Positions 1 through 64,000 of a DNA stretch of 64,000 nucleotides are shown here, one piece after another. This DNA comes from Microvirga sp. TS319 (lineage in GTDB: Bacteria; Pseudomonadota; Alphaproteobacteria; Rhizobiales; Beijerinckiaceae). The notes below the pieces were generated by a model. The model did not search any database. It had not been told where the DNA came from and worked only from the letters and a program-made list of their open reading frames with translations. How positions within the stretch are numbered: position 1 is the stretch's first letter; every line of letters begins with the position of its first letter. Location of the stretch: contig NZ_JBGGGT010000002.1 of NCBI RefSeq assembly GCF_041276405.1, positions 496,001 to 560,000 of the forward strand, read 5' to 3'. The position numbers and the translations under genes were made by a program.

Positions 1-1
1 C

Positions 2-34
2 TTCGTCTTCTATGAGAAGGGCGAAGCCGTTTAG
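2..34 (+). CDS. C-terminal end of an unidentified protein (partial)
   Basis: The first bases read in frame as FVFYEKGEAV followed by TAG, directly before a palindromic repeat. This is what the tail of a plus-strand gene starting outside the window would look like. Only ten residues are visible, so no family can be assigned, and chance read-through of non-coding sequence cannot be excluded. Confidence 0.3.
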   Translation, partial: FVFYEKGEAV

Positions 35-145
35 CGCATCGTGCGAAAAAGTGGATCCGGTTTTTCGCCAGAACGATGCGCTCCCTTAGGAGGGAGCATC
101 GGATTCAATCCCAAAAGTGCAAATCCACTTTTCACGTCCGATGCT
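35..145. repeat. Two adjacent palindromic intergenic repeats (REP-like)
   Basis: The first unit runs from GCGCATCGT to ACGATGCGC, with inner arms GCGAAAAA and TTTTTCGC. The second runs from GAGCATCGGA to TCCGATGCTC, with inner AAAGTG / CACTTTT arms. Related copies lie at 29150-29203 and 40508-40800, with remnants near 24792 and 54549. They fill the space between the preceding gene and the end of nagA and could fold into hairpins in either transcript. Confidence 0.8.
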
Positions 146-1282
146 CTAGGACAAGGCCTCGCCCGCAATCCACGTATCCTGCACATGCAGGTCTTCGTCG
201 AGCAGGACGAGGTCGGCGCGATAGCCCGACGCGATGCGCCCGAGTTCGTGGTCGAGCCTCAGGAAGGCGGCCGGAACGAGGGACGCCATCCGGAGCACGT
301 CGGGGAGGCCGAGGCCGAGCCGCTCCACGCCGTTGCGGATCGCCGAGGCCATGTCGAGATCGGAGCCGGCGAGCGTTCCGTCCTCCGTGGCGAGCTTGCC
401 GTCCTTGCGGTAGATCGTGCGGCCGTGGAGATCGAAGGCCTTCATGTCCGTGCCCGTCACCGCCATGGCGTCGGTCACCAGCATCATGCGCTCCGTGCCC
501 TTCGCCGCAATGGCAAGCCGCAGGGCGGCATCGCTCACATGGTGGCCGTCCACGATCAGCCCGCACCAGGCGTCGCGATTGTCGAGGGCCGCCCCCACGG
601 GGCCGGGATCGCGGCCCGCGAGCGGCGGCATGGCGTTGTAGAGGTGCGTGAAGCCCCTGAGACCGTGGCGGAAGGCTTCCATGAGCGTGCCGTAGTCGCT
701 CATCGTGTGGCCCGCGCAGACGAGCACGCCCTCCGTCGCCAGCCGGGCGATGGTCTCCATGCTGTTGCGCTCGGGCGCGAGCGTCACGAGGGTGCGCCCT
801 TCCTTCAGGGACGTCAGGATTTGGAGGTCCTCGACCTCGAGGGGCCGGATGAAGTCCGGGTTGTGGACGCCCTTCTTGGCCGGATTGATGAAGGGGCCTT
901 CGAGATGGATGCCGAGAATGCCGGGAACGCCGGCCGCCAGAGCAGCCCGCGCCGCCGCGACGGCCTCCGCCATCTTATCCCGGGTGTCGGTGATGAAGGT
1001 CGGCAGCAGGCCGGTGGTGCCGTATTTGCGGTGCGCGGCCGCGATGGCCTTGAGGCACTCCACGCTGCGCTGATCGTTGAACATCAGACCGCCGCCGCCG
1101 TTCACCTGAACGTCGATGAAGCCGGGAGCGAGCAGGCCCGTCACCGGGCGGCGCTTGATGCCCGCGCCGAGGTCGCGTTCCTGCGGAACCGCGACGATGC
1201 GGCCGTTTTCGATCACGGCCGCGCGCCCTTCGAGCATGTGCGTTCCGTCGAAGATGCGGGCGCCGGTGAGGGCAAGAGGCAT
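146..1282 (-). CDS. nagA: N-acetylglucosamine-6-phosphate deacetylase
   Basis: Cytoplasmic amidohydrolase that removes acetate from GlcNAc-6-phosphate, giving glucosamine-6-phosphate. The 378-residue protein starts MPLALTGARIFDG and shows the family metal and substrate motifs: HLEGPF at 126-131 (Glu ligand), AGHTMSDY from 190, THLYNAM at 212-218, DGHHV at 245-249 and the catalytic Asp in TDAMA at 270-274. Length is normal for NagA. The ATG shares one base with the TGA of the upstream SIS gene (TGATG), so a longer upstream reading frame is not needed. It is the last gene of a four-gene amino-sugar operon, matching the step after kinase action and before deamination. Confidence 0.95.
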   Translation of the reverse strand: MPLALTGARIFDGTHMLEGRAAVIENGRIVAVPQERDLGAGIKRRPVTGLLAPGFIDVQVNGGGGLMFNDQRSVECLKAIAAAHRKYGTTGLLPTFITDTRDKMAEAVAAARAALAAGVPGILGIHLEGPFINPAKKGVHNPDFIRPLEVEDLQILTSLKEGRTLVTLAPERNSMETIARLATEGVLVCAGHTMSDYGTLMEAFRHGLRGFTHLYNAMPPLAGRDPGPVGAALDNRDAWCGLIVDGHHVSDAALRLAIAAKGTERMMLVTDAMAVTGTDMKAFDLHGRTIYRKDGKLATEDGTLAGSDLDMASAIRNGVERLGLGLPDVLRMASLVPAAFLRLDHELGRIASGYRADLVLLDEDLHVQDTWIAGEALS

Positions 1283-2320
1283 CAGACCGTCTCCGTGACC
1301 TTGCGCAGACGCGGGGGATTGTCCGGGTTGCGCCCGCGCGCCAGCGCGATGGCGTTCACGAGCGGATAGAAGCTCTGAATCATGGCGATCGGGGCAAGAT
1401 AGGGATGCACGTTCTCGACCGAGGGCAGCATCACGGCAGCCGGGCCTTCGGCCGCGCCGGCCACGACGACGGGAACACCCTGGTCGTTGAGCTTCGTGAC
1501 GAGATCGTTCACGCCGCTCAGCGTCTCGTCGCGCTGGCTCAGGACCAGAATGGGGAAATGATCGCCCGCCAGGGTCCAGGGGCCGTGCATCAGTTCGGCG
1601 GCGCTCATGGCTTCCGCGTGGACACCGGAGGTTTCCTTCAGCTTCAGGGCCGCTTCCTGCGCGACGGCAAAGCCGACGCCGCGGCCGACGACGAAGAGGT
1701 TGTCGGACGCGGACAGCCGGGAAAGCGCGGCCGACCAGTCGATGGCGGCGGCCTTCGCGAGCACGTCCGGCAGGGTGTCGAGCGCCGACAGCAATTCCTT
1801 GTCCTGCGACCAATGCGCGACGAGCTGAAACCCTGCGGCAAGCGCCGCGATGAAGGACTTCGTCGCGGCCACGCTCTTCTCAGGGCCTGCATGGAGCGGC
1901 AGCACGACCTCGCATGTGGAGGCCAGCGGCGAGGTGGTGTCGTTGACGAGCGCGACCGTCAGCGCCCCGTCGTCGCGCCCGGCCTGGGCGAGGTTGAGAA
2001 TGTCGGGGCTGCGGCCCGATTGGGACACGGCGAGAAAGAGCGCGTCGCGCATGCGCGGGCGGGCTTCGTACACCGAAGTCACGGAAGGACCGACAGAGGC
2101 CGTGACGAGGCCCGAATGGATCTCGAGCATGTATTTGACGAAGGTCGCGGCATTGTCCGAGCTGCCGCGCGCGCAGGTCACCGCGAAGGGCGGCGGCGAT
2201 GCGCGCAGGCGCGCGCCGAGATCCCGGCACAGGGGCGCGTTCTCGTCGAGCAGGCGTGCGACGACCTGGGGCGCCTCGCGGGCCTCGGTCAGCATGGCGG
2301 TCATGGCGGAGGAAGTCTGA

Positions 2321-2331
<11 letters not shown>
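1282..2331 (-). CDS. SIS-domain sugar-phosphate deaminase/isomerase (NagB-II/AgaS type)
   Basis: 349 residues with two SIS (sugar isomerase) domains and no glutamine amidotransferase domain, so it is not GlmS. Visible motifs are ARGSSDNAA in the first SIS fold, SQSGRSPD in the phosphosugar loop, and a second half with VGRGVGFAVAQEAALKLKE and AELMHGP, as in GlmS isomerase domains. Proteins of this type next to nagA act as glucosamine-6-phosphate deaminase, making fructose-6-phosphate and ammonia. That is the likely role; a galactosamine-type substrate is the main alternative. The first ATG at 2331 overlaps the gntR stop by about 11 bases; a second ATG follows immediately at 2328. Confidence 0.85.
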
Positions 2332-3096
<765 letters not shown>

Positions 3097-3100
<4 letters not shown>

Positions 3101-3978
3101 GTCGGCCTCCGGGAGGCAGCGCTGCGTCCGAGAAGGATGGCGCCGTCCAGGGCGTCCGCCTGCGGCGGCACGATCGTCTGCTGAACCGGCGGCGGCATCC
3201 ACGGGCGCAGGGGCTCGGCTAGGCCGCCGAACAGGCACAGGGCTGGCGCGCCGAGTTCCAGAAGCCGTGTGGCGATGTGTGTGGCTCCAGCCGCCGAGTC
3301 CTGGACCAGCGCGATGGCGAGCGGATCGCGCCGGTCGGCATGGGCGAACACGAGGGGCGCATAACGGGCGTAATCGCCCGGGCGGGCCGTGCCGACCCAG
3401 TCGACGAGCACCTCGAGATCGTTGCGGAACTCGGCGAGCAGTGCATCGGAGAGCGGCGTGGAGGCAATCCGCCCGTCATGAGCCCAGACGCAACGGCGCA
3501 GAAGCTCGCGTCCCAGGGCGGCTCCGCTGCCCTCGTCGGAAATCTCGAAGCCCCAGCCGCCGACATAGCGGCATTGTCCGCCGACGCCGCCATAGCCGCA
3601 GGAGCCCGTGCCCAGGATGAGGATGGCGCCGTCGCCGCCGTTGAAGGCACCGAGCCAGGCGGTATGGGCGTCGGTATCGATGGAAAAGGACGCGAAGGGG
3701 TGCGGACGAGACAGGAGCCGTTCGACGGCGCTCGCCTGTCCCGCGCCTGCGGCCCCCATCCCCACATGCGTGGACGCGAAGACCTCATCCCGAAGCCCAG
3801 CCTGGGCCACGGCCTCGCGGCAGGCGGTCAGAATGGAGTTCCAGACCAGATCGGGATCGAGGCGGACATTGGAGGGTCCTCCGGAGCCTTCCCCCAGCAA
3901 ATTCCCGTCCGCATCCCGCAGCCGCGCCCGGCATTTCGTGCCGCCGCCGTCGATGCCGAGAAACAGGGGAATGCTCAT
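3097..3978 (-). CDS. BadF/BadG/BcrA/BcrD-family ATPase, probable N-acetylglucosamine kinase
   Basis: 293-residue ASKHA-fold sugar kinase. It has the N-terminal phosphate-1 motif GIDGGGTKCRARL, the phosphate-2 GTGSCGYG, and the DEGSGAALGRELL segment that is diagnostic for the eukaryote-like GlcNAc kinase/BadF family. In this operon the expected reaction is ATP-dependent phosphorylation of GlcNAc (or GlcN) in the cytoplasm, feeding NagA. First gene of the operon kinase-gntR-SIS-nagA, all genes overlapping. No sugar transporter is within the window, so uptake is presumably encoded elsewhere or beyond the left edge. Confidence 0.88.
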
Positions 3979-4016
3979 GGGGGAGGAGGACTTTCAGGAA
4001 AGCGGAAGACCAGACC

Positions 4017-4027
4017 GGTATGATGCC
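4017..4027. promoter_or_regulatory. Imperfect palindrome upstream of the amino-sugar operon (candidate operator)
   Basis: GGTAT-G-ATGCC, with one mismatch between arms, lies about 40 bases upstream of the kinase start in the only non-coding gap before the operon (3979-4102). Its place suggests a site for the operon's GntR regulator. No promoter hexamers are clear, and the arms are short enough to occur by chance. Confidence 0.25.
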
Positions 4028-4102
4028 ACTTAATATCCAGTTGGGAAAGGGGCGCGGCGCCGCCATACCCAGGCCTTTCGGGGCAGGCGCTCCGTGAGGG
4101 TC

Positions 4103-4804
4103 TCACGTCTCCGAGACCGCCGCCGCGATCCGGGACGCGAGGGATCCGCCGAGAATGACCGAGGGTTTGTCCGACGCGACGACCCTGCCGTCTGCCACGA
4201 ACACCATCTGGTCGGCCAGGTCGGCGACGTCTTCGGGCGTATGGATCGTCATGAGGATCGTGACGGGTCGCCGGCGGCGCAGATCGTCGACGAGGCGGAC
4301 CATGTCGCGGCGAAGGCCTGGATCGAGGCTGCTGAACGGCTCGTCGAGGAGGATCATCGGCCTTCCCGAGACGAGGGCGCGCGCCAGGGCCACGCGCTGG
4401 CGCTGCCCGCCCGACATCTCGCCGGGCCTGCGCGCGCCGAAGCCCTGCAGGCCGACGGATTCCAGCGTCCCGTCGATGTGGCGCGCCTCGTCGTCGGACA
4501 TGCGCAGGGACGGCCGGATCCCCAAGGCGACGTTCTGCGCCGCCGTCAGATGCGGGAAGAGATTGTGGTCCTGAAAGACGATCGCGACCGGGCGCCTGGC
4601 CGGTTCGAGGGGCAGAAGATCGATCCCGTCGAAGGCGAGCCTTCCGGTCTCCGGCGTCTCGAAGCCCGCGATCATGTGGAGCAGGGTGGTCTTCCCGCCG
4701 CCCGAGGGGCCGACGACGGCGCACAGGGCGCCCTTCTGCACCGTCAGGGAATAATCGGCCGTAAAATCCGGCCATGTGAGACGGCAGTTTTCAATTACCA
4801 GCAT
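4103..4804 (-). CDS. thiQ: Thiamine ABC transporter, ATP-binding protein
   Basis: 233-residue ABC ATPase energising thiamine/TPP import at the inner membrane. Walker A GPSGGGKT is at 32-39, the Q-loop in FQDHNLFPHLT, the signature MSGGQRQRVALARAL, Walker B MILLDEPFSS, and the H-loop in TIHTPEDV. Its short length without a C-terminal regulatory domain fits ThiQ rather than a sugar or polyamine ATPase. ATG at 4804 (MLVIENCRL) overlaps the thiP stop by 14 bases; the frame stays open upstream but that part overlaps thiP. Last gene of thiB-thiP-thiQ. Confidence 0.93.
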   Translation of the reverse strand: MLVIENCRLTWPDFTADYSLTVQKGALCAVVGPSGGGKTTLLHMIAGFETPETGRLAFDGIDLLPLEPARRPVAIVFQDHNLFPHLTAAQNVALGIRPSLRMSDDEARHIDGTLESVGLQGFGARRPGEMSGGQRQRVALARALVSGRPMILLDEPFSSLDPGLRRDMVRLVDDLRRRRPVTILMTIHTPEDVADLADQMVFVADGRVVASDKPSVILGGSLASRIAAAVSET

Positions 4805-6365
4805 GAGACAGGCGGCCCGAAACGTGAGCGAGGACAAACGCGACGAGGACGATGAAGAGGCCGATGGCCGAGGCTTCGTCGAGCCGGTACGATCCCAGGC
4901 GCTCGAAGAGGAGATAGGGCAGGGTGACGAGATCCTGCCCGCCGAACAGGGCGATGATTCCGAAATCGCCGAACGAGAGAGCCATGGCGAGCGCGAAGGC
5001 GGAGCCGAAGGGACGCCTGAGCAGGGGCCAGTCCATGATGGCGAGCTTGGACACGCCGGCAAGTCCCAGGGACGCGGCGATGCGGCCGTATCGTTCCTCC
5101 GCCGTCAAGAGGCGCGGCGCGAGCGAGCGATAGGCGAAGGGAATGGCCGCCAGGCCGTTGATCAGGGGCAGGAGAATGAGGCCCGCAGCCGAGGGATCGG
5201 CAAAGCGCCGCACGATCAGGAACAGGCCGGCCGTCAGCGCAAAGGGAGGAACGGCCAGCAGGGTGTTGGGCAGGGCATCGTAGATGGCCGCGATCCGTGG
5301 CGAGCGGTGAACGACGCGCCATCGCCGCGCGGCGGATGCGAGGGCGAGCGCGGACAGGCAGGCGATCGTCGCGGCAAGGGCGGCGATCGCCATGCTCGTG
5401 ACGAAGGCGCGCGCGAGGTCTGCGTCGATGACCGAGACGATATGGCTCAATCCGCCCAGAGGACTGAGCGCGAGGGGCGCGATGAAGAGCGTCCCGATCC
5501 CGAGAATGGCGGCGTCGAGGATCTTCAGGCGTCGGTTGCGCGCGTCGGGACGCTCGACCAGTCCCCGGATGGTGTGGGTCGTCGGGGGGCGCGTCAAAGC
5601 CCAGTTGAGGACGCCCGTCAGGGTCAGGCAGATGGCGAGCTGGATCAGCGAGAGCCAGGCCGCGCGTCCGAAATCGAGGTCGATCTTCAGCGCTTCGTAG
5701 ATGGCGACTTCGAGGGTGGACCGGGACGGCCCTCCGCCGAGCGCCAGCACGATGGCGAAGCTCTTGAAGCAGAGCAGGAAGACGAGCCCTGCGAGCCCCG
5801 GCAGTTCGGCGCGCAGCACCGGCCAGTCGAGATGGCGGAAGATCTGGCCCGGCGTGAAGCCGAAGGCCGATGCGAGGCGCCAATGCTCGGCGGGAACGAG
5901 GCTCAAGGAATCGAGGAGGATGCGCGCCACGAAGGGTGCGTTGAGAAACACGTGGGCGATCAGGATGCCGGGATAGCCGAAGATGCTGAAGCCGCCCGTC
6001 CATCCCAGATGCGAGAGGATCTGTGCGGCCCATCCGCTTCGTCCGTAGACGGCGAAGACCGCGAAGACGGTCACGATGGTGGGGATCACCATGGTGGTGC
6101 CCAGAAGCGCCAGAACCCCGCTGCGCCCCGGAAAGCGGCGGCGCGCCAAGGCAAGCGCCAGGGCCGCGCCGAGCAGGAGGGAGAGAAGAGTGGAGAGAGC
6201 GGCCTGAACGATCGAGAAGGCCAGGACGCGCCAGAGATAGAGGCCGATGGAGAGAAGCGTCGGCTTCTCTCCTCCGACGACCGCAAGAGCGATGAAGCCG
6301 CCCGCAACCAGAGCCAACAGGGTCAAGGCCACGAGACTTCCGGGATGGGGCAGCGTTCTCGTCAT
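4791..6365 (-). CDS. thiP: Thiamine ABC transporter, permease
   Basis: 524-residue integral membrane protein with about twelve predicted hydrophobic helices, i.e. two fused six-helix permease halves, as in ThiP. Each half carries an EAA-type cytoplasmic loop: LVPAEHWRLASAFGFTPGQ in the first half and LTAEERYGRIAASLGLAG in the second, where the ATPase docks. It moves thiamine delivered by ThiB. Ten bases separate it from thiB and it overlaps thiQ, so the three are one transcript behind the TPP riboswitch. Confidence 0.93.
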   Translation of the reverse strand: MTRTLPHPGSLVALTLLALVAGGFIALAVVGGEKPTLLSIGLYLWRVLAFSIVQAALSTLLSLLLGAALALALARRRFPGRSGVLALLGTTMVIPTIVTVFAVFAVYGRSGWAAQILSHLGWTGGFSIFGYPGILIAHVFLNAPFVARILLDSLSLVPAEHWRLASAFGFTPGQIFRHLDWPVLRAELPGLAGLVFLLCFKSFAIVLALGGGPSRSTLEVAIYEALKIDLDFGRAAWLSLIQLAICLTLTGVLNWALTRPPTTHTIRGLVERPDARNRRLKILDAAILGIGTLFIAPLALSPLGGLSHIVSVIDADLARAFVTSMAIAALAATIACLSALALASAARRWRVVHRSPRIAAIYDALPNTLLAVPPFALTAGLFLIVRRFADPSAAGLILLPLINGLAAIPFAYRSLAPRLLTAEERYGRIAASLGLAGVSKLAIMDWPLLRRPFGSAFALAMALSFGDFGIIALFGGQDLVTLPYLLFERLGSYRLDEASAIGLFIVLVAFVLAHVSGRLSHAGN

Positions 6366-6375
6366 CGAGATGCGG

Positions 6376-7380
6376 TCAGCGCGCCGTGGCGTTGAGCCAT
6401 GTATCGGTGAAGGCGCGACGGTTCTGCAGCACTTCCTCCGGCGTGAACAGCAGAGCCTTCTGCGGCTGCGCCAGATCCTTGAACGCGGCCGGCAGGCCTG
6501 CGGCGGGCGTCTTTACCGGCAGCATCCAGTTGCCCTCGGGCATGGCCGACTGGAAAGGCTCGCTGAGCAGGAAGGCCATGAACTTCTTCGCGAGTTCGGG
6601 CTGCCGGGTCGTGCGCGTCATGCCGGCGATCTCCACCTGCATGTAGTGTCCTTCCGAGAAGATGGCGGCCTTGTAGTTGGACTTCTTCTCGACGGCGATG
6701 TGGTAGGCCGGAGACGTGGTGTAGGACATCACCATGTCGGCTTCGCCCTTCAGGAACAGGCCATAGGCCTCCGACCATCCCTTGGTGAAGGTGACGATGC
6801 GCGGTTTCAGCTGGGACCATGCCTCGCCCGTCTTGTCGCCGTAGACCTTCTGCATCCAGAGCAGGAGGCCGAGGCCGGGCGCGCTGGTGCGCGGATCCTG
6901 CAGGACCACCTTCGGGCCGTTCGGGTTCTCGACGAGCTCCTTGAGGCTCTTCGGTGGATTGGGGAGCTTGTCGGAATCGTACACGAAGGCGTAGTAGCCC
7001 CAGTCGAAAGGAATGAAGGTGTCGTCGCTCCAGGCGATCGGCAGCGCCAGATCCTTCACCACCATGCCGTGCGGAGCGAAGACGTCGAGCGCCTTGGCTT
7101 CCGCCGCGAGGTTCACGTCGAGGCCCAGGACCACATCGGCCTTCGTGCCGGTGCCTTCGAGGCGCAGGCGCCCGACGAGGCTTCCGGCGTCCTCGGCGGT
7201 GACCCAGGTCAGCTCACAGCCGCAGGTCGCCTCGAATCGCTCCTTGACGGTCTTGCCGGGGCCGTATTTTCCAGCGAACGAGCCGTAGGTATAGACCGTG
7301 AGAACGGGTTTGCTCTGGGCAAAGGCGGCATTCGCCGCGAGAGCGAGCGAGGCGAGGGTGAGAAGAGTTCGGCGTAACAT
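6376..7380 (-). CDS. thiB: Thiamine-binding periplasmic protein
   Basis: 334-residue extracellular solute-binding protein. A Sec signal peptide (MLRRTLLTLASLALAANAAFA) precedes a mature part with the ThiB/TbpA features LTVYTYGSFAGKYGPG, an ADVVLGLD strand, PFDWGYYAFVYDSDKLP and SYTTSPAYH. It captures thiamine or its phosphates in the periplasm for ThiPQ. ATG at 7380 chosen because a GGGAG ribosome-binding site lies about eight bases upstream and the signal peptide begins there; a possible ATG at 7395 adds only five residues. Preceded by a TPP riboswitch, so expression should fall when thiamine pyrophosphate is plentiful. Confidence 0.94.
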   Translation of the reverse strand: MLRRTLLTLASLALAANAAFAQSKPVLTVYTYGSFAGKYGPGKTVKERFEATCGCELTWVTAEDAGSLVGRLRLEGTGTKADVVLGLDVNLAAEAKALDVFAPHGMVVKDLALPIAWSDDTFIPFDWGYYAFVYDSDKLPNPPKSLKELVENPNGPKVVLQDPRTSAPGLGLLLWMQKVYGDKTGEAWSQLKPRIVTFTKGWSEAYGLFLKGEADMVMSYTTSPAYHIAVEKKSNYKAAIFSEGHYMQVEIAGMTRTTRQPELAKKFMAFLLSEPFQSAMPEGNWMLPVKTPAAGLPAAFKDLAQPQKALLFTPEEVLQNRRAFTDTWLNATAR

Positions 7381-7463
7381 CAAGATTGCTCCCATGCATG
7401 ATGCAAGCCGGGTTGGCGGCACAATTCGCACGGGGCGCAGTTTCGTCTGCGATGTCGCATGCT

Positions 7464-7552
7464 CATTCCCTCCGCCGGCATGACCCGGATCAGGTTCGAC
7501 GGGTCGGCGGCCATTCCGCCTCTCAGCCCCTTCGTGAGGCTCCCCGTGAGAC
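7464..7552 (-). ncRNA. TPP riboswitch (thi box) controlling thiBPQ
   Basis: Read on the minus strand, the conserved parts come in the canonical order: GGGGAGCC, GGGGCTGAGAGG, a GC-rich variable stem, then GAACCTGATCCGGGTCATGC and GGCGGAGGGA. These are the P1/P2/P3/P4 elements of the THI element. It lies about 85 bases upstream of thiB. In Gram-negative bacteria such elements usually sequester the ribosome-binding site when TPP is bound; the exact expression platform was not resolved here. Confidence 0.97.
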
Positions 7553-7683
7553 ACAAGCGGTTCTAAGGGAGATTGTCCTTTAAGACAAGCTGAGCCCCGG
7601 GGAACCATTCCCGGGCTCATGCGCCGGTCTTGCGGCCAGGAGACGATTCTGGTTGGAATGGAAAAAACAAGGACCTTTCTCGA

Positions 7684-8862
7684 ATGAGCCTTCCCCAAAC
7701 GTGTGATGTTGTCGTCGTCGGCCTCGGCGCCATGGGTTCGGCTGCGCTCTACCAGCTGGCGAAACGAGGCATGAACGCCGTCGGCATCGACCGGTTCTCT
7801 CCGCCCCACGATCAGGGCTCGACCCATGGCGAGACGCGCATCACCCGCCAGGCCATCGGAGAGGGCGAGGTCTATGTGCCGCTCGTCCTGCGCTCCAACG
7901 AGCTCTGGAAGGAGCTGGAAGCGGAGACCGGAGAGCGGCTTCTCGTGCAGAACGGGTGCCTGATCATGGGGTCGAGTGCGCCCGCCTCGGGCGGCGTGAT
8001 CCGCTCCGCCTTTCTGGAGCGCACTCAGAAATCCGCTATCGCCTACGATATTCCCCATGAGATGCTCGATGCGGCCGAGATCCGCCGTCGCCATCCGCAA
8101 TTCATGCCCCGCGAGGACGAAATCGGCTATTTCGAGCCGGGCGGCGGCTATCTCAACCCGGAGCGGTGCGTCGCGGTCCAGCTCGAATTGGCCCGCGCCC
8201 TGGGGGCGGTCGCGCAGCTCGGCACGCGCGTGATCTCCGTCTCGCCGGAGGGCAGCGGGGTCAAGGTCGTCACGGATCAGGGAGAGCTTCTGGCCGGACA
8301 GGCGATCGTCTCCGCCGGATCCTGGGCTTCCTCGCTTCTGGGTGCGCCGTTCGCGCGGCTGCTCTCGCCCGCCCGTCAGGTGATGCACTGGTTCGAGGTC
8401 GATCCGGATTATGCGAGACACTGGTCGCAAAGCCCGGTCTTCGCCTGGGGGCATGGACCGAGCCCCAACGACTTCTTCTACGGCTTTCCGTCCTTGAGCG
8501 GCAGCAATGCGATCAAGACGGCGGGCGAGCAATATGACGCCTTCGTGCATCCGGACGAGGTCGAGCGGACCGTGACGCCTGCCGAGTCCATCGCCATGTA
8601 CGAGACGCATCTTGCCGGCCGGGTCCGGGGCCTTCGCCCCCATGCCAAGCGGGCGGTGACGTGTCTCTACACGGTAACGCCGGATTCCCATTTCCTGATC
8701 GACCGGCATCCGGAAAGCGAGCGCATCCTCGTCGTGTCGCCGTGCTCGGGCCACGGCTTCAAGCATTCGGCGGCCATCGGCGAAGCGGCCGCGCAATGCA
8801 TGATCGACGGAACGAGCAAGGTCGACATCTCGGCATTCGGGCTGTCCCGCTTCTCCCTCTGA
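7684..8862 (+). CDS. FAD-dependent amine oxidase, monomeric sarcosine oxidase / N-methyltryptophan oxidase family
   Basis: 392-residue DAO-fold flavoenzyme. The Rossmann dinucleotide motif VVGLGAMGSA is at 11-20 and FEPGGGYLNPE near 150 is typical of the family. Cys327, in CLYTVTPDSHFLIDRHP, matches the cysteine that binds FAD covalently in monomeric sarcosine oxidases and N-methyltryptophan oxidase. It should oxidise an N-methylated amino acid to imine with release of peroxide; the substrate is not evident. ATG at 7684 follows an AAGGA site ten bases upstream; an in-frame ATG at 7630 lacks one. Divergent from thiB but not a thiamine gene by sequence (too long for ThiO, has the covalent Cys). 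Confidence 0.85.
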   Translation: MSLPQTCDVVVVGLGAMGSAALYQLAKRGMNAVGIDRFSPPHDQGSTHGETRITRQAIGEGEVYVPLVLRSNELWKELEAETGERLLVQNGCLIMGSSAPASGGVIRSAFLERTQKSAIAYDIPHEMLDAAEIRRRHPQFMPREDEIGYFEPGGGYLNPERCVAVQLELARALGAVAQLGTRVISVSPEGSGVKVVTDQGELLAGQAIVSAGSWASSLLGAPFARLLSPARQVMHWFEVDPDYARHWSQSPVFAWGHGPSPNDFFYGFPSLSGSNAIKTAGEQYDAFVHPDEVERTVTPAESIAMYETHLAGRVRGLRPHAKRAVTCLYTVTPDSHFLIDRHPESERILVVSPCSGHGFKHSAAIGEAAAQCMIDGTSKVDISAFGLSRFSL

Positions 8863-8890
8863 CGTTCCCGGCCGTTGCAAGCCTCATGAA

Positions 8891-8926
8891 AAAGCCCGCG
8901 CAGGCATGGGACCTGCGCGGGCTTTG
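8891..8926. terminator. Bidirectional rho-independent terminator
   Basis: A perfect 14-base-pair stem (AAAGCCCGCGCAGG with CCTGCGCGGGCTTT) with a seven-base loop sits between two convergent genes, flanked by A runs on one side and T on the other. It can end both the amine oxidase and tex transcripts. Confidence 0.9.
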
Positions 8927-8955
8927 AAAACGGCCGTCCCTGTCCGGGAGGGCGA

Positions 8956-11304
8956 TCAGCGGCGGGAGTTCTTGTCCTTACCGGAACCCGGCCCCATTCC
9001 GGCGCGGCGCAGGGCATCGGCCAGGGCTCCGCCGGAGGCGGCCGGGGCCGCGGCCTTCTTGTCGTTCTGCGAACGGTGCTTCTGGAACGCGCCGCGATTG
9101 TCGTCCTGGCGGCCGGAGGAGCGTTTCTCGGCGGGGTCGCTCATGCGCATGCTGAGGGAAATGCGCTTGCGCGGAATGTCGACCTCGAGAACCTTCACCT
9201 TCACGATGTCGCCGGGCTTCACCACGTCGCGCGGGTCCTTCACGAAGGTGTCGGACAGCGCGGAGATGTGAACGAGCCCATCCTGGTGCACGCCGATATC
9301 GACGAAGGCCCCGAAGGCGGCCACGTTCGTCACGACACCTTCCAGCATCATGCCGGGCGTGAGATCGCTGATCTTCTCGACGCCTTCCATGAAGGTCGCG
9401 GTCTTGAACTCGGGACGCGGATCGCGGCCCGGCTTTTCCAGCTCGCCCAGAATGTCCTTCACGGTCGGCACGCCGAATTTCTCGTCCGTGAAGTTTTGAG
9501 GCGTGAGCTTCTTCAGCACGCCGCCGTTTCCGATCAGAACCTTGATGTCGCTCTTGGTCGCTTCGAGAATGCGGCGAACAACCGGATAGGCTTCCGGGTG
9601 CACGCCGGAAGCGTCCAGCGGATCATCTCCGTTGGGGATGCGCAGGAAGCCCGCGGCCTGCTCGAAGGTCTTCGGGCCGAGACCCGACACGTCGGTGAGG
9701 GCTTTGCGCGTCTTGAAGGGGCCCTTGGTGTCGCGATGCGTGACGATGTTCCTGGCGACCCATTCGCCGAGACCCGACACCCGCGCCAGAAGCGGTGCGG
9801 AGGCGGTGTTGAGATCGACGCCCACCGCGTTCACACAATCCTCCACCACCGCATCGAGCGAGCGTGAGAGCTTGTATTCGGCGAGATCGTGCTGGTACTG
9901 ACCGACGCCGATGGATTTGGGATCGATCTTCACCAGCTCCGCCAGCGGGTCCTGCAGCCGCCGGGCGATGGACACGGCGCCGCGCAGCGAGACGTCGAGA
10001 TCGGGAAGCTCCTGGCTCGCATAGGCCGAGGCCGAGTAGACGGAGGCGCCGGCCTCCGAGACCATGATCTTGGTGAGCCTGAGGTCCGGGTGCTTGGCAA
10101 CGAGTTCGCCTGCGAGCTTGTCGGTCTCGCGCGAGGCGGTGCCGTTGCCGATGGCGATGAGTTCCACCTTGTGCACGCGGCACAGGCGCGCGAGGGACGC
10201 GAGGGCTTCGTCCCATTGGCGCTTCGGCTCGTGCGGATAGATCGTGTCCGTCGCCACCACCTTGCCGGTGGCATCCACCACGGCCACCTTCACGCCCGTG
10301 CGATAGCCCGGATCGAGGCCGAGCGTCGGGCGCGTGCCGGCGGGCGCGGCGAGCAGAAGATCGCGCAGGTTTCCGGCGAAGACCTTCACGGCCTCGTCCT
10401 CGGCGAGCTGCCAGAGCTTCATCTTCATGTCGAGCTCGATGGAGAACCGCAGCTTCGTGCGCCAGGCCCAGCGCACGGTGTCCAGAAGCCATTTGTCGCC
10501 GGGGCGGCCCCGATCGGCGATGCCGAAGGCCAAAGCCGTGCGGCCCTCGTAGCGGCTGACGTAACCGGGCTCCGCCGCATCCTTGTCCTCTTCCATGCGG
10601 AGGTCGAGGATTTCCTCCTTCTCGCCGCGGAAGAGCGCGAGAATGCGGTGGGAGGGGAGTTTGGGCAAAGGTTCGGCAAAGTCGAAGTAATCGGAGAACT
10701 TCGCGCCGTCGGTCTGCTTGCCGTCGCGCACCTTCGACGTGAGGGTGCCGCGCTCCCAGTAGATCTCGCGCAGCGCGCCCAGGAGTTCCGCATTCTCGGC
10801 GAAGCGTTCCACGAGAATGGAGCGCGCGCCCTCGAGCGCAGCTTCCGGCGTCGCAACGTCCTTGTCCGGGTTCACGAAAGCGGCGGCGGCCTCCTTCGGA
10901 TCGCGCTGCGGCTCGGCGAGAATGAGATCGGCGAGAGGCTCGAGCCCCGCTTCCTTGGCGATCTGGGCCTTGGTGCGGCGCTTGGGTTTGTAGGGGAGGT
11001 AAAGGTCCTCGAGGCGCGCCTTGGTGTCGGCATCGTTGATCTGGAGCGTCAGCTGGTCGGTGAGCTTGCCCTGCTCGCGGATGCTGTCGAGGATCGTCTT
11101 GCGGCGGTCCTCCAGTTCGCGCAGATAGCGCAGGCGCTCGTCCAGGGTTCGCAACTGTGCGTCGTCGAGGGTGCCGGTGACTTCCTTACGGTAGCGCGCG
11201 ATGAAGGGGACGGTCGCGCCGCCGTCGAGCAGCTCGACGGCCGCCTTGACCTGCCATTCCTGAACATTCAGTTCGCTCGCGATGCGCTGACCGATGGATA
11301 GCAT
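8956..11304 (-). CDS. tex: Tex family RNA-binding transcription accessory protein
   Basis: 782 residues, the normal size for Tex. Domains in order: N-terminal helical Tex region (about 1-190, with [15 protein letters not shown]), a YqgF/RuvC-like nuclease-fold domain ([17 protein letters not shown] near 330), helix-hairpin-helix repeats ([16 protein letters not shown] and [16 protein letters not shown]), and a C-terminal S1 RNA-binding domain ([21 protein letters not shown], 650-720). The tail is Lys/Arg/Ser-rich. Tex binds RNA and influences transcription and stress tolerance; the molecular role is not settled. Single gene, conserved housekeeping context. Confidence 0.95.
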
Positions 11305-11497
11305 GGACCTCTCCGATATGACGATAAGGTGCGGCTTCTACGGGGTGCCGGCCCTCGGGGTCAACGGCCTATCCCCAGCCCCGGGGTCGCAGTGACCCAA
11401 GGGAAGGATCGGATGAAGGTCCGCCAAATTCCTCTTGGCTCCCGGGGGCGGGCCGTATAGACCATCCAGCCCTCCACCGAATTGAACCGGGTCCGCC

Positions 11498-12826
11498 ATG
11501 TCCTCCTTGCAAGATCTTTCCATCGGCATCGACTTCGGAACCAGCAATACGGTCGTTGCAGTCGCCGATGCGCACGGGAATGTGGAGGCGCTGACCTTCG
11601 ATCACGGCGGTGAAAACCTGAAGGTCTACGTCACTGCTCTCTGTTTTTGGGACGAACGCCATGGCAACGGCCTCAAGACGCAGGTCGAGGGCGGACCCTG
11701 GGCCATCGAGCAGTTTCTCGAGGGGCTCGACCCGCACCGTTTCATCCAGTCGTTCAAGACCTTCGCGGCCAGCGCGACCTTCCAGGAGACCCGGATCTTC
11801 CGCGACCGCTACCGCTTCGAGGATCTTCTGAGCACGTTCCTGCGCACGCTCGTGCGCCATGGCGGCTCACGGCTCGACTGGGGCGCCCGCAACGTGGTGA
11901 TCGGACGGCCGGTGCAGTTCGCCGGCCACAATCCGGACGACGATCTTGCCATGCAGCGCTACCGCGCAGCCTTCGGCAAGCTCGGAGCCGATCACGCGCG
12001 CTATGTCTATGAACCCGTCGGCGCCGCCTTCTTCTATGCGCGCGCGCTCAATCATGATTCCACCGTGCTGGTGGCGGATTTCGGCGGCGGCACCAGCGAT
12101 TTCTCGGTGATGCGCTTCTCCCGCGCGAGCGGCGTCCTCCGGGCGGAGCCGCTCGGCCATTCGGGTATCGGCATCGCGGGCGACGCGTTCGACTACCGCA
12201 TCGTCGATCATGTGGTCTCACCGCGTCTCGGCAAGGGCGGGCTCTACCGGTCCATGGGCAAGACGCTGTCGATCCCCAATCACTATTACGCCAATTTCGC
12301 GCGCTGGAACCAGCTCGCCATGATGAAGGGCAGCGGCGACCTGAAGGAGCTGCGCGAACTGGCGAAGGCGGCGCTCGAACCCGAGCCGCTGGAGAAATTC
12401 ATCGACATCATCGAATACGATCTGGGATTTGCGCTCTACCGCGCCGTTTCCGCCACGAAAGTGGCGCTGTCGAACGAGGAGGAGACGGAGTTCCGCTTCA
12501 AGGCCGAGAGTGTGGACATCAAGGCGACGATCTCCCGCACGGATTTCGAAGGGTGGATCGCCGAGGACGTGAGACGGATCGCCGAGACGGTCGACGAGGC
12601 GATCGCCCGATCGGGCATTTCGGCGGCCGAGGTCGACAGGGTGTTTCTGACCGGAGGCACCTCCTTCGTGCCGGCGATCCGCCGCCTCTTCGCCGAGCGC
12701 TTCGGCGAGGAGCGGCTGGCCTCGGCCGATCAGTTCGAATCGATTGCCTATGGCCTGGCTTTGATCGGCCAGACCGATGATCCTGGCCGTTGGGCGGTCC
12801 GGGAGAGCTTGGCGGCCGCGACATAA
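11498..12826 (+). CDS. Hsp70-family chaperone-like protein (YegD type)
   Basis: 442 residues with an actin/Hsp70 ATPase fold but no room for a full DnaK substrate-binding domain. Motifs: phosphate-1 GIDFGTSNTVVAV (9-21), phosphate-2 VADFGGGTSDFSVMRF, and the adenosine motif VFLTGGTSFVPAIRRLF near the C-terminus. E. coli YegD has the same layout. It presumably binds and hydrolyses ATP in the cytoplasm; partners are unknown. Single transcription unit, 77 bases upstream of ppc in the same direction, so cotranscription is possible. Confidence 0.88.
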   Translation: MSSLQDLSIGIDFGTSNTVVAVADAHGNVEALTFDHGGENLKVYVTALCFWDERHGNGLKTQVEGGPWAIEQFLEGLDPHRFIQSFKTFAASATFQETRIFRDRYRFEDLLSTFLRTLVRHGGSRLDWGARNVVIGRPVQFAGHNPDDDLAMQRYRAAFGKLGADHARYVYEPVGAAFFYARALNHDSTVLVADFGGGTSDFSVMRFSRASGVLRAEPLGHSGIGIAGDAFDYRIVDHVVSPRLGKGGLYRSMGKTLSIPNHYYANFARWNQLAMMKGSGDLKELRELAKAALEPEPLEKFIDIIEYDLGFALYRAVSATKVALSNEEETEFRFKAESVDIKATISRTDFEGWIAEDVRRIAETVDEAIARSGISAAEVDRVFLTGGTSFVPAIRRLFAERFGEERLASADQFESIAYGLALIGQTDDPGRWAVRESLAAAT

Positions 12827-12903
12827 GATTACGCTTGCAGAGGGAGGCGGGGAGGAGTTTTATTCCGCGGTGCAGCATGAACGCCTGAGCCGGGAGCCGC
12901 GCC

Positions 12904-15690
12904 TTGTCCCTCATCAATCCCGACGTCACGCCCGAGAAGGATCTCCCGCTCCGCGACGATATCCGGCTTCTCGGCCGGCTCCTCGGCGATACGATCCGGG
13001 AGCAGGAGGGCGAGGCGGTTTTCGAGGTCGTCGAGCGGATCCGCCAGACCTCGATCCGCTTCCACCGGGATGAGGACGAGGCCGCGCGTCGGGAACTCGA
13101 GACCACTCTGAACAGCCTCTCCCGCGGGCGGACGAACCAGATCATCCGCGCCTACAGCTATTTCTCGCATCTGGCGAACCTGGCCGAGGACCAGCACCAC
13201 GTGCGCCGCTCCCGCGCCCACGCCATGGCGGGGGCGCATGCCGCGGCCGCGCCGGCGCCACGCGAGGGCACGCTCGCCCGTGCCCTGAAGCTCGCCCGGG
13301 AGGCGGGTGTCACTCAGGAGGCCCTGCAGGCTTTCTTTGCCTCCGCCCTCGTGGTTCCGGTTCTGACCGCGCATCCTACGGAAGTGCGCCGCAAGAGCAC
13401 CATCGACCGGGAAATGGAAATCTCCCAGGTGCTCGCGCAGCGCGACCGCTACGCCCAGACGCCGGAGGAGGAGGCGGCGTCCGAGGAGGCTATCCGCCGC
13501 GCCGTCCTGATCCTGTGGCAGACGAGCATTCTGCGACGCAACCGCCTGAAGGTGATCGACGAGGTCGTGAACGGCTTGTCCTATTACGATTACACCTTCT
13601 TCCAGGAGCTGCCCCGGTTCTACGCCTCGCTCGAAGACCAGCTCGCGGCAGCGGATCCTCGCTGGCAGAGCGTGGAGATCCCGTCCTTCCTGCGCATGGG
13701 GAGCTGGATCGGCGGAGACCGCGACGGCAATCCGTTCGTGACGGCCGATGCGCTTAAGCAGGCTCTGCGCCTGCAGAGCAAGCATGCTCTCGGGTTCCAC
13801 CTGGAGGAGTTGCATCGTCTCGGCGCGGAGCTGTCGCTCGACGAGCGCTACGCAAATGCGTCCGAGCAGGTTCATGCGCTGGCCAAGGCCTCGCCCGATC
13901 ACTCTCCGCACCGGCAGAGCGAGCCCTATCGCAGGGCGATCACGGGCCTGTATGCGCGTCTGGCCGCGACCGCCGCCGGCTTCGGCCACGCGGATATCGC
14001 GCGGCACGCGGTCGGCGAGGCGCCGGCCTATGAGAATGTCGAGGAATTTTCAGGCGACCTGTCGATCCTGCACCGGTCGCTGGTGTCGAACGGCGCGGGC
14101 AGTCTCGCACGGGGACGCCTGCGCCGCCTGCGCCGCGCGGTCGACGTGTTCGGCTTCCATCTCGCAAGCCTCGACCTGCGCCAGAATTCCGACGTGCATG
14201 AGCGCGTGGTCGCCGAACTCTTCGAGAAGGCCATCCCGGGCACCGCTTACGAGACGCTCACCGAGCAGCAGCGGGCCGATCTGCTGCTGGAGGAGCTCGG
14301 AACCCCGCGCCTTCTGGCATCTCCTTATCTGGATTATTCGCACGAAACGGCGTCCGAACTCGCCATCGTCCGCGAAGCCGCGAAGGCGCATCTGCGCTAC
14401 GGACAGGCGGCCGTTCCCAATTATGTGATCTCGAAGGCGAGCGATCCGTCCGACGTGCTGGAGGTCGCTCTCCTGCTGAAGGAGGCGGGCCTGCTTCGTT
14501 CGAACGAAGGCGAGATGGCGGTCAACATCATCCCGCTCTTCGAGACCATCGCGGACCTGCGCAACTGCAGCCGCGTCATGGACGATCTCTTCGCGCTGCC
14601 CGGCTACATGCGGCTCCTGCGCAGCCGCGGCCAGGCGCAAGAGGTCATGCTCGGCTATTCCGACAGCAACAAGGACGGCGGCTATCTCACCTCGGGCTGG
14701 GAGCTCTACAAGGCCGAGACGGAACTCGTCGCCGTGTTCAAGCGCCATGGCGTCGGCCTGCGCCTGTTCCACGGGCGCGGCGGCTCCGTCGGCCGTGGCG
14801 GAGGTCCGAGCTATCAGGCCATTCTCGCGCAGCCGGGCGGCGCCGTGCAGGGCGCGATCCGCATCACCGAGCAGGGCGAAGTCATCGCCGGCAAGTACTC
14901 GAACCCGGATCTCGGACGACGCAATCTCGAAATCCTCGCGGCGGCCACTCTGGAGGCATCCCTGCTGCATGCCGGCCCATCTGCGCCGCGGGACGACTAT
15001 CTCGCCGCCATGGAGGAACTCTCGGAGAGCGCCTATGAAGCCTATCGCGCACTCGTCTACGGGACCGAAGGCTTCGAGCGCTATTTCTGGGAATCCACCG
15101 TGATCGGTGAGATTGCCCATCTCAACATCGGCAGCCGACCAGCCTCGCGCACGAATTCCCGGCGCATCGAGGATCTGCGCGCCATTCCCTGGGTGTTCGG
15201 CTGGGCGCAGTGCCGCCTCATGCTGCCGGGCTGGTACGGCTTCGGCTCGGCGGTCAACGCCTTCGTCGAGAAGCATCCCGAGACCGGACTTGCGTTGCTG
15301 CAGGAGATGAACCGCGAGTGGCCGTTCTTCCAGGCGCTCCTGTCGAACATGGACATGGTGCTGGCCAAGAGCAACATCGCCATCGCGTCGCGCTATTCGA
15401 AGCTTGTCGAGGACGAGGCCCTACGCGAGGCCATCTTCCCCCGGCTCCGGCGCGAATGGGAGGATTCCATCAGGCTGCTGCTCGCGATCATGGGGCAGCA
15501 ATCGCTCCTCGACGGAAATCCGCTGCTCGCCCGTTCCATCCGCAACCGCTTTCCCTATCTCGATCCTTTGAACCATCTGCAGATCGAGCTTTTGAAGCGT
15601 CACCGTTCCGGAGATGCGGACGAGGAGGTGGTGCAGGGTATTCACCTGTCCATCAACGGTATCGCGGCAGGCCTGCGCAACAGCGGCTGA
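12904..15690 (+). CDS. ppc: Phosphoenolpyruvate carboxylase
   Basis: 928-residue cytoplasmic enzyme making oxaloacetate from PEP and bicarbonate, an anaplerotic step (essential to the serine cycle in methylotrophic relatives). Catalytic motifs are intact: [12 protein letters not shown] with the active His, [32 protein letters not shown], the glycine loop [14 protein letters not shown], and [11 protein letters not shown]. The C-terminus ends RNSG where most bacterial enzymes end NTG, a small variation at the allosteric end. Start is TTG at 12904, with GGGAG seven bases upstream; no in-frame ATG upstream fits. Confidence 0.97.
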
Positions 15691-15702
15691 CCGGCGCACC
15701 CT

Positions 15703-15727
15703 GGAACCCTCCCGCAGCGCTGGAGTT
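15703..15727 (+). promoter_or_regulatory. Candidate EcfG-like promoter
   Basis: GGAAC, 16 bases, AGTT: one mismatch from the EcfG consensus (GGAAC-N16/17-CGTT). It lies 70 bases upstream of the small Lys/Glu-rich protein at 15799, a class of small protein often stress-induced in Rhizobiales. Weak single-site evidence. Confidence 0.35.
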
Positions 15728-15798
15728 GAAACACCCAAGCGCTACCGGTCGTCGAACGGCCGGTAAGAGCCGAGAGGCTTCATGCAGAGGAGAATATC

Positions 15799-15972
15799 AT
15801 GTCTCGTGGCGACAAGTCGGCTTATACCGACAAGCAGAAACGCAAGGCGGAGCATATCGAGGATTCCTACGAGCACCGTGGCGTCTCGGAGAAGGAAGCC
15901 GAGCGGCGCGCCTGGGCGACCGTCAACAAGCAGGATGGCGGCGGCAAGAAGAGCGGTTCGGGCCGCCACTGA
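15799..15972 (+). CDS. Small charged conserved protein (57 aa)
   Basis: Begins MSRGDKSAYTDKQKRKAEHI and ends GGKKSGSGRH, very rich in Lys, Glu, Arg and Gly and without hydrophobic segments, so probably soluble and partly disordered. Homologues in rhizobia are commonly labelled 'plasmid stabilization protein' without experimental support. The middle segment EKEAERRAWATVNK is the conserved core. ATG preceded by AGGAG at about ten bases. It may be transcribed from the EcfG-like site at 15703. The function is unknown. Confidence 0.75.
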   Translation: MSRGDKSAYTDKQKRKAEHIEDSYEHRGVSEKEAERRAWATVNKQDGGGKKSGSGRH

Positions 15973-15997
15973 TCGGGCGACCACCTCGAGCGGTTCT

Positions 15998-16936
15998 TCA
16001 GGCTCCTGCGGGGCTCGGATCCGCGACGTGATCCTTCCACTCGGTTTCAAAGACATAGCGTTGGGGGCGGTTCAGAGCCGCGATCATCACATATGAGATG
16101 ATCATCAGCAGGAGCCAGGCCCCCAACTTGCTGAACGGCACCATCGACCACCCCTTTATCTGATGCGGATAGAGCCATGCGCCCGTAACGGTGCCGATGT
16201 TCTCCGCGAACCAGATGAAGAGCGAAACGAGCACGAAGCCGAGCAGCAGCGGCATCCGGCGGTGCACGCGCCATACCTTGAAATGAACCGTCGTGCGTCC
16301 GAACAGCAGGGCCGTGAAGGCAAACAGCACGAGCCGCAGATCCGCGACGAAGTGGTGCGTGAAAAAGTTGAGATAGATCCCAACCGAGAGAGCGATCGTT
16401 GCCCAAACGGGCGGGTGGTGCGTGAAGCGGAAATCGAACAATCGCCACACGCGAGCGAGATAGCTGCCGACGGCCGCGTACATGAAGCCCGCAAAGAGCG
16501 GGGCTCCGCCGATCCTCAGAAGGCTTGCCTCCGGATAGGCCCAGGAGCCGACCGAGGTCTTGAAGATCTCCATGGCCGTGCCGACCACATGAAACAGCAG
16601 GATGACCCTGGCCTCCTCCAGGGTCTCAAGGCGCATCGCGATCAAAGCCGCCTGGATCAGGATCGCCATCACGAACAGAGCATCGTAGCGGGGGACCGGC
16701 AGCGCAGCCGGATCCCAGAGTTTCGTGGCGACCAGGAGGGCGACCATGAGGCCGCCGAACAGGCAGGCCCAGCCTTGCTTGATGCCGAAGCGGAGGAATT
16801 CATAGAGCCCAGCGATCCATGGGCCTTTGCTTTCAGCCGATCGTGCAAGGCGCTCCTCCGCCGCGACGAACCGGGCCGTGAAGCACCAGAGGCTGGCAGA
16901 GCTCCCGGACGAAGCTTCTTTTTGATGATATATCAT
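15998..16936 (-). CDS. DUF817 family integral membrane protein
   Basis: 312 residues with about eight hydrophobic helices from residue 50 onward. Conserved-looking features are an internal EARVILLFHVVGTAMEIFK segment and YLNFFTHHFVADLRLVLF with a His-His pair, which could bind metal or haem, plus ENIGTVTGAWLYPHQ. These match DUF817 as remembered; biochemical function is not known. Single gene, convergent with the small protein at 15799. The start at 16936 (MIYHQKEASS) is near an AT-rich stretch; a later Met could also serve. Confidence 0.75.
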   Translation of the reverse strand: MIYHQKEASSGSSASLWCFTARFVAAEERLARSAESKGPWIAGLYEFLRFGIKQGWACLFGGLMVALLVATKLWDPAALPVPRYDALFVMAILIQAALIAMRLETLEEARVILLFHVVGTAMEIFKTSVGSWAYPEASLLRIGGAPLFAGFMYAAVGSYLARVWRLFDFRFTHHPPVWATIALSVGIYLNFFTHHFVADLRLVLFAFTALLFGRTTVHFKVWRVHRRMPLLLGFVLVSLFIWFAENIGTVTGAWLYPHQIKGWSMVPFSKLGAWLLLMIISYVMIAALNRPQRYVFETEWKDHVADPSPAGA

Positions 16937-17066
16937 TTAGTTTATGTGCCATGAACTCTGCCGCCTGCCAAGTTGTAAGCGGTCAAGCCGCAAGCGGGCT
17001 TGCCCTCTGGAGATGCTCCGCAGGGCCGTGTAAGGAAGGGTTCGTTGTCCTTCCAGGGAGGAAGTC

Positions 17067-17981
17067 TTGCTCACGAGTTCCGCCGCCGGCGTTTACGTCA
17101 TCTGTCCCACCCCCTTCGAGAGCGATGGACGGCTCGATACGGCCTCCACCGACCGCATGGTCGAGGCCTATCTCGAAGCCGGTGCGACGGGTCTCACGAT
17201 CCTCGGCATCATGGGGGAAGCGCCAAAGCTCGCCGCCGACGAGTCGCAGGCCTTCGTCCGCCAAGTCATGAAGGCTGTCGCAGGGCGAGTTCCGGTAATC
17301 GTCGGCGTCTCGGCCGCAGGCTTCGCCGCCATGTCGGCCCTGTCCGCCAAGGCGATGGACGCAGGCGCCGCTGGCGTCATGATCGCGCCGCCTTCGACGC
17401 TCAGGACCGATGACCAGATCGTTTCCTATTATGCCGACGCGGCGGAGGCCATCGGCGCGGACGTGCCTTTCGTGCTTCAGGATTACCCGCTCACCACCAA
17501 CGTGGTGATGACGCCCAAGGTGATCATGCGCATTATCGAGCAGAACCCCTCCTGCGTCATGCTCAAGCACGAGGATTGGCCGGGTCTCGATAAGATCACG
17601 ACGCTGCGTCGCGCGAGCGATGCGGGCGAGGTGCGCCGCGTCTCGATTCTCTGCGGAAACGGCGGCCTGTTCCTTCCCTTCGAGATGGAGCGCGGTGCCG
17701 ACGGCGCCATGACGGGTTACGCTTACCCGGAAATGCTGGTCGGCGTCGTCAACCTGACCAAGCAGGGCAGGCGCAAGGAAGCGCACGACCTGTTCGACCG
17801 CCACCTGCCGCTGGTGCGCTACGAGACGCAGCCCGGCGTGGGCCTCGCTGTCCGCAAATATGTGCTGAAGAAACGCGGCATCATCGCTCACAACACGCTG
17901 CGCAAACCCGGCCCGAAGCTGAGTCCGGAGACCATTTCCGAAATCGACTGGCTGATGCAGCGCATCGAGCGCTCTGAATAA
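17067..17981 (+). CDS. Dihydrodipicolinate synthase-family aldolase/dehydratase (not DapA)
   Basis: 304-residue class I aldolase fold. The Schiff-base lysine is Lys167 in CVMLKHEDWPG and the partner Tyr is Tyr140 in QDYPLTT. The substrate loop reads GIMGEAPKL where lysine-biosynthetic DapA has GTTGE, so both Thr are missing and DapA activity is unlikely. Relatives act on 2-keto-3-deoxy sugar acids or similar pyruvate adducts. Starts at TTG (17067) with GGAGGAAG immediately upstream; no ATG fits. The SDR gene follows after 14 bases, so the two probably act in one small catabolic route whose substrate is unknown. Confidence 0.82.
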   Translation: MLTSSAAGVYVICPTPFESDGRLDTASTDRMVEAYLEAGATGLTILGIMGEAPKLAADESQAFVRQVMKAVAGRVPVIVGVSAAGFAAMSALSAKAMDAGAAGVMIAPPSTLRTDDQIVSYYADAAEAIGADVPFVLQDYPLTTNVVMTPKVIMRIIEQNPSCVMLKHEDWPGLDKITTLRRASDAGEVRRVSILCGNGGLFLPFEMERGADGAMTGYAYPEMLVGVVNLTKQGRRKEAHDLFDRHLPLVRYETQPGVGLAVRKYVLKKRGIIAHNTLRKPGPKLSPETISEIDWLMQRIERSE

Positions 17982-17995
17982 CAAGGGAGTCAAGG

Positions 17996-18775
17996 ATGAA
18001 GACAGGATTGGAAGGAAAGCGCGCGCTGGTGCTCGGCGCCAGCAAGGGCCTGGGCTTCGGCATCGCTCAAGGCCTGGCGGAGGAAGGCGCCCGTGTCGCC
18101 ATCGCGAGCCGCACCATGGATGGCTCGAAGGCGGCTGCCGACAGGATCGGCCACGCCGTCGCGCCCTTCGTCTGCGATACGGGCAAGGTCGATCAGATCG
18201 ATGCTCTCGCGAAGGACGTGACGGACGCCTTCGGCGGCATCGACATTCTGGTGCTCAACAGCGGCGGTCCGCCCCCCGGCAAGGCGCAGGCCGTCTCGTC
18301 GGATCAATGGCGGCAATCGTTCGACGCCATGTTCGTCAACCTCGTGCGCATCACGGATCATCTTTTGCCCGGCATGATCGAGCGTAAGTTCGGCCGCATC
18401 ATCTCGGTGATTTCGTCCGGCGTCATCCAGCCGATCCCGAACCTTGCGATCTCGAACGCCATTCGTCCGGCGCTCGTCGGCTGGGGCAAGACGCTGTCGA
18501 GCGAGGTGGCTTCCTCCGGCGTGACGGTCAATGCGATTGCGCCCGGGCGGATTGCGACGGATCGCCTGAAGCAGCTCGACGCCGCCAATGCCGAGCGCAC
18601 GGGACGTTCTGTCGAGGACGTCGCCACAGCCGCACGCGCCGGCATCCCGGCGGGCCGTTATGGCACGATCGAGGAGTTCGCAGCGGCAGCGGTCTTCCTT
18701 GCCAGCGAGCAGGCCTCCTTCATGACGGGTTCGATCCTGCGGGTGGATGGCGGACAGATCTCGTCCGTGACGTGA
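17996..18775 (+). CDS. Atypical short-chain dehydrogenase/reductase (3-oxoacyl-ACP reductase-like)
   Basis: 259 residues with a Rossmann cofactor motif GASKGLGFGIA at 14-24, NSGGPPPG in place of NNAG, and a typical C-terminal SILRVDGGQ. The active-site region keeps the Ser in VISSGVIQ, but where classical SDRs have Tyr-x-x-x-Lys this protein has Ser-Asn-Ala-Ile-Arg. The missing Tyr and Lys place it in a divergent SDR subgroup often annotated as FabG; normal ketoreductase chemistry is doubtful. Cotranscribed with the DHDPS-family gene 14 bases upstream. Confidence 0.82.
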   Translation: MKTGLEGKRALVLGASKGLGFGIAQGLAEEGARVAIASRTMDGSKAAADRIGHAVAPFVCDTGKVDQIDALAKDVTDAFGGIDILVLNSGGPPPGKAQAVSSDQWRQSFDAMFVNLVRITDHLLPGMIERKFGRIISVISSGVIQPIPNLAISNAIRPALVGWGKTLSSEVASSGVTVNAIAPGRIATDRLKQLDAANAERTGRSVEDVATAARAGIPAGRYGTIEEFAAAAVFLASEQASFMTGSILRVDGGQISSVT

Positions 18776-18786
18776 TGTCATCGAGC

Positions 18787-18812
18787 GGGAGAGACATGAC
18801 CATGTCTCTCCC
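18787..18812. terminator. Hairpin between convergent genes
   Basis: A perfect 12-base-pair inverted repeat (GGGAGAGACATG / CATGTCTCTCCC) with a two-base centre lies between the SDR and chrA stops. There is no long T run, so it is either a weak bidirectional terminator or a transcript-end stabiliser. Confidence 0.6.
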
Positions 18813-18833
18813 TCACCTCCAAAGGCTGCGTTT

Positions 18834-20237
18834 TCAGGCGAGGAGGCCGGCTCCATAGAGAGCAATGCCCGCCGCCGATGTTGCCGCGAGGGTGGTCAGC
18901 ATGCCGATCTTGAAACGGAACATCGCGATGACAGCCGCGACCGAGAGCGTAAGAGCCCATACGTTGACGCTCGAGAGCAGCGGAGCATCGAACCGGACAG
19001 GTCCCCAAGCGACCGGGTGTACCTGGGCAAAAATGGTGTGAATGGCAAACCAGATCGCCAGGTTGAGGATTACGCCAACAACAGCCGCGGTGATCGCCGA
19101 CAATGCGCTGTTCAGTGACTTGTTGCCCCGCATGACTTCTATGAAGGGCGCTCCGAGAAAGATCCATAGGAAACAGGGAGTAAATGTTACCCAGGTGGTC
19201 AGAAGCCCTCCCAGCGTCCCGGCCACGAGTGGATGGAGCATCCCCGGATCGCGGAACGCGGCCATGAAGCCCACGAATTGCAGCACCATGATCAGCGGTC
19301 CGGGTGTCGTCTCGGCCATGCCGAGCCCGTCCAACATCTCGCCGGGCCTCAGCCAGCCATAGGTCTCGACGGCCTGCTGCGCGACATAGGCCAGAACCGC
19401 ATAGGCACCCCCGAAGGTGACCATCGCCATCTTCGAGAAGAACACGCCGATCTGGCTGAAAACGTCGCCGGGACCGAAGGCGGCGAGCAGCGCGATGACA
19501 GGAACGAGCCACAGGGCCAGCCAGATCGCCGCGTCGCGCAAAGTCTTCCTTACGGTTGGACGGGCATGCGCCGGCACGTCCTCGCCAAGCAGGCTCTCCG
19601 CATCGCTCAGCCCCGCTTTTGCAGCTCCGTGCCCTCCGCCGCCCTGGAACTGAGCCATGCCGGTCTGTCCGCCGACGTAGCCGATCAGGCCCGCGGTCAG
19701 AATGATGAGCGGAAACGGAATTCCCACGAAGAAGATTGCAACGAACGCCGCCGCCGCGAGCCCGAGCATGATGTTGTTCTTCAGCGCGCGCTTGCCGATT
19801 CGCACGACCGCCTCGATGACGATGGCGATGACAGCCGCCTTCAGGCCGAAGAACAGAGCCGAGACAAATCCGACGTTGCCGAACAGGGCATAGATCCAGC
19901 TCAAACCCATAATGGTGACGATGCCGGGGAGGATGAACAATCCTCCCGCGAGGAGGCCGCCGCGCGTGCGATGCATGAGCCAACCGATATAGGTCGCGAG
20001 CTGCTGGGCCTCGGGACCGGGCAGAAGCATGCAATAGTTCAGGGCGTGGAGAAAACGGTTCTCGGAAACCCAGCGCTTTTCCTCGACGATGATACGGTGC
20101 ATGACCGCGATCTGACCGGCCGGGCCGCCGAAGCTCAGGAGGGCGACCCGTGCCCAAACCCGGAGAGCTTCGCGCAATGTCACGCCGTGCGTCGGAGCAT
20201 CAGGATGCGTGGCCGCATTGGTTGAAGTCATATCCAT
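18834..20237 (-). CDS. chrA: Chromate transporter, CHR family
   Basis: 467-residue inner-membrane chromate efflux protein of the long (duplicated) type. Two homologous CHR domains are visible: the first with FGGPAGQIAVMHR and LPGPEAQQLATYIGW, the second with TFGGAYAVLAYVAQQAVE and ETTPGPLIMVLQFVGF. About ten to twelve hydrophobic segments. It exports chromate using the proton motive force. ATG at 20237 chosen because it lies one base after the stop of the upstream ChrB-like gene and begins the family's N-terminal tail; an in-frame ATG at 20231 is also possible. Confidence 0.93.
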   Translation of the reverse strand: MDMTSTNAATHPDAPTHGVTLREALRVWARVALLSFGGPAGQIAVMHRIIVEEKRWVSENRFLHALNYCMLLPGPEAQQLATYIGWLMHRTRGGLLAGGLFILPGIVTIMGLSWIYALFGNVGFVSALFFGLKAAVIAIVIEAVVRIGKRALKNNIMLGLAAAAFVAIFFVGIPFPLIILTAGLIGYVGGQTGMAQFQGGGGHGAAKAGLSDAESLLGEDVPAHARPTVRKTLRDAAIWLALWLVPVIALLAAFGPGDVFSQIGVFFSKMAMVTFGGAYAVLAYVAQQAVETYGWLRPGEMLDGLGMAETTPGPLIMVLQFVGFMAAFRDPGMLHPLVAGTLGGLLTTWVTFTPCFLWIFLGAPFIEVMRGNKSLNSALSAITAAVVGVILNLAIWFAIHTIFAQVHPVAWGPVRFDAPLLSSVNVWALTLSVAAVIAMFRFKIGMLTTLAATSAAGIALYGAGLLA

Positions 20238-20238
20238 G

Positions 20239-21063
20239 TCAGACTCCCGACTTCTTCGCCGGCCAGTTGTGGGTTTCATCGACGGCATCCCGGCACCAGC
20301 GATAGAAGGCATCGTACAGGAGAAGCCCGGCGTCGAGTTGCGCCAAGTCGTCCGTGAACATGCGGGACAGGCCGAGTGAAGCTGCAAGCAGGCCCGGTGC
20401 TTCGGGCGCAAGATCGAGCCGCGCGGTATCGGCGGCCCTGATGATCGTCGCAAGCCGCCGTAAGGGCGCAGTCGCGAGGCCGAACTCCTCGATCATCACA
20501 TCGAAGGTGCAGAGTGCGCCGCGATGGCTCCAGAGGATTCCGTCGCCTTCGATATCGAACGGCGTTGCCCCGAAACGCTCGGCGACGGCCTGAACTTCGG
20601 ACGGTGGAACGAACAGAAACACCGCACCGGGATCGACGAAACGGCGGATGAGCCAGGGGCAGGCGATGCGGTCTATTTTTGGCCGCGAGCGGGTGACCCA
20701 TAGGGTGCGCCCCTGCGGATCGCGGGGGGGCAGCTTTGCCTTTCGCACCATCGGCAATCCTGCCTGTGACCAAGCGAGCATGCCGCCCTCGAGAGCATCT
20801 GCCGCAACTCCTGCATGACGGAGCCAAGCCGCTGCGCCGTGGCTGAGCTTGAGCCCTTTCTGGCAGATTGCAACGACGGATCGGCCGGCGAATTCAGGAG
20901 CCCATTCCGACACCTTGTCGTAAGGGCGGTATATGGCTCCCGGAATCATGCCCGGATTGGCGGCAAAGTCCTCCTCCGTGCAGACGTCGATGAGGACGGG
21001 GCATTTGGGAGTGCCGACGAGACGAGCGAGCTTTTCGACTGAGATGGTGGAGAATGACGACAT
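20239..21063 (-). CDS. Rhodanese-ChrB fusion protein, chromate resistance
   Basis: 274 residues in two parts. Residues 1-115 form a rhodanese domain (VLIDVCTEEDF, GAIYRPYD) with active Cys67 in CQKGLK. Residues about 125-270 match the ChrB C-terminal domain (LWVTRSRPKIDRIACPWLIR and GDGILWSHRGALCTFDVM). The winged-helix N-terminus of full ChrB regulators is absent, so it is not an obvious DNA-binding protein. Translationally adjacent to chrA. Start at MSSFSTISVE (21063) is where the rhodanese domain begins; an upstream ATG at 21105 with GAGG before it would add 14 residues. Confidence 0.87.
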   Translation of the reverse strand: MSSFSTISVEKLARLVGTPKCPVLIDVCTEEDFAANPGMIPGAIYRPYDKVSEWAPEFAGRSVVAICQKGLKLSHGAAAWLRHAGVAADALEGGMLAWSQAGLPMVRKAKLPPRDPQGRTLWVTRSRPKIDRIACPWLIRRFVDPGAVFLFVPPSEVQAVAERFGATPFDIEGDGILWSHRGALCTFDVMIEEFGLATAPLRRLATIIRAADTARLDLAPEAPGLLAASLGLSRMFTDDLAQLDAGLLLYDAFYRWCRDAVDETHNWPAKKSGV

Positions 21064-21215
21064 GGTGCATCCGTAAAAGTGAGAGCGGATGCGATGCTTG
21101 GGCATGTCGCCTCGTGGGGAGATCGCAATCCCCATGAACTTTATTGCATACGACGTGTGCCGATTTTGTCAACTCCGTTTGGGCGACGACCGCTCGATTT
21201 GTTGTCGGGGGGCAA

Positions 21216-21995
21216 TCACCTAAGGTGCTCTTCGGGAGTAGGAACAACGAGACCCTTGTCGACCAGCGTCGTCCAGATGTCCTCGGCGTTTTCGGCGAAG
21301 TTCACGAGCTTGCGGTCGTCTGCGCTGACCATCCCGTGTTCGAGCAGGGCATCGAACTTGACGACCGACTGCCAGTAAGCCTTGTCGAACAGGACGATCG
21401 GCAGGGGAGGCGCCTTGCCGGTCTGGCGGAGGGTGAGGATCTCGAAGAGCTCGTCCAGGGTGCCGAACCCGCCCGGGAACACCACGAGCGCATTGGCGCG
21501 CATCGCCAGGTGCATCTTGCGCATGGCGAAGTAGTGAAATCGGAAGGTGAGATCGGGGGTCGAATAGGGATTGGGCTCCTGCTCATGCGGTAGGGTGATG
21601 TTGAAGCCGATGGAGGGCGCCCCCACGTCGGATGCGCCGCGATTGGCCGCCTCCATGATGCCTGGGCCTCCGCCGGTCGCGATGACGTTGTCGCGGACGC
21701 CCCCGTTCACGGTCAAAGCGCCGCCGCGCCGGGAGGCAATCGCCCCGAAGGCGCGGGCTTGCGCATACCAATCCGGATGCCGTCCCGGCCCGTCCTCGCG
21801 AACGCGGGCGCTTCCGAACACCACGATGGTGGAGCGCACCCCCCAGGTGCGCAGGTTCTCTTCAGCTTTGGCGTATTCCAGCTGGAAGCGGACGCCCCGC
21901 ATCGAATCTCCCAGCAGGAAATCCTGATCGAAGGCCGCCAGACGGAAGGACGGGGAGGCGAGATGGGCCGCGTTGGAGGGCCTTCTGATGTCCAT
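21216..21995 (-). CDS. LOG family protein (cytokinin riboside 5'-monophosphate phosphoribohydrolase-like)
   Basis: 259 residues with the lysine-decarboxylase-like Rossmann fold of the TIGR00730/LOG family. GGGPGIMEAANRG (108-120) and PGGFGTLDE (174-182) are the diagnostic active-site motifs. LOG enzymes cleave the N-glycosidic bond of purine nucleoside 5'-monophosphates (cytokinin activation, AMP hydrolysis). An N-terminal extension of about 50 residues precedes the core. Single gene; substrate not deducible. Confidence 0.9.
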   Translation of the reverse strand: MDIRRPSNAAHLASPSFRLAAFDQDFLLGDSMRGVRFQLEYAKAEENLRTWGVRSTIVVFGSARVREDGPGRHPDWYAQARAFGAIASRRGGALTVNGGVRDNVIATGGGPGIMEAANRGASDVGAPSIGFNITLPHEQEPNPYSTPDLTFRFHYFAMRKMHLAMRANALVVFPGGFGTLDELFEILTLRQTGKAPPLPIVLFDKAYWQSVVKFDALLEHGMVSADDRKLVNFAENAEDIWTTLVDKGLVVPTPEEHLR

Positions 21996-22048
21996 CGGCA
22001 GGGGCTCCTGTGACTGCGGACCGCAGAAAGCACATCTCCGGGCCGCCG

Positions 22049-22267
22049 TTAAGAGCCGAATGGCCCAGTCGGGATTTCCTGGGGACTGGATGGCGGAACG
22101 CCGACGGGTTCGCCTGGGCTGGGGGCTTCGCTGGGCGTGTCGGGAGGGACTCCCAGAGGTTCCCCAGGACTCGGGATACCGGCAGGCCCGGGGTCCGGGT
22201 GAACGGGCTGGGGTGCCGGATTCGGTACGTCCGGTTGCGGCGGCGTCGGGTTGGGCGTGTCTGACAT
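22049..22267 (-). CDS. Proline-rich small protein (72 aa)
   Basis: Low-complexity sequence starting MSDTPNPTPPQPDVPNP, with SPGEPLGVPP and SPGEPVGVPP as two near-identical internal repeats, ending GPFGS. About one third proline; expected to be extended and disordered, with no signal peptide or membrane segment. ATG at 22267 chosen because an EcfG-type promoter lies just upstream (22304-22329) and the longer frame to 22351 would run through it. Probably a stress-induced protein of unknown function. Confidence 0.65.
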   Translation of the reverse strand: MSDTPNPTPPQPDVPNPAPQPVHPDPGPAGIPSPGEPLGVPPDTPSEAPSPGEPVGVPPSSPQEIPTGPFGS

Positions 22268-22303
22268 GACGGGGTTTCCTCTGGTGACAAGGTTCCGGTT
22301 CGG

Positions 22304-22329
22304 AACGGAAGACAAACGGCCTTTGTTCC
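22304..22329 (-). promoter_or_regulatory. EcfG-type general stress promoter
   Basis: On the minus strand: GGAAC, 17 bases, CGTT, an exact match to the alphaproteobacterial EcfG consensus. The -10 element ends 37 bases upstream of the start of the proline-rich protein at 22267, giving a leader of roughly 30 bases. Confidence 0.75.
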
Positions 22330-22448
22330 GAACCGCGCCTTGCCCGGGCATTCGCCTATTTGTCCGTAGGCTCCGCCGCCCGGCCCGCTATACTTGCCGC
22401 CAAGGAAGGGCGAAGCGGCCCTTTGCCGATCAGAGGGAGCGCCTGCCT

Positions 22449-23636
22449 GTGAAAAGCTTGTCTTCTATGGACGCCGCGGACATCCTGCCGGTTGACGGCT
22501 ATCGAGGGGCGCTCGCGGGCCGGGTCTGGCGGCCGGGTGTCGGCCCCTGTGTCGTGGCGATCCGGCAGGAGGCGGTGGTCGACATCTCGGCGACCTGCGC
22601 CACCATGAGCGACCTCGCCGCCGTGGCGGATCCGGCGCGGACGCTCAAGAGCGCCCCGGGCGAGCGGATCGCCTCCCTCGACGAGCTCATGGCCAATACG
22701 CCCTCCGACCACCGCGACGGATCAAAGCCCTGGCTGCTGGCGCCGATCGACCTCCAGGTGATCAAGGCCGCCGGCGTCACGTTCGCGGTGTCGATGCTCG
22801 AGCGCGTCATCGAGGAGCGGGCCCGGGGCGATGCCGGGGCGGCCGCCGCGATCCGGGCCGAGGTCCTGCGCCTGGTCGGGGACGATCTCAGCCGGCTTAA
22901 GCCGGGCTCGCCCGAGGCCATGGCCCTGAAACAGGTGCTGGTCGCGCAGGGCGCCTGGAGCCAGTATCTCGAGGTCGGCATCGGGCCCGATGCGGAGGTG
23001 TTCACCAAGGCCCCGACCCTGTCGGCCGTCGGGCCGTTCATGGATGCCGGCCTGCACCCGCACTCGACCTGGAACAATCCCGAGCCGGAAGTGGTGATCG
23101 TGGTCACGGCCGAGGGCCGGATCGTCGGGGCGACGTTGGGCAACGATGTGAACCTGCGCGATTTCGAGGGCCGCTCCGCCCTGCTGCTGTCGAAGGCCAA
23201 GGACAACAACGCCTCGTGTGCGCTGGGCCCGTTCGTCCGGTTCTTCGACGAAAGCTTCTCGCTCGACGACGTGCGCCGGACCACCGTGACGCTGACGGTG
23301 GAAGGCGTGGACGGATTCCGGCTCGAGGGCGCGTCCTCCATTACGAAGATCAGCCGCGATCCGGCCGATCTGGTCGCCCAGACGCTGGGTCCGCACCATC
23401 AGTATCCGGACGGGTTCGTGCTGTTTCTCGGCACCATGTTCGCGCCGACGCAGGATCGGGACGAGCCCGGCATGGGGTTCACGCACAAGAGCGGCGATCA
23501 GGTCACGATTGCGGCGCCGGAACTCGGCACGCTCGTCAACCGGATCCGGCCGAGTTCGGAATGCGAGCCATGGACCTTCGGCTTGAGCGCCTTCATGCGC
23601 AACCTCGCACAGCGCGGTCTGTTGAAGTCGTCATGA
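22449..23636 (+). CDS. Fumarylacetoacetate hydrolase-family dehydratase, XylX-like (2-keto-3-deoxypentonate dehydratase)
   Basis: 395-residue FAH-fold protein. The segments KAAGVTFAVSMLERVIEE, SQYLEVGIGPDAEVFTK, GNDVNLRDFEGRSALLLSKA and YPDGFVLFLGTMFAPTQDRD follow Caulobacter XylX, which dehydrates 2-keto-3-deoxy-D-xylonate to 2-oxoglutarate semialdehyde. That assignment rests on remembered similarity. Metal ligands are expected in NPEPEV and the GNDVNLRD segment. GTG at 22449 is preferred because GAGGGAG lies nine bases upstream; ATG at 22467 is the alternative. No other pentose-oxidation gene is in the window. Confidence 0.8.
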   Translation: MKSLSSMDAADILPVDGYRGALAGRVWRPGVGPCVVAIRQEAVVDISATCATMSDLAAVADPARTLKSAPGERIASLDELMANTPSDHRDGSKPWLLAPIDLQVIKAAGVTFAVSMLERVIEERARGDAGAAAAIRAEVLRLVGDDLSRLKPGSPEAMALKQVLVAQGAWSQYLEVGIGPDAEVFTKAPTLSAVGPFMDAGLHPHSTWNNPEPEVVIVVTAEGRIVGATLGNDVNLRDFEGRSALLLSKAKDNNASCALGPFVRFFDESFSLDDVRRTTVTLTVEGVDGFRLEGASSITKISRDPADLVAQTLGPHHQYPDGFVLFLGTMFAPTQDRDEPGMGFTHKSGDQVTIAAPELGTLVNRIRPSSECEPWTFGLSAFMRNLAQRGLLKSS

Positions 23637-23977
23637 AGCCTTTCGAAGATGTGCGCGTCCGAGGGAACGCACGCATCCTCCTCGCCGCCACCTGTCGAGT
23701 ATTATGAAGTAGCGTTACGGTAGAAATTAACTTCGTTTGCAGTTCCAAAGGCCGCTTCTTCTCTAATTCCATTGAAGTTTGCCTTCTGAACGCCATCATA
23801 AGCGATCACGAGAGTTGCCGGACCAGGGCCCGCTTCATCGCTCGCGGAATGTTGTTGCGTGTCAAGACATGCTTGCTGAGCATGCTTGATATGAATTGAA
23901 ACTTCATTCTGTTGAATGTCGTTGGAGCGCGTTTTAATGCCCGACAATGTATCGTGCTTTGTATCAGAGAGCTAAAA
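23637..23977. other. AT-richer intergenic region with a short uncertain ORF
   Basis: About 340 bases, clearly lower in GC than the surroundings. A minus-strand frame at 23702-23947 could encode 81 residues (MSGIKTRSNDIQQ...NFYRNATS) with codon use unlike its neighbours. No ribosome-binding site or family was recognised, so it is not called as a gene. It could be a gene remnant from transferred DNA or simply the leader of the downstream gene. Confidence 0.5.
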
Positions 23978-24748
23978 ATGGTTGCTTATAGACGTTATCT
24001 TATTGCCTCGTCTCTTGCGCGACTGATCCGGAAAGAGAGAGGCGGCAACCGCATCACCGAAGGCCACTTTCCGAACCAGGCCGACCGGAGTTCTTTCGTG
24101 ATCGTGGACGGCGACAAGGGAAGCCTCGTCCTCGTCCAGACAGGGTCGAATGGTCCGGTCGAGGAGCGCACGGATGTGCCGCGCGCCCACGCCGAGGCGC
24201 TGCTCGATGTGACGCCGGGTAAGATCGACTATCTTCTCACGCATCTGTCCGTCGGTACGCGCGACGTTCAGATCGCCCGCTTCGTCACGCCGGGTCCGCT
24301 CGACATGATCTCCGTCTCGTTCGAAAGCGAGGAGGAGGCCCGGGATTTCCGCCCGTTGTCCTGGTTCGGCCCGGACATCACGTCTGATGCGGCCTACCAG
24401 AACCGCTCGATCGCGCTGAACGGCGCGCCGCAGGTGCCGGAGGTTTCCCTAACCAATGCGGCCCTCAACAGCCTTCTCGACACGATCGAGAACCGCTACA
24501 GCGGCTCGCGCTCTTATGCGTCGCAGCCGCAGACGAGGAATGCCGCCGAGGTCGAGCTCGTTCCGAACGCGCCGGCTGCCGAGAGGGGAGCCCCCGCTGC
24601 GCAAGGCAGGCCCCAGGCGCAGCAGGCCGCGCCCGCTTCGACCGACGTCGAGGTCGCTGATGAGGAGAACAACGATCTCAACCTCAGCATCGAGGACAAT
24701 GTCATCCGCGAGCTGGCGCGCTCCCTGCGGCCCCAGCGGCGGTCGTAA
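23978..24748 (+). CDS. Degenerate CYTH-like domain protein with disordered tail
   Basis: 256 residues. Residues 1-148 follow the strand order of CYTH (adenylate cyclase/triphosphatase) proteins: RRYLI at the start, RITEGHF, a V-rich pair of strands (SFVIVDGDKGSLVLVQTG), VPRAHAEALLDVTPGKID, then FESEEEARDFRPLSWFGPDIT followed by YQNRSIAL. The catalytic acidic and basic residues are gone: ExExK is reduced to AYRRYL, the VRVR strand reads SFVI, and the AEVE strand reads ISVSF. The rest (150-256) is Ala/Pro/Gln-rich and acidic. Probably a non-catalytic phosphate-binding or structural relic. ATG at 23978 chosen because the fold begins there. Confidence 0.5.
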   Translation: MVAYRRYLIASSLARLIRKERGGNRITEGHFPNQADRSSFVIVDGDKGSLVLVQTGSNGPVEERTDVPRAHAEALLDVTPGKIDYLLTHLSVGTRDVQIARFVTPGPLDMISVSFESEEEARDFRPLSWFGPDITSDAAYQNRSIALNGAPQVPEVSLTNAALNSLLDTIENRYSGSRSYASQPQTRNAAEVELVPNAPAAERGAPAAQGRPQAQQAAPASTDVEVADEENNDLNLSIEDNVIRELARSLRPQRRS

Positions 24749-24754
24749 TTCGAG

Positions 24755-24787
24755 AAGGCCCGGATCGAAAGTTCCGGGCCTTTTCTT
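24755..24787 (+). terminator. Rho-independent terminator of the CYTH-like gene
   Basis: Stem AAGGCCCGGA / TCCGGGCCTT with a small loop followed by TTTTCTTT, seven bases after the TAA. Confidence 0.9.
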
Positions 24788-24791
24788 TACG

Positions 24792-24830
24792 GCATCGGGT
24801 GTGAAATCGAACCCACGTTCGATGCTCTAG
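24792..24830. repeat. Remnant of the palindromic intergenic repeat
   Basis: GCATCGGG ... CGATGCTC ends resemble the REP-like units at 35-145. This shortened copy overlaps the stop codon of the lytic transglycosylase gene. Confidence 0.5.
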
Positions 24831-25684
24831 CTCGGCAGGACGATGCAGCTTCCGCCGAGAGCATGGATCTTCTGACAGAGCTCCTCCGCGGCCTTGCGGG
24901 TCTCGGCCGGTGCGCGGACCCGATAGAATGCTCGTGTCCCCCGATAACGCAGCCGCGTTCCGATGATCATGGGTCGTGTATCCTTCAGCACGGACGCATA
25001 GGCGATGCTGGCCCGCCGGTATGTCGAGAGGGCCTGATCTTTCGAAAAATTGCCTGCCAGCTGGACGCCCCAGGGGGCGAAGGGCGCCTCGATCACATTG
25101 GCATAGCCGCGTCCCGGCAGGCGAAGGGTCGCAACGATCTGCCGGCAGCTCTCCGGCTCGGGGTCGCTCTTGTGCGCTTCCTGCGGGTCGAGGCTCTTCT
25201 TCAGGTCCTCCGCCCAGGCTTCCGCGGTGCGCCCCGTGATCGAGGCGACATAGTTTCTTGTCTCGGCCGGCAGGTCCCCGCGTCCTTCGAGCCACGATGA
25301 CACCCGGGCAGGCCCGCCGTTATAGGCGGCGGCCGCCAGGCCGAGATTGCCGAAGCGCTCGGAAAGCTCGGCAATCAGCTCGGCGGCCTTGGGGATCGCC
25401 TGCTCGGGATCGAACGGATCCGACAGGCCGCGATCCTTCGCGGTTCCCGGCATGAACTGCGCCACGCCCTGGGCGCCGGCGGGGCTTACCACGCCCGTGC
25501 GGAACGAGCTCTCCTGCCAGATGAGCCTGGTCAGGAAGTCCCGCGGCAGATCCTGCTGCCGTGCCGCGCCCTCGATGAGACGGCACAATGCCTCTTCGAC
25601 GGTTTCTCCGGAGCCGGATGGAGCCGCCAAAGCCGTCTCGCAGAAAGCGAGAATCCCGCAGAGTGGCAACAGCCAGGCGCGCAT
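24827..25684 (-). CDS. Lytic murein transglycosylase (SLT domain)
   Basis: 285-residue exported enzyme. A signal peptide (MRAWLLPLCGILAFCETALA) is followed by an SLT goose-lysozyme-like domain: catalytic Glu58 in RLIWQESSF, GAQGVAQFMPGTA, and AAAYNGGPARV. The C-terminal third, with a final RVRAPAETRKAAEELCQKI, resembles a SPOR-like peptidoglycan-binding fold. It cleaves the MurNAc-GlcNAc bond of peptidoglycan in the periplasm with 1,6-anhydro product. Single gene. Confidence 0.9.
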   Translation of the reverse strand: MRAWLLPLCGILAFCETALAAPSGSGETVEEALCRLIEGAARQQDLPRDFLTRLIWQESSFRTGVVSPAGAQGVAQFMPGTAKDRGLSDPFDPEQAIPKAAELIAELSERFGNLGLAAAAYNGGPARVSSWLEGRGDLPAETRNYVASITGRTAEAWAEDLKKSLDPQEAHKSDPEPESCRQIVATLRLPGRGYANVIEAPFAPWGVQLAGNFSKDQALSTYRRASIAYASVLKDTRPMIIGTRLRYRGTRAFYRVRAPAETRKAAEELCQKIHALGGSCIVLPS

Positions 25685-25937
25685 GTCACATCCTGTGAGA
25701 AGAATTTCGCCGTGAAAAGGGTCTTACAGCCTCAGCCGAGCTGAAGCCTAAAGATAGGCGGTGATCCGCACAGCCAAGAGGATGCTGATCGCACGAAGCG
25801 GCGATACGAGAGCATCCACGAATGCCCCATCGGTTCCGAGATCAGGGACATGCGGTTGCAGGCGACAGGCTTGCCCCCTACAACCTCTCCAGAGCTATCC
25901 TGGCTCGAACGAATCAGAACTCAGCACCGGTAACGCC

Positions 25938-26237
25938 ATGGCCTCGTTTCTAAAAGATCTCTGGACCCGCCTTTCCGGGGCAGGCGACAGTTCCGACACG
26001 CCTGAGGTTGCAGCCGAGGCCGTGGAGTACAAGGGGTTCCGCATCCGGCCCGCACCATATCCTTCGAAGGGACAGTATCAGACCGCGGGGATCATCGAGA
26101 AGGATTTCGAGGCCGGCGTGAAGGAGCATCGTTTCGTCCGTGCCGAGACCCATCCGAGCAAGGACGACGCAGTGGCCTTCGCCATCGTCAAAGGCAAGCA
26201 GATCATCGATGAGCAGGGGGAGCGCATCTTCGACTGA
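25938..26237 (+). CDS. HlyU family protein
   Basis: 99 residues. The core VEYKGFRIRPAPYPSKGQY, IIEKDFEAGVKEHRFVRAET and KQIIDEQGERIF matches the HlyU family (PF10115), annotated as transcriptional activators after the Vibrio haemolysin regulator name, although these small proteins lack a recognisable helix-turn-helix. Probably cytoplasmic. ATG 25938 begins MASFLKDLWTRL, the usual N-terminus. Lies 155 bases upstream of catalase in the same direction. Confidence 0.85.
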   Translation: MASFLKDLWTRLSGAGDSSDTPEVAAEAVEYKGFRIRPAPYPSKGQYQTAGIIEKDFEAGVKEHRFVRAETHPSKDDAVAFAIVKGKQIIDEQGERIFD

Positions 26238-26392
26238 TCGAGGGAGGTCGCTTCAATTCTCCCGCGTCTATTCCCTTTCGTGCCCTCTGCATCAAGTAAT
26301 CCCTTTCGCTGCATCTGAACCAGGCCGCGAATCCGCGGCGTCAAGTGTTGGAATGGCGCCGACCGTCGGCGGCATCAGGAAGGGAGCACCAG

Positions 26393-28129
26393 ATGGCCAA
26401 CAGCCCCAAAGACCCCAAATCCGGCAAGTCCTCAGCCTCGAAAGGCTCAGATCAGGTTTTGACGAACCGGCAGGGGCACCCCATCACGAACAACCAGTCG
26501 CAGCGTACGGTCGGCTCACGCGGTCCGGCAACGTTGGAAAATTACCAGTTTCTTGAAAAGATCACGCATTTTGATCGCGAGCGCATTCCTGAGCGTGTGG
26601 TCCACGCGCGCGGCTTCGTCTGCTACGGAGACTTCGAGGCCACCGGCAAGATCGGTGACGAGCCCGCATCCCAGTACACCAGGGCCAAGCTGTTTCAGCA
26701 GGCCGGCAAGAAAACGCCGCTCGCCATCCGCTTTTCCACGGTGATCGGCGGCCGCGACTCCTCGGAGGTGGCGCGCGATCCGCGCGGCTTCGCGGTGAAA
26801 TTCTACACGGAAGATGGAAACTGGGACCTCGTCGGAAACAACCTGGCTGTCTTCTTCATCCGCGACGCCATCAAGTTCCCGGACGTCATCCATTCCCTCA
26901 AGCCCGATCCGGTGACGTTCCGCCAGGAACCGAACCGAATCTTCGACTTCATGAGCCAGACCCCGGAATCCATGCACATGCTGACGCACCTGTTCAGCCC
27001 GCGCGGGATTCCGGCGAGCTACCGCCACATGGAGGGCTTCGGCGTCAACACCTACAAGATGGTCAATGCGCAGGGCGACACGGTGCTGGTGAAGTACCAT
27101 TTCCATCCGCGTTGCGGCTTGGCGAGCCTGACCGCCGAGGAGGCCGCCAAGGTGCAGGGCCAGGATCTCGGCTCCGCGTCGAAGGATCTTTATCAGGCCA
27201 TCGAACGTGGCGAGTATCCGAAATGGGATGTCTATGTGCAGATCATGGAAGACCATGATCACCCGGAGCTTGACTGGGATCCCCTGGACGACACCAAGAT
27301 CTGGCCGGAGAAGGATTTTTCGCTCCGCCATGTCGGCGTGATGACGCTCAACCGCAACGTTCAGGATCATTTCAACGAGAACGAGCAGATCGCCATGGGC
27401 ACGGGCGTGCTCGTGGATGGTCTCGACTTCTCGGACGACAAGATGCTCGTCGGGCGTACCTTCTCCTATTCGGATACGCAGCGCTATCGCGTCGGCACCA
27501 ACTATCTCCAGCTTCCGGTGAACCATGCCAAGAATGCCAGGGTCGCCACGAACCTGAGCGGTGGCCAGATGTCCTACGGGAGGGATCTCGCGCCGGGACA
27601 GAATCCGCATGTAAACTTCGAGCCGTCCATTCACAACGGCCTGAACGAGTCGCCGCGAGAGGAGCCGAACAATCCTCCCGAGATCCGCGGACGCCTGACC
27701 CGCAGCGTGATCGAACGGACAAACGACTATCTCCACGCACGCGGGCGCTACTGCACCATGATGGACTGGGAGCGCGACGATCTGGTGCTCAACCTGGGCA
27801 CGCTGCTCGGCCAGTGCGAGCGGGACGTGCAGGAGCGCATGGTGTGGCACCTGTTCATGGTCCACGACGATTACGGCAGCCGGGTCGGAGACATGCTGGG
27901 CATCACGGCCGACGATGTCAGGCAGCTGCCGCCGCTGCCGAAACAGGTCCTTACGGACGATGAAAAGCGCAGGTTGCAGAACCTGGGCAAGAACGGCGAC
28001 AAGATCGACCCGACCGTCTGGGGTCAGTGGACGAGTTCCGTGAAGAACTACAAAGCCTCCGCCGAGGAGGTCTTGGGCGGCATGCGCAACGTTCCGACCG
28101 AGCCTGCGACTCGTCAGGCGGCGGAGTGA
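26393..28129 (+). CDS. Haem catalase
   Basis: 578 residues, longer than small-subunit catalases (about 490) but without the flavodoxin-like domain of the 750-residue enzymes. Catalytic His71 is in RVVHARGFV, the Asn-bearing loop is [16 protein letters not shown], and the haem-ligating Tyr lies in [12 protein letters not shown]. The C-terminal part (about 490-560) is the catalase-related helical domain. Disproportionates hydrogen peroxide in the cytoplasm. ATG at 26393 has AGGGAG eight bases upstream; an ATG at 26345 is less well placed. No OxyR or clear EcfG site is visible upstream. Confidence 0.95.
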
Positions 28130-28144
28130 CCGAGCGGCACAGGG

Positions 28145-28173
28145 AAGCGAGCCGGTTCACCGGCTCGCTTTTT
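28145..28173. terminator. Terminator hairpin after catalase
   Basis: An 11-base-pair perfect stem (AAGCGAGCCGG / CCGGCTCGCTT) with a TTCA loop and a T run after it. It touches the stop codon of the convergent YihY gene. Confidence 0.9.
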
Positions 28174-29036
28174 CATGTGCTGTTCCCTTTGCCGGCGCTC
28201 TGGCTCCCATGCCTTTCGGCGTATGCTTTCGTGAATTCCGCGCCGAAGAGCAGGATGAGGGAAGAGTAATAGATCCAGAGCAGGATCGTGATCAGGGAGG
28301 CCGCGGCGCCGTAGCTCGATGCGATATTGCTCTTGCCGAGATAGTACCCGATCAGAAATTTGCCGAGCGTGAAGAGAAGGGCCGTCACCAGAGAGCCTGT
28401 CCAGACGTCGTTCCAGGTGATGTCCACATTCGGCAGGAGCTTGAAGATCATGGCGAAGAGCAGGACGGCGATGACAAAGGCGACGAGGCTGTTGAGAAAG
28501 TGCAGGATCGCCGTCGCTCCTGAGAAGCTCGACTCGATATAGTCGCTGATGGCGGACAATCCGGCATCGATGACCAGGGAGACGAGGAGCAGAAATCCGA
28601 CGCCCAGGACGAGGGCGAAGCTGATGAGGCGCGTGCGCAGGAAGTTGAGAAGGCCGGACGTACTCGGCGGCTTCGCCTTCCAGATGATGTTCAAGTCGTC
28701 CTGCAGTTCGATGACGGCCCCTGACACGAGCAGGAGGAAAGTGACGATGCCGATGGCCGTGCCGAGGATCCCCGATCCCATATTGCTGGCGCTGGCGATC
28801 ATGGCTTCCAGGGTCGAGGCCTCGTTGGCGCCGATCATTCCACCGAGTTCGGAGACGATGGCGCCCTGTGCGGCTTCGCGGCCGAAGGCCAGGCCGGCGA
28901 CGGCAATGGCTGCGAGCAGCATGGGGGCGAGGGAGAAGACGGTGAAGAACGCGATTGAGGCCCCGAGGCTCATGGCGCGATCGTTCCACCATCCTACGAA
29001 CGCGGCCCTGATCAGCCGCCCTGTTTCGGAAAGCAT
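28173..29036 (-). CDS. YihY/UPF0761 (BrkB) family inner-membrane protein, copy 1
   Basis: 287 residues with six or so hydrophobic helices. Family marks: WWNDRAMSLGASIAFFTVFSLAP near the start, IELQDDLNIIWKAKP in the middle, and SSYGAAASLITILLWIYYSSLILLFGAEFT at the end (quoted in part by position 240-275). The family is often labelled ribonuclease BN by mistake; it is a membrane protein of unsettled function. An EcfG-like promoter lies 60-85 bases upstream. A paralogue is at 54721, also with an EcfG-like promoter. Confidence 0.88.
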   Translation of the reverse strand: MLSETGRLIRAAFVGWWNDRAMSLGASIAFFTVFSLAPMLLAAIAVAGLAFGREAAQGAIVSELGGMIGANEASTLEAMIASASNMGSGILGTAIGIVTFLLLVSGAVIELQDDLNIIWKAKPPSTSGLLNFLRTRLISFALVLGVGFLLLVSLVIDAGLSAISDYIESSFSGATAILHFLNSLVAFVIAVLLFAMIFKLLPNVDITWNDVWTGSLVTALLFTLGKFLIGYYLGKSNIASSYGAAASLITILLWIYYSSLILLFGAEFTKAYAERHGSQSAGKGNST

Positions 29037-29094
29037 GCCTGCCCGTCTTTTGCCGCCAAGGCCAGCAGTTGTGAGTCAGTCGCCTTGGCTTTTT

Positions 29095-29120
29095 AACCGG
29101 CAGGAACCTTGTCTTGTTCC
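29095..29120 (-). promoter_or_regulatory. EcfG-like promoter of YihY copy 1
   Basis: Minus strand: GGAAC, 17 bases, GGTT; one mismatch in the -10 element from the EcfG consensus. The -10 lies 59 bases upstream of the ATG at 29036. Confidence 0.6.
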
Positions 29121-29138
29121 TCGTGGGAGCCGAGCCGG

Positions 29139-30935
29139 TCAGGATGCTGGCGCATCGTGCGAAAAAGTGGACCCGGTTTTTCGCTCCAATCCGATGCTCC
29201 AGAGAAAAGCCTGTAGCAGGGTGGCATAGCGATTGGCCGCCCGGCGCAGGCGATCTTCTTCGTCGCTGTGTTGCAGCGCGTCCGCCGCCATGGTGTGAGC
29301 CCCGAGCTGGAAGGCGAGATAGCAGGGAAGCATGAACGAGAGCAGCGCAGGGGACACCGGAAGGGTGCTCTCTCTCTGAACGATGTCGCGAAGATGCCGC
29401 GTGTCGGGCTCCGACAGGCCGAACTCGACAGCAGCCGCGGCAATGTCCCAGGTGATGTCCTGGCAGCCGACGAGATCGTGCGCTGCGCAATGATCGAGCG
29501 CATCGGCTTTGATCGCACGATCTCCGCACAGGAGCCACTCCCAGGGCATCATCCGGTTATCGGTTGAGACCCGGTTCATGGCGTCAGACAGGGTCTCGAT
29601 GTCGGGCAGAGCGCGGTCCAGAGCCCGTGCGCTCGGCTCTCCCAGGGCCTGCTCCGCATTATGGAGCGCCATGGTGCGAAGCTCGGCGAGAGAGGCGCCG
29701 TCGTGCGTCCGGACGGGACAAGTCCGGGCCCGAAAACCGAGATACGTCCCGATCCGGGTCACAAGCCGGGACGGGTCCATGGAGTGCTGGTCGAGCGATG
29801 GTGCATCGCCGTGCCAGCGCTCGATGAGGAAGCCATGGCAATAGCCGGCGATCTCCGGCGTGAAGCCTGCTTGGTGAAGCTGTAGGGCCCTTGCATGTTT
29901 TTTCACGCCGCTTTCGCCGAGGCCGGCAAATTTGACCAGCCAGGTTGAGCCTTTTGTGCGAGCCAGGAATTTTCTTCGCTCCTGCTGAATATTCGCCGCC
30001 GGCCAGGATGTGCGATCCGAATATCGCAGCGTCCGCCACGCTCCGCCTGAAACATCCTCCAGCTCCCCCGTCAGGGGACCCACCACGGTTTCAACCCAGC
30101 TCCTCAGCCGATCCGCCGAACCGCATAGAAGCTCGTCCATGCTGACGAAATGCCGCGATGCTCCATTCCAGCGTTCGCGATGATGAAGGCTGGCCTTCAG
30201 ACCAAGCGCACCGGTATGGCTCGGAAAGAAATGGATGCGATCGCGAGATATGCCGATCGATTCCAGCCAGTCCGCAACCGCCCCGAAGGAGCTGCCCGAC
30301 AGGCCGGGCCCTTCGTCGACGACGGCGACGGCCGTGCCCTTCTCCTGCGTCAGCGTGTCGGCGAATGATGGATCGACAGTGATCTCCCGCTGAAACGGAT
30401 GCCCGACGGGGCGCACGGTGAAAGGAGGGCGCGCCCCGAGCGCTTCCGCAACGAGAGCCGCCAAGCCGGCGCCGATGCTGCGAATGCCGATAACCCGCGT
30501 TTCGGGTCCGAGGCCGGAGCGGGTGGCGGCCTCCACATAGCTTTCCGGATACAAGGCATAGAATGCGTAGCCTTCGGCCTGCTTGGTCCTGATCGTCAGG
30601 GTGGGATCGAAGCTCAGCAGCCTGCCTCGAAACGCGTCCGGCAGCGCGGCCTGCGAGAAGCCGCTCTGCCAGGATCGCACGACGGTTTGCGCCAGGAGCG
30701 ACAGGCATTCCATGCCATTGACATGGGCCGGGGAAGGAGTGTCGAACCCATGCGCCTGGAAGTCCGCATCGATGATGGCCCGGATCAGCTCGCTCGCGCC
30801 GATGAAGGCGGCGATCAGGGCCGCGTGCCGTTCGCTCCCGGGCGGCAATGCGTTCACTCGGTCGAGAAGGATTCCGATGGCCTTTTGCCTGTCGCGAACC
30901 GTCCCGATGCATTCCACATCGCCATATACCAACAT
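29139..30935 (-). CDS. Phosphoribosyltransferase-like and APH-kinase-like fusion protein
   Basis: 598 residues not matching a named family I know. The middle (about 140-245) has a PRTase fold with VVDEGPGLSGSS (205-216), the PRPP-binding loop pattern. The C-terminal part (about 328-560) resembles aminoglycoside-phosphotransferase kinases: WLVKFAGLGESGVKKHARAL as the ATP-binding strand-helix, STDNRMMPWEWLL (457-469) as the catalytic loop, and HDLVGCQDITWDIAAAAVEF (486-505) as the Mg-binding segment. Residues 1-135 are unassigned. The last 17 or so residues are encoded by a REP-like repeat. Possibly makes and phosphorylates a nucleoside-like compound; that is inference. Single gene. Confidence 0.7.
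   Translation of the reverse strand: MLVYGDVECIGTVRDRQKAIGILLDRVNALPPGSERHAALIAAFIGASELIRAIIDADFQAHGFDTPSPAHVNGMECLSLLAQTVVRSWQSGFSQAALPDAFRGRLLSFDPTLTIRTKQAEGYAFYALYPESYVEAATRSGLGPETRVIGIRSIGAGLAALVAEALGARPPFTVRPVGHPFQREITVDPSFADTLTQEKGTAVAVVDEGPGLSGSSFGAVADWLESIGISRDRIHFFPSHTGALGLKASLHHRERWNGASRHFVSMDELLCGSADRLRSWVETVVGPLTGELEDVSGGAWRTLRYSDRTSWPAANIQQERRKFLARTKGSTWLVKFAGLGESGVKKHARALQLHQAGFTPEIAGYCHGFLIERWHGDAPSLDQHSMDPSRLVTRIGTYLGFRARTCPVRTHDGASLAELRTMALHNAEQALGEPSARALDRALPDIETLSDAMNRVSTDNRMMPWEWLLCGDRAIKADALDHCAAHDLVGCQDITWDIAAAAVEFGLSEPDTRHLRDIVQRESTLPVSPALLSFMLPCYLAFQLGAHTMAADALQHSDEEDRLRRAANRYATLLQAFLWSIGLERKTGSTFSHDAPAS
29150..29203. repeat. Palindromic REP-like repeat inside the 3' end of a coding sequence
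   Basis: GCGCATCGTGCGAAAAAGTG ... CGGTTTTTCGC ... CCGATGCTCC, nearly identical to the first unit at 35-145. It supplies the final residues of the PRTase-kinase protein in the minus frame. Confidence 0.85.
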
Positions 30936-30960
30936 AGGATCCGCCCGAGCGCCGCGTGGG

Positions 30961-32025
30961 TTACGCCGCGGCCTTCCGCTTCAACGAGGCCATGTCGATG
31001 ACGAAGCGATACTTGACGTCGCTCCTGAGCATGCGCTCGTAGGCTTCGTTGATGGCCTGGACCGGGATCATCTCGATCTCCGAGACGATCCCATGCTGGG
31101 CGCAGAAATCGAGCATCTCCTGCGTTTCCGCGATGCCGCCGATCAGCGAGCCGGCAAGCTGGCGACGCTTCATGATAAGGTTGAACACCGTGGTGGCCGG
31201 GTGCGGCTCGGCGGGAGCTCCGACCAGCACCATGGCGCCATCGCGGGCCAGGAGCACGAGATAGGTGTCCAGGTCGTGCGGCGCCGCGACCGTATCGAGG
31301 ATGAAGTCGAAGCTGTTGCGCTGGGCCGCCATGGCCTCCTTGTCTCTGGACACGACGACCTCATGCGCGCCGAGCGCGAGGGCGTCCTCCCGCTTGTTGG
31401 GAGAAGTAGTGAAGAGCACCACATGCGCGCCCATGGCGCGTGCGAGCTTGACGGCCATATGGCCAAGGCCGCCCAGCCCGACGATCCCGACCTTCTGTCC
31501 GGCGCGAACGCGCCAGCGGCGCAAGGGGGAATAGGTGGTGATCCCGGCGCACAGTAGAGGAGCGGTGGCCGCAGGGTCGAGCCCATCGGGAATGCGCAGG
31601 ACGAAGCTCTCGTCGACCACGATGACGTCGGAGTAGCCGCCATAGGTATTGGCACCGGTATCCTGCTCCGGCCCGTTGTACGTGCCCGTGAAGCCGACCT
31701 CGCAGTATTGCTCCAGCCCCTCGCGGCAGCTGCTGCAGGTGCGGCAGGAATCGACCATGCAGCCGACTCCGACGAGATCGCCCACCTTGAACTTCTGAAC
31801 TCCGCTCCCGACCCTTGCGACCCGGCCGACGATCTCGTGGCCCGGTAGGCTGGGATAGAGCGTGCCGCCCCATTCGTCACGAACCGTGTGGAGATCGGAG
31901 TGGCAGACGCCGCAATAGAGAATGTCGATCTGGACGTCGCGCTCCCGCGGCTCTCGCCGCTCGAAGCCGAAGGGGGCAAGCGGCGTCGATGCGTCCTGGG
32001 CGGCATAACCGAAGGCCTTGATCAC
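30961..32025 (-). CDS. Zinc-dependent NAD(P)-alcohol dehydrogenase (YahK/cinnamyl-alcohol dehydrogenase type)
   Basis: 354-residue MDR dehydrogenase. Catalytic zinc ligands: CGVCHSD and PGHEIVG, with the third Cys in APLLCAGITTY. Structural zinc cysteines are in CRTCSSCREGLEQYC. The cofactor fold has GLGGLGHMAVKLA. This subgroup reduces aldehydes with NADPH (E. coli YahK). GTG at 32025 (VIKAFGYAAQ) preferred because GGAG lies about seven bases upstream and this is the family's normal N-terminus; ATG at 32097 would add 24 unlikely residues. Ends 25 bases before the PRTase-kinase gene, same direction, so cotranscription is possible. Confidence 0.92.
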   Translation of the reverse strand: MIKAFGYAAQDASTPLAPFGFERREPRERDVQIDILYCGVCHSDLHTVRDEWGGTLYPSLPGHEIVGRVARVGSGVQKFKVGDLVGVGCMVDSCRTCSSCREGLEQYCEVGFTGTYNGPEQDTGANTYGGYSDVIVVDESFVLRIPDGLDPAATAPLLCAGITTYSPLRRWRVRAGQKVGIVGLGGLGHMAVKLARAMGAHVVLFTTSPNKREDALALGAHEVVVSRDKEAMAAQRNSFDFILDTVAAPHDLDTYLVLLARDGAMVLVGAPAEPHPATTVFNLIMKRRQLAGSLIGGIAETQEMLDFCAQHGIVSEIEMIPVQAINEAYERMLRSDVKYRFVIDMASLKRKAAA

Positions 32026-32513
32026 GGGAAGCTCCGTTGCTGGGATGAGCCAGAGAAGGGCGGCAGCGCGACCGACCGCAATCTTCTGCAGCAGCAAACG
32101 ATAGGTTAGGTGCGACTGGCGTCAATGAGGCTGCTTGAATTCTCATCCGCTCCTGCGTCGTCACGGCGCTAGACTTGGTGTCTTGTTTCACTATAACATC
32201 GAAAATTGCGCGGGTGCTTCTAGTATTTGCAGCCTCGCGATCTACCTCCATATGGAGAGGGATTCTTATGCCGAGCGGACACCGTTGGTTTGGATTGGGC
32301 GGCAAAGCGGCACATCGAGATTCGGTGGTTGAGAAAAACTTTAACTTGCCGTGGCATCATCAATCCGCGAGGCTGGTTGGGAAAGACGGCTTGCTATCGT
32401 CACGAACGCTCCCTTGCAGATCCGAGCAACGTGATCATAGCGCGCAAGCTGCTAGCGAAGAGGGGAAGCTGCCATAGGCACGTTGTGACGCATCCCCGCG
32501 CCGTCCGGTCTGG
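32026..32513. other. Long intergenic region without a supportable gene
   Basis: About 490 bases, AT-richer than the neighbours. Several short frames exist (for example 98 codons at 32227-32523) but none has a recognisable family, a good ribosome-binding site or typical codon use. A weak sigma70-like pair, TAGACT-N16-TATAAC (32170-32197, plus strand), is the only promoter-like pattern apart from the EcfG-like site nearer prkA. Confidence 0.5.
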
Positions 32514-32540
32514 GCAACCTTAGCGGTGCAGAATCGTTAT
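32514..32540 (+). promoter_or_regulatory. Candidate EcfG-like promoter of prkA
   Basis: GCAAC, 16 bases, CGTTAT. One mismatch in the -35 (GGAAC consensus) and an exact -10, ending 30 bases before the prkA ATG. PrkA operons are known stress genes, which fits, but a single mismatch leaves doubt. Confidence 0.45.
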
Positions 32541-32570
32541 CTCTGAGAGGGATCTGAATTCGGTGGCGCC

Positions 32571-34517
32571 ATGCATCATTCCGACGACCTGTTCTCGAGT
32601 TTCCTGAAGTCCTACGAAAACCGCCGCGAGGCGGAGCTGTCCCTCACGGAATACCTGGAAGGGTGCCGCGACAATCCCATGATGTATGCCAGTGCTCCGG
32701 AGCGCATCCTGGCGGCGATCGGCGAGCCTGAGCTCGTGGACACGTCGAAGGATGCGCGCCTCGGCCGCATTTTCATGAACCGAACGATCCGCGTTTATCC
32801 CGCCTTCTCCGAATTCTACGGCATGGAAGAAACGATCGAGATGATCGTGAGCTTCTTTCGGCACGCGGCTCAAGGGTTGGAGGAACGCAAGCAGATCCTT
32901 TATCTCCTCGGTCCCGTCGGCGGAGGTAAGTCTTCTCTTGCAGAGCGCCTCAAGGCACTCATGGAGGTGCATCCGATCTACGTGCTCAAGGCCGGCGACG
33001 AGATCAGCCCGGTTTTCGAAAGTCCGCTCGCGCTGTTCGATCCAGAGCAGATGGGTGCGGTTCTCGAAGAGCGTTATGGAATTCCGAGCCGGCGCCTGAC
33101 CAACCTGTTGAGTCCCTGGGCCATCAAGCGGCTCGACGAATTTCGAGGGGACATCTCGAAATTCCGCGTGGTGAAGGTCAATCCGTCGCGCCTCCGCCAG
33201 ATTGCGATCGCGAAAACCGAGCCGGGCGACGAGAACAATCAGGATATTTCCTCCCTCGTCGGGAAGGTCGATATCCGCAAGCTCGAGACCCTCTCTCAGG
33301 CCGATCCCGACGCCTACAGCTATTCCGGCGGCCTCAACCGCGCCAACCAGGGCATCCTCGAGTTCGTCGAGATGTTCAAGGCGCCGATCAAGATGCTTCA
33401 TCCTCTCCTGACGGCTACGCAGGAAGGAAACTATGTCGGGACTGAGAATATCGGCTCCATTCCGTTTACCGGTATGATCCTGGCGCATTCCAACGAGGCG
33501 GAGTGGCAGAGCTTCAAATCGAACAAGAACAACGAGGCCTTCATCGATCGCATTTATGTGATCAAGGTGCCGTACTGCCTGCGTGTCGCCGAGGAGCAGA
33601 AGATCTACGAGAAGCTGATCCGGGGCTCCGAACTCGCGGATGCGCCATGCGCTCCCGCCACGCTCGAAATGCTGGCAAGGTTCTCGGTTCTGTCTCGGCT
33701 GCGGCCTCATGAGAACTCGAACTTCTACTCCAAGATGCGGGTCTACGACGGCGAGAGCCTGCGCGAGGTCGATCCGAGAGCCCGCAGCTTGCAGGAATAC
33801 AAGGACGCCGCCGGCGTCGACGAGGGAATGGACGGGATTTCCACCCGCTTCGCTTTCAAGGTCTTGGCAGCGACCTTCAATCACGACACCATCGAGATTG
33901 CCGCCGATCCGGTCCACCTCATGTATGTCCTCGAACAGTCGCTTCGTCGCGAGCAGCTCCCTCAGGACGTGGAGCGGCGCTATCTCGAGTTCATCAAGGG
34001 CGAGCTGGCGCCCCGCTATGCCGACTTCATCGGCCACGAAATCCAGAAGGCCTATCTGGAATCCTATCACGACTACGGCCAGAATCTCTTCGACCGCTAC
34101 GTCGCCTACGCGGATGCCTGGATCGAGGATCAGGATTTCAAGGATCCGGATACGGGTCAGCTCCTCAATCGTGAACTCCTCAACCAGGAACTCACCAAGA
34201 TCGAGAAGCCGGCCGGGATCGCAAACCCGAAGGATTTCCGTAATGAAGTGGTGAAGTTCTCCCTGCGGGCGCGGGCCAGCAACAACGGGCGCAATCCTTC
34301 CTGGACGAGCTACGAGAAGATCCGCGACGTCATCGAACGGCGCATGTTCTCGCAAGTCGAGGAACTCCTGCCGGTCATCAGTTTCGGCTCGAAGAAAGAC
34401 AGCGAGACCGAGAAGAAGCACGGCGAGTTCGTGGAGCGCATGATGGAGCGTGGCTATACCGAACGGCAGGTGCGGCGCTTGGTGGAGTGGTACATGCGTG
34501 TGAAGCAGGCGGGCTGA
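32571..34517 (+). CDS. prkA: PrkA/YeaG serine protein kinase (AAA-fold)
   Basis: 648 residues, colinear with E. coli YeaG. The N-terminal AAA-type domain has Walker A GPVGGGKS at 114-121 and ERKQILYLLGPV before it; the C-terminal part carries the PrkA kinase region. The N-terminus (LTEYLEGCRDNPMMYASAPE) matches the family, which supports ATG 32571 despite a weak ribosome-binding site. YeaG acts in the cytoplasm in adaptation to nutrient starvation. First gene of prkA-yeaH-spoVR. Confidence 0.95.
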   Translation: MHHSDDLFSSFLKSYENRREAELSLTEYLEGCRDNPMMYASAPERILAAIGEPELVDTSKDARLGRIFMNRTIRVYPAFSEFYGMEETIEMIVSFFRHAAQGLEERKQILYLLGPVGGGKSSLAERLKALMEVHPIYVLKAGDEISPVFESPLALFDPEQMGAVLEERYGIPSRRLTNLLSPWAIKRLDEFRGDISKFRVVKVNPSRLRQIAIAKTEPGDENNQDISSLVGKVDIRKLETLSQADPDAYSYSGGLNRANQGILEFVEMFKAPIKMLHPLLTATQEGNYVGTENIGSIPFTGMILAHSNEAEWQSFKSNKNNEAFIDRIYVIKVPYCLRVAEEQKIYEKLIRGSELADAPCAPATLEMLARFSVLSRLRPHENSNFYSKMRVYDGESLREVDPRARSLQEYKDAAGVDEGMDGISTRFAFKVLAATFNHDTIEIAADPVHLMYVLEQSLRREQLPQDVERRYLEFIKGELAPRYADFIGHEIQKAYLESYHDYGQNLFDRYVAYADAWIEDQDFKDPDTGQLLNRELLNQELTKIEKPAGIANPKDFRNEVVKFSLRARASNNGRNPSWTSYEKIRDVIERRMFSQVEELLPVISFGSKKDSETEKKHGEFVERMMERGYTERQVRRLVEWYMRVKQAG

Positions 34518-34546
34518 CAGAAATCGGAGGCGGAGCAGGCGTTCCT

Positions 34547-35845
34547 ATGTACATCATCGACAGACGCCTCAATCCAGGCGGTAAGAGCCTTGCCAATCGC
34601 CAACGCTTTCTCCGCCGCGCCAAAGCGCAGATCCAGCGGGCCGTGCGCCAGACGGCCGGCGACCGTGACATTACCGATCTCGAAAGGGGCGGGGAGGTCT
34701 CGATTCCAGCCGATGGTGTGCGTGAGCCCAGCTTCCGCCGCTCGGGTGAGGGCGGGGTTCATGACCACATCCTGCCTGGCAACAAGCGTTTCGTGGAGGG
34801 CGATACCATCGACCGGCCTCCAGGCGGAGGCGGCGGAGGATCATCGGCGGGCAACAGCGGCGAAGGAGAGGATGATTTCCGCTTCGCCCTGAGCCGCGAG
34901 GAGTTTCTCGATCTCTTCCTCGAGGATCTGGAATTGCCGGACCTCGCCAAACGGCGCCTCGCGACGGTCGAGGTGCAGGGAATGCGGCGGGCCGGCTATT
35001 CCGTCACCGGATCTCCGGTCAACCTTGCCTTGCTGCGCTCTATGCGCAACGCGCTCTCCCGCCGGATCGCCATGCGGCGGCCAAAGCCCAGCGAACTTGC
35101 GAAGCTCGAGGAGGAGATCGCGCGTCTCGAAAAGCAGGGGGAGACCGAGGAGCTTCTCGAACTGCGCCTGAAGCTGGAGAAACTCCAGCTGAGATCGCGG
35201 CGGTTCCCCTATATCGACCCATTCGACCTGCGTTACCGCCGCTTCGAGCCGGTCTCCCGGCCCGTGGCTCAGGCTGTCATGTTCTGTCTCATGGACGTGT
35301 CCGGCTCCATGACCGAGCACATGAAGGATCTGGCCAAGCGGTTCTACATGCTGCTCTATATTTTTCTGACCCGGCGCTACAAGCACGTGGAGATCGTTTT
35401 CATCCGTCACACCCACGAGGCGAAGGAGGTGGACGAGGAAACATTCTTCCACAGCCCGGAGACGGGCGGCACGGTGGTCTCCTCGGCCTTGCGCGAAATG
35501 CAGCGGGTCGTGGCCGAACGCTACCCGCCGGAGAACTGGAACATCTATGCGGCTCAGGCGTCGGATGGGGACAATTCTCCCAATGACGGCGCGACCAGCG
35601 CGGCCCTGCTGAGAGATGTCATCCTGCCCGCGTGCCAGTACTACGCTTATCTCGAAGTCGGCAGCGACCACGACCGGATGCAGGCGGGCTTCATCAATCA
35701 CAAGACGGCCTTGTGGCAGACCTATGAAACTCTGCAGGAGGAGGGCGCCAACATTGCCATGCGCAAGGTCAATCACCGCCGCGAGATCTATCCCGTTTTC
35801 CGCGAACTTTTCCGGCGCCGCGATGTTGAGGCGAGGGCCCCATGA
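34547..35845 (+). CDS. yeaH: YeaH/YhbH family protein (UPF0229, vWA-like)
   Basis: 432 residues. The N-terminus MYIIDRRLNPGGKSLANRQR is the family signature. A Gly-rich linker at 93-104 leads to a von Willebrand A-like domain with the metal site DVSGSM at 250-255. E. coli YeaH interacts with the YeaG kinase pathway. ATG 34547 starts the conserved N-terminus; a plus-strand frame open from 34487 overlaps the end of prkA and lacks family similarity there. Stop overlaps the spoVR start (ATGA). Confidence 0.95.
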   Translation: MYIIDRRLNPGGKSLANRQRFLRRAKAQIQRAVRQTAGDRDITDLERGGEVSIPADGVREPSFRRSGEGGVHDHILPGNKRFVEGDTIDRPPGGGGGGSSAGNSGEGEDDFRFALSREEFLDLFLEDLELPDLAKRRLATVEVQGMRRAGYSVTGSPVNLALLRSMRNALSRRIAMRRPKPSELAKLEEEIARLEKQGETEELLELRLKLEKLQLRSRRFPYIDPFDLRYRRFEPVSRPVAQAVMFCLMDVSGSMTEHMKDLAKRFYMLLYIFLTRRYKHVEIVFIRHTHEAKEVDEETFFHSPETGGTVVSSALREMQRVVAERYPPENWNIYAAQASDGDNSPNDGATSAALLRDVILPACQYYAYLEVGSDHDRMQAGFINHKTALWQTYETLQEEGANIAMRKVNHRREIYPVFRELFRRRDVEARAP

Positions 35846-37386
35846 GCCTGATCGAAGAAGACACCTTGCTGTTTCATGGCTCCGACTGGGATTTCGGCTC
35901 GATCCAGCGCGTCTATGACGCCATTGAGAGGATCGCGGTCGGCGAACTGGGGATCGACGTCTATCCCAATCAGATCGAGGTGATCACGGCCGAGCAGATG
36001 CTCGACGCCTATGCCTCGATCGGCATGCCGCTGTTCTACAAGCATTGGTCCTTCGGCAAGCGCTTCGCCACGCATGAGGCCGGCTACCGGCAAGGGCTCA
36101 TGGGCCTGGCCTACGAGATCGTCATCAACTCGAACCCTTGTATCTCCTACATCATGGAGGAGAACACGGCGACGATGCAGACGCTGGTGATCGCGCATGC
36201 GGCCTTCGGGCATAATCACTTCTTCAAGAACAATTATCTCTTCAAGGAGTGGACGGACGCGGACGGCATCCTGGATTATCTGGAGTTCGCCAAGAGCTAC
36301 ATCGCCCGATGCGAGGAGCGTCACGGACAAGCCGCGGTGGAAAGAATCCTCGATGCCGCCCATGCGCTGATGTCGCACGGCGTTCATCGTTATCCGCGCA
36401 AGAAGCGTCCGGACCTTCGCTCCGAGGAGCGCCGCGAGCGCGAGCGACAGATCCATCAGGAGCAAACGTTCAACGATCTCTGGCGCACGGTTCCGACGAA
36501 GGGGGGCGCGCCGAAGCCCGCCTTGAGCGACGACCGCCGCCGCGCGCTTCTCGAACTGCCGCAGGAGAATATCCTGTATTTTCTCGAGAAGTCCGCGCCT
36601 CGCCTTCAGCCTTGGCAGCGCGAGATCCTGCGGATCGTCCGTCAGATCGCTCAGTACTTCTACCCTCAGCGCCAAACCAAGGTCATGAACGAGGGGTGCG
36701 CCACCTACTGCCACTACCGCATCATGACCCGGCTCCACGAGACACGGCAGATCAGCGACGGCGCTTTCCTCGAATTCCTGCAATCCCATACGAACGTCAC
36801 CCGCCAGCCGGAATATGACGATCCGTATTATGGCGGGATCAATCCTTACGCTCTCGGCTTCGGGATGATGCAGGACATCGAGCGTATCTGCACACGCCCG
36901 ACCGCCGAGGACCGGGAGTGGTTTTCGGACATCGCGGGCTGCGACGACACCATGGGAGTCCTGCGCGATGTGTGGGCGAATTACCGGGACGAGAGCTTCA
37001 TCTCGCAGTTCCTGAGCCCGCATTTGATGCGCCAGTGGCGCCTGTTCCATCTGCTGGATGACCCGGACCGTCCGGAGCTCATCATCGAGGCCATTCACGA
37101 CGAGCGCGGCTATCGGCGTCTGCGCCGCTCGCTCTCGCGTCAGTACGATGTCGGGTGGAGCGATCCCGACATTCAGGTCGTGGATGTCGACCTTGCGGGC
37201 GACAGGCGTCTCATCCTTCATCATCACGTTCTTCACCGCACCCTTTTGGATAAGGACGATGCGCAGCGCGTTCTCCAGATGATCGCCAATCTCTGGGGCT
37301 ACGATGTCGTGCTCAAGGAGGTCGAGGCTGCCACCGGGGCCATCTTCCAGGAGCATGTCGCTCATCCTCACGAGACGCTCTTTTGA
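35842..37386 (+). CDS. spoVR: SpoVR family protein
   Basis: 514 residues with the SpoVR/YcgB hallmarks: FHGSDWDF near the start, YKHWSFGKRF, INSNPCISYIMEENTATMQ, FGHNHFFKNN, and MNEGCATYCHYRIM. The clustered His and Glu residues suggest metal binding, but no activity is established. In non-sporulating bacteria SpoVR is encoded with prkA and yeaH, as here; it overlaps yeaH by four bases. Last gene of the stress triad. Confidence 0.95.
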   Translation: MSLIEEDTLLFHGSDWDFGSIQRVYDAIERIAVGELGIDVYPNQIEVITAEQMLDAYASIGMPLFYKHWSFGKRFATHEAGYRQGLMGLAYEIVINSNPCISYIMEENTATMQTLVIAHAAFGHNHFFKNNYLFKEWTDADGILDYLEFAKSYIARCEERHGQAAVERILDAAHALMSHGVHRYPRKKRPDLRSEERRERERQIHQEQTFNDLWRTVPTKGGAPKPALSDDRRRALLELPQENILYFLEKSAPRLQPWQREILRIVRQIAQYFYPQRQTKVMNEGCATYCHYRIMTRLHETRQISDGAFLEFLQSHTNVTRQPEYDDPYYGGINPYALGFGMMQDIERICTRPTAEDREWFSDIAGCDDTMGVLRDVWANYRDESFISQFLSPHLMRQWRLFHLLDDPDRPELIIEAIHDERGYRRLRRSLSRQYDVGWSDPDIQVVDVDLAGDRRLILHHHVLHRTLLDKDDAQRVLQMIANLWGYDVVLKEVEAATGAIFQEHVAHPHETLF

Positions 37387-37483
37387 TCGTCGTTGACGTA
37401 AAAAAGCCTATGACTCGTTTCAAGCTCGTACGTCCAGGGCTCGGCCTTGGCTTCAGGGCCGGCTCCCATTGCGGAGAATACCG

Positions 37484-37945
37484 ATGGAACACAAGCCTGT
37501 AGAGACACTGCGTGGCGTTGCTGAGGTACATGAGTTCAAGCAAGGTTTCCTCTCCCGACGCGAGCGCCTTGAGCGTTGGGCGGAATTACTGGAGCGGCAG
37601 CCGAAGCGGCGGCTTCGCTCATTGGGAGAGATCGAGTTCACGCCCGAGGAGAAAAGGCCTGAACTGAGGTCGGACGAATCTCCCATTACGGTCGCCTTCG
37701 AGGATCCCATTCTCCGTGCGGACGGATTGAAGGGCGACCGGCTCGGCGATGCCATGGAGTATTTCGATCTCTCCGAGCGGTCGGCTCACCGCCTTCTCTG
37801 CTCCTGCATGAACGGCTGGAGCATGGAAGCGAGCGTCACGGCCCGCAAGGTGCGCCGCCTGGTCAATCCCGATCACCGTTTGATGCTGTTTACATCGGCC
37901 AGCCTCCTGGCAGCGGTCCCGGCGGCGTTCTACTTCCTGAGCTGA
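37484..37945 (+). CDS. Conserved hypothetical protein with C-terminal membrane helix
   Basis: 153 residues starting MEHKPVETLRGVAEV. The first 130 residues are charged and helical (SRRERLERWAELLERQPKRR; DLSERSAHRLLCSCMN), the last 20 (LFTSASLLAAVPAAFYFLS) form a single hydrophobic helix with an intact C-terminus, so a tail-anchored inner-membrane protein is likely. I do not recognise a named domain. ATG 37484 has CGGAG nine bases upstream. Lies 97 bases after spoVR in the same direction. Confidence 0.65.
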   Translation: MEHKPVETLRGVAEVHEFKQGFLSRRERLERWAELLERQPKRRLRSLGEIEFTPEEKRPELRSDESPITVAFEDPILRADGLKGDRLGDAMEYFDLSERSAHRLLCSCMNGWSMEASVTARKVRRLVNPDHRLMLFTSASLLAAVPAAFYFLS

Positions 37946-38024
37946 CGATGCGATGAAGTATCGGACCCTTGCCCTGCACGGAGCGCAAGGGTTCGATGCT
38001 GTTCTTTGAGAGGGAGACACCCGA

Positions 38025-38315
38025 GTGGTGGAGACGAAGCGAAAGATTGCGCTGCCGTGGTACAATCGCGAGGATTACGCCGACATCCGCGGCATGGTGG
38101 CCGATGCCCATAACCTTGCTCCAACGTACGAGCAATGGCGTGCCGCCGCAGAGAACAACGAAAGCGTGGGGCGGCAATCGGGGCTCGAAATCGAGCGGAT
38201 CCTGATCGAGCCTTCCTCCTTCGCCCGCTGGTGCGCCGCTGAAGGAGCGGCCCCGGACAGCGCGGCGCGGATGCGCTATGTCGCCGAACTGCAGGCCCAA
38301 ACAGCCAAGCCTTGA
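38025..38315 (+). CDS. Small conserved hypothetical protein (96 aa)
   Basis: Starts at tandem GTG codons (MVETKRKIALPWYNREDY) with GAGGGAG upstream. Soluble, acidic, with YEQWRAAAENNESVG and IEPSSFARWCAAEG. No family known to me. It lies in line with the preceding hypothetical gene; the pair may share the spoVR transcript or have its own promoter. Confidence 0.6.
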   Translation: MVETKRKIALPWYNREDYADIRGMVADAHNLAPTYEQWRAAAENNESVGRQSGLEIERILIEPSSFARWCAAEGAAPDSAARMRYVAELQAQTAKP

Positions 38316-38352
38316 AGTCTCGTATCCTGTCTCTACTTGCTCGGAAAGAGGA

Positions 38353-39423
38353 ATGGAGACGGTCGACTTGTTGAACGATAAGGTCTTGGGGAATGACACA
38401 TTCGGCGCTTCCGGGGAGCCCGGTCCGGGCACCGTAAACGGCTCGGCAATCCAAGCGGCGAAGACCATGCGGGCGGCCATACTGACGGGCCCCGGGCAGA
38501 TCAAGATCGAGGAATTAGAGCTGCCTGAGCCTGGCGCGGGTCAGGTGCGGCTGCGTCTTGAAGGATGCGGTGTGTGCGCGTCCAATCTGACGCCCTGGGC
38601 AGGTCCCGACTGGATGCAGTTTCCCACCGAACCCGGTTCGCTCGGGCACGAGGCCTGGGGCATCGTCGACGCCGTCGGCGAGAATGTCGAAGGACTGGCC
38701 ATTGGCGACAGAGTCGCGGCCCTGACTTATAAATCCTATGCCCAATACGATATCGCCGATGTGGAATCGGTGGTGCGTCTGCCCGAGGCCCTCGCGGGCC
38801 AGCCTTTTCCCGGTGAGCCTCTCGGCTGCGCCATGAACATCTTCCGCCGCAGCGAGATTACGCCCGGGCAGACGATCGCCATCATCGGAATCGGCTTTCT
38901 GGGGGCGCTTCTCACCAAGCTTGCGACCGATGCCGGCGCGAGGGTGATCGCGATTTCACGCCGCCCCTTCTCGCTCGATCTCGCCCGTCGCATGGGAGCG
39001 GCCGAAGTGATCCCGATGGAAGATCACCATGCGATCATCGAAAGAGTGAAGGAACTGACGGGCGGGGCGTTCTGCGACCGCGTGATCGAGGCGGTCGGAA
39101 AGCAGTGGCCTCTTGATCTGGCGGGCGAGATCACCCGTGAACGCGGCAAGCTGATCGTGGCCGGTTATCATCAGGATGGGCCACGGCAGGTCAACATGTG
39201 GCTCTGGAACTGGCGCGGGATCGACGTGATCAATGCCCACGAGCGCGATTCTAAAATCTACATGCAGGGCATCCGAGAGGCGATCGATGCCATTGCCTCG
39301 GGGCGGATCGATCCAGGTTTTCTCTACACCCATACCTACCCGCTTGAACGGCTGAACGAGGCGCTCGACGCCACGCGTGATCGTCCGGACGGTTTTCTCA
39401 AGGCTCTGGTGACCTTCCAATGA
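38353..39423 (+). CDS. MDR-family dehydrogenase (zinc-type, lacking the structural zinc cysteines)
   Basis: 356 residues. Conserved MDR features: GCGVCASN and GHEAWG (catalytic zinc region), AIIGIGFLGALLTKLA (cofactor fold), HERDSKIYMQGIREA and the terminal YPLERLNEALD. The four-cysteine structural zinc loop is absent. The stretch MWLWNWRGIDVINAHERD is typical of an uncharacterised MDR subgroup near sugar or polyol genes. ATG 38353 has GAAAGAGGA immediately upstream. The stop overlaps the Gfo/Idh gene by four bases, so the two oxidoreductases are made together and may act on one polyol or sugar. Confidence 0.82.
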   Translation: METVDLLNDKVLGNDTFGASGEPGPGTVNGSAIQAAKTMRAAILTGPGQIKIEELELPEPGAGQVRLRLEGCGVCASNLTPWAGPDWMQFPTEPGSLGHEAWGIVDAVGENVEGLAIGDRVAALTYKSYAQYDIADVESVVRLPEALAGQPFPGEPLGCAMNIFRRSEITPGQTIAIIGIGFLGALLTKLATDAGARVIAISRRPFSLDLARRMGAAEVIPMEDHHAIIERVKELTGGAFCDRVIEAVGKQWPLDLAGEITRERGKLIVAGYHQDGPRQVNMWLWNWRGIDVINAHERDSKIYMQGIREAIDAIASGRIDPGFLYTHTYPLERLNEALDATRDRPDGFLKALVTFQ

Positions 39424-40448
39424 CACAGCAGGCTCCGATCGAGACGTCTCAGGCGACCGCCCTTGCTCGACCACGCCTCGGATTTCTGGGCGTAGGCTGG
39501 ATCGGGCGGCATCGCATGCAGGCGATCATGGGCACGGACGCGGTCGAGGTCGCAGCCATCGCCGACTCGTCGCCCGACATGGCGGCCGAGGCGGGAAAGC
39601 TCGTGCCGGAAGCAAGGCTCGTTACATCGTTGGACGACATTCTCGATCTCGGCGTCGATGGCGTGGTGATCGCGACGCCCAGCGCCATGCATGCAGAGCA
39701 GTCGATCCGGGCTCTCGAGCGCGGCGCCGCCGTGTTCTGCCAGAAACCCCTGGGCCGCAATGCCAGGGAGGTTGAGGCGGTCGTGGACGCGGCCCGACGG
39801 GCCGACCGGCTGCTTTGCGTCGATCTGTCCTATCGGTTCACGGAAGGCATGCGCCGCATCCGAGAGATCGTCGCTTCCGGCGAACTGGGCCATATCTATG
39901 CGGTCGATCTCGTGTTCCACAACGCCTATGGGCCGGACAAGCCGTGGTTCTACGACCCCGCTCTGTCCGGGGGCGGCTGTGTCATGGATCTCGGCGTCCA
40001 TCTGGTCGATCTCGCCTTGTGGATTCTCGACAATCCCGGCATCGGACCGGTCTCCGGAAAGCTCTTCGCGGCTGGACGGCCGCTCAAGGATGCCGCCTCT
40101 CAGGTGGAAGACTACGCGGTCGCGACCGTAGAGACCGATACGGGCGCGGTGGTCCAGCTCGCATGTTCCTGGAAACTTCAGGCGGGTTGCGATGCCGTCA
40201 TCTCGGCGACCTTCTACGGAACGCAAGGCGGTGTATCGCTGCGCAATGTCAACGGATCGTTCTATGATTTCACGGCCGAGCGATATTGGGGCACGTCGCG
40301 AGAAATGCTCGCTACGCCACCCGATGAATGGGGAGGGCGCGCCGCAGCCGACTGGGCGTTCCGTCTGGCGGCAGGCGAACGTTTCGACCCGGCGGCTCGC
40401 GAGCTCATCACCGTCGCCCGCGTGTTGGATCGAATCTACGGCAGATAA
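39420..40448 (+). CDS. Gfo/Idh/MocA family oxidoreductase
   Basis: 342 residues. N-terminal Rossmann domain with GFLGVGWIGRHRMQAI; the EKP catalytic motif reads QKPLGRN (Glu replaced by Gln), then FYDPALSGGGCVMDLGVHLVDLA with the conserved Asp/His pair of the dimerisation domain. The family includes inositol and sugar dehydrogenases. Its position between a dehydrogenase and a cluster containing inositol-phosphate synthase hints at inositol or activated-sugar chemistry, but the Glu-to-Gln change in EKP is unusual. Overlaps the upstream gene (ATGA). Confidence 0.85.
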   Translation: MTQQAPIETSQATALARPRLGFLGVGWIGRHRMQAIMGTDAVEVAAIADSSPDMAAEAGKLVPEARLVTSLDDILDLGVDGVVIATPSAMHAEQSIRALERGAAVFCQKPLGRNAREVEAVVDAARRADRLLCVDLSYRFTEGMRRIREIVASGELGHIYAVDLVFHNAYGPDKPWFYDPALSGGGCVMDLGVHLVDLALWILDNPGIGPVSGKLFAAGRPLKDAASQVEDYAVATVETDTGAVVQLACSWKLQAGCDAVISATFYGTQGGVSLRNVNGSFYDFTAERYWGTSREMLATPPDEWGGRAAADWAFRLAAGERFDPAARELITVARVLDRIYGR

Positions 40449-40475
40449 TCCGAGATGAAGGAAACGATCATGAAG

Positions 40476-40507
40476 AAAGGCGGCTGAGGTCTCAGCCGCC
40501 TTTTCCT
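40476..40507 (+). terminator. Rho-independent terminator
   Basis: Stem AAGGCGGCTGAG / CTCAGCCGCCTT with a two-base loop followed by TTCCTTT, 27 bases after the Gfo/Idh stop. Confidence 0.9.
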
Positions 40508-40800
40508 TTAGAGCATCCAACGCGGGAAGTGGATTTGCACTTTTAGAGCAAATTGCATTCTGACGGGATCAGAATGCTTGCTCTTTCTCTTTGGCGAAGC
40601 ATCGTTTTTCGCGAAGAACCGGTTTCCACTTCTTCGCACGATGCTTTAGGATCCCCTCCGAGGCTCCCTTCTTGGAAAGAGCGCATCGTTTGAGCGGACC
40701 CGAAGGGCCACGTTCGTGAAAACCGGGGCCACTTTTCGCCAGAGCATCGGACGTGAAAAGTGGAATCCACTTTTAGGATCAGATCCGACGCGCTCATCCG
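40508..40800. repeat. Mosaic of several palindromic REP-like repeats
   Basis: About 290 bases composed almost entirely of repeat units: AGAGCATCCAACGC..., a separate dyad ATTCTGA...TCAGAAT framed by AGAGCAA / TTGCTCT, GAAGCATCG...CGATGCTT, GCGCATCGT, and AGAGCATCGGACGTGAAAAG. At least four partial units of two types are interleaved. No gene fits here. It separates two converging operons. Confidence 0.8.
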
Positions 40801-40829
40801 AGAAGAAAGCCTTGGAGACGAACGTCTTC

Positions 40830-41762
40830 TTACGAGACCTCGATCAGCTTTTTCTCGGCTGCGCTCGTGTCGGCATGGGGCGCATAGCGCCGGATCATAC
40901 TTGCGCAGAACTCCGCGAACTCCTCCTTCACCTGCGGGGGGCTGGTATGGTGCGGTGCGATCCCGCGATGCTCCGGCGTGAAGCAGAAGGTAACCGTTAC
41001 ATCGAAATCCGCGAGCGCCTCCATCTGCCGGTCGAACCAATCCAGCGCATTGGGACGGAAGCTGTCGGCCCAGGAGAGGCCCGTGCGCAGGTATTTCACG
41101 CCGAGCCGCTTCATCCAGGCGACCGCGTCGTCGAGGCGATGGTCCTCGAAATGGAACCATTGGCAAAGTCCCATTTGCCCGGCGTACTTTTCATACTCCT
41201 TGAGCGCAGGCTTCGGCGTACCGTCCTCCCGCAGGAGACCCATGTAGAAGTGCCGGTAGTAGGACGAGCCTTCCGCCTCCCGATGGCGCGTGGTGGCCTC
41301 CCATGCGCGAGGCAGGTCGTAGAGACTGTACCAATGAATCTTCGGCACCTTGCCGATGAGCAGCTCCGCCGTGCGGTTCAAGCCCCAGGCCTGGATCTCC
41401 TCGGCTCCGAACGTGGAGACGCCCACTTCCGTGACCCAGATCGGCTTGTCGGTGACGGCGCGGATCTCGTCGACCTTCGCAGGCCATTCATGGATCTGCC
41501 ACAGGTTCCAGTCGAGCGGGAAGCCGTGGACGGCGACCACGTCCACGTGATCGAGAACGCCGCGCGTCCTCAGATTGTTGATGAAGCCGGGATCGATCGG
41601 CGACATGCCCCCGAGAACGCGCGGCAGGTTGGGATTGGCTTCCTTGATCGCCTGTCCGGCAGCGATCGCCATCTCGGAAAAGAGCCTCCAATCCGGATCG
41701 ATCTCCGGGTCCCAATGGGACTTGTTGTTGGGCTCGTTCCAGATCATTGCAGCTTCAATCAT
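40830..41762 (-). CDS. TIM-barrel glycoside hydrolase with circularly permuted halves (xylosidase-like)
   Basis: 310 residues. Clan-A retaining glycosidase motifs are present: acid/base Glu10 in IWNEPN and nucleophile Glu112 in WVTEVG. They are placed far too near the N-terminus. The usual barrel end (YSLYDLPRAW and GLLREDGTPKPAL) falls near residue 200, and what is normally the N-terminal half follows it (WFHFEDHRLDDA, LRTGLSWADSFRP, TFCFTPEHRG, ASMIRRYAP). Strand order therefore appears to be beta4-8 then beta1-3. ATG 41762 overlaps the methyltransferase stop (ATGA). No signal peptide, so it acts in the cytoplasm. Last gene of the left glycan operon. Confidence 0.75.
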   Translation of the reverse strand: MIEAAMIWNEPNNKSHWDPEIDPDWRLFSEMAIAAGQAIKEANPNLPRVLGGMSPIDPGFINNLRTRGVLDHVDVVAVHGFPLDWNLWQIHEWPAKVDEIRAVTDKPIWVTEVGVSTFGAEEIQAWGLNRTAELLIGKVPKIHWYSLYDLPRAWEATTRHREAEGSSYYRHFYMGLLREDGTPKPALKEYEKYAGQMGLCQWFHFEDHRLDDAVAWMKRLGVKYLRTGLSWADSFRPNALDWFDRQMEALADFDVTVTFCFTPEHRGIAPHHTSPPQVKEEFAEFCASMIRRYAPHADTSAAEKKLIEVS

Positions 41763-42532
41763 GCGGTTCTCCCCTGAGCCGGATAGACCGCGCCAGCTCC
41801 CGGCGGGGCGTCGACACGGCGGCAAATGTAAACTTCTTCTTCCGGATGCTGAGTGATCTCGAATCCGGCGCTGCGGAGCATGGCTTCGACGCAGGCCGCA
41901 TTCGGCGCCCACCAATTGGTCGGGTCGTCCGCATAGCGATGTTCGATGAAATGCATCTTCGGGTAGCGCGGATCGTCGAAATGCTCGGTCTGCCAGAAGG
42001 TGTAATTCTCCTCCACCGGCATCGTTTTGCTCGAACCGCGCTGCATGGATTGAAACACCAGCATTTCCTTGGCCACATGCTCGTGGATCAGGTCCAGCGC
42101 CAGGAGCGGATGACGCAGATGATAGAGGACGCCCATGAAGATGACGACGTCGAACGTCTCGCCGAGCTGGCCGAGATCGTAAACCGAGAGCCTGCGGAAC
42201 TCGATGTCATGCCCCGTCACCTCGGCCGCGAAACGGGCCTGAGCGAGATATGCATCATCGAAGTCGATGCCGAGTACACGCTCGGCGCCTCGCTTCTTCA
42301 TCTCGATGGAGTAGAAGCCAGCGTTGCAGCCGATGTCGAGGACGCTCTTGCCCGTCAGGTCCTGCGGGATCGCACCCGAGAAGTTCTTCCACTTGATGGC
42401 TGGGTAGTTTCCGAGGAAGTGGTTGGGGGCCGTCCAGATCCCCTCCCTGATTTCCATGTTGTGAAACCAGGGGCCGAGCGCTTCGGCCCTTCTCCTGATG
42501 TCCTCGGGGGACATGGGGTCCATGACATTCAT
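41759..42532 (-). CDS. SAM-dependent methyltransferase (TIGR04290-like)
   Basis: 257 residues. Rossmann methyltransferase motif I is VLDIGCNAGFYSIEM, motif II LGIDFDDAYL, and motif IV VVIFMGVLYHLRHPLLAL; the wider layout resembles CmoB-type enzymes and the TIGR04290 family found in uncharacterised glycan clusters. Likely methylates a sugar or inositol hydroxyl or a lipid-linked acceptor. Overlaps the glycosidase downstream and is six bases from the nucleotidyltransferase upstream. Confidence 0.85.
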   Translation of the reverse strand: MNVMDPMSPEDIRRRAEALGPWFHNMEIREGIWTAPNHFLGNYPAIKWKNFSGAIPQDLTGKSVLDIGCNAGFYSIEMKKRGAERVLGIDFDDAYLAQARFAAEVTGHDIEFRRLSVYDLGQLGETFDVVIFMGVLYHLRHPLLALDLIHEHVAKEMLVFQSMQRGSSKTMPVEENYTFWQTEHFDDPRYPKMHFIEHRYADDPTNWWAPNAACVEAMLRSAGFEITQHPEEEVYICRRVDAPPGAGAVYPAQGRTA

Positions 42533-42538
42533 CGAAAA

Positions 42539-43351
42539 CTACTCCCTGCTCAAATCGTGGAGGCCTCGAGGCAGGCGCCCTGCGGGCCAGCCGAGAGCGA
42601 CGCGCGCTCCGGTCATCGTGTCGTGCTGGGCGGCCTCGCTCAGAAGGCCGATGGCGGATCGGTAGCCGTGAAGAGTGCCCACATCGACATAGGACTCTCC
42701 CGCCCTGACGCCGAGCGCCTGTCCACCCTGCGCGAGATAGGCGTTGACGAGTGTGCCGAAATATTCGTCCTGACGATTGCGCGAGAGCCAGAGCTGGCGC
42801 AGCGATTCAAGAATGGAGCCAGGCATCTTGAAGGCGCCCCAGATCCATTTCGACGAGGCATCCTCCCGCTTGACCTGGATTTCCCGGACCTGCATGGCCT
42901 CGTCGAGAACGACGGCGTCGAAGACCTGCGGGTTCTCGACGGGAAAGAGGAGGAAGGATAGCTGGCCTTCAGGAAGCTCCGCGAGCGCCTTTTCGGGGAA
43001 CCATACGGTGTCCGGGAGCCCCACGATGACGCTTTCGTCCGCAGGAATGAGCGGAGCCGCCTGAAAGATCGCATCGCATAGCCCTGCGGCCTGCGGCTGA
43101 ACGACATAGGCGATGGAGGCGCTGCCATAGCTTGCGCCGTAGTATTCCATGATGTCGGATTTGCCTGGAGAAATGACGAAGCATATCTTGTCCGCTCCGC
43201 CATGGATCATGCGTTCGACGAGATATTCGCTCACGGCGCATGGGCGTTCCACGCCGTTGTCGAGGCGGCTTCCGACCGGGAGCAGCTCCTTCGAGAACGC
43301 CAGAGGCTGAATGCGACTGCCGAGCCCGGCTGCGGGTATGATGCCCCACAT
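42539..43351 (-). CDS. RmlA-type sugar-phosphate nucleotidyltransferase
   Basis: 270 residues. Starts MWGIIPAAGLGSRIQPL with the nucleotide-binding GxGxR pattern and SKELLPVG. VIVGLPDTVWFPE holds the metal-binding Asp, and YVDVGTLHGYRSAI matches the C-terminal sugar-binding part. Such enzymes make an NDP-sugar from a sugar 1-phosphate and NTP. Beside inositol-1-phosphate synthase, an inositol-phosphate cytidylyltransferase role is conceivable but unproven. Three bases separate it from the glycosyltransferase gene. Confidence 0.85.
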   Translation of the reverse strand: MWGIIPAAGLGSRIQPLAFSKELLPVGSRLDNGVERPCAVSEYLVERMIHGGADKICFVISPGKSDIMEYYGASYGSASIAYVVQPQAAGLCDAIFQAAPLIPADESVIVGLPDTVWFPEKALAELPEGQLSFLLFPVENPQVFDAVVLDEAMQVREIQVKREDASSKWIWGAFKMPGSILESLRQLWLSRNRQDEYFGTLVNAYLAQGGQALGVRAGESYVDVGTLHGYRSAIGLLSEAAQHDTMTGARVALGWPAGRLPRGLHDLSRE

Positions 43352-43354
43352 GGT

Positions 43355-44473
43355 TCATGCCTCCATCATGGCTGTCGGTTGTCCCGATATGGACGATGCG
43401 GACGATGTGGACTTGGCGCCCGCAAGGAGAGCTTCAAGCTCACGGGCGCGGTGTTCCGACGTATGCTCGGCCATCGTGCGCTCCCGGCTGGCGCGGGCGA
43501 TCCGGCTCAGCTCCGCGTCCGAGAGATCGAGAGCCGCGACGGCATCCTCGGTCGTCTTCGCAATGAGGATCTCGTGGCCCGGGTCGAAAAACCGATCAAG
43601 GCCCTCCCAATCGTCGGAAAGGAGAGGAACCTCGCACGCCGATGCCTCGAAAAGGCGCCCGGAGGGGCACCATCCCATCTCTGCCATCGCCTGGCGCGTC
43701 ACGTTGAGGGTCAGGCGCGAGGACGAGAAGAAGGCCGGGTGCTCCGCCGGCGGCAGATGCCGCACGAAGTGGATGTTCGGCTGCCATGGGAAATCGTCGG
43801 GATACTGCGCTCCTCCGATCAGAAACCGCTGCTTCGGGCGCCGGGCCGCGGAGTCGATGAAGAGCCGCTGGAGCGCGGCCTGCCGGTCGGCGGCATAGGT
43901 CCCGAGATAGGAGAGATCGGACCCGTAATGAGCCATCGGCGCAGCAGGGCGATGAACGTCCGGATCCACATGGCCGTACAACGGGGCTACCCGTTGCGCG
44001 CCCAGTTCCGATTGCAGCTTGTCGAGAGCGCCACCGCCCGTATAGCTGAGGACGAGATCGAATTCGCGCAGGCCCCGGGAGCCGACATAGTTCAGCGGTT
44101 CCCTGGCCTGGAGCTTCGACAGGGTGACGGGAGTGTCGAGATCGTAGAATGTGCGGACGGCCTTCGGCGTGTCGAGCACCAGATCCGTGGCCTCGATGCC
44201 GTCCGGGCAATAGGACGTGACCATGGCCGCATCGGCGTCGGCAAGCTCAGCCTTCGCGCGGTGTCTGATCGAATCCCAGGTATCGTAGAGAACGAGTTTG
44301 CCGTTCGGGATCGCGACCATATCCCTGTTGGTTGCGTAATAGGGCACGTCCTTCTCGAAGAAGACGATCTGATGTCCATGACGGGCGAGCGCCCTGCACA
44401 GGCCCCGCCAGAGAGTGGCGTGGCCGTTGCCCCAGGACGAAGAGATGGTGAGCCCGAAAACGACAAGCTTCAT
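43355..44473 (-). CDS. CgeB-like glycosyltransferase (GT-B fold), paralogue A
   Basis: 372 residues. N-terminus MKLVVFGLTISSSWGNGHAT, with FFEKDVPYYATNRDM and YDLDTPVTLSKL. The C-terminal domain has LTLNVTRQAMAEMGWCPSGR and LFEASACEVPLLSD, the acidic/phosphate region of CgeB-family (PF13524) glycosyltransferases. Clearly paralogous to the protein at 52221 on the opposite arm. No membrane segments, so cytoplasmic or peripheral. Its start overlaps the phosphatase stop by four bases. Confidence 0.85.
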   Translation of the reverse strand: MKLVVFGLTISSSWGNGHATLWRGLCRALARHGHQIVFFEKDVPYYATNRDMVAIPNGKLVLYDTWDSIRHRAKAELADADAAMVTSYCPDGIEATDLVLDTPKAVRTFYDLDTPVTLSKLQAREPLNYVGSRGLREFDLVLSYTGGGALDKLQSELGAQRVAPLYGHVDPDVHRPAAPMAHYGSDLSYLGTYAADRQAALQRLFIDSAARRPKQRFLIGGAQYPDDFPWQPNIHFVRHLPPAEHPAFFSSSRLTLNVTRQAMAEMGWCPSGRLFEASACEVPLLSDDWEGLDRFFDPGHEILIAKTTEDAVAALDLSDAELSRIARASRERTMAEHTSEHRARELEALLAGAKSTSSASSISGQPTAMMEA

Positions 44474-45069
44474 GCGGCGATCACCTCGTTCATGTGAAGA
44501 ACCTTGGAGCCCCAGTCGCCGATGACGAGCGTCGTCATGGAAGCCGGAGAGACTTCGAAACGGCCGTATGAATCGAGAGGCATGCCCAGATAGTAGAGAA
44601 GGGCGGCCTTGATCACGTCGCTATGGCTGACGAGAACGACGGCGCGTCCTGCATGGAATCCTCGAAGCTCTTCCATGGCATGGACGATACGCGTCTGCGC
44701 CTCCAGCATCGTTTCGCCTCCCGGCGGGCGGATCGTGCTGCGGCTGCTGTTCCAGGCCGACCATAGCCGGTCTTCGGCCAGGCTGTCGAAACTTTTGCCC
44801 GACCATGCGCCGAAATCGATCTCGATGATGTCGTCGAGATGCTCGACGGGCCTGGCGAGGCGCGCCGCGATGGGCTCGGCCGTCTCGACTGCCCGCTCGA
44901 GCGGGCTCGTGAGAATGCGCACGACGTTCTCGCGAGCAAGGCGTTCAGCGAGCGCCTGCGCCTGTGTCCTTCCCAGATGGCCAAGGCGCACCCCCGGGAT
45001 GCGCCCGCACAGCACGGTTCCCACACGATCATGGGCGGCGTGACGCACAAGGAAGAAGGTGGTGGTCAC
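44470..45069 (-). CDS. Histidine phosphatase (phosphoglycerate-mutase superfamily)
   Basis: 199 residues. Catalytic His in LVRHAAHD (RHG changed to RHA), Arg/Glu in SPLERAVETAEP, acidic IDFGAWSGKSF, and second His in LVSHSDVIKA. Size fits the small phosphatases related to alpha-ribazole phosphatase and GpgP. Thirteen bases downstream of ino1, so it may dephosphorylate the inositol-1-phosphate or a glycosylated phosphate intermediate. The substrate is inferred from context only. Confidence 0.87.
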   Translation of the reverse strand: MTTTFFLVRHAAHDRVGTVLCGRIPGVRLGHLGRTQAQALAERLARENVVRILTSPLERAVETAEPIAARLARPVEHLDDIIEIDFGAWSGKSFDSLAEDRLWSAWNSSRSTIRPPGGETMLEAQTRIVHAMEELRGFHAGRAVVLVSHSDVIKAALLYYLGMPLDSYGRFEVSPASMTTLVIGDWGSKVLHMNEVIAA

Positions 45070-45082
45070 GCCCGGAGCCTCC

Positions 45083-46171
45083 TCACGTCTCTTCGTCCTT
45101 GCCTGCGACGAAGCGCAGCGTCCTTTCTCGCGCCTCGTTGTCGGTGAACTGCTGTGGAGGAGACTTCATGAAATAGCTCGAAGGTCCCGTGAGCGCTCCG
45201 CCGATCTTTCGATCCATGGCGATTTTTGCGCAGCGCACCGCGTCGATGACGATTCCTGCGGAATTGGGTGAATCCCAGACTTCGAGTTTCAGCTCCACGT
45301 TGAGCGGAACGCCCCCGAAGGCGGTTCCTTCCATACGGATATAGGCCCATTTCCGGTCGGTGAGCCACGGGACATGGTCGCTCGGACCGACATGGACGTC
45401 CTCCGGCGGGAGGGGAATATCGAGCTGGCTCGTCACGGCCTGCGTCTTGGAAATCTTCTTCGATTCCAGGCGCTCGCGCTCGAGCATGTTCTGGAAGTCC
45501 GTATTGCCGCCGAAATTGAGCTGATAGGTTCGGTCGAGGCGCACGCCGCGCTCGCGGAAAAGATTGGCCAGCACCCGGTGGACGATCGTGGCGCCGACCT
45601 GACTCTTGATATCGTCGCCGACGATGGGAAGGCCGCGTTCCTCGAAGCGCTTCCGCCATTCGGGGTTGGAGGCGATGAAGACGGGAATGCAGTTCACGAA
45701 GGCGCAGCCGGCCTCCAGAGCCTGCTCGGCATACCACTCCGTGGCCTTCTGGGATCCGACCGGAAGATAGGAGACGAGCACATCGGTCTTGGATTGGCGC
45801 AGGATCTCCGCGACATTGGCTTCGTCTTCGGGCGATTCTTCGATCTCGTCGCGAAGATATTTGCCCAATCCATCGAGAGTCTTGCCGCGACGGACAATGA
45901 TCCCGCTCTCGGGCACCGTGGAAAAGCGCTGGGTGTTGTTGGGCGCGGCGAAGATGGCCTCCGAGACGTCCCGGCCGACCTTCGAGGCGTTCACGTCGAA
46001 GGCCGCGGAAATCTCCACATCGCTGATATGATAGCCACCAAGCTCGACATTCATCAGGCCTGGAATGGGCTCGTTGATCTGAGCGCTGCGGTAATAGGAA
46101 AGGCCTTGCGCGAAGGACGAGGCGCAGTTGCCGACGCCGACGATTCCGACGCGGACCTTTCGTGAGCTCAT
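45083..46171 (-). CDS. ino1: myo-Inositol-1-phosphate synthase
   Basis: 362 residues. NAD-binding start [17 protein letters not shown], then the conserved [27 protein letters not shown] and SKKISKT, and near the end [18 protein letters not shown], all hallmarks of bacterial and archaeal Ino1. Converts glucose-6-phosphate to inositol-1-phosphate with transient NAD reduction in the cytoplasm. First gene of the six-gene left operon, with an exact EcfG promoter upstream (46270-46295). Ino1 is uncommon outside actinobacteria and some alphaproteobacteria, and implies an inositol-containing product. Confidence 0.95.
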
Positions 46172-46269
46172 GTTGGATCTCCCTGATGGGGCCTTCCCGG
46201 CAATCGGCTGAAGTTTCGACGCGGCATGCAGGCGTCAGGCCCGGTCGCATGTCCCGAAGCTTGGCCGTC

Positions 46270-46295
46270 AACGCGAGAAAAGTGTTTGTTGTTCC
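46270..46295 (-). promoter_or_regulatory. EcfG-type promoter of the ino1 operon
   Basis: Minus strand: GGAAC, 17 bases, CGTT, exact consensus. The -10 is 99 bases upstream of the ino1 ATG. Forms a divergent pair with the promoter at 46381. Confidence 0.8.
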
Positions 46296-46380
46296 CCGCG
46301 GTTTCCGGACTTGAGACTCTTGTCTTCATGAGGAAGCGCACAAGCTACAAGTAGGGCCGGGCGGCCAGCTTCAAGCCCAA

Positions 46381-46405
46381 GGAACAAAGATGATGATGGA
46401 GCGTT
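46381..46405 (+). promoter_or_regulatory. EcfG-type promoter of the right glycan operon
   Basis: GGAAC, 16 bases, CGTT, exact consensus on the plus strand, about 185 bases before the first epimerase start. The rest of the 419-base gap (46172-46590) shows no gene; two exact EcfG motifs lie within about 135 bases of each other, facing outward. Confidence 0.8.
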
Positions 46406-46590
46406 TTGCTCCGTGAAATGCCAAGCTTTGAGAGGGATGAAAAGGGCGGCCGGTCTGTGCGCGCTCTGCCTCACGTCCCCGTTTTCGCCTGGATCGGGCG
46501 CATGTCGCGCGTCGCTTCTCCAGCCGAGGAGGCGGGGTTCTCCCGGCTCGATCCTGGCATGACGACCATCAATTCACCCGGAGACCTCTC

Positions 46591-47703
46591 GTGGCGGATA
46601 CGATCCTCATTACTGGCGGCGCTGGCTTCATCGGTCGCTACGTTGCGCGCGCCTGCTTGGAGCGTGGGCACCGTGTTCGTGTGCTCGACAGCCTCATCGA
46701 GCAGGTTCACGGCGACAGGACGCAGGTCGATGGTCTCGATTCCGAAGTGGAGGTCGTCGTTGGCGACGTACGTGACGAGACGGCGGTTCTGAAGGCCCTG
46801 AAGGGGGCCACGAAGGTCGTCCATCTCGCGGCGGAGGTCGGTGTCGGCCAGAGCATGTACGCGGTCGACCGCTATGTGTCCGTGAACGACTACGGCACGG
46901 CCGTGCTGTTCCAGCAGCTCATCGACAATCCTGTGAAGCGGGTCGTCGTCGCCTCCTCCATGAGCATCTATGGGGAGGGACTCTACCGGGATGCCGACGG
47001 GCGCCTCATGGAGGATGTGGTGCGCGTGCCCCGCACCAGCGAGGCCGATTCCTGGGACCCGCTCGATGCACAGGGCAGGCCGCTCGTTCCGGTGCCGACT
47101 CCGGAATGGAAGAAGCCCGCGCTCGCATCCGTCTATGCGCTGTCGAAATATGTGCAGGAGCGCCTGACGCTGACCCTCTGTCCAGCCTATGGCATGGAGG
47201 GCGTCGCGCTCAGGCTCTGGAACGCCTACGGCCCAGGCCAGGCCCTGTCCAATCCCTATACCGGCGTTCTCGCCATCTTCGCATCGCGACTTCACAACGG
47301 ACAGCCGCCCATGATCTTCGAGGACGGCCAGCAGCGCCGCGACTTCGTTCACGTGGAGGATGTTGCGCAGGCCTTCGTCCTGGCGCTGGAGCACGAGAAG
47401 GCGCCGGGCGGCGTGTTCAATGTCGGCAGCGGCGTGGACCGGACCGTATCGGAAGTGGCGGAGCTTCTGGCTAGGGCCATGAACCGCCCGATTGCGCCCG
47501 AGATTGCGGGTAAAGCGCGCATCGGCGACATCCGCCACTGCATCGCGGATATCTCGAAGATCCAGCAGGAGCTGGGCTACAGGCCGAAGAAGGACTTCTC
47601 GGAAGGACTGGCGGAACTCGCCGCGTGGGTGGCTCGCCAGGAAGCCAAGGACCTCGTTCAGGAGGCCCGCAAGGAACTCGAATCGCGAGGCCTTGTCGCA
47701 TGA
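46591..47703 (+). CDS. NAD-dependent sugar epimerase/dehydratase (extended SDR), copy 1
   Basis: 370 residues. NAD site ITGGAGFIGRYVARACLE; catalytic Ser in ASSMSIYGEG and Tyr-x-x-x-Lys in YALSKYVQERL; FVHVEDVAQAFVLALEH and VFNVGSGVD follow the NDP-sugar epimerase pattern. An insertion of about 35 residues after IYGEG (about 130-165) is longer than in GalE. GTG start at 46591 with CGGAGA upstream. Overlaps the next epimerase gene (ATGA). Supplies a modified NDP-sugar to the glycosyltransferases downstream. Confidence 0.88.
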   Translation: MADTILITGGAGFIGRYVARACLERGHRVRVLDSLIEQVHGDRTQVDGLDSEVEVVVGDVRDETAVLKALKGATKVVHLAAEVGVGQSMYAVDRYVSVNDYGTAVLFQQLIDNPVKRVVVASSMSIYGEGLYRDADGRLMEDVVRVPRTSEADSWDPLDAQGRPLVPVPTPEWKKPALASVYALSKYVQERLTLTLCPAYGMEGVALRLWNAYGPGQALSNPYTGVLAIFASRLHNGQPPMIFEDGQQRRDFVHVEDVAQAFVLALEHEKAPGGVFNVGSGVDRTVSEVAELLARAMNRPIAPEIAGKARIGDIRHCIADISKIQQELGYRPKKDFSEGLAELAAWVARQEAKDLVQEARKELESRGLVA

Positions 47704-48818
47704 AGGAATCGGATTCAAAGACCGGCGCGCCGGCCATTCTTCGTCGCCGCCCCGTCCTGGTGACAGGGGGAGCAGGTTTCATCGGTTCCAATCTGGCGGA
47801 TCGGTTCGCCAGCGAAGGGCATGACGTTCTGATCTACGATGCTCTGGCTCGCCCCGGCGTCGACCGGAACCTCGAATGGTTGAAGAAGCGCCACCCCTCG
47901 AAGATCTCCGCAGCTATCGCCGATATTCGCGACGAGACGGCGGTCTCCGATGCGGTCTCCGACGCTCAGGCCGTCTTTCACATGGCCGCGCAGGTCGCGG
48001 TGACGACGAGCCTCGCCGATCCCCGCGAGGATTTCGAAATCAATATCCGCGGCACCTTGAACGTGCTCGATGCTTTGCGCAAACGCAGCGAGCCCGTTCC
48101 TCTCGTCTTCGCTTCCACGAACAAGGTCTATGGCGACCTCGTGGACGTGGAGCTCGACATGACGAACGATGCCTATGTGCCACGCGATCCGGCCATTCGC
48201 GACAACGGAATCGGCGAAAGCCGCCCTCTCGATTTCCATACGCCTTATGGCTGCTCCAAAGGAGCGGCCGATCAGTATGTCCTCGACTTCGCACGCTCCT
48301 TCGGCATTCCCACCTGCGTCCTGCGGATGAGCTGCATCTACGGGCAGCGTCAGATGGGAACGGAAGATCAGGGGTGGGTCGCCCATTTCCTGATCCGCGC
48401 CCTCGAAGGCAGGCCGATCGCCATCTACGGCGACGGCTGCCAGGTGCGCGACATCCTCAACATTTCCGACGCGGTCGATGCCTATGCCCAAGCCTGGAAG
48501 CGCATCGGCGCCGTTCAGGGGCGCGCCTTCAATCTGGGCGGCGGACCCGCGAATGCGATCAGCCTGAGGCAGCTCCTCGTCCACATCGAGGATCTTATCG
48601 GGCGTCCGGTCGAAACCGCCTATGCCGATTGGCGAGCGGGCGACCAGCGCTACTACGTCTCCGATACCCGTCGGATCGCACGCGAACTCGCCTTGAAGAC
48701 TCCGACGCCGTGGCGCAAGGGTGTGGCCGCCCTGGCGCGATGGCTGCAGGAAGAGAGAGGATTGTCGGGAACGATACGGCACAGCCCGCCGCTTCAGGAA
48801 GCTGCGATCGTGCCATGA
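47700..48818 (+). CDS. NAD-dependent sugar epimerase (CDP-paratose 2-epimerase-like)
   Basis: 372 residues. VTGGAGFIGSNLADRFASEG, the TNKVYGD element that is typical of CDP-tyvelose/paratose 2-epimerases, RPLDFHTPYGCSKGAADQY with Tyr-x-x-x-Lys, and RDILNISDAVDAYA. The enlarged C-terminal sugar domain has YADWRAGDQRYYVSDTRR. The first 14 residues (MKESDSKTGAPAIL) are a polar tail. ATG chosen from the four-base overlap with the upstream gene. Sugar identity not known. Confidence 0.87.
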   Translation: MKESDSKTGAPAILRRRPVLVTGGAGFIGSNLADRFASEGHDVLIYDALARPGVDRNLEWLKKRHPSKISAAIADIRDETAVSDAVSDAQAVFHMAAQVAVTTSLADPREDFEINIRGTLNVLDALRKRSEPVPLVFASTNKVYGDLVDVELDMTNDAYVPRDPAIRDNGIGESRPLDFHTPYGCSKGAADQYVLDFARSFGIPTCVLRMSCIYGQRQMGTEDQGWVAHFLIRALEGRPIAIYGDGCQVRDILNISDAVDAYAQAWKRIGAVQGRAFNLGGGPANAISLRQLLVHIEDLIGRPVETAYADWRAGDQRYYVSDTRRIARELALKTPTPWRKGVAALARWLQEERGLSGTIRHSPPLQEAAIVP

Positions 48819-48887
48819 GAGGCGGATTGGTTGCCGCTGTGCAACGCATTGACCCAACTGACACGGCGTGAAGAGGATAGAAGAGGC

Positions 48888-50024
48888 ATGTCTGCACGGA
48901 AACAGACCGGTCCCGCTCTTCGTGTTCTCATGACGGCCGATGCCGTCGGCGGTGTCTGGCAATATGCGCTGGATGCTGCCGAGGGCATGCGTGCGCATGG
49001 TGTCGAAACGATCCTCGCCGTACTCGGCCCTGCGCCCTCGGGAGATCAGCTGGAGAAGGCGAGGACGAGCGGCATCGAGGTCATCGATACAGGGCTTCCC
49101 CTCGACTGGACGGCCGAGCAGGCTGGCGAAGTGGCGGCGGCCGGGCAGTCGATTGCGCGTCTCGCAGCCGAAATTCGGCCCGACATCGTGCATCTCAACT
49201 CTCCCGCGTTGCTTGCCGATGGATCGTTTGCCCGTCCCGTGGTGGCCGTGTGCCACTCATGTGTCGCCACCTGGTGGGAATCCGTGCGCGGGGGACCGCT
49301 TCCCGAGGCGTTCGAGTGGCGGACGGAACTCGTTCGCAGGGGCTATCGTGCCGCTGACATGCTCCTGGCCCCGACCGCCGCGTTCGCTCATGCCACGGCC
49401 CGCGTCTACAACCTCGCGGAAGTCCCGACGGTCGTCCGGAACGGGCGTCGACCCGCTCGAGGCGAGGCTCCGGGGACGCGTGACCTCTTTGCCTTCACGG
49501 CCGGACGCCTTTGGGATGACGGCAAGAATTTCGCGGCGTTCGATCGGGCCGCAGCGCATCTTTCCATCCCGGCTTTGGCGGCTGGCCCGCTCGGCGGGCC
49601 CAACGGCACCCAGATTGCGGCTCGTCACGCCATCGCCCTGGGACGGCTCAGTGACGAGGAGGTCGCCGGGTACTTGAGCGCGCAGCCCATCTTCGTGTCG
49701 GCCGCGAAATACGAGCCGTTCGGCCTCGCCGTGCTGGAAGCCGCGCAGGCGGGCTGCGCGCTGATCCTGTCCGACATCCCGACACTGCGCGAGTTGTGGG
49801 ATGGCGCGGCCCTGTACGTGGCACCGGATGACGATGACGCTTTTGCGCGATCGATCGAGCGGCTGAGTGCGGACGAAACGATGCGTCGCGCCATGGGGGA
49901 AGCAGCGAAAAAGCGGGCGGGAGCCTACAGCGTGGGAGCCATGAGCGCGGGCATCCTCTCTGCCTACAGGGCTCTGATTCCCTCCAGATTCCGCTCCATT
50001 TCGCTCAAAGGAGCCGCTGCATGA
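48888..50024 (+). CDS. GT4-family glycosyltransferase
   Basis: 378 residues, GT-B fold. N-terminal VLMTADAVGGVWQYALDAAEGM is the acceptor-side glycine motif; C-terminal FAFTAGRLWDDGKN, then VSAAKYEPFGLAVLEAAQAG with the E-x7-E donor motif (EPFGLAVLE). Transfers a sugar from a nucleotide donor. ATG 48888 has AAGAGG upstream; an earlier ATG at 48831 would include a stretch unlike the family. Stop overlaps the next gene (ATGA). Confidence 0.9.
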   Translation: MSARKQTGPALRVLMTADAVGGVWQYALDAAEGMRAHGVETILAVLGPAPSGDQLEKARTSGIEVIDTGLPLDWTAEQAGEVAAAGQSIARLAAEIRPDIVHLNSPALLADGSFARPVVAVCHSCVATWWESVRGGPLPEAFEWRTELVRRGYRAADMLLAPTAAFAHATARVYNLAEVPTVVRNGRRPARGEAPGTRDLFAFTAGRLWDDGKNFAAFDRAAAHLSIPALAAGPLGGPNGTQIAARHAIALGRLSDEEVAGYLSAQPIFVSAAKYEPFGLAVLEAAQAGCALILSDIPTLRELWDGAALYVAPDDDDAFARSIERLSADETMRRAMGEAAKKRAGAYSVGAMSAGILSAYRALIPSRFRSISLKGAAA

Positions 50025-51133
50025 AGTTTGCCTATTTCACTCACTCCCTTGCATCCTGCTGGAATCACGGCAATGCGCATTTCCTGAGAGGCGTGCTGCG
50101 CGATCTCGTTCACCGCGGACACGAGGTCGTGGCTTACGAGCCTGAAGGAGCATGGAGCCTTGACAATCTCCTGCGGGATCATGGAGAGGCCGGGCTCGAG
50201 GCTTATCGTAATCTTTACCCGGAGCTGTCCTCGACCGCATTCGAGGCCGATGCCGATCTCTCCGAGATGGTGTCGGACGCGGATGTGGTGATCGTCCATG
50301 AATGGAACGATCCGTGGCTCGTCGCGGCCATCGGCGCGCTGCGGAGCCAGGGTGCGCGGTTCACCCTTCTCTTTCACGACACGCATCATCGGGCGGTCAG
50401 CGATCCGAACGCGATTCGTCAATTCGATCTGAGCGGATACGACGGCATTCTCGCCTTCGGCGAGACGCTGGCCGAGGTCTATCGTCGCTGGGGCTGGGGC
50501 GAGCGTGTCCATGTCTGGCACGAGGCGGCCGATACGCGGCTCTTTCATCCACCGACGGAAGAGGTCGAACGCAAGGGCCTCGTCTGGATCGGCAATTGGG
50601 GCGACGACGAGCGCAGCGCGGAACTGGAGACCTATCTCTTTCGCCCGGCTCGGACCGTAGGGCTGCCCCTCGACATCTACGGCGTGCGTTATCCTGAGCA
50701 CGCTCTGGAGACCCTGGATCGCTACGGCGTCACGTATCGGGGCTGGCTGCCGAATGCGCGGGCCCCCGAGGTGTTCGCACGCCACTTGGCTACGGTGCAT
50801 GTGCCGCGCCGCTTCTACGTGGATATGCTTCCCGGCATTCCCACGATCCGGGTCTTCGAGGCGCTTGCTTGCGGAATTCCTCTCATATCTGCGCCCTGGC
50901 GCGATTCGGAGGGGCTTTTCAATCCGGGCGAGGACTATCTGGTCGCACGCGACGAGGCCGAGATGGAGCGTCATCTCACGGCCGTCAGCCGTGATCCTGA
51001 TTTACGGCGCTTCCTCGTGACGAACGGATTGGCCGCCATCCGCAACCGCCACTCCTGTGCGCACCGAGTCGATCAGTTGCTCACGATCCTGAAAACCTAC
51101 GGTGCCGAAGCGCCGATGGAGATGTCCGCATGA
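50021..51133 (+). CDS. CgeB-like glycosyltransferase, paralogue B
   Basis: 370 residues. MKFAYFTHSLASCWNHGNAH at the N-terminus; VIVHEWNDPWLVAAIG; LLFHDTHHRAVSD; C-terminal VPRRFYVDMLPGIPTIRVFE and ALACGIPLISAPWRDSEGLF, the CgeB/GT-B donor region. Most divergent of the four CgeB-type proteins here. Cytoplasmic or peripheral. Start and stop overlap its neighbours by four bases, implying coupled translation. Confidence 0.83.
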   Translation: MKFAYFTHSLASCWNHGNAHFLRGVLRDLVHRGHEVVAYEPEGAWSLDNLLRDHGEAGLEAYRNLYPELSSTAFEADADLSEMVSDADVVIVHEWNDPWLVAAIGALRSQGARFTLLFHDTHHRAVSDPNAIRQFDLSGYDGILAFGETLAEVYRRWGWGERVHVWHEAADTRLFHPPTEEVERKGLVWIGNWGDDERSAELETYLFRPARTVGLPLDIYGVRYPEHALETLDRYGVTYRGWLPNARAPEVFARHLATVHVPRRFYVDMLPGIPTIRVFEALACGIPLISAPWRDSEGLFNPGEDYLVARDEAEMERHLTAVSRDPDLRRFLVTNGLAAIRNRHSCAHRVDQLLTILKTYGAEAPMEMSA

Positions 51134-52224
51134 AGATAGCCTTTTACGGCTCCAGCCTTCTCTCCTCCTACTGGAACGGGGCGGCGACCTACTACAGAGG
51201 TATGCTGAGCGAACTCGCCCGCCGCGGCTACGGCATCACGTTCTACGAGCCCGATGCGTTCGACCGTCAGAAGCATCGCGACATCGACCCGCCGGAATGG
51301 GCCGAGGTCAAGGTCTATCCGGCCACCGAGGAGGCCATGCGCGGCGTCGTGGCCGAGGCCGCGAAGGCCGATGTGGTGGTCAAGGCGTCCGGGGTCGGCG
51401 TGTTCGACAACGAGCTCCTGGAGGGTGTCGTCGCAGCGTCGCGGCCCGACGCCATTCGCATTTTCTGGGACGTGGATGCCCCGGCGACGCTCGCGGAGCT
51501 GCGGGAGAGCCCGGATCATCCGTTGCGGCGCACGCTTCCCGCCCTCGACTTCGTCCTCACCTATGGCGGAGGCCCGCCGGTGATCGAGGCCTATGAGGGA
51601 TTCGGCGCGCGGCGCTGCATCCCGATCTACAACGCGCTCGATCCTTCGACTCACCACCCGGTGCCAGCCGACGATCGCTTCAAGGCCGATCTCTCGTTTC
51701 TCGGGAATCGACTGCCAGACCGCGAGGCGCGCGTGGAGCAGTTCTTCCTGGAGCCCGCCGCGCGTCTGCCGAACCGGAGCTTTCTGATCGGCGGCAATGG
51801 TTGGGAGACGAAAGGCATGCCGCCGAACGTGCGCCATATCGGGCATGTCTATACACGCGATCACAACGCCTTCAACACGAGCCCGCTCGCGGTCCTGAAT
51901 ATCGCACGCGATTCCATGGCGACGACAGGCTACTCGCCGGCGACGCGTGTGTTCGAAGCGGCAGGCGCAGGCGCGTGCCTCATCACCGATGCATGGGCCG
52001 GCCTCGAACTCTTCCTGAAAGAGGGAGAGGAGGTTTTGGTCGCCCGAGACGGCAAGGACGTGGCCGACCATGTGGAGAGGTTGGATCCCGAGCGGGCGAG
52101 GGCCATCGGCGATGCTGCCCGGCGACGGATCATGGCCGAGCACACCTATGCCAGACGGGGAGCCGAGGTGGATGCGCTTCTGCGTGACATGGCTTCGCAG
52201 AAGCGCGAGAGGAGCGTCGCGTGA
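51130..52224 (+). CDS. CgeB-like glycosyltransferase, paralogue C
   Basis: 364 residues. MKIAFYGSSLLSSYWNGAAT, IFWDVDAPATLAELRES (compare YDLDTPVTLSKL in paralogue A), LTYGGGPPVIEAYEGFGARR, LNIARDSMATTGYSPATRVF and EAAGAGACLITDAWAGLE. Same family and domain order as A and D. Coupled by four-base overlaps on both sides. Confidence 0.84.
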   Translation: MKIAFYGSSLLSSYWNGAATYYRGMLSELARRGYGITFYEPDAFDRQKHRDIDPPEWAEVKVYPATEEAMRGVVAEAAKADVVVKASGVGVFDNELLEGVVAASRPDAIRIFWDVDAPATLAELRESPDHPLRRTLPALDFVLTYGGGPPVIEAYEGFGARRCIPIYNALDPSTHHPVPADDRFKADLSFLGNRLPDREARVEQFFLEPAARLPNRSFLIGGNGWETKGMPPNVRHIGHVYTRDHNAFNTSPLAVLNIARDSMATTGYSPATRVFEAAGAGACLITDAWAGLELFLKEGEEVLVARDGKDVADHVERLDPERARAIGDAARRRIMAEHTYARRGAEVDALLRDMASQKRERSVA

Positions 52225-53330
52225 GCGGATTGCGCATCGTCGTACTCGGCCTGAGTCTTTCGTCGTCATGGGGCAACGGCCACGCCACAACCTTCCGGGC
52301 CCTGCTCAAGGCATTCGGCGCCCGGGGACACGACGTGCTGTTCCTGGAGCGCGACGTGCCATGGTATGCCGCGCACCGGGACATGAAGGATCCCGATTTC
52401 TGCCGCCTCGAGTTCTATACGAGCCTGGGGGACCTGGAGCGTTACAGGAAAGTCATTGCCGCAGCCGATGCGGTGATCGTAGGCTCCTACGTGCCCGAGG
52501 GCGTTGCCGTCGGGCGATGGGTCCAGGAAGTGGCGGACGGAACCGTCGCCTTCTACGACATCGATACCCCCGTGACGCTGGCGAAGCTGGAGAGAGGCGA
52601 TTACGAATATCTCTCGCCGGATCTGATCCCGCATTACGACGTCTACTTCTCGTTCACGGGTGGCCCGACGCTCGATCTGCTCATGGAGCGATACGGAGCT
52701 CCGGCGGCGCGAGCGCTCTATTGCTCCGTCGACCCTGAACTCTATCCCGTGCTCGACCGGACGAAGCGCTGGGACCTGAGCTATCTCGGCACGTACAGCC
52801 CGGACCGGCAGCCCACGCTCGGGACACTCCTGATCGAGCCCGCCCGGCGTGCGCCGCATCTGCGCTTCGTGGTGGCCGGGCCGCAATATCCCGCCGATAT
52901 CGCATGGCCGGAGAACGTGGAGCGCATCGATCACGTGCCACCCAGCGAGCATCCGGCTTTCTACGCACAGAGCCGCTTCACGCTCAATGTCACCCGCGCG
53001 GACATGATCCGCGCCGGGTATAGCCCCAGCGTTCGCCTGTTCGAGGCAGCCGCCTGCGGAACGCCGATCATCTCCGATATATGGAACGGGATCGAGACGC
53101 TTCTGACGCCCGGGCGAGAGATCGCGCTCGCCCGGCAGGCCGATGACGTCCTCCATGTTCTGGAAGGAGCGGACGGGTTCGCGCGCGATATGATGGGGCA
53201 GGAAGCGAGGCGGCGCATCCTGGCCGAACACACGTCCTCCCATCGCGCCGCTTCCATGGAGCGCGACCTGATTGCGGCGATGAATCGCCGGAAGAAGGAA
53301 CATCGTCTGATGTGGGAAGTAAGAGCTTGA
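52221..53330 (+). CDS. CgeB-like glycosyltransferase, paralogue D
   Basis: 369 residues. The N-terminus VLGLSLSSSWGNGHATTFRA and FLERDVPWYAAHRDM, YDIDTPVTLAKLE, and LNVTRADMIRAGYSPSVRLF correspond almost motif for motif to paralogue A at 43355, so the two probably share donor or acceptor type. Last gene of the tightly overlapping right-arm block; the UXS-like gene follows after 115 bases with its own promoter candidate. Confidence 0.85.
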   Translation: MSGLRIVVLGLSLSSSWGNGHATTFRALLKAFGARGHDVLFLERDVPWYAAHRDMKDPDFCRLEFYTSLGDLERYRKVIAAADAVIVGSYVPEGVAVGRWVQEVADGTVAFYDIDTPVTLAKLERGDYEYLSPDLIPHYDVYFSFTGGPTLDLLMERYGAPAARALYCSVDPELYPVLDRTKRWDLSYLGTYSPDRQPTLGTLLIEPARRAPHLRFVVAGPQYPADIAWPENVERIDHVPPSEHPAFYAQSRFTLNVTRADMIRAGYSPSVRLFEAAACGTPIISDIWNGIETLLTPGREIALARQADDVLHVLEGADGFARDMMGQEARRRILAEHTSSHRAASMERDLIAAMNRRKKEHRLMWEVRA

Positions 53331-53359
53331 GAGGCGTGAATAGATTCTGAGGCCGACAT

Positions 53360-53384
53360 TGAACCTATGCCAAGCTTCGGCGTT
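53360..53384 (+). promoter_or_regulatory. Candidate EcfG-like promoter before the UXS-like gene
   Basis: TGAAC, 16 bases, CGTT: one mismatch in the -35. It sits in the only gap longer than 100 bases of the right arm, 61 bases before the UXS-like start. Confidence 0.45.
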
Positions 53385-53445
53385 GGACCGATGCAGGTTT
53401 GTACCTCGGGACCGCTGCCGGCGGTCCGATACGGAGATGGTCTTC

Positions 53446-54480
53446 ATGAAGAATGGCAGGAGCAAACTCGTCCTTGTCGCGGGTGGGGCCGGCTTCCTCG
53501 GATCGCATTTATGTGACGCTCTGCTGAGCGAAGGCGCGCATGTGGTGGCTGTCGACAACCTGCAGACCGGTCGGCGGCAGAACCTTAGGCATTTGGAGCG
53601 CGAGCCGCGGTTCGATCTCGTCGACAGAGACATCATCAAGGCGCTTCCGGCGCGCCTGCGCTCGAAGAAGATGAAGTTCGACGAGGTCTTCAATCTCGCA
53701 TGCGCGGCATCTCCGCCTCACTATCAGGCCGATCCGGAGCACACCATGCTTACCAGCGTGGTCGGCACCCACAACCTTCTGACATTCGCCGAGACGATCG
53801 GGGCACGCTTCTTCCTGGCCTCCACCAGCGAGATCTATGGCGACCCTGAGGTGCACCCGCAGAAGGAAAGCTATTGGGGGAACGTGAACCCCACCGGGCC
53901 GCGTGCCTGCTACGACGAGGGCAAGCGCGCAGCCGAAACGCTGACCTTCGATTTCGAACGCTCGAGCCGGGCGGATGTGCGCGTCGCGCGCATCTTCAAC
54001 ACCTACGGGCCCCGCATGCGCGCCGACGACGGGCGCGTGGTCTCCAACGTCATCTGCCAGGCGCTGTCCGGCGACGACATCACCGTTTACGGAGACGGCA
54101 GCCAGACGCGTTCTTTCTGCTACGTATCCGATCTTGTCGACGGCTTCATGCGTCTCATGGCCTATGAGGGGCCTTTCCCCGGCGCCGTCAACCTCGGCAA
54201 CCCGAACGAGCTCACCGTCGGGGATCTGGCGGAGAAGGTTCTGGCCATGACCGGGTCCTCTTCCCGGATCGTATCGCGCCCGCTCCCGGTGGACGATCCG
54301 CGCCGCCGCCGTCCCGACATCACGCTTGCAAAGCAGCTTCTCGGCTGGTCGCCGAAGACGTCGCTCGATACGGGCCTGAGGGAGACCATCGCCTGGTTCT
54401 CGGACGAGCGCTCCGATGCCGGCAAGGCCGCCCGCGCGCCGACCATGCTTCAGGGAGCCGTCGCGGAAAGGCAGTCCTGA
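53446..54480 (+). CDS. UDP-glucuronate decarboxylase-like protein (UDP-xylose synthase type)
   Basis: 344 residues, extended SDR. LVAGGAGFLGSHLCDALL, NLACAASPPHYQ, STSEIYGDPEVHPQKE and PTGPRACYDEGKRAAETL with Tyr-x-x-x-Lys are diagnostic of UXS, which makes UDP-xylose from UDP-glucuronate. FNTYGPRM and the late RRRRPDITLAKQLLGW segment fit too. ATG 53446 preferred because CGGAG is nine bases upstream, while the ATG at 53437 directly abuts that site. Together with a xylosidase-like gene on the other arm it suggests a xylose-containing product. Confidence 0.88.
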   Translation: MKNGRSKLVLVAGGAGFLGSHLCDALLSEGAHVVAVDNLQTGRRQNLRHLEREPRFDLVDRDIIKALPARLRSKKMKFDEVFNLACAASPPHYQADPEHTMLTSVVGTHNLLTFAETIGARFFLASTSEIYGDPEVHPQKESYWGNVNPTGPRACYDEGKRAAETLTFDFERSSRADVRVARIFNTYGPRMRADDGRVVSNVICQALSGDDITVYGDGSQTRSFCYVSDLVDGFMRLMAYEGPFPGAVNLGNPNELTVGDLAEKVLAMTGSSSRIVSRPLPVDDPRRRRPDITLAKQLLGWSPKTSLDTGLRETIAWFSDERSDAGKAARAPTMLQGAVAERQS

Positions 54481-54500
54481 GGCCAATCGGAGTTCTTCGG

Positions 54501-54537
54501 AAAGGAAAGGCGCCGGAACATCCCGGCGCCTTTCCTT
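54501..54537 (+). terminator. Strong terminator of the right glycan operon
   Basis: A 16-base-pair stem AAAGGAAAGGCGCCGG / CCGGCGCCTTTCCTTT with a short loop, 20 bases after the UXS-like stop. Confidence 0.92.
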
Positions 54538-54548
54538 TATCTCCTTCC

Positions 54549-54640
54549 GAGAGCATCGAACGCGGAAGTGGGCGCCGGCTTTGCGGGAAACGTTGTTCGA
54601 GACCGTAGACGACAGCATCGGGGGGCGACGTCACGCACGA
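54549..54640. repeat. Decayed REP-like repeat
   Basis: GAGAGCATCGAACGCGGAAG matches the start of the units at 40508, but the second arm is degraded (GACAGCATCGG further on). Lies between two terminators. Confidence 0.45.
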
Positions 54641-54671
54641 TGCTGTCGTGCAATCCTGCCCCTGGACGGAA

Positions 54672-54707
54672 CAAGGAAAGGCGCTCCTTGCGGAGCGCCT
54701 TTCCTTG
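54672..54707. terminator. Second hairpin terminator between convergent genes
   Basis: CAAGGAAAGGCGCTCC / GGAGCGCCTTTCCTTG, 16 base pairs with a four-base loop, just before the stop of the YihY gene on the other strand. Its sequence is partly the same as the terminator at 54501. Confidence 0.88.
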
Positions 54708-54720
54708 TCGTTAGGATCCT

Positions 54721-55902
54721 TCAGGCCTTTGCGACGCCGACCGTATCGGCCATCGTGGCGCCGCGCATGCCCATGGGCTGCCGGACGCCTTCCGTGGTGT
54801 CCTGGATGGTCTGATGCTCCATCTCGGCATTGATCTCGGCGCCCAGGAGAACGATGATGCTCGAGAGCCATATCCAGGTCATGAAGCCGATGACGGCGCC
54901 CAGCGATCCGTAGGTTTCGTTGTAGCTGCCGAAGTTCGAGACATACCACGAGAAGAGCATCGACACGGCGATCCACAGGACGGACGCGATGATGCCACCC
55001 GGCGTGATCCAACGCCACTCTGCCTTGTCCCTGCTCGGGCCGAAGCGATAGATCAACGACAGGGCGAAGGTGACGCCGATGAGAAGGATGGGCCAGCGGA
55101 GAAGCGACACTAGCCATTCCGTGCCTTGTCCGAGACCGATGAACTGAAGAACGATCGGCAGAACGACGATCCCGCCCAGAGCCACCAGAATGAACAGGAT
55201 GGCGCACAGGGTGAAGGTCAATGAAGTCAGGTTCAGCCAGATGAAGCTGCGCTTTTCATCCTCGTTATTCACGATATTGAGGGCGTCGAACACCGCTTTC
55301 ATGCCTGCATTGGCGCTCCAGAGCGAGACGGCGAGGCCGAAGATGAAACCGAAGCCGAGCGCGCCGCCTCCCTTGGAGGCAATCCGCTTCACCTGATCGC
55401 CGATCACTTCCATCGCGCCGCCCGGAAGGACCCCCGACAGGGCGTTGAGGTGATCCTGGATCGTGCCGGGGTCTGCAAAGAGGCCGTAAATGGACACCAG
55501 GGCTGCGATGGCGGGAAAGACGGCGAGCAGAGCATAATAGGTGACGCCCGCGGCCACGGAGGTGACCCGGTCCTTGCCGAATTCCTCGTAAGTCCGCCAG
55601 AGAATGTCTTTCCAGCCTTTCGCTGGGATCTCGGTGGGCTTATTGGCCTCGCGCCCGCGACCGGGCTCGGCTGCTGCTGCGTGGGGATCGGCATGCTGCT
55701 TCTCGGCGAAGCCGGTATCCTTTTGAGACGGAGCTTGGCCCTGTCTCCGTGCGGCCGGGCGCGTCGAGCCGGGCGCGGGATGGCGCTCACCTCCGGCGAC
55801 AAGCCTCACGAGCGCCCAGCCGACCACCACGGCGGCCATTGTCGCGATTGCCGAGGGTGGCTGGGCCGAGCCCACTTGGCGGACTGCCGGATTGTTTGCC
55901 AT
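54721..55902 (-). CDS. YihY/UPF0761 (BrkB) family inner-membrane protein, copy 2
   Basis: 393 residues: a polar N-terminal extension rich in Pro, Ala and Arg (about 1-95, with one hydrophobic helix AIATMAAVVVGWALVRL), then the YihY core (KDRVTSVAAGVTYYALLAVFP, WSANAGMKAVFDALNIV, GSLGAVIGFMTWIWLSSIIV) and an Ala/Met-rich tail. Six core helices. ATG 55902 is preceded by AAGGAGG 12 bases upstream; ATG 55926 adds eight residues and has a weaker site. An EcfG-like promoter lies upstream at 55958. Role unknown, probably in envelope stress. Confidence 0.85.
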   Translation of the reverse strand: MANNPAVRQVGSAQPPSAIATMAAVVVGWALVRLVAGGERHPAPGSTRPAARRQGQAPSQKDTGFAEKQHADPHAAAAEPGRGREANKPTEIPAKGWKDILWRTYEEFGKDRVTSVAAGVTYYALLAVFPAIAALVSIYGLFADPGTIQDHLNALSGVLPGGAMEVIGDQVKRIASKGGGALGFGFIFGLAVSLWSANAGMKAVFDALNIVNNEDEKRSFIWLNLTSLTFTLCAILFILVALGGIVVLPIVLQFIGLGQGTEWLVSLLRWPILLIGVTFALSLIYRFGPSRDKAEWRWITPGGIIASVLWIAVSMLFSWYVSNFGSYNETYGSLGAVIGFMTWIWLSSIIVLLGAEINAEMEHQTIQDTTEGVRQPMGMRGATMADTVGVAKA

Positions 55903-55957
55903 TGACCGATCGAACCTCCTTGCCATGACCTAAGCCGAAAGACTTGGCTCATGCTTA

Positions 55958-55983
55958 AACCTCGTTGCGAAGTCGGCGGTTCC
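55958..55983 (-). promoter_or_regulatory. EcfG-like promoter of YihY copy 2
   Basis: Minus strand: GGAAC, 17 bases, GGTT. Same spacing and same single -10 variation as the promoter of YihY copy 1. Confidence 0.6.
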
Positions 55984-56098
55984 ACGAAGCTCGCCGGAGA
56001 CGCTCGTGCGCACGTGGCGCCATGGTCCCGCGAAGCCGGCTCAATAGCGGCAAAGCTTCTCCGTCACAAAACTGTATCAGACATTAGTCTAAACCCAC

Positions 56099-56147
56099 TT
56101 GAGTACTTCGGTGCAAATCGAGCATAGTTTTGCACGGCTGTGCAAAA
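56099..56147 (+). promoter_or_regulatory. Sigma70-like promoter with overlapping LacI-type operator
   Basis: TTGAGT, 17 bases, GCATAG (56099-56127) reads as a moderate sigma70 promoter. Directly after the -10, at 56128-56147, is TTTTGCAC-GGCT-GTGCAAAA with perfect eight-base arms; a third half-site GTGCAAAT lies in the spacer at 56111-56118. An operator over the start site suits repression by the LacI-family protein encoded at 60212 in the same gene set. Confidence 0.72.
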
Positions 56148-56184
56148 AAGTGCCCGAAGAGGCCTCAGCCGAGGAGAGGAAATA

Positions 56185-57264
56185 ATGAGCGCCTTCCTTG
56201 AAGTCGTCGATGCCCGTGTTCTCTATGGGCAGAACGAGGTGCTGAAAGGCGTGAGCCTGGCGGTCGGGAAAGGGGAGTTCGTCGCTCTTCTCGGCTCTTC
56301 GGGGTGCGGAAAGACGACTCTTCTGCGCAGCATTGCAGGATTCAATGCTCCCGCCTCAGGCGCGATCCGCGTCGATGGACGGGATGTGACCCGGCTGCCT
56401 CCCGACAAGCGCGGCATGGCCCTGGTGTTTCAATCCTATGCCCTCTGGCCGCATATGACGGTCGACCAGAATATCGGCTATGGGCTGAAGCTCAGGAGCA
56501 TGCCGAAGCCGACGATCGAAGCGCGCGTTGCTGAAATCAAGAAGCTGCTGGGCCTGGACGGTCTCGGCGCCCGCAAGCCGGCCAACCTTTCCGGCGGGCA
56601 GCGCCAGCGCGTTGCGCTCGGACGGGCTCTGGCGATCCAGCCCGACATCCTTCTTCTCGACGAGCCATTGTCCAACCTCGATGCGAGGATACGCCTGACG
56701 GTCCGTCACGAGATCAGTGCGCTCCAGCGGCGCCTCGGCATCACGGCCGTGCACGTCACGCACGACCGCGAGGAAGCCATGGTGATGGCGGATCGGATCG
56801 TCATCCTCAACAACGGCGAGATCGCACAGGTCGGGACGCCAGAGGACGTGTACAACCGTCCTGCCTCCGACTTCGTCGCGGCTTTCATGGGGGCGGAAAA
56901 CCTCATCGAGCTTTCGGCCGAGACGGCCGGCGACCGGATGACGATTGCCGCCGGGCCGTTCAACTCGTCGGCCGTATTCCCCGCCCGGGGGCGGACATTG
57001 GCCGGTCGCCTGAACGCACGCTTTCGAGGAGAGTCGGTGGAACTCGCCGAGGCGGGCGACGCGATTCCGTCCGGTGCGGACGGAACTTCGTTGAAGCTGG
57101 CCGGCATCGTCGAGCAGACGAGCTATCCGGGTGGCCTCTGGCGTCATGTGATCGCCGTCGGCTCCGACCACGTCATCGTCGATTCTCCGCGCAGTTTCGA
57201 AATTGGCAAGCGCGTCTCGATCCGCATTCCGGAAGAAGCGCTCTTCCTGTTCCCAAAACAATAG
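56185..57264 (+). CDS. ABC transporter ATP-binding protein (PotA/FbpC type)
   Basis: 359 residues. Walker A GSSGCGKTT, Q-loop FQSYALWPHMTVDQN, signature LSGGQRQRVALGRAL, Walker B ILLLDEPLSNLDAR, H-loop VTHDREEAM. Residues 240-359 form a TOBE/OB-fold regulatory domain. Energises the importer encoded by the next three genes. ATG 56185 follows GAGGAGAGG. First gene of the set controlled by the promoter/operator at 56099. Confidence 0.93.
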   Translation: MSAFLEVVDARVLYGQNEVLKGVSLAVGKGEFVALLGSSGCGKTTLLRSIAGFNAPASGAIRVDGRDVTRLPPDKRGMALVFQSYALWPHMTVDQNIGYGLKLRSMPKPTIEARVAEIKKLLGLDGLGARKPANLSGGQRQRVALGRALAIQPDILLLDEPLSNLDARIRLTVRHEISALQRRLGITAVHVTHDREEAMVMADRIVILNNGEIAQVGTPEDVYNRPASDFVAAFMGAENLIELSAETAGDRMTIAAGPFNSSAVFPARGRTLAGRLNARFRGESVELAEAGDAIPSGADGTSLKLAGIVEQTSYPGGLWRHVIAVGSDHVIVDSPRSFEIGKRVSIRIPEEALFLFPKQ

Positions 57265-57327
57265 ACCGGCGGATTCCAACCGCAGGCAAAGGCACAGGGC
57301 ACCCGAGGGTGTCACAGGAGAAGGACC

Positions 57328-58467
57328 ATGAAAGCTAAGTTGATTGCCTCCACGCTCGTGGCAGGCATGTTCTGCACGTCGCTCTCCGCGGCGGAACTGA
57401 CCGTCCTCACCGCCGGCGACCAGAATATGGTCGATTACGTGAACGAGTATCTGGGGCCCTTGTTCGAGAAGGAGAACCCGGGCACGAAGGTTCGCGTCGT
57501 CGGAACCGGTCCGGGCGATGCCGGATCCCAGAAGATCCTCGAGCGCTTCGAAGCGCAGAGCAAGGCAGGCGTTCAGAAATGGGATGCCGATGTCGCCGTC
57601 GTTCACGAGAAATTCGTCGGCCCCATGGTCGAGCAGAAGTTCCTCGAGGCGTATCGCGGCAAGATCCCGACCGGCTCCCTGGTGACACGCGAAAATGCCA
57701 AGATGGCTCTCGGCGCGAACGTGGACGGCTACGTGATGCCCATGTTCAACAGCCAGACGGCCCTGGCCTACAATCCTGCTCTGGTTCCCAATCCGCCGAA
57801 GAGCTACGACGAGATCGTCGAGTTCGCGAAGAAGAACCCGAAGCAGTTCGGCTATAACGGCATCAAGGGCGGAGCGTCCGGCGTCAGCTTCGTCATGGGC
57901 TGGGTCTATGCCTATGGCGGCGGCGATGCGCAAAAGCTCATGAACGGCCCGTTCGACCCGAACGAGGCCAAGCACTGGGACAAGGCTTTCGCGTCCCTGA
58001 AGGACTTCACCCGCAACGCCACGCTCACCCCGGGCAATGCCGGCACGCTCGACATGCTCAGCCGTGGCGAGATCGCCATCGGGCCGGTCTGGGTCGACAT
58101 GTTCTATTCCTGGAAGGCGAACGGCCAATTGCCGCCGGAGATGAAGCTGGTCCTGCCGTCTCCCGGCATGCCCGGCCAGCCGATGCACTACGTCGTTCCG
58201 GAAAAGAGCGCCAACAAGGACCTCGCCGAGAAGTTCGTCGCGCTTGCGACCAGCCCGAAGGTGCAGGCCGAGGGGATCGTGAAGCGCTTCAACTGGTATC
58301 CCGGAATCGATGCGCAGCACGTTCAGGCGAACCTGGACAAGGCGACCTGGGAGAAGCTCTTCACGGACATCTCGCCCGAGGACCTGGCCAAGAACGGCAA
58401 GCCGTTCCCGATTGCTCCGTACAACAGCGCGATCCTGGAAGCCTATGAACGCCAAGTTGGAAACTGA
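57328..58467 (+). CDS. ABC transporter periplasmic substrate-binding protein
   Basis: 379 residues. Signal peptide MKAKLIASTLVAGMFCTSLSA, mature start AELTVLTAGDQNM. Type-2 binding-protein fold of the AfuA/ThiB-like group: ADVAVVHEKFVGP, YVMPMFNSQTALAYNPAL, GYNGIKGGASGVSFVMGW and GPVWVDMFYSWK line the probable binding cleft. The ligand is not deducible from motifs; an organophosphate is suggested by the phosphoesterase gene downstream. Overlaps the permease gene by 23 bases. Confidence 0.88.
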   Translation: MKAKLIASTLVAGMFCTSLSAAELTVLTAGDQNMVDYVNEYLGPLFEKENPGTKVRVVGTGPGDAGSQKILERFEAQSKAGVQKWDADVAVVHEKFVGPMVEQKFLEAYRGKIPTGSLVTRENAKMALGANVDGYVMPMFNSQTALAYNPALVPNPPKSYDEIVEFAKKNPKQFGYNGIKGGASGVSFVMGWVYAYGGGDAQKLMNGPFDPNEAKHWDKAFASLKDFTRNATLTPGNAGTLDMLSRGEIAIGPVWVDMFYSWKANGQLPPEMKLVLPSPGMPGQPMHYVVPEKSANKDLAEKFVALATSPKVQAEGIVKRFNWYPGIDAQHVQANLDKATWEKLFTDISPEDLAKNGKPFPIAPYNSAILEAYERQVGN

Positions 58468-59398
58468 CGTCACCGACGGCTGGGGAAGCAGAAGGCTTCC
58501 CCAGCCCGACGCCGATCGTGCATCCCGCAACATGCAGCCGGGCCATTCGAATGCGGAGCGCGGACGACTTGCCATGCCGCCTCGCATGCTGGGTTTTCTA
58601 TTGGTCGCTCCGGCGCTGGCGATTGTCGTGTTCCTCTTCATCGTGCCTCTCGCCAGCTCGGTCACGGGGGCGTTCGACGTCGGAGGCGCATTCAGTTTCG
58701 GCAATTTCACGAAGGCCTTCGAGCTCTACAGCGGCGACATGCTCTTCACGCTCGCCATCGTGACCCTGTCGTCGGCCCTGATCGGCCTCTTCTCCATCAT
58801 GATCGGCGGCTATCTCACGCTCGGCTCGAACCCGCGGGCCGTCGCGGTCCTGAGATGGGTCTACCGCTGGCCGCTGTTCATTCCGTTCATCGTCGTCGGC
58901 CAGATTTTGCGCACGTTCCTGGCCAAGAACGGCCTGATGAACAACATCTTCATCGAACTGGGCCTGATGACGCCTCTGTCGGCCATGTCCTTTCTCGACT
59001 GGCGAGGCATCGTCATCGCGTTCGTCTGGAAGCAGACTCCTTTCGTCGCCTTGCTCCTCTCCGGCGCAATGGCCTCCATCGATCACAGCACCATCGAGGC
59101 CGCGCGCAATCTCGGGGCCAAGCGCCTGCGGATCCTGATCGAGATCGTCCTGCCCCAGGTCCGCACGACCCTTCTGGTCGGTATCATCCTGAGCTTCGTG
59201 ACGATGATGTCCGTGCTGTCGGTTCCGCTCATGATAAATGCGCAATCGCCCACGATGATCACGGCCAACATGGCGTTCCGCATCAACGCCTACAGGGATT
59301 ACGGCGTCGCCAATGCCCTCGGGCTGATCTCGCTGCTGATGACGAGCGTCGTTGCCTGGATTTATCTGCGTCAAACCATGAGGGAGCATCGCCGATGA
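58445..59398 (+). CDS. ABC transporter permease 1
   Basis: 317 residues with six hydrophobic helices after a polar 45-residue N-terminal segment. EAA loop: STIEAARNLGAKRLRILIEI. Start ATG 58445 overlaps the binding-protein gene; ATGs at 58532 and 58574 (MPPRMLGFLL) would remove most of the polar part and cannot be excluded. The stop overlaps permease 2 (ATGA). Inner-membrane half of the heterodimeric pore. Confidence 0.88.
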   Translation: MNAKLETDVTDGWGSRRLPQPDADRASRNMQPGHSNAERGRLAMPPRMLGFLLVAPALAIVVFLFIVPLASSVTGAFDVGGAFSFGNFTKAFELYSGDMLFTLAIVTLSSALIGLFSIMIGGYLTLGSNPRAVAVLRWVYRWPLFIPFIVVGQILRTFLAKNGLMNNIFIELGLMTPLSAMSFLDWRGIVIAFVWKQTPFVALLLSGAMASIDHSTIEAARNLGAKRLRILIEIVLPQVRTTLLVGIILSFVTMMSVLSVPLMINAQSPTMITANMAFRINAYRDYGVANALGLISLLMTSVVAWIYLRQTMREHRR

Positions 59399-60207
59399 GC
59401 GCGCGCCTCGACTGGAAATGGATCCCCCGTGGGATCGGGCTTGGAATCCTGGCCTTCATCGTCTTCGGTCCTCTGGTGAACCTTCTGCTCTGGACCGTGG
59501 CGGAGCGCTGGTATTTCCCGCATGTCCTGCCGCTGAAATACGGCTTCACGTTCTGGGCGAATGTCTTTTCGCCGCGCGGGAACGCCATGTCCTCCTTAGG
59601 CACGAGCATCGTCATCGCCGCCCTGACGGTGATCGTGTCCCTGGGGCTTGCCATTCCGGCAGGCTACGCGCTCGCCCGGCTCCGCCTGCCGTTCCGCGGC
59701 CTCATCCTGCTGGCGCTGCTCATTCCTCAGGCTTTCCCGAACCTGCCGGTCTATGTGAACATCGCGCGCATCTTCTATCAATACGGCCTCAATGGAACGG
59801 TTCTCGGCGTGGTCCTCGTCCATGTGACGCACGGTCTCGTCTATGCGGTCTGGATTGCGACCGCGGCTTTCTCCGCCATCGACCGCGAACTGGAGGAGGC
59901 CGCGCGTTCCATGGGCGCAAGCGCGCTGCGTGGGTTCTGGGACGTTACAATGCCGATTGCGGCACCTGGGCTTCTGGCGAGTGCCATCTTCGTGTTCCTG
60001 GAATCCCTCGACGAGTTCACGGGCACCTATTTCGTCGGCGCCCCCGACGTTTCGACCCTGCCCCTTCTGCTCTACACGGCCGGCTCGGGGGGCAATTATC
60101 AGATCGCCTCCATCACGGCCCTGATCCTGCTGATCCCTTCGATCGCCTTCATGTTCGTCGTCGAGCGCTTTCTCCGGTCCGACGTGCTCTCCAAGGTCGG
60201 GCGCTGA
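59395..60207 (+). CDS. ABC transporter permease 2
   Basis: 270 residues, six helices, EAA loop DRELEEAARSMGASALRGFW and final VERFLRSDVL. MSARLDWKWIPRG is the start, fixed by the four-base overlap with permease 1. Partner of permease 1. The LacI-family gene begins four bases after its stop. Confidence 0.9.
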   Translation: MSARLDWKWIPRGIGLGILAFIVFGPLVNLLLWTVAERWYFPHVLPLKYGFTFWANVFSPRGNAMSSLGTSIVIAALTVIVSLGLAIPAGYALARLRLPFRGLILLALLIPQAFPNLPVYVNIARIFYQYGLNGTVLGVVLVHVTHGLVYAVWIATAAFSAIDRELEEAARSMGASALRGFWDVTMPIAAPGLLASAIFVFLESLDEFTGTYFVGAPDVSTLPLLLYTAGSGGNYQIASITALILLIPSIAFMFVVERFLRSDVLSKVGR

Positions 60208-60211
60208 TCGA

Positions 60212-61258
60212 ATGGCGGGAGACATGGATACGGAGATCGACGGAACCGGACCGCACTTCGTCAGCGCCCATATGGTGGCCGAACGCGCCGGCGTCTCGCG
60301 CTCGGCCGTCTCGCGCGCCTTCACGCCGGGAGCGAGCATCGCCCCCGCGACGCGCAAGAAGGTGATGAAGGCCGCAGCGGAGCTGGGCTACCAGGTCAAC
60401 GATCTGGCGCGCGGGCTTCTCGCCAATTGCAGCCGCCTCGTGGGCCTTGTCGCCTCGGATCTTGCAAGCCCATTCCGGACGCTGCAGGTCGCGGCCTTGT
60501 CGAGGCGCCTCGTCGCACGGGGAAGCGTTCCCGTTCTCATTCCGACCGAGCCCGGAGAGGATCAGGTCGGGGCCGCCCACGCGACGCTTCTGCGGTACAG
60601 GGCCGAGGCGACGATCGTCCTGTCCGGCATGCCGTCCTCGTCCATCGTCGAACTGGCGCAGCGCAACGGGCAGCCGCTCATCGTCGTAGGGCGGACAGAG
60701 CACGGTCCGGACCACGTCCGGATCAACAATGCCCGCGCGGCGCAGGTCGCCGTCGAGGTCTTCCTGGCGCGAGGGCTGACGAAGCTCGGCCTCGTTACAT
60801 CGGTCGTCGGTAGCCCGAACCTGATCGAACGGGAGGAGGCCTTCGTCGCGGCGGCCAGGGAGCGGGGCCTCGAGGTCAAGGTTCAGCGGGCGGGCTACAC
60901 CGACTACGAGGGCGGTCAGGCCGCCGCGTCCCTGCTCCTGGGAACGGGCGTGACGGTCGAGGCGGTTTTCTGCGTCAACGATCTCATGGCGCTCGGATTG
61001 ATGGATTTTGCCCGGGACGTGCTGAATCTCTCGATCCCGGAGAACCTCTCGGTCATCGGCTTCGACGGCATTCCGCAAACCCGCTGGAGCGCCTATCGTC
61101 TGACGACCTTTCATCAGGACGAGGAGGCGCTCGCCGCGGAAACCATCCGGGTTCTGGATCGGCGGCAGGCCGACCCGAAGGCGCCGCCCATCGTGTCGGT
61201 GCTCGATGTGCCTCTGATCTATCGTGGAAGCGTCCGGCCGCTGAAGGACGGCATGTGA
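60212..61258 (+). CDS. LacI-family transcriptional regulator
   Basis: 348 residues. N-terminal helix-turn-helix MVAERAGVSRSAVSRAFTPG with the hinge helix in VNDLARGLLANCSRL; C-terminal periplasmic-binding-protein-like effector domain with VFCVNDLMALGLMDFAR and VIGFDGIP. Likely binds the palindrome at 56128 and responds to the transported compound or its product. ATG 60212 gives MAGDMDTEID; ATG 60224 has GGGAG too close. Part of the transporter transcript, so autoregulated if it is a repressor. Confidence 0.92.
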   Translation: MAGDMDTEIDGTGPHFVSAHMVAERAGVSRSAVSRAFTPGASIAPATRKKVMKAAAELGYQVNDLARGLLANCSRLVGLVASDLASPFRTLQVAALSRRLVARGSVPVLIPTEPGEDQVGAAHATLLRYRAEATIVLSGMPSSSIVELAQRNGQPLIVVGRTEHGPDHVRINNARAAQVAVEVFLARGLTKLGLVTSVVGSPNLIEREEAFVAAARERGLEVKVQRAGYTDYEGGQAAASLLLGTGVTVEAVFCVNDLMALGLMDFARDVLNLSIPENLSVIGFDGIPQTRWSAYRLTTFHQDEEALAAETIRVLDRRQADPKAPPIVSVLDVPLIYRGSVRPLKDGM

Positions 61259-61295
61259 GGGGCAACCATCCGGCCGCCCCGTTCGAGGGAACGAC

Positions 61296-61820
61296 ATGAA
61301 GACCGAGTATCATTCCATTTGGCTGATGCCCTGCGCCACGCAGGAGAGGATGTTGTCGGGCATCGTCCGGGATCTCGCCGGACGCTTCGAAAGCCCGATC
61401 TTCCAGCCGCATCTGACCCTCGTGGAGGATATGCCGAGAACCTGTGAGGAGCTGCAGCCTCTTCTCGCGCAGGTCGCCGAGGATGCGAGCGCGTTCGACG
61501 CGCCCGTCGAGACGGTCGAGGAAAGCGGCCTGTATTATCGCTCGTTCTATGCGCGCTTTCCGGTCGTCCAGCCTCTGCGCGTCATGAAGACGAAAGCCGT
61601 CGAGGTCTTCCGTGTTGGAAACGTCGAGAGCTTCATGCCGCATATCTCACTGGCCTATGGGGTCCAGGAAGGCCCTGAAAAGTCCCGATCCATGGGAGAC
61701 CTGCGGGAACGGCTCGCGGGCATGAGCGTGCGCTTCGACCGAATCTGCATCGTTTCCTCGTCTCAGCAGACTCCGATCGAGGAATGGGCGATCAGATCGA
61801 GCGTCCCGCTACCCGAATGA
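61296..61820 (+). CDS. 2H phosphoesterase (cyclic phosphodiesterase / 2'-5' RNA ligase-like)
   Basis: 174 residues. Two HxTx-type motifs: PHLTL with His39 and PHISL near residue 115, the paired catalytic histidines of 2H phosphoesterases. Plant-type cyclic phosphodiesterases opening 1'',2''-cyclic ADP-ribose phosphate and the LigT-like group share this layout. Cytoplasmic. Lies 37 bases after the LacI-family gene, apparently in the ABC operon, so it may process the imported compound or a cyclic phosphate made from it. Confidence 0.83.
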   Translation: MKTEYHSIWLMPCATQERMLSGIVRDLAGRFESPIFQPHLTLVEDMPRTCEELQPLLAQVAEDASAFDAPVETVEESGLYYRSFYARFPVVQPLRVMKTKAVEVFRVGNVESFMPHISLAYGVQEGPEKSRSMGDLRERLAGMSVRFDRICIVSSSQQTPIEEWAIRSSVPLPE

Positions 61821-61821
61821 C

Positions 61822-61852
61822 GATGGCGCCGGCGGGTTGCGCCGGCGCCATC
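61822..61852. terminator. Hairpin terminator between convergent operons
   Basis: GATGGCGCCGGCG / CGCCGGCGCCATC, 13 base pairs with a GGTTG loop, directly after the phosphoesterase stop. The following T run is weak (ATTGTCTT). Confidence 0.75.
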
Positions 61853-61892
61853 ATTGTCTTCCTGGCGATGGGTGTGAAGGCTCGCTCCGGCC

Positions 61893-63401
61893 TTACTCCG
61901 TCACGGGCAGGCTCACTATGGATTTGCCGCGCAGGCGTCCATAGACCCAGCTGATCGGCGGCAGGGACCAGAGCACGATCACGACGATGCCTAAGCCCGC
62001 CGCGATGGGGCGCGAGAAGAAGCCGAGGATGTCGCCCTGCGAGATGATCATCGAGGTCAGGAAGTTCTGCTCCACGAGAGGACCCATCACCATTCCAAGG
62101 ATGATCGGCGCGATCGGGAACGCCGCGCGTTGCAGGAGATAAGCCAGAACCCCGAAGCCCGTCATGATGACGACGTCGAACATGGAGTTGTTCGCAGCAT
62201 AAGCGCCGACGAGGCAGAAGATCATGATCGCGCCGTTCAGATAGGCCCGCGGTACGCCGAAGATTACGTTCGCAGCGCGAACCGCGAGATAGCCGAGCGG
62301 GATCAGGAGCAGGTTGGCGATCACGAAGATCAGCATCACGGCATAGAAGTTCTCGGGATGGCTCGTGAACAGCTGCGGGCCCGGATTCAGGCCCTTCATG
62401 AACAGGATTCCCACAGCGATGGCCGTGACCGCATCGCCGGGAATGCCGAAGACCATCGCGGGAATCCAGGCAGCGGACAGGGCCGAGTTGTTCGAGGCGC
62501 CAGCTTCCACCAGGCCTTCCTCATGCCCCTTGCCGAACTTTTCGGGTGTCTTGGAGAAGCGCTTGGCCATGGCGTAGGAGATCCATGCCCCGAGGTCGCC
62601 GCCCGCCCCCGGCAGGGCGCCGATGACGGTGCCGAGAGCCGAGCCTCTCCAGAGATTGACCTGATGCTTGTTGAGAATGCCGATCACGCCGGCATAGGGG
62701 TTCTTGACCTTCGTGGCGGCGACGAGACCGGGGGCGCCGGGGGTGTAGCGCAGCAACTCTCCTAAGGCGAAGAGGCCGATCATCGCGGGCACGAAGGAAA
62801 GCCCGCCGGTCAGATCGAGATTGCCGAACGTGAAGCGCGCGGTGCCGGTCAGTGGGTCTGCGCCGATGGTCGAGAGGGCGAGGCCCAGGAACAGCGCGAG
62901 GACGCCCTTGATCACGCCGCTCGAGCTGACCAGGGCCGCGCAGGACAGGCCCAGGATCGCAAGCCAGAAATACTCGAAGCTCGAGAAGCGCAGCGCCACG
63001 CGTGCGAGAGCGGGAGCCGTGAAAGCCAGCACCACGAAGCCGAACAGGCCGCCGATGCAGGAGGCGACAATGGAAATGCCGAGAGCTTGCGCGCCCTTGC
63101 CCTTCTTCGTCATGGCATAAGCTTCGTCCGTATAGGCGGCGGACGAGGGGGTTCCGGGAATTTTCAAAAGAGCGCTCGGAATATCGCCGGCCGTGATCGC
63201 CATGGCGGTGCAGGCGATCACCGTCGCAATCGCCGGAATGGGCGACATGTAGAAGGTAAACGGCACCAGGAGCGCGACAGCCATCGTGGCGGTCAGCCCC
63301 GGGATCGCTCCGACGAAAAGCCCGAACAGGCACGACACCGTGATGGCGACGATGGTTTCCGGTGTTCCCACCAGAGCCAGGGCCTTGATGAAACTGTCCA
63401 T
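61893..63401 (-). CDS. tctA: Tripartite tricarboxylate transporter, large membrane subunit
   Basis: 502 residues, the standard TctA length, with about eleven hydrophobic segments. Family motifs: IPGLTATMAVALLVPFTF near 35, KIPGTPSSAAYTDEAY, GALPGAGGDLGAWISYAMAKR and FGIPGDAVTAI. It carries a carboxylate (citrate-like) bound by TctC across the inner membrane using ion gradients. ATG 63401 (MDSFIKALALVG) is the conserved N-terminus; the frame is open much further upstream but that part overlaps tctB. Gap to tctB is 11 bases. Confidence 0.95.
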   Translation of the reverse strand: MDSFIKALALVGTPETIVAITVSCLFGLFVGAIPGLTATMAVALLVPFTFYMSPIPAIATVIACTAMAITAGDIPSALLKIPGTPSSAAYTDEAYAMTKKGKGAQALGISIVASCIGGLFGFVVLAFTAPALARVALRFSSFEYFWLAILGLSCAALVSSSGVIKGVLALFLGLALSTIGADPLTGTARFTFGNLDLTGGLSFVPAMIGLFALGELLRYTPGAPGLVAATKVKNPYAGVIGILNKHQVNLWRGSALGTVIGALPGAGGDLGAWISYAMAKRFSKTPEKFGKGHEEGLVEAGASNNSALSAAWIPAMVFGIPGDAVTAIAVGILFMKGLNPGPQLFTSHPENFYAVMLIFVIANLLLIPLGYLAVRAANVIFGVPRAYLNGAIMIFCLVGAYAANNSMFDVVIMTGFGVLAYLLQRAAFPIAPIILGMVMGPLVEQNFLTSMIISQGDILGFFSRPIAAGLGIVVIVLWSLPPISWVYGRLRGKSIVSLPVTE

Positions 63402-63412
63402 GAACCTGGTCC

Positions 63413-63925
63413 TTAAAAGAGAATGCCCGTCGGCAGCGGCACGCGCATCACGTGGGCGAACAGGTAGTCGACCACGAGCGTCAGCGCGACGGACGACAAG
63501 GCGGCTCCCCACCATTTCGCGCGTCCTGCCCAGGTCACGGCAAAGCCATAGAGCGACGTGGTGATGATGAAGCCGAAATAGGGAATGAGCAGAATCACAA
63601 GCACAAGCCCACCCAGCAGGATCATCGTGAAGAACGCGGAGCCTCCTCCATCTTCCTCGTTGTCGACGGTCTGCGCTCCGGCGCGCCAGTTGCGCATGGA
63701 GGTGATGCACAACGCCGCGCCGAAGAATGCCAGTACGAAGGCGCAGATGGACGGCAGGAGTCCTGGTCCGATCAGCGTATCGGGGATCATCGGCTGGAAA
63801 TCCCTTGAGCCGAAGAACAGCCCGAGGCCCCCAAGCACGCAGGCGAGCCCCAGACCGAAATCCGCGAGAGGCGGAGAACCCACCTCCAGGGAGGCGGGTT
63901 CATTCTTGTTTTGGGCCGACATCAT
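63413..63925 (-). CDS. tctB: Tripartite tricarboxylate transporter, small membrane subunit
   Basis: 170 residues with four hydrophobic helices in two pairs: LGLACVLGGLGLFFG, LLPSICAFVLAFFGAALC, ILLGGLVLVILLIPYFGFI and the C-terminal SVALTLVVDYLFAHV. The middle linker is acidic (DNEEDGGG). Poorly conserved between transporters, as is usual for TctB. Start overlaps the tctC stop by four bases (ATGA). Confidence 0.9.
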   Translation of the reverse strand: MMSAQNKNEPASLEVGSPPLADFGLGLACVLGGLGLFFGSRDFQPMIPDTLIGPGLLPSICAFVLAFFGAALCITSMRNWRAGAQTVDNEEDGGGSAFFTMILLGGLVLVILLIPYFGFIITTSLYGFAVTWAGRAKWWGAALSSVALTLVVDYLFAHVMRVPLPTGILF

Positions 63926-64000
63926 TTGATGAGTCCCGCGGCCTTCAGGCCCTCGCCGAACTGCTTGTCCTTTGCGGCAAGATAAGCCTCGAAGTCGGAT
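63922..64000 (-). CDS. tctC: Tripartite tricarboxylate transporter binding protein, C-terminal end (partial)
   Basis: Twenty-six codons of a minus-strand gene cut by the window end: SDFEAYLAAKDKQFGEGLKA then AGLIK and TGA. This closely resembles the usual C-terminus of TctC/Bug periplasmic binding proteins, and it lies first in the tctC-tctB-tctA order. The rest is outside the window, so the substrate group cannot be judged. Confidence 0.8.
   Translation of the reverse strand, partial: SDFEAYLAAKDKQFGEGLKAAGLIK

Follow-up and report, generated by a model that had tools for sequence, protein, structure and literature searches.

Enzyme barrels are seldom circularly permuted in nature. Retaining glycoside hydrolases (GHs) of clan GH-A have a (beta/alpha)8 barrel with the acid/base glutamate after an asparagine at the end of beta4 and the nucleophile glutamate at the end of beta7, and the clan of the GH70 glucansucrases and GH13 is a different one, GH-H. 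One paper describes the GH70 enzymes as permuted relatives of GH13 whose chain starts at alpha3-beta4, and models the permutation as duplication, fusion and trimming of the ends (PMC4919382). Circular permutation of a GH barrel is, with GH70, of an already known kind; our searches, confined to open-licence PMC papers, gave papers on GH70 and none on a circular permutation in clan A. The solved relative closest by sequence to the protein described here is PslG of P. aeruginosa (GH39; PDB 5bx9, 4zn2, 9g17).

Here we analyse a GH gene within a stretch of 64,000 nucleotides of DNA (the window), and compare it with normal-order sisters that are fused to an epimerase. The features of the gene cluster are as follows.

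38278..40448, plus strand: zinc dehydrogenase and Gfo/Idh/MocA oxidoreductase, which also adjoin some fused-GH clusters
40830..41762, minus strand: GH gene with predicted permuted barrel, 310 amino acids and a stop codon, ATG at 41762
41759..42532, minus strand: TIGR04290 family methyltransferase (NCBIfam 386.7 bits, cut-off 300)
42539..43351, minus strand: nucleotidyl transferase, same operon as the GH (Pfam PF00483)
43355..44473, minus strand: glycosyltransferase, same operon as the GH (Pfam PF13524)
44470..45069, minus strand: histidine-phosphatase family protein, same operon as the GH (Pfam PF00300)
45083..46171, minus strand: inositol-3-phosphate synthase-like protein, first gene of the GH operon (Pfam PF01658)
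46591..47703, plus strand: Epim1, NAD-dependent epimerase, start of a divergent operon (Pfam PF01370)
47700..48818, plus strand: Epim2, NAD-dependent epimerase without a GH domain, relatives of which elsewhere carry an N-terminal normal-order GH
48831..54480, plus strand: four glycosyltransferase-like genes and a third SDR, syntenic by tblastn with fused-GH clusters in mostly the same order
53359-54480, plus strand: the third SDR, within the preceding stretch

The gene, its start and its neighbours

The preliminary description had placed an open reading frame at 40830..41762 and read from it a GH with the two halves of its barrel exchanged. The frame is present, on the minus strand, and all motifs occur in its protein in the order given. 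WVTEVG was correctly located at residues 109-114, while two positions had to be shifted: IWNEPN occupies residues 7-12 rather than 8-13, and the barrel-end motif GLLREDGTPKPAL lies at 175-187 and not near residue 200. It is followed by WFHFEDHRLDDA (202-213), LRTGLSWADSFRP (225-237), TFCFTPEHRG (258-267) and, near the C-terminus, ASMIRRYAP (287-295).

It had also been argued, from a four-base overlap with the methyltransferase gene, that a mis-set start does not explain this order. The overlap was found at 41759-41762, and the start was surveyed in 80 named genome loci, kept from 546, of Microvirga, Roseomonas, Azospirillum, Methylobacterium, Mesorhizobium and others. The methyltransferase gene lies beside the GH gene in 73 of the 80 loci, and the permuted order is shared there, which is the outcome of the check suggested for homologues adjoining TIGR04290 genes. 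The two genes overlap by exactly 4 bases in 59 of these 73 loci and by 8 bases in 11, the remaining three having gaps of 12, 16 and 95 bases. The homologous GH starts with ATG at 68 and with GTG at 11 of 79 loci (L063 was set aside), and no in-frame ATG, GTG or TTG precedes it before a stop in 17 of the 80. Because start and overlap are conserved across loci, the order cannot be put down to a mis-set start or to a sequencing error at this place; a frameshift or a missing upstream start was likewise rejected, since the order is conserved in many genomes.

The GH gene is the last of its operon. The product of the first gene scores 549.5 bits with TIGR03450, under the cut-off of 638. Epim2, some 6 kb from the GH gene, starts at 47700 and overlaps Epim1 by 4 bases; in R. 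etli the fused gene has the same overlap. In the gap that follows the GH gene downstream there is a dispersed repeat of about 106 bases at 40544-40650, with dozens of copies in the genome at mostly 84-98% identity, and a second dispersed element at 40657-40745; together these repeats give 72 genome matches, query included.

Of 398 genomes from the phylum, 14 have TIGR04290, and of these 12 carry a permuted and 2 a fused GH. An adjoining TIGR04290 gene is missing from six Methylobacterium loci (L053, L060, L061, L071, L072, L076), which within the locus DNA examined also lack nearly all other cluster genes sought, and from Microvirga brassicacearum (L023). In Sinorhizobium meliloti 2011 the methyltransferase gene stands at the far end of the cluster, not adjoining the GH. 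The cluster of Azospirillum argentinense (L125:9714-11021) additionally has a TIGR04295 B12/radical SAM protein (705 bits); TIGR04295 gave no hit among the window genes scanned with NCBIfam.

Strand order and predicted catalytic residues

The two parts of the protein and the two predicted catalytic codons are located as follows.

41187..41762, minus strand: residues 1-192, corresponding to the C-terminal part of normal-order relatives (beta4-beta8, profile positions 107-285)
40872..41177, minus strand: residues 196-297, corresponding to the N-terminal part of normal-order relatives (beta1-beta3 and helix 3, profile positions 3-106)
41733..41735, minus strand: codon of Glu10, predicted acid/base, in the NEP motif just after beta4
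41427..41429, minus strand: codon of Glu112, predicted nucleophile, end of beta7

A profile of the normal-order family matches the protein as two swapped pieces which tile the profile, positions 107-285 followed by 3-106 of 295. Residues 3-186 score 135.7 bits and residues 196-297 score 75.9 bits, with a total of 211 bits for the natural protein; the same search reported none of three shuffled copies, and the match is therefore not due to chance. The separate comparison of the halves that had been proposed thus yields complementary, swapped profile positions. The structure prediction which had also been called for gives eight strands in the permuted order, beta4-beta8 at 4-8, 48-53, 75-79, 108-113 and 142-145, then beta1-beta3 at 197-200, 224-230 and 254-260 with a helix at 279-293. 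Such an order would be compatible with old termini lying near each other and new ones within a single turn at the surface. The pLDDT of the model is below 50 at the active-site loops 11-15, 83-86, 163-166 and 263-273 and in the tail 298-310. At the level of sequence and predicted model, the GH is circularly permuted, and the swapped tiling together with the same order in homologues bears out the earlier suggestion of a natural permutation fixed in this family.

A half-barrel GH with an unrelated C-terminal accessory domain, that is a chimera and no permutation, would fit the end of all three Pfam hits by residue 117 and the mere 1.7-5.3 bits of the second piece against PslG, but it is scarcely credible and was rejected at the sequence level, as residues 196-297 correspond, with 76 bits, to positions 3-106 of that same normal-order family and the two pieces tile one profile; the model agrees, holding exactly one barrel's eight strands, with structural matches to whole barrels that cover residues 1-296.

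Family assignment by Pfam gives weak clan-A hits only. Glyco_hydro_cc reaches 20.6 bits against a cut-off of 21, GH53 stays far below its cut-off, and GH39 (PF01229) scores 11.4 bits, below a cut-off of 26, though only part of a permuted chain can contribute to such a score; a GH39 hit is also absent from three normal-order sisters (P0156, P0148, P0152). The three hits include neither GH70 nor GH13, and no NCBIfam model matches the window protein. Permuted proteins are often called 'beta-xylosidase' by sources, with no supporting family model.

We take the roles of Glu10 as acid/base and Glu112 as nucleophile from clan GH-A. In the model Glu10 follows strand 4-8 and Glu112 lies inside strand 108-113, which fits the layout of that clan. 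Both are glutamate in 133 of 133 distinct permuted rows, taken from loci in genomes and plasmids, and these rows also agree without exception at three more active-site residues. Such constancy, and a mean column identity of 79% over 32 sequences, argue against the reading as a GH relative with a structural or regulatory role and no catalysis; in favour of that reading one may cite the place of the gene in a biosynthetic cluster and the loss of catalytic residues in some fused sisters, and we hold it to be very improbable.

Phylogeny and distribution of the permuted and fused forms

Two database searches with permuted queries gave 8000 candidates each, all with E < 0.001, and the best 120 of each were taken. 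The permuted order was found in all 240 of these homologues; being the best 120 of 8000 per search, they are a sample of close relatives from a larger family. It was also found in 23 and 25 permuted loci fetched from genome surveys.

For the GH trees, the permuted pieces were put into a common register and the root was set by two distant sequences. In one tree a single bipartition unites the permuted rows (FastTree 0.988; 60 permuted of 145 rows), and in the other they make up one clade (UFBoot 100; 21 permuted of 93 rows), with the normal-order rows in another clade (UFBoot 99). The permuted clade is the sister of the fused one and not nested in it, on a long stem (0.78-0.90). Judged by these sequences, the permuted architecture is of a single origin among the rows examined, as sister of the fused one. 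Since the clade is sister with a long stem, a recent excision of the GH from Epim2 is unsupported as the source of the permutation. No normal-order second copy was found in the own Microvirga genome at E 0.01, and no tandem-duplication intermediate was seen among the classified proteins, the 240 homologues included, in a search that was non-exhaustive.

The closest normal-order relatives found carry the GH N-terminal to Epim2, in a largely identical cluster. Some sources name this fusion 'CDP-paratose 2-epimerase', and it includes many of P0124-P0243. The fused gene lies at 11632-13674 of locus L126 on plasmid pC of Rhizobium etli CIAT 652, and the fused form also occurs on the Tistrella mobilis plasmid NC_017957. 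R. etli CIAT 652, G265 and other normal-order genomes have a second operon of nearly the same content in mostly the same order, rearranged in the normal-order genome G441. On pSymB of S. meliloti 2011 (L124), which has the permuted GH, the matches to Epim1 and Epim2 are only about 24 bases apart.

One or both catalytic glutamates are missing in 10 of 81 normal-order rows, among them P0129, which looks truncated or frameshifted there. As such losses occur in normal rows without a known permuted partner, the permuted gene is not the sole cause of erosion. Glutamine stands at the nucleophile position in P0175, P0195, P0183 and P0180, and in the first three at the acid/base position as well, which suggests natural pseudo-enzymes or a changed role for these normal-order GHs.

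The unbiased sample is an even draw of 385 alphaproteobacterial genomes; the other genomes with Epim2 counts were picked for having a GH. The draws searched for GH and for Epim2 are equal in size and carry identical genome numbers wherever both name a genome. GH matches occurred in 15 of the 385, of which 14 are members, while the fifteenth, G378, only matches a different GH weakly. Epim2 was found in 15 of 385, namely the same 14 GH genomes and G358, whose contig begins just before Epim2. Six of the 14 combine the permuted GH with a bare Epim2 (G000, G131, G336, G431, G524, G553), six have only the fused GH (G312, G327, G382, G441, G444, G537) and two have both forms (G484, G619). Furthermore, Epim2 was present in 22 of 22 and 58 of 58 genomes chosen for a GH, together 80 of the 84 GH genomes counted. 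The GH thus co-occurs with Epim2 in the genomes examined.

GH counts were pooled over overlapping draws of 299, 385, 82 and 347 genomes. The permuted form occurs in 73 genomes and a fused normal-order GH over most of its length in 13; G993 and G812 belong to both sets, the fused copy of G812 being partly eroded. In six more genomes the fused copy is eroded (G619, G728-G731) or cut by the contig end (G484). In 65 of the 73 permuted genomes the search, at its threshold, gave no normal-order GH, although one of the 65 (G654) keeps a remnant of the fused GH (19.9 and 17.5 bits), and in six of the other eight the fused copy is eroded.

Among the genomes with both forms, seven have an eroded fused GH, and the degree of erosion varies. 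Both forms are intact in G993. In G484 only the C-terminal part of the fused copy is on the contig, with its nucleophile motif intact. The fused copy of G812 is without the NEP motif, and G778 of the same genus has a bare Epim2. In the five genomes of genus g390 the fused copies are without the NEP motif in all five and without the nucleophile glutamate in four; their permuted form was identified from fetched loci for G619 and G729 and from the matched range for the other three.

On a tree of Epim2, 11 changes are required to account for the fused or unfused state, and 15 when gains are disallowed. The tree has 61 ingroup tips (39 bare, 12 fused, 7 eroded, 2 both, 1 unknown) and is enriched for bare Epim2; under equal-cost parsimony its root is unfused. 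A bare root would by itself favour some gains of the GH, and the dominance of losses is concluded from the eroded fused copies rather than from the tree. Mixed groups of fused and bare Epim2 have support values of 98 (S. meliloti, G265 and R. etli), 100 (G787 and G918), 99 (G812 and G778) and 96 (G726 and G1028).

Proposed role, replacement and comparison with known systems

The protein is in our judgement quite probably an active, cytosolic, retaining GH of clan-A type with a permuted barrel, whose stand-alone form repeatedly made the fused form dispensable. We infer its activity and substrate, the functional equivalence of the two forms and the direction of the replacement. The chain would start at beta4 and end after alpha3, with the old termini alpha8 and beta1 joined by a short turn at about 188-197. 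Invariant residues point to double-displacement (retaining) chemistry, in which E10 would act as acid/base and E112 as nucleophile. Action in the cytosol is suggested by inspection, which finds no leader before beta4, and by the sister being fused to an NAD-dependent enzyme. The enzyme may hydrolyse or transglycosylate an intermediate of the cluster product inside the cell, either a glycan or a glycoside, and so trim or transfer a sugar; the analogy is with PslG, which belongs to a polysaccharide locus of Pseudomonas aeruginosa. Our searches of open-licence PMC papers gave nothing useful on the pathway product of the cluster.

Most likely the permuted GH and the fused GH domain share one chemical task within one pathway, and the distribution suggests that the former replaces the latter in trans. 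Where the permuted gene is present, the fused copy would become dispensable, erode and be deleted, leaving a bare Epim2 as in the window. The stages would run from fused only, through both intact, loss of the acid/base, loss of both glutamates and a remnant, to the bare epimerase.

The permuted GH might instead differ in function from the fused one, with a pattern made by two sub-clusters, the permuted gene being part of an Ino1-phosphatase-methyltransferase operon. Each gene does belong to a distinct module (Ino1 and phosphatase for the permuted, Epim2 and glycosyltransferases for the fused), the modules lie in separate genome regions in G993, G812, G619 and G729, the pieces show an identity of only 28-39%, the sister clades are deep, and intact forms coexist in G993. 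A difference in function does not, however, predict that Epim2 occurs in every GH genome tested, or that the normal-order GH is missing or eroded in nearly all permuted genomes, and we consider it unlikely. Returning to replacement by a stand-alone enzyme, we incline to the fuller view that this is the first natural permutation of clan-GH-A type and that, in clusters that are largely the same, it took over several times independently from its own fused, non-permuted sister, in an unusually complete series whose stages are still visible.

The permuted GH is minimal, is present in many Alphaproteobacteria and is missed by sequential structure search; permuted enzymes can be assigned wrongly by family models and by fold searches that follow the order of the chain. 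The sister forms occur in two model genera, permuted in S. meliloti 2011 and fused in R. etli CIAT 652, and with this pair the effect of the permutation on folding, stability and partner dependence can be tested by direct swaps.

The GH-epimerase fusion belongs to the same family over the whole barrel (211 bits), with the same motifs and largely the same cluster, but it has the standard strand order, is joined to Epim2 and is sometimes eroded, whereas the permuted GH stands alone. PslG is matched by the family profile at E 4e-6, and it is the closest solved relative by the normal-order model also. Residues 3-192 of the window protein align to PslG 132-327 (19.0 bits) and residues 200-293 to PslG 25-128 (1.7 bits), that is, swapped; PslG differs in having the normal strand order and a larger size, and is about 19% identical to the normal-order sister. 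GH70 shares with the present family a natural permutation of a GH barrel, cut at almost the same place, and known normal-order relatives. The GH70 proteins are multi-domain alpha-glucan enzymes, whereas the window protein is a minimal single domain of 310 amino acids with no room for a leader.
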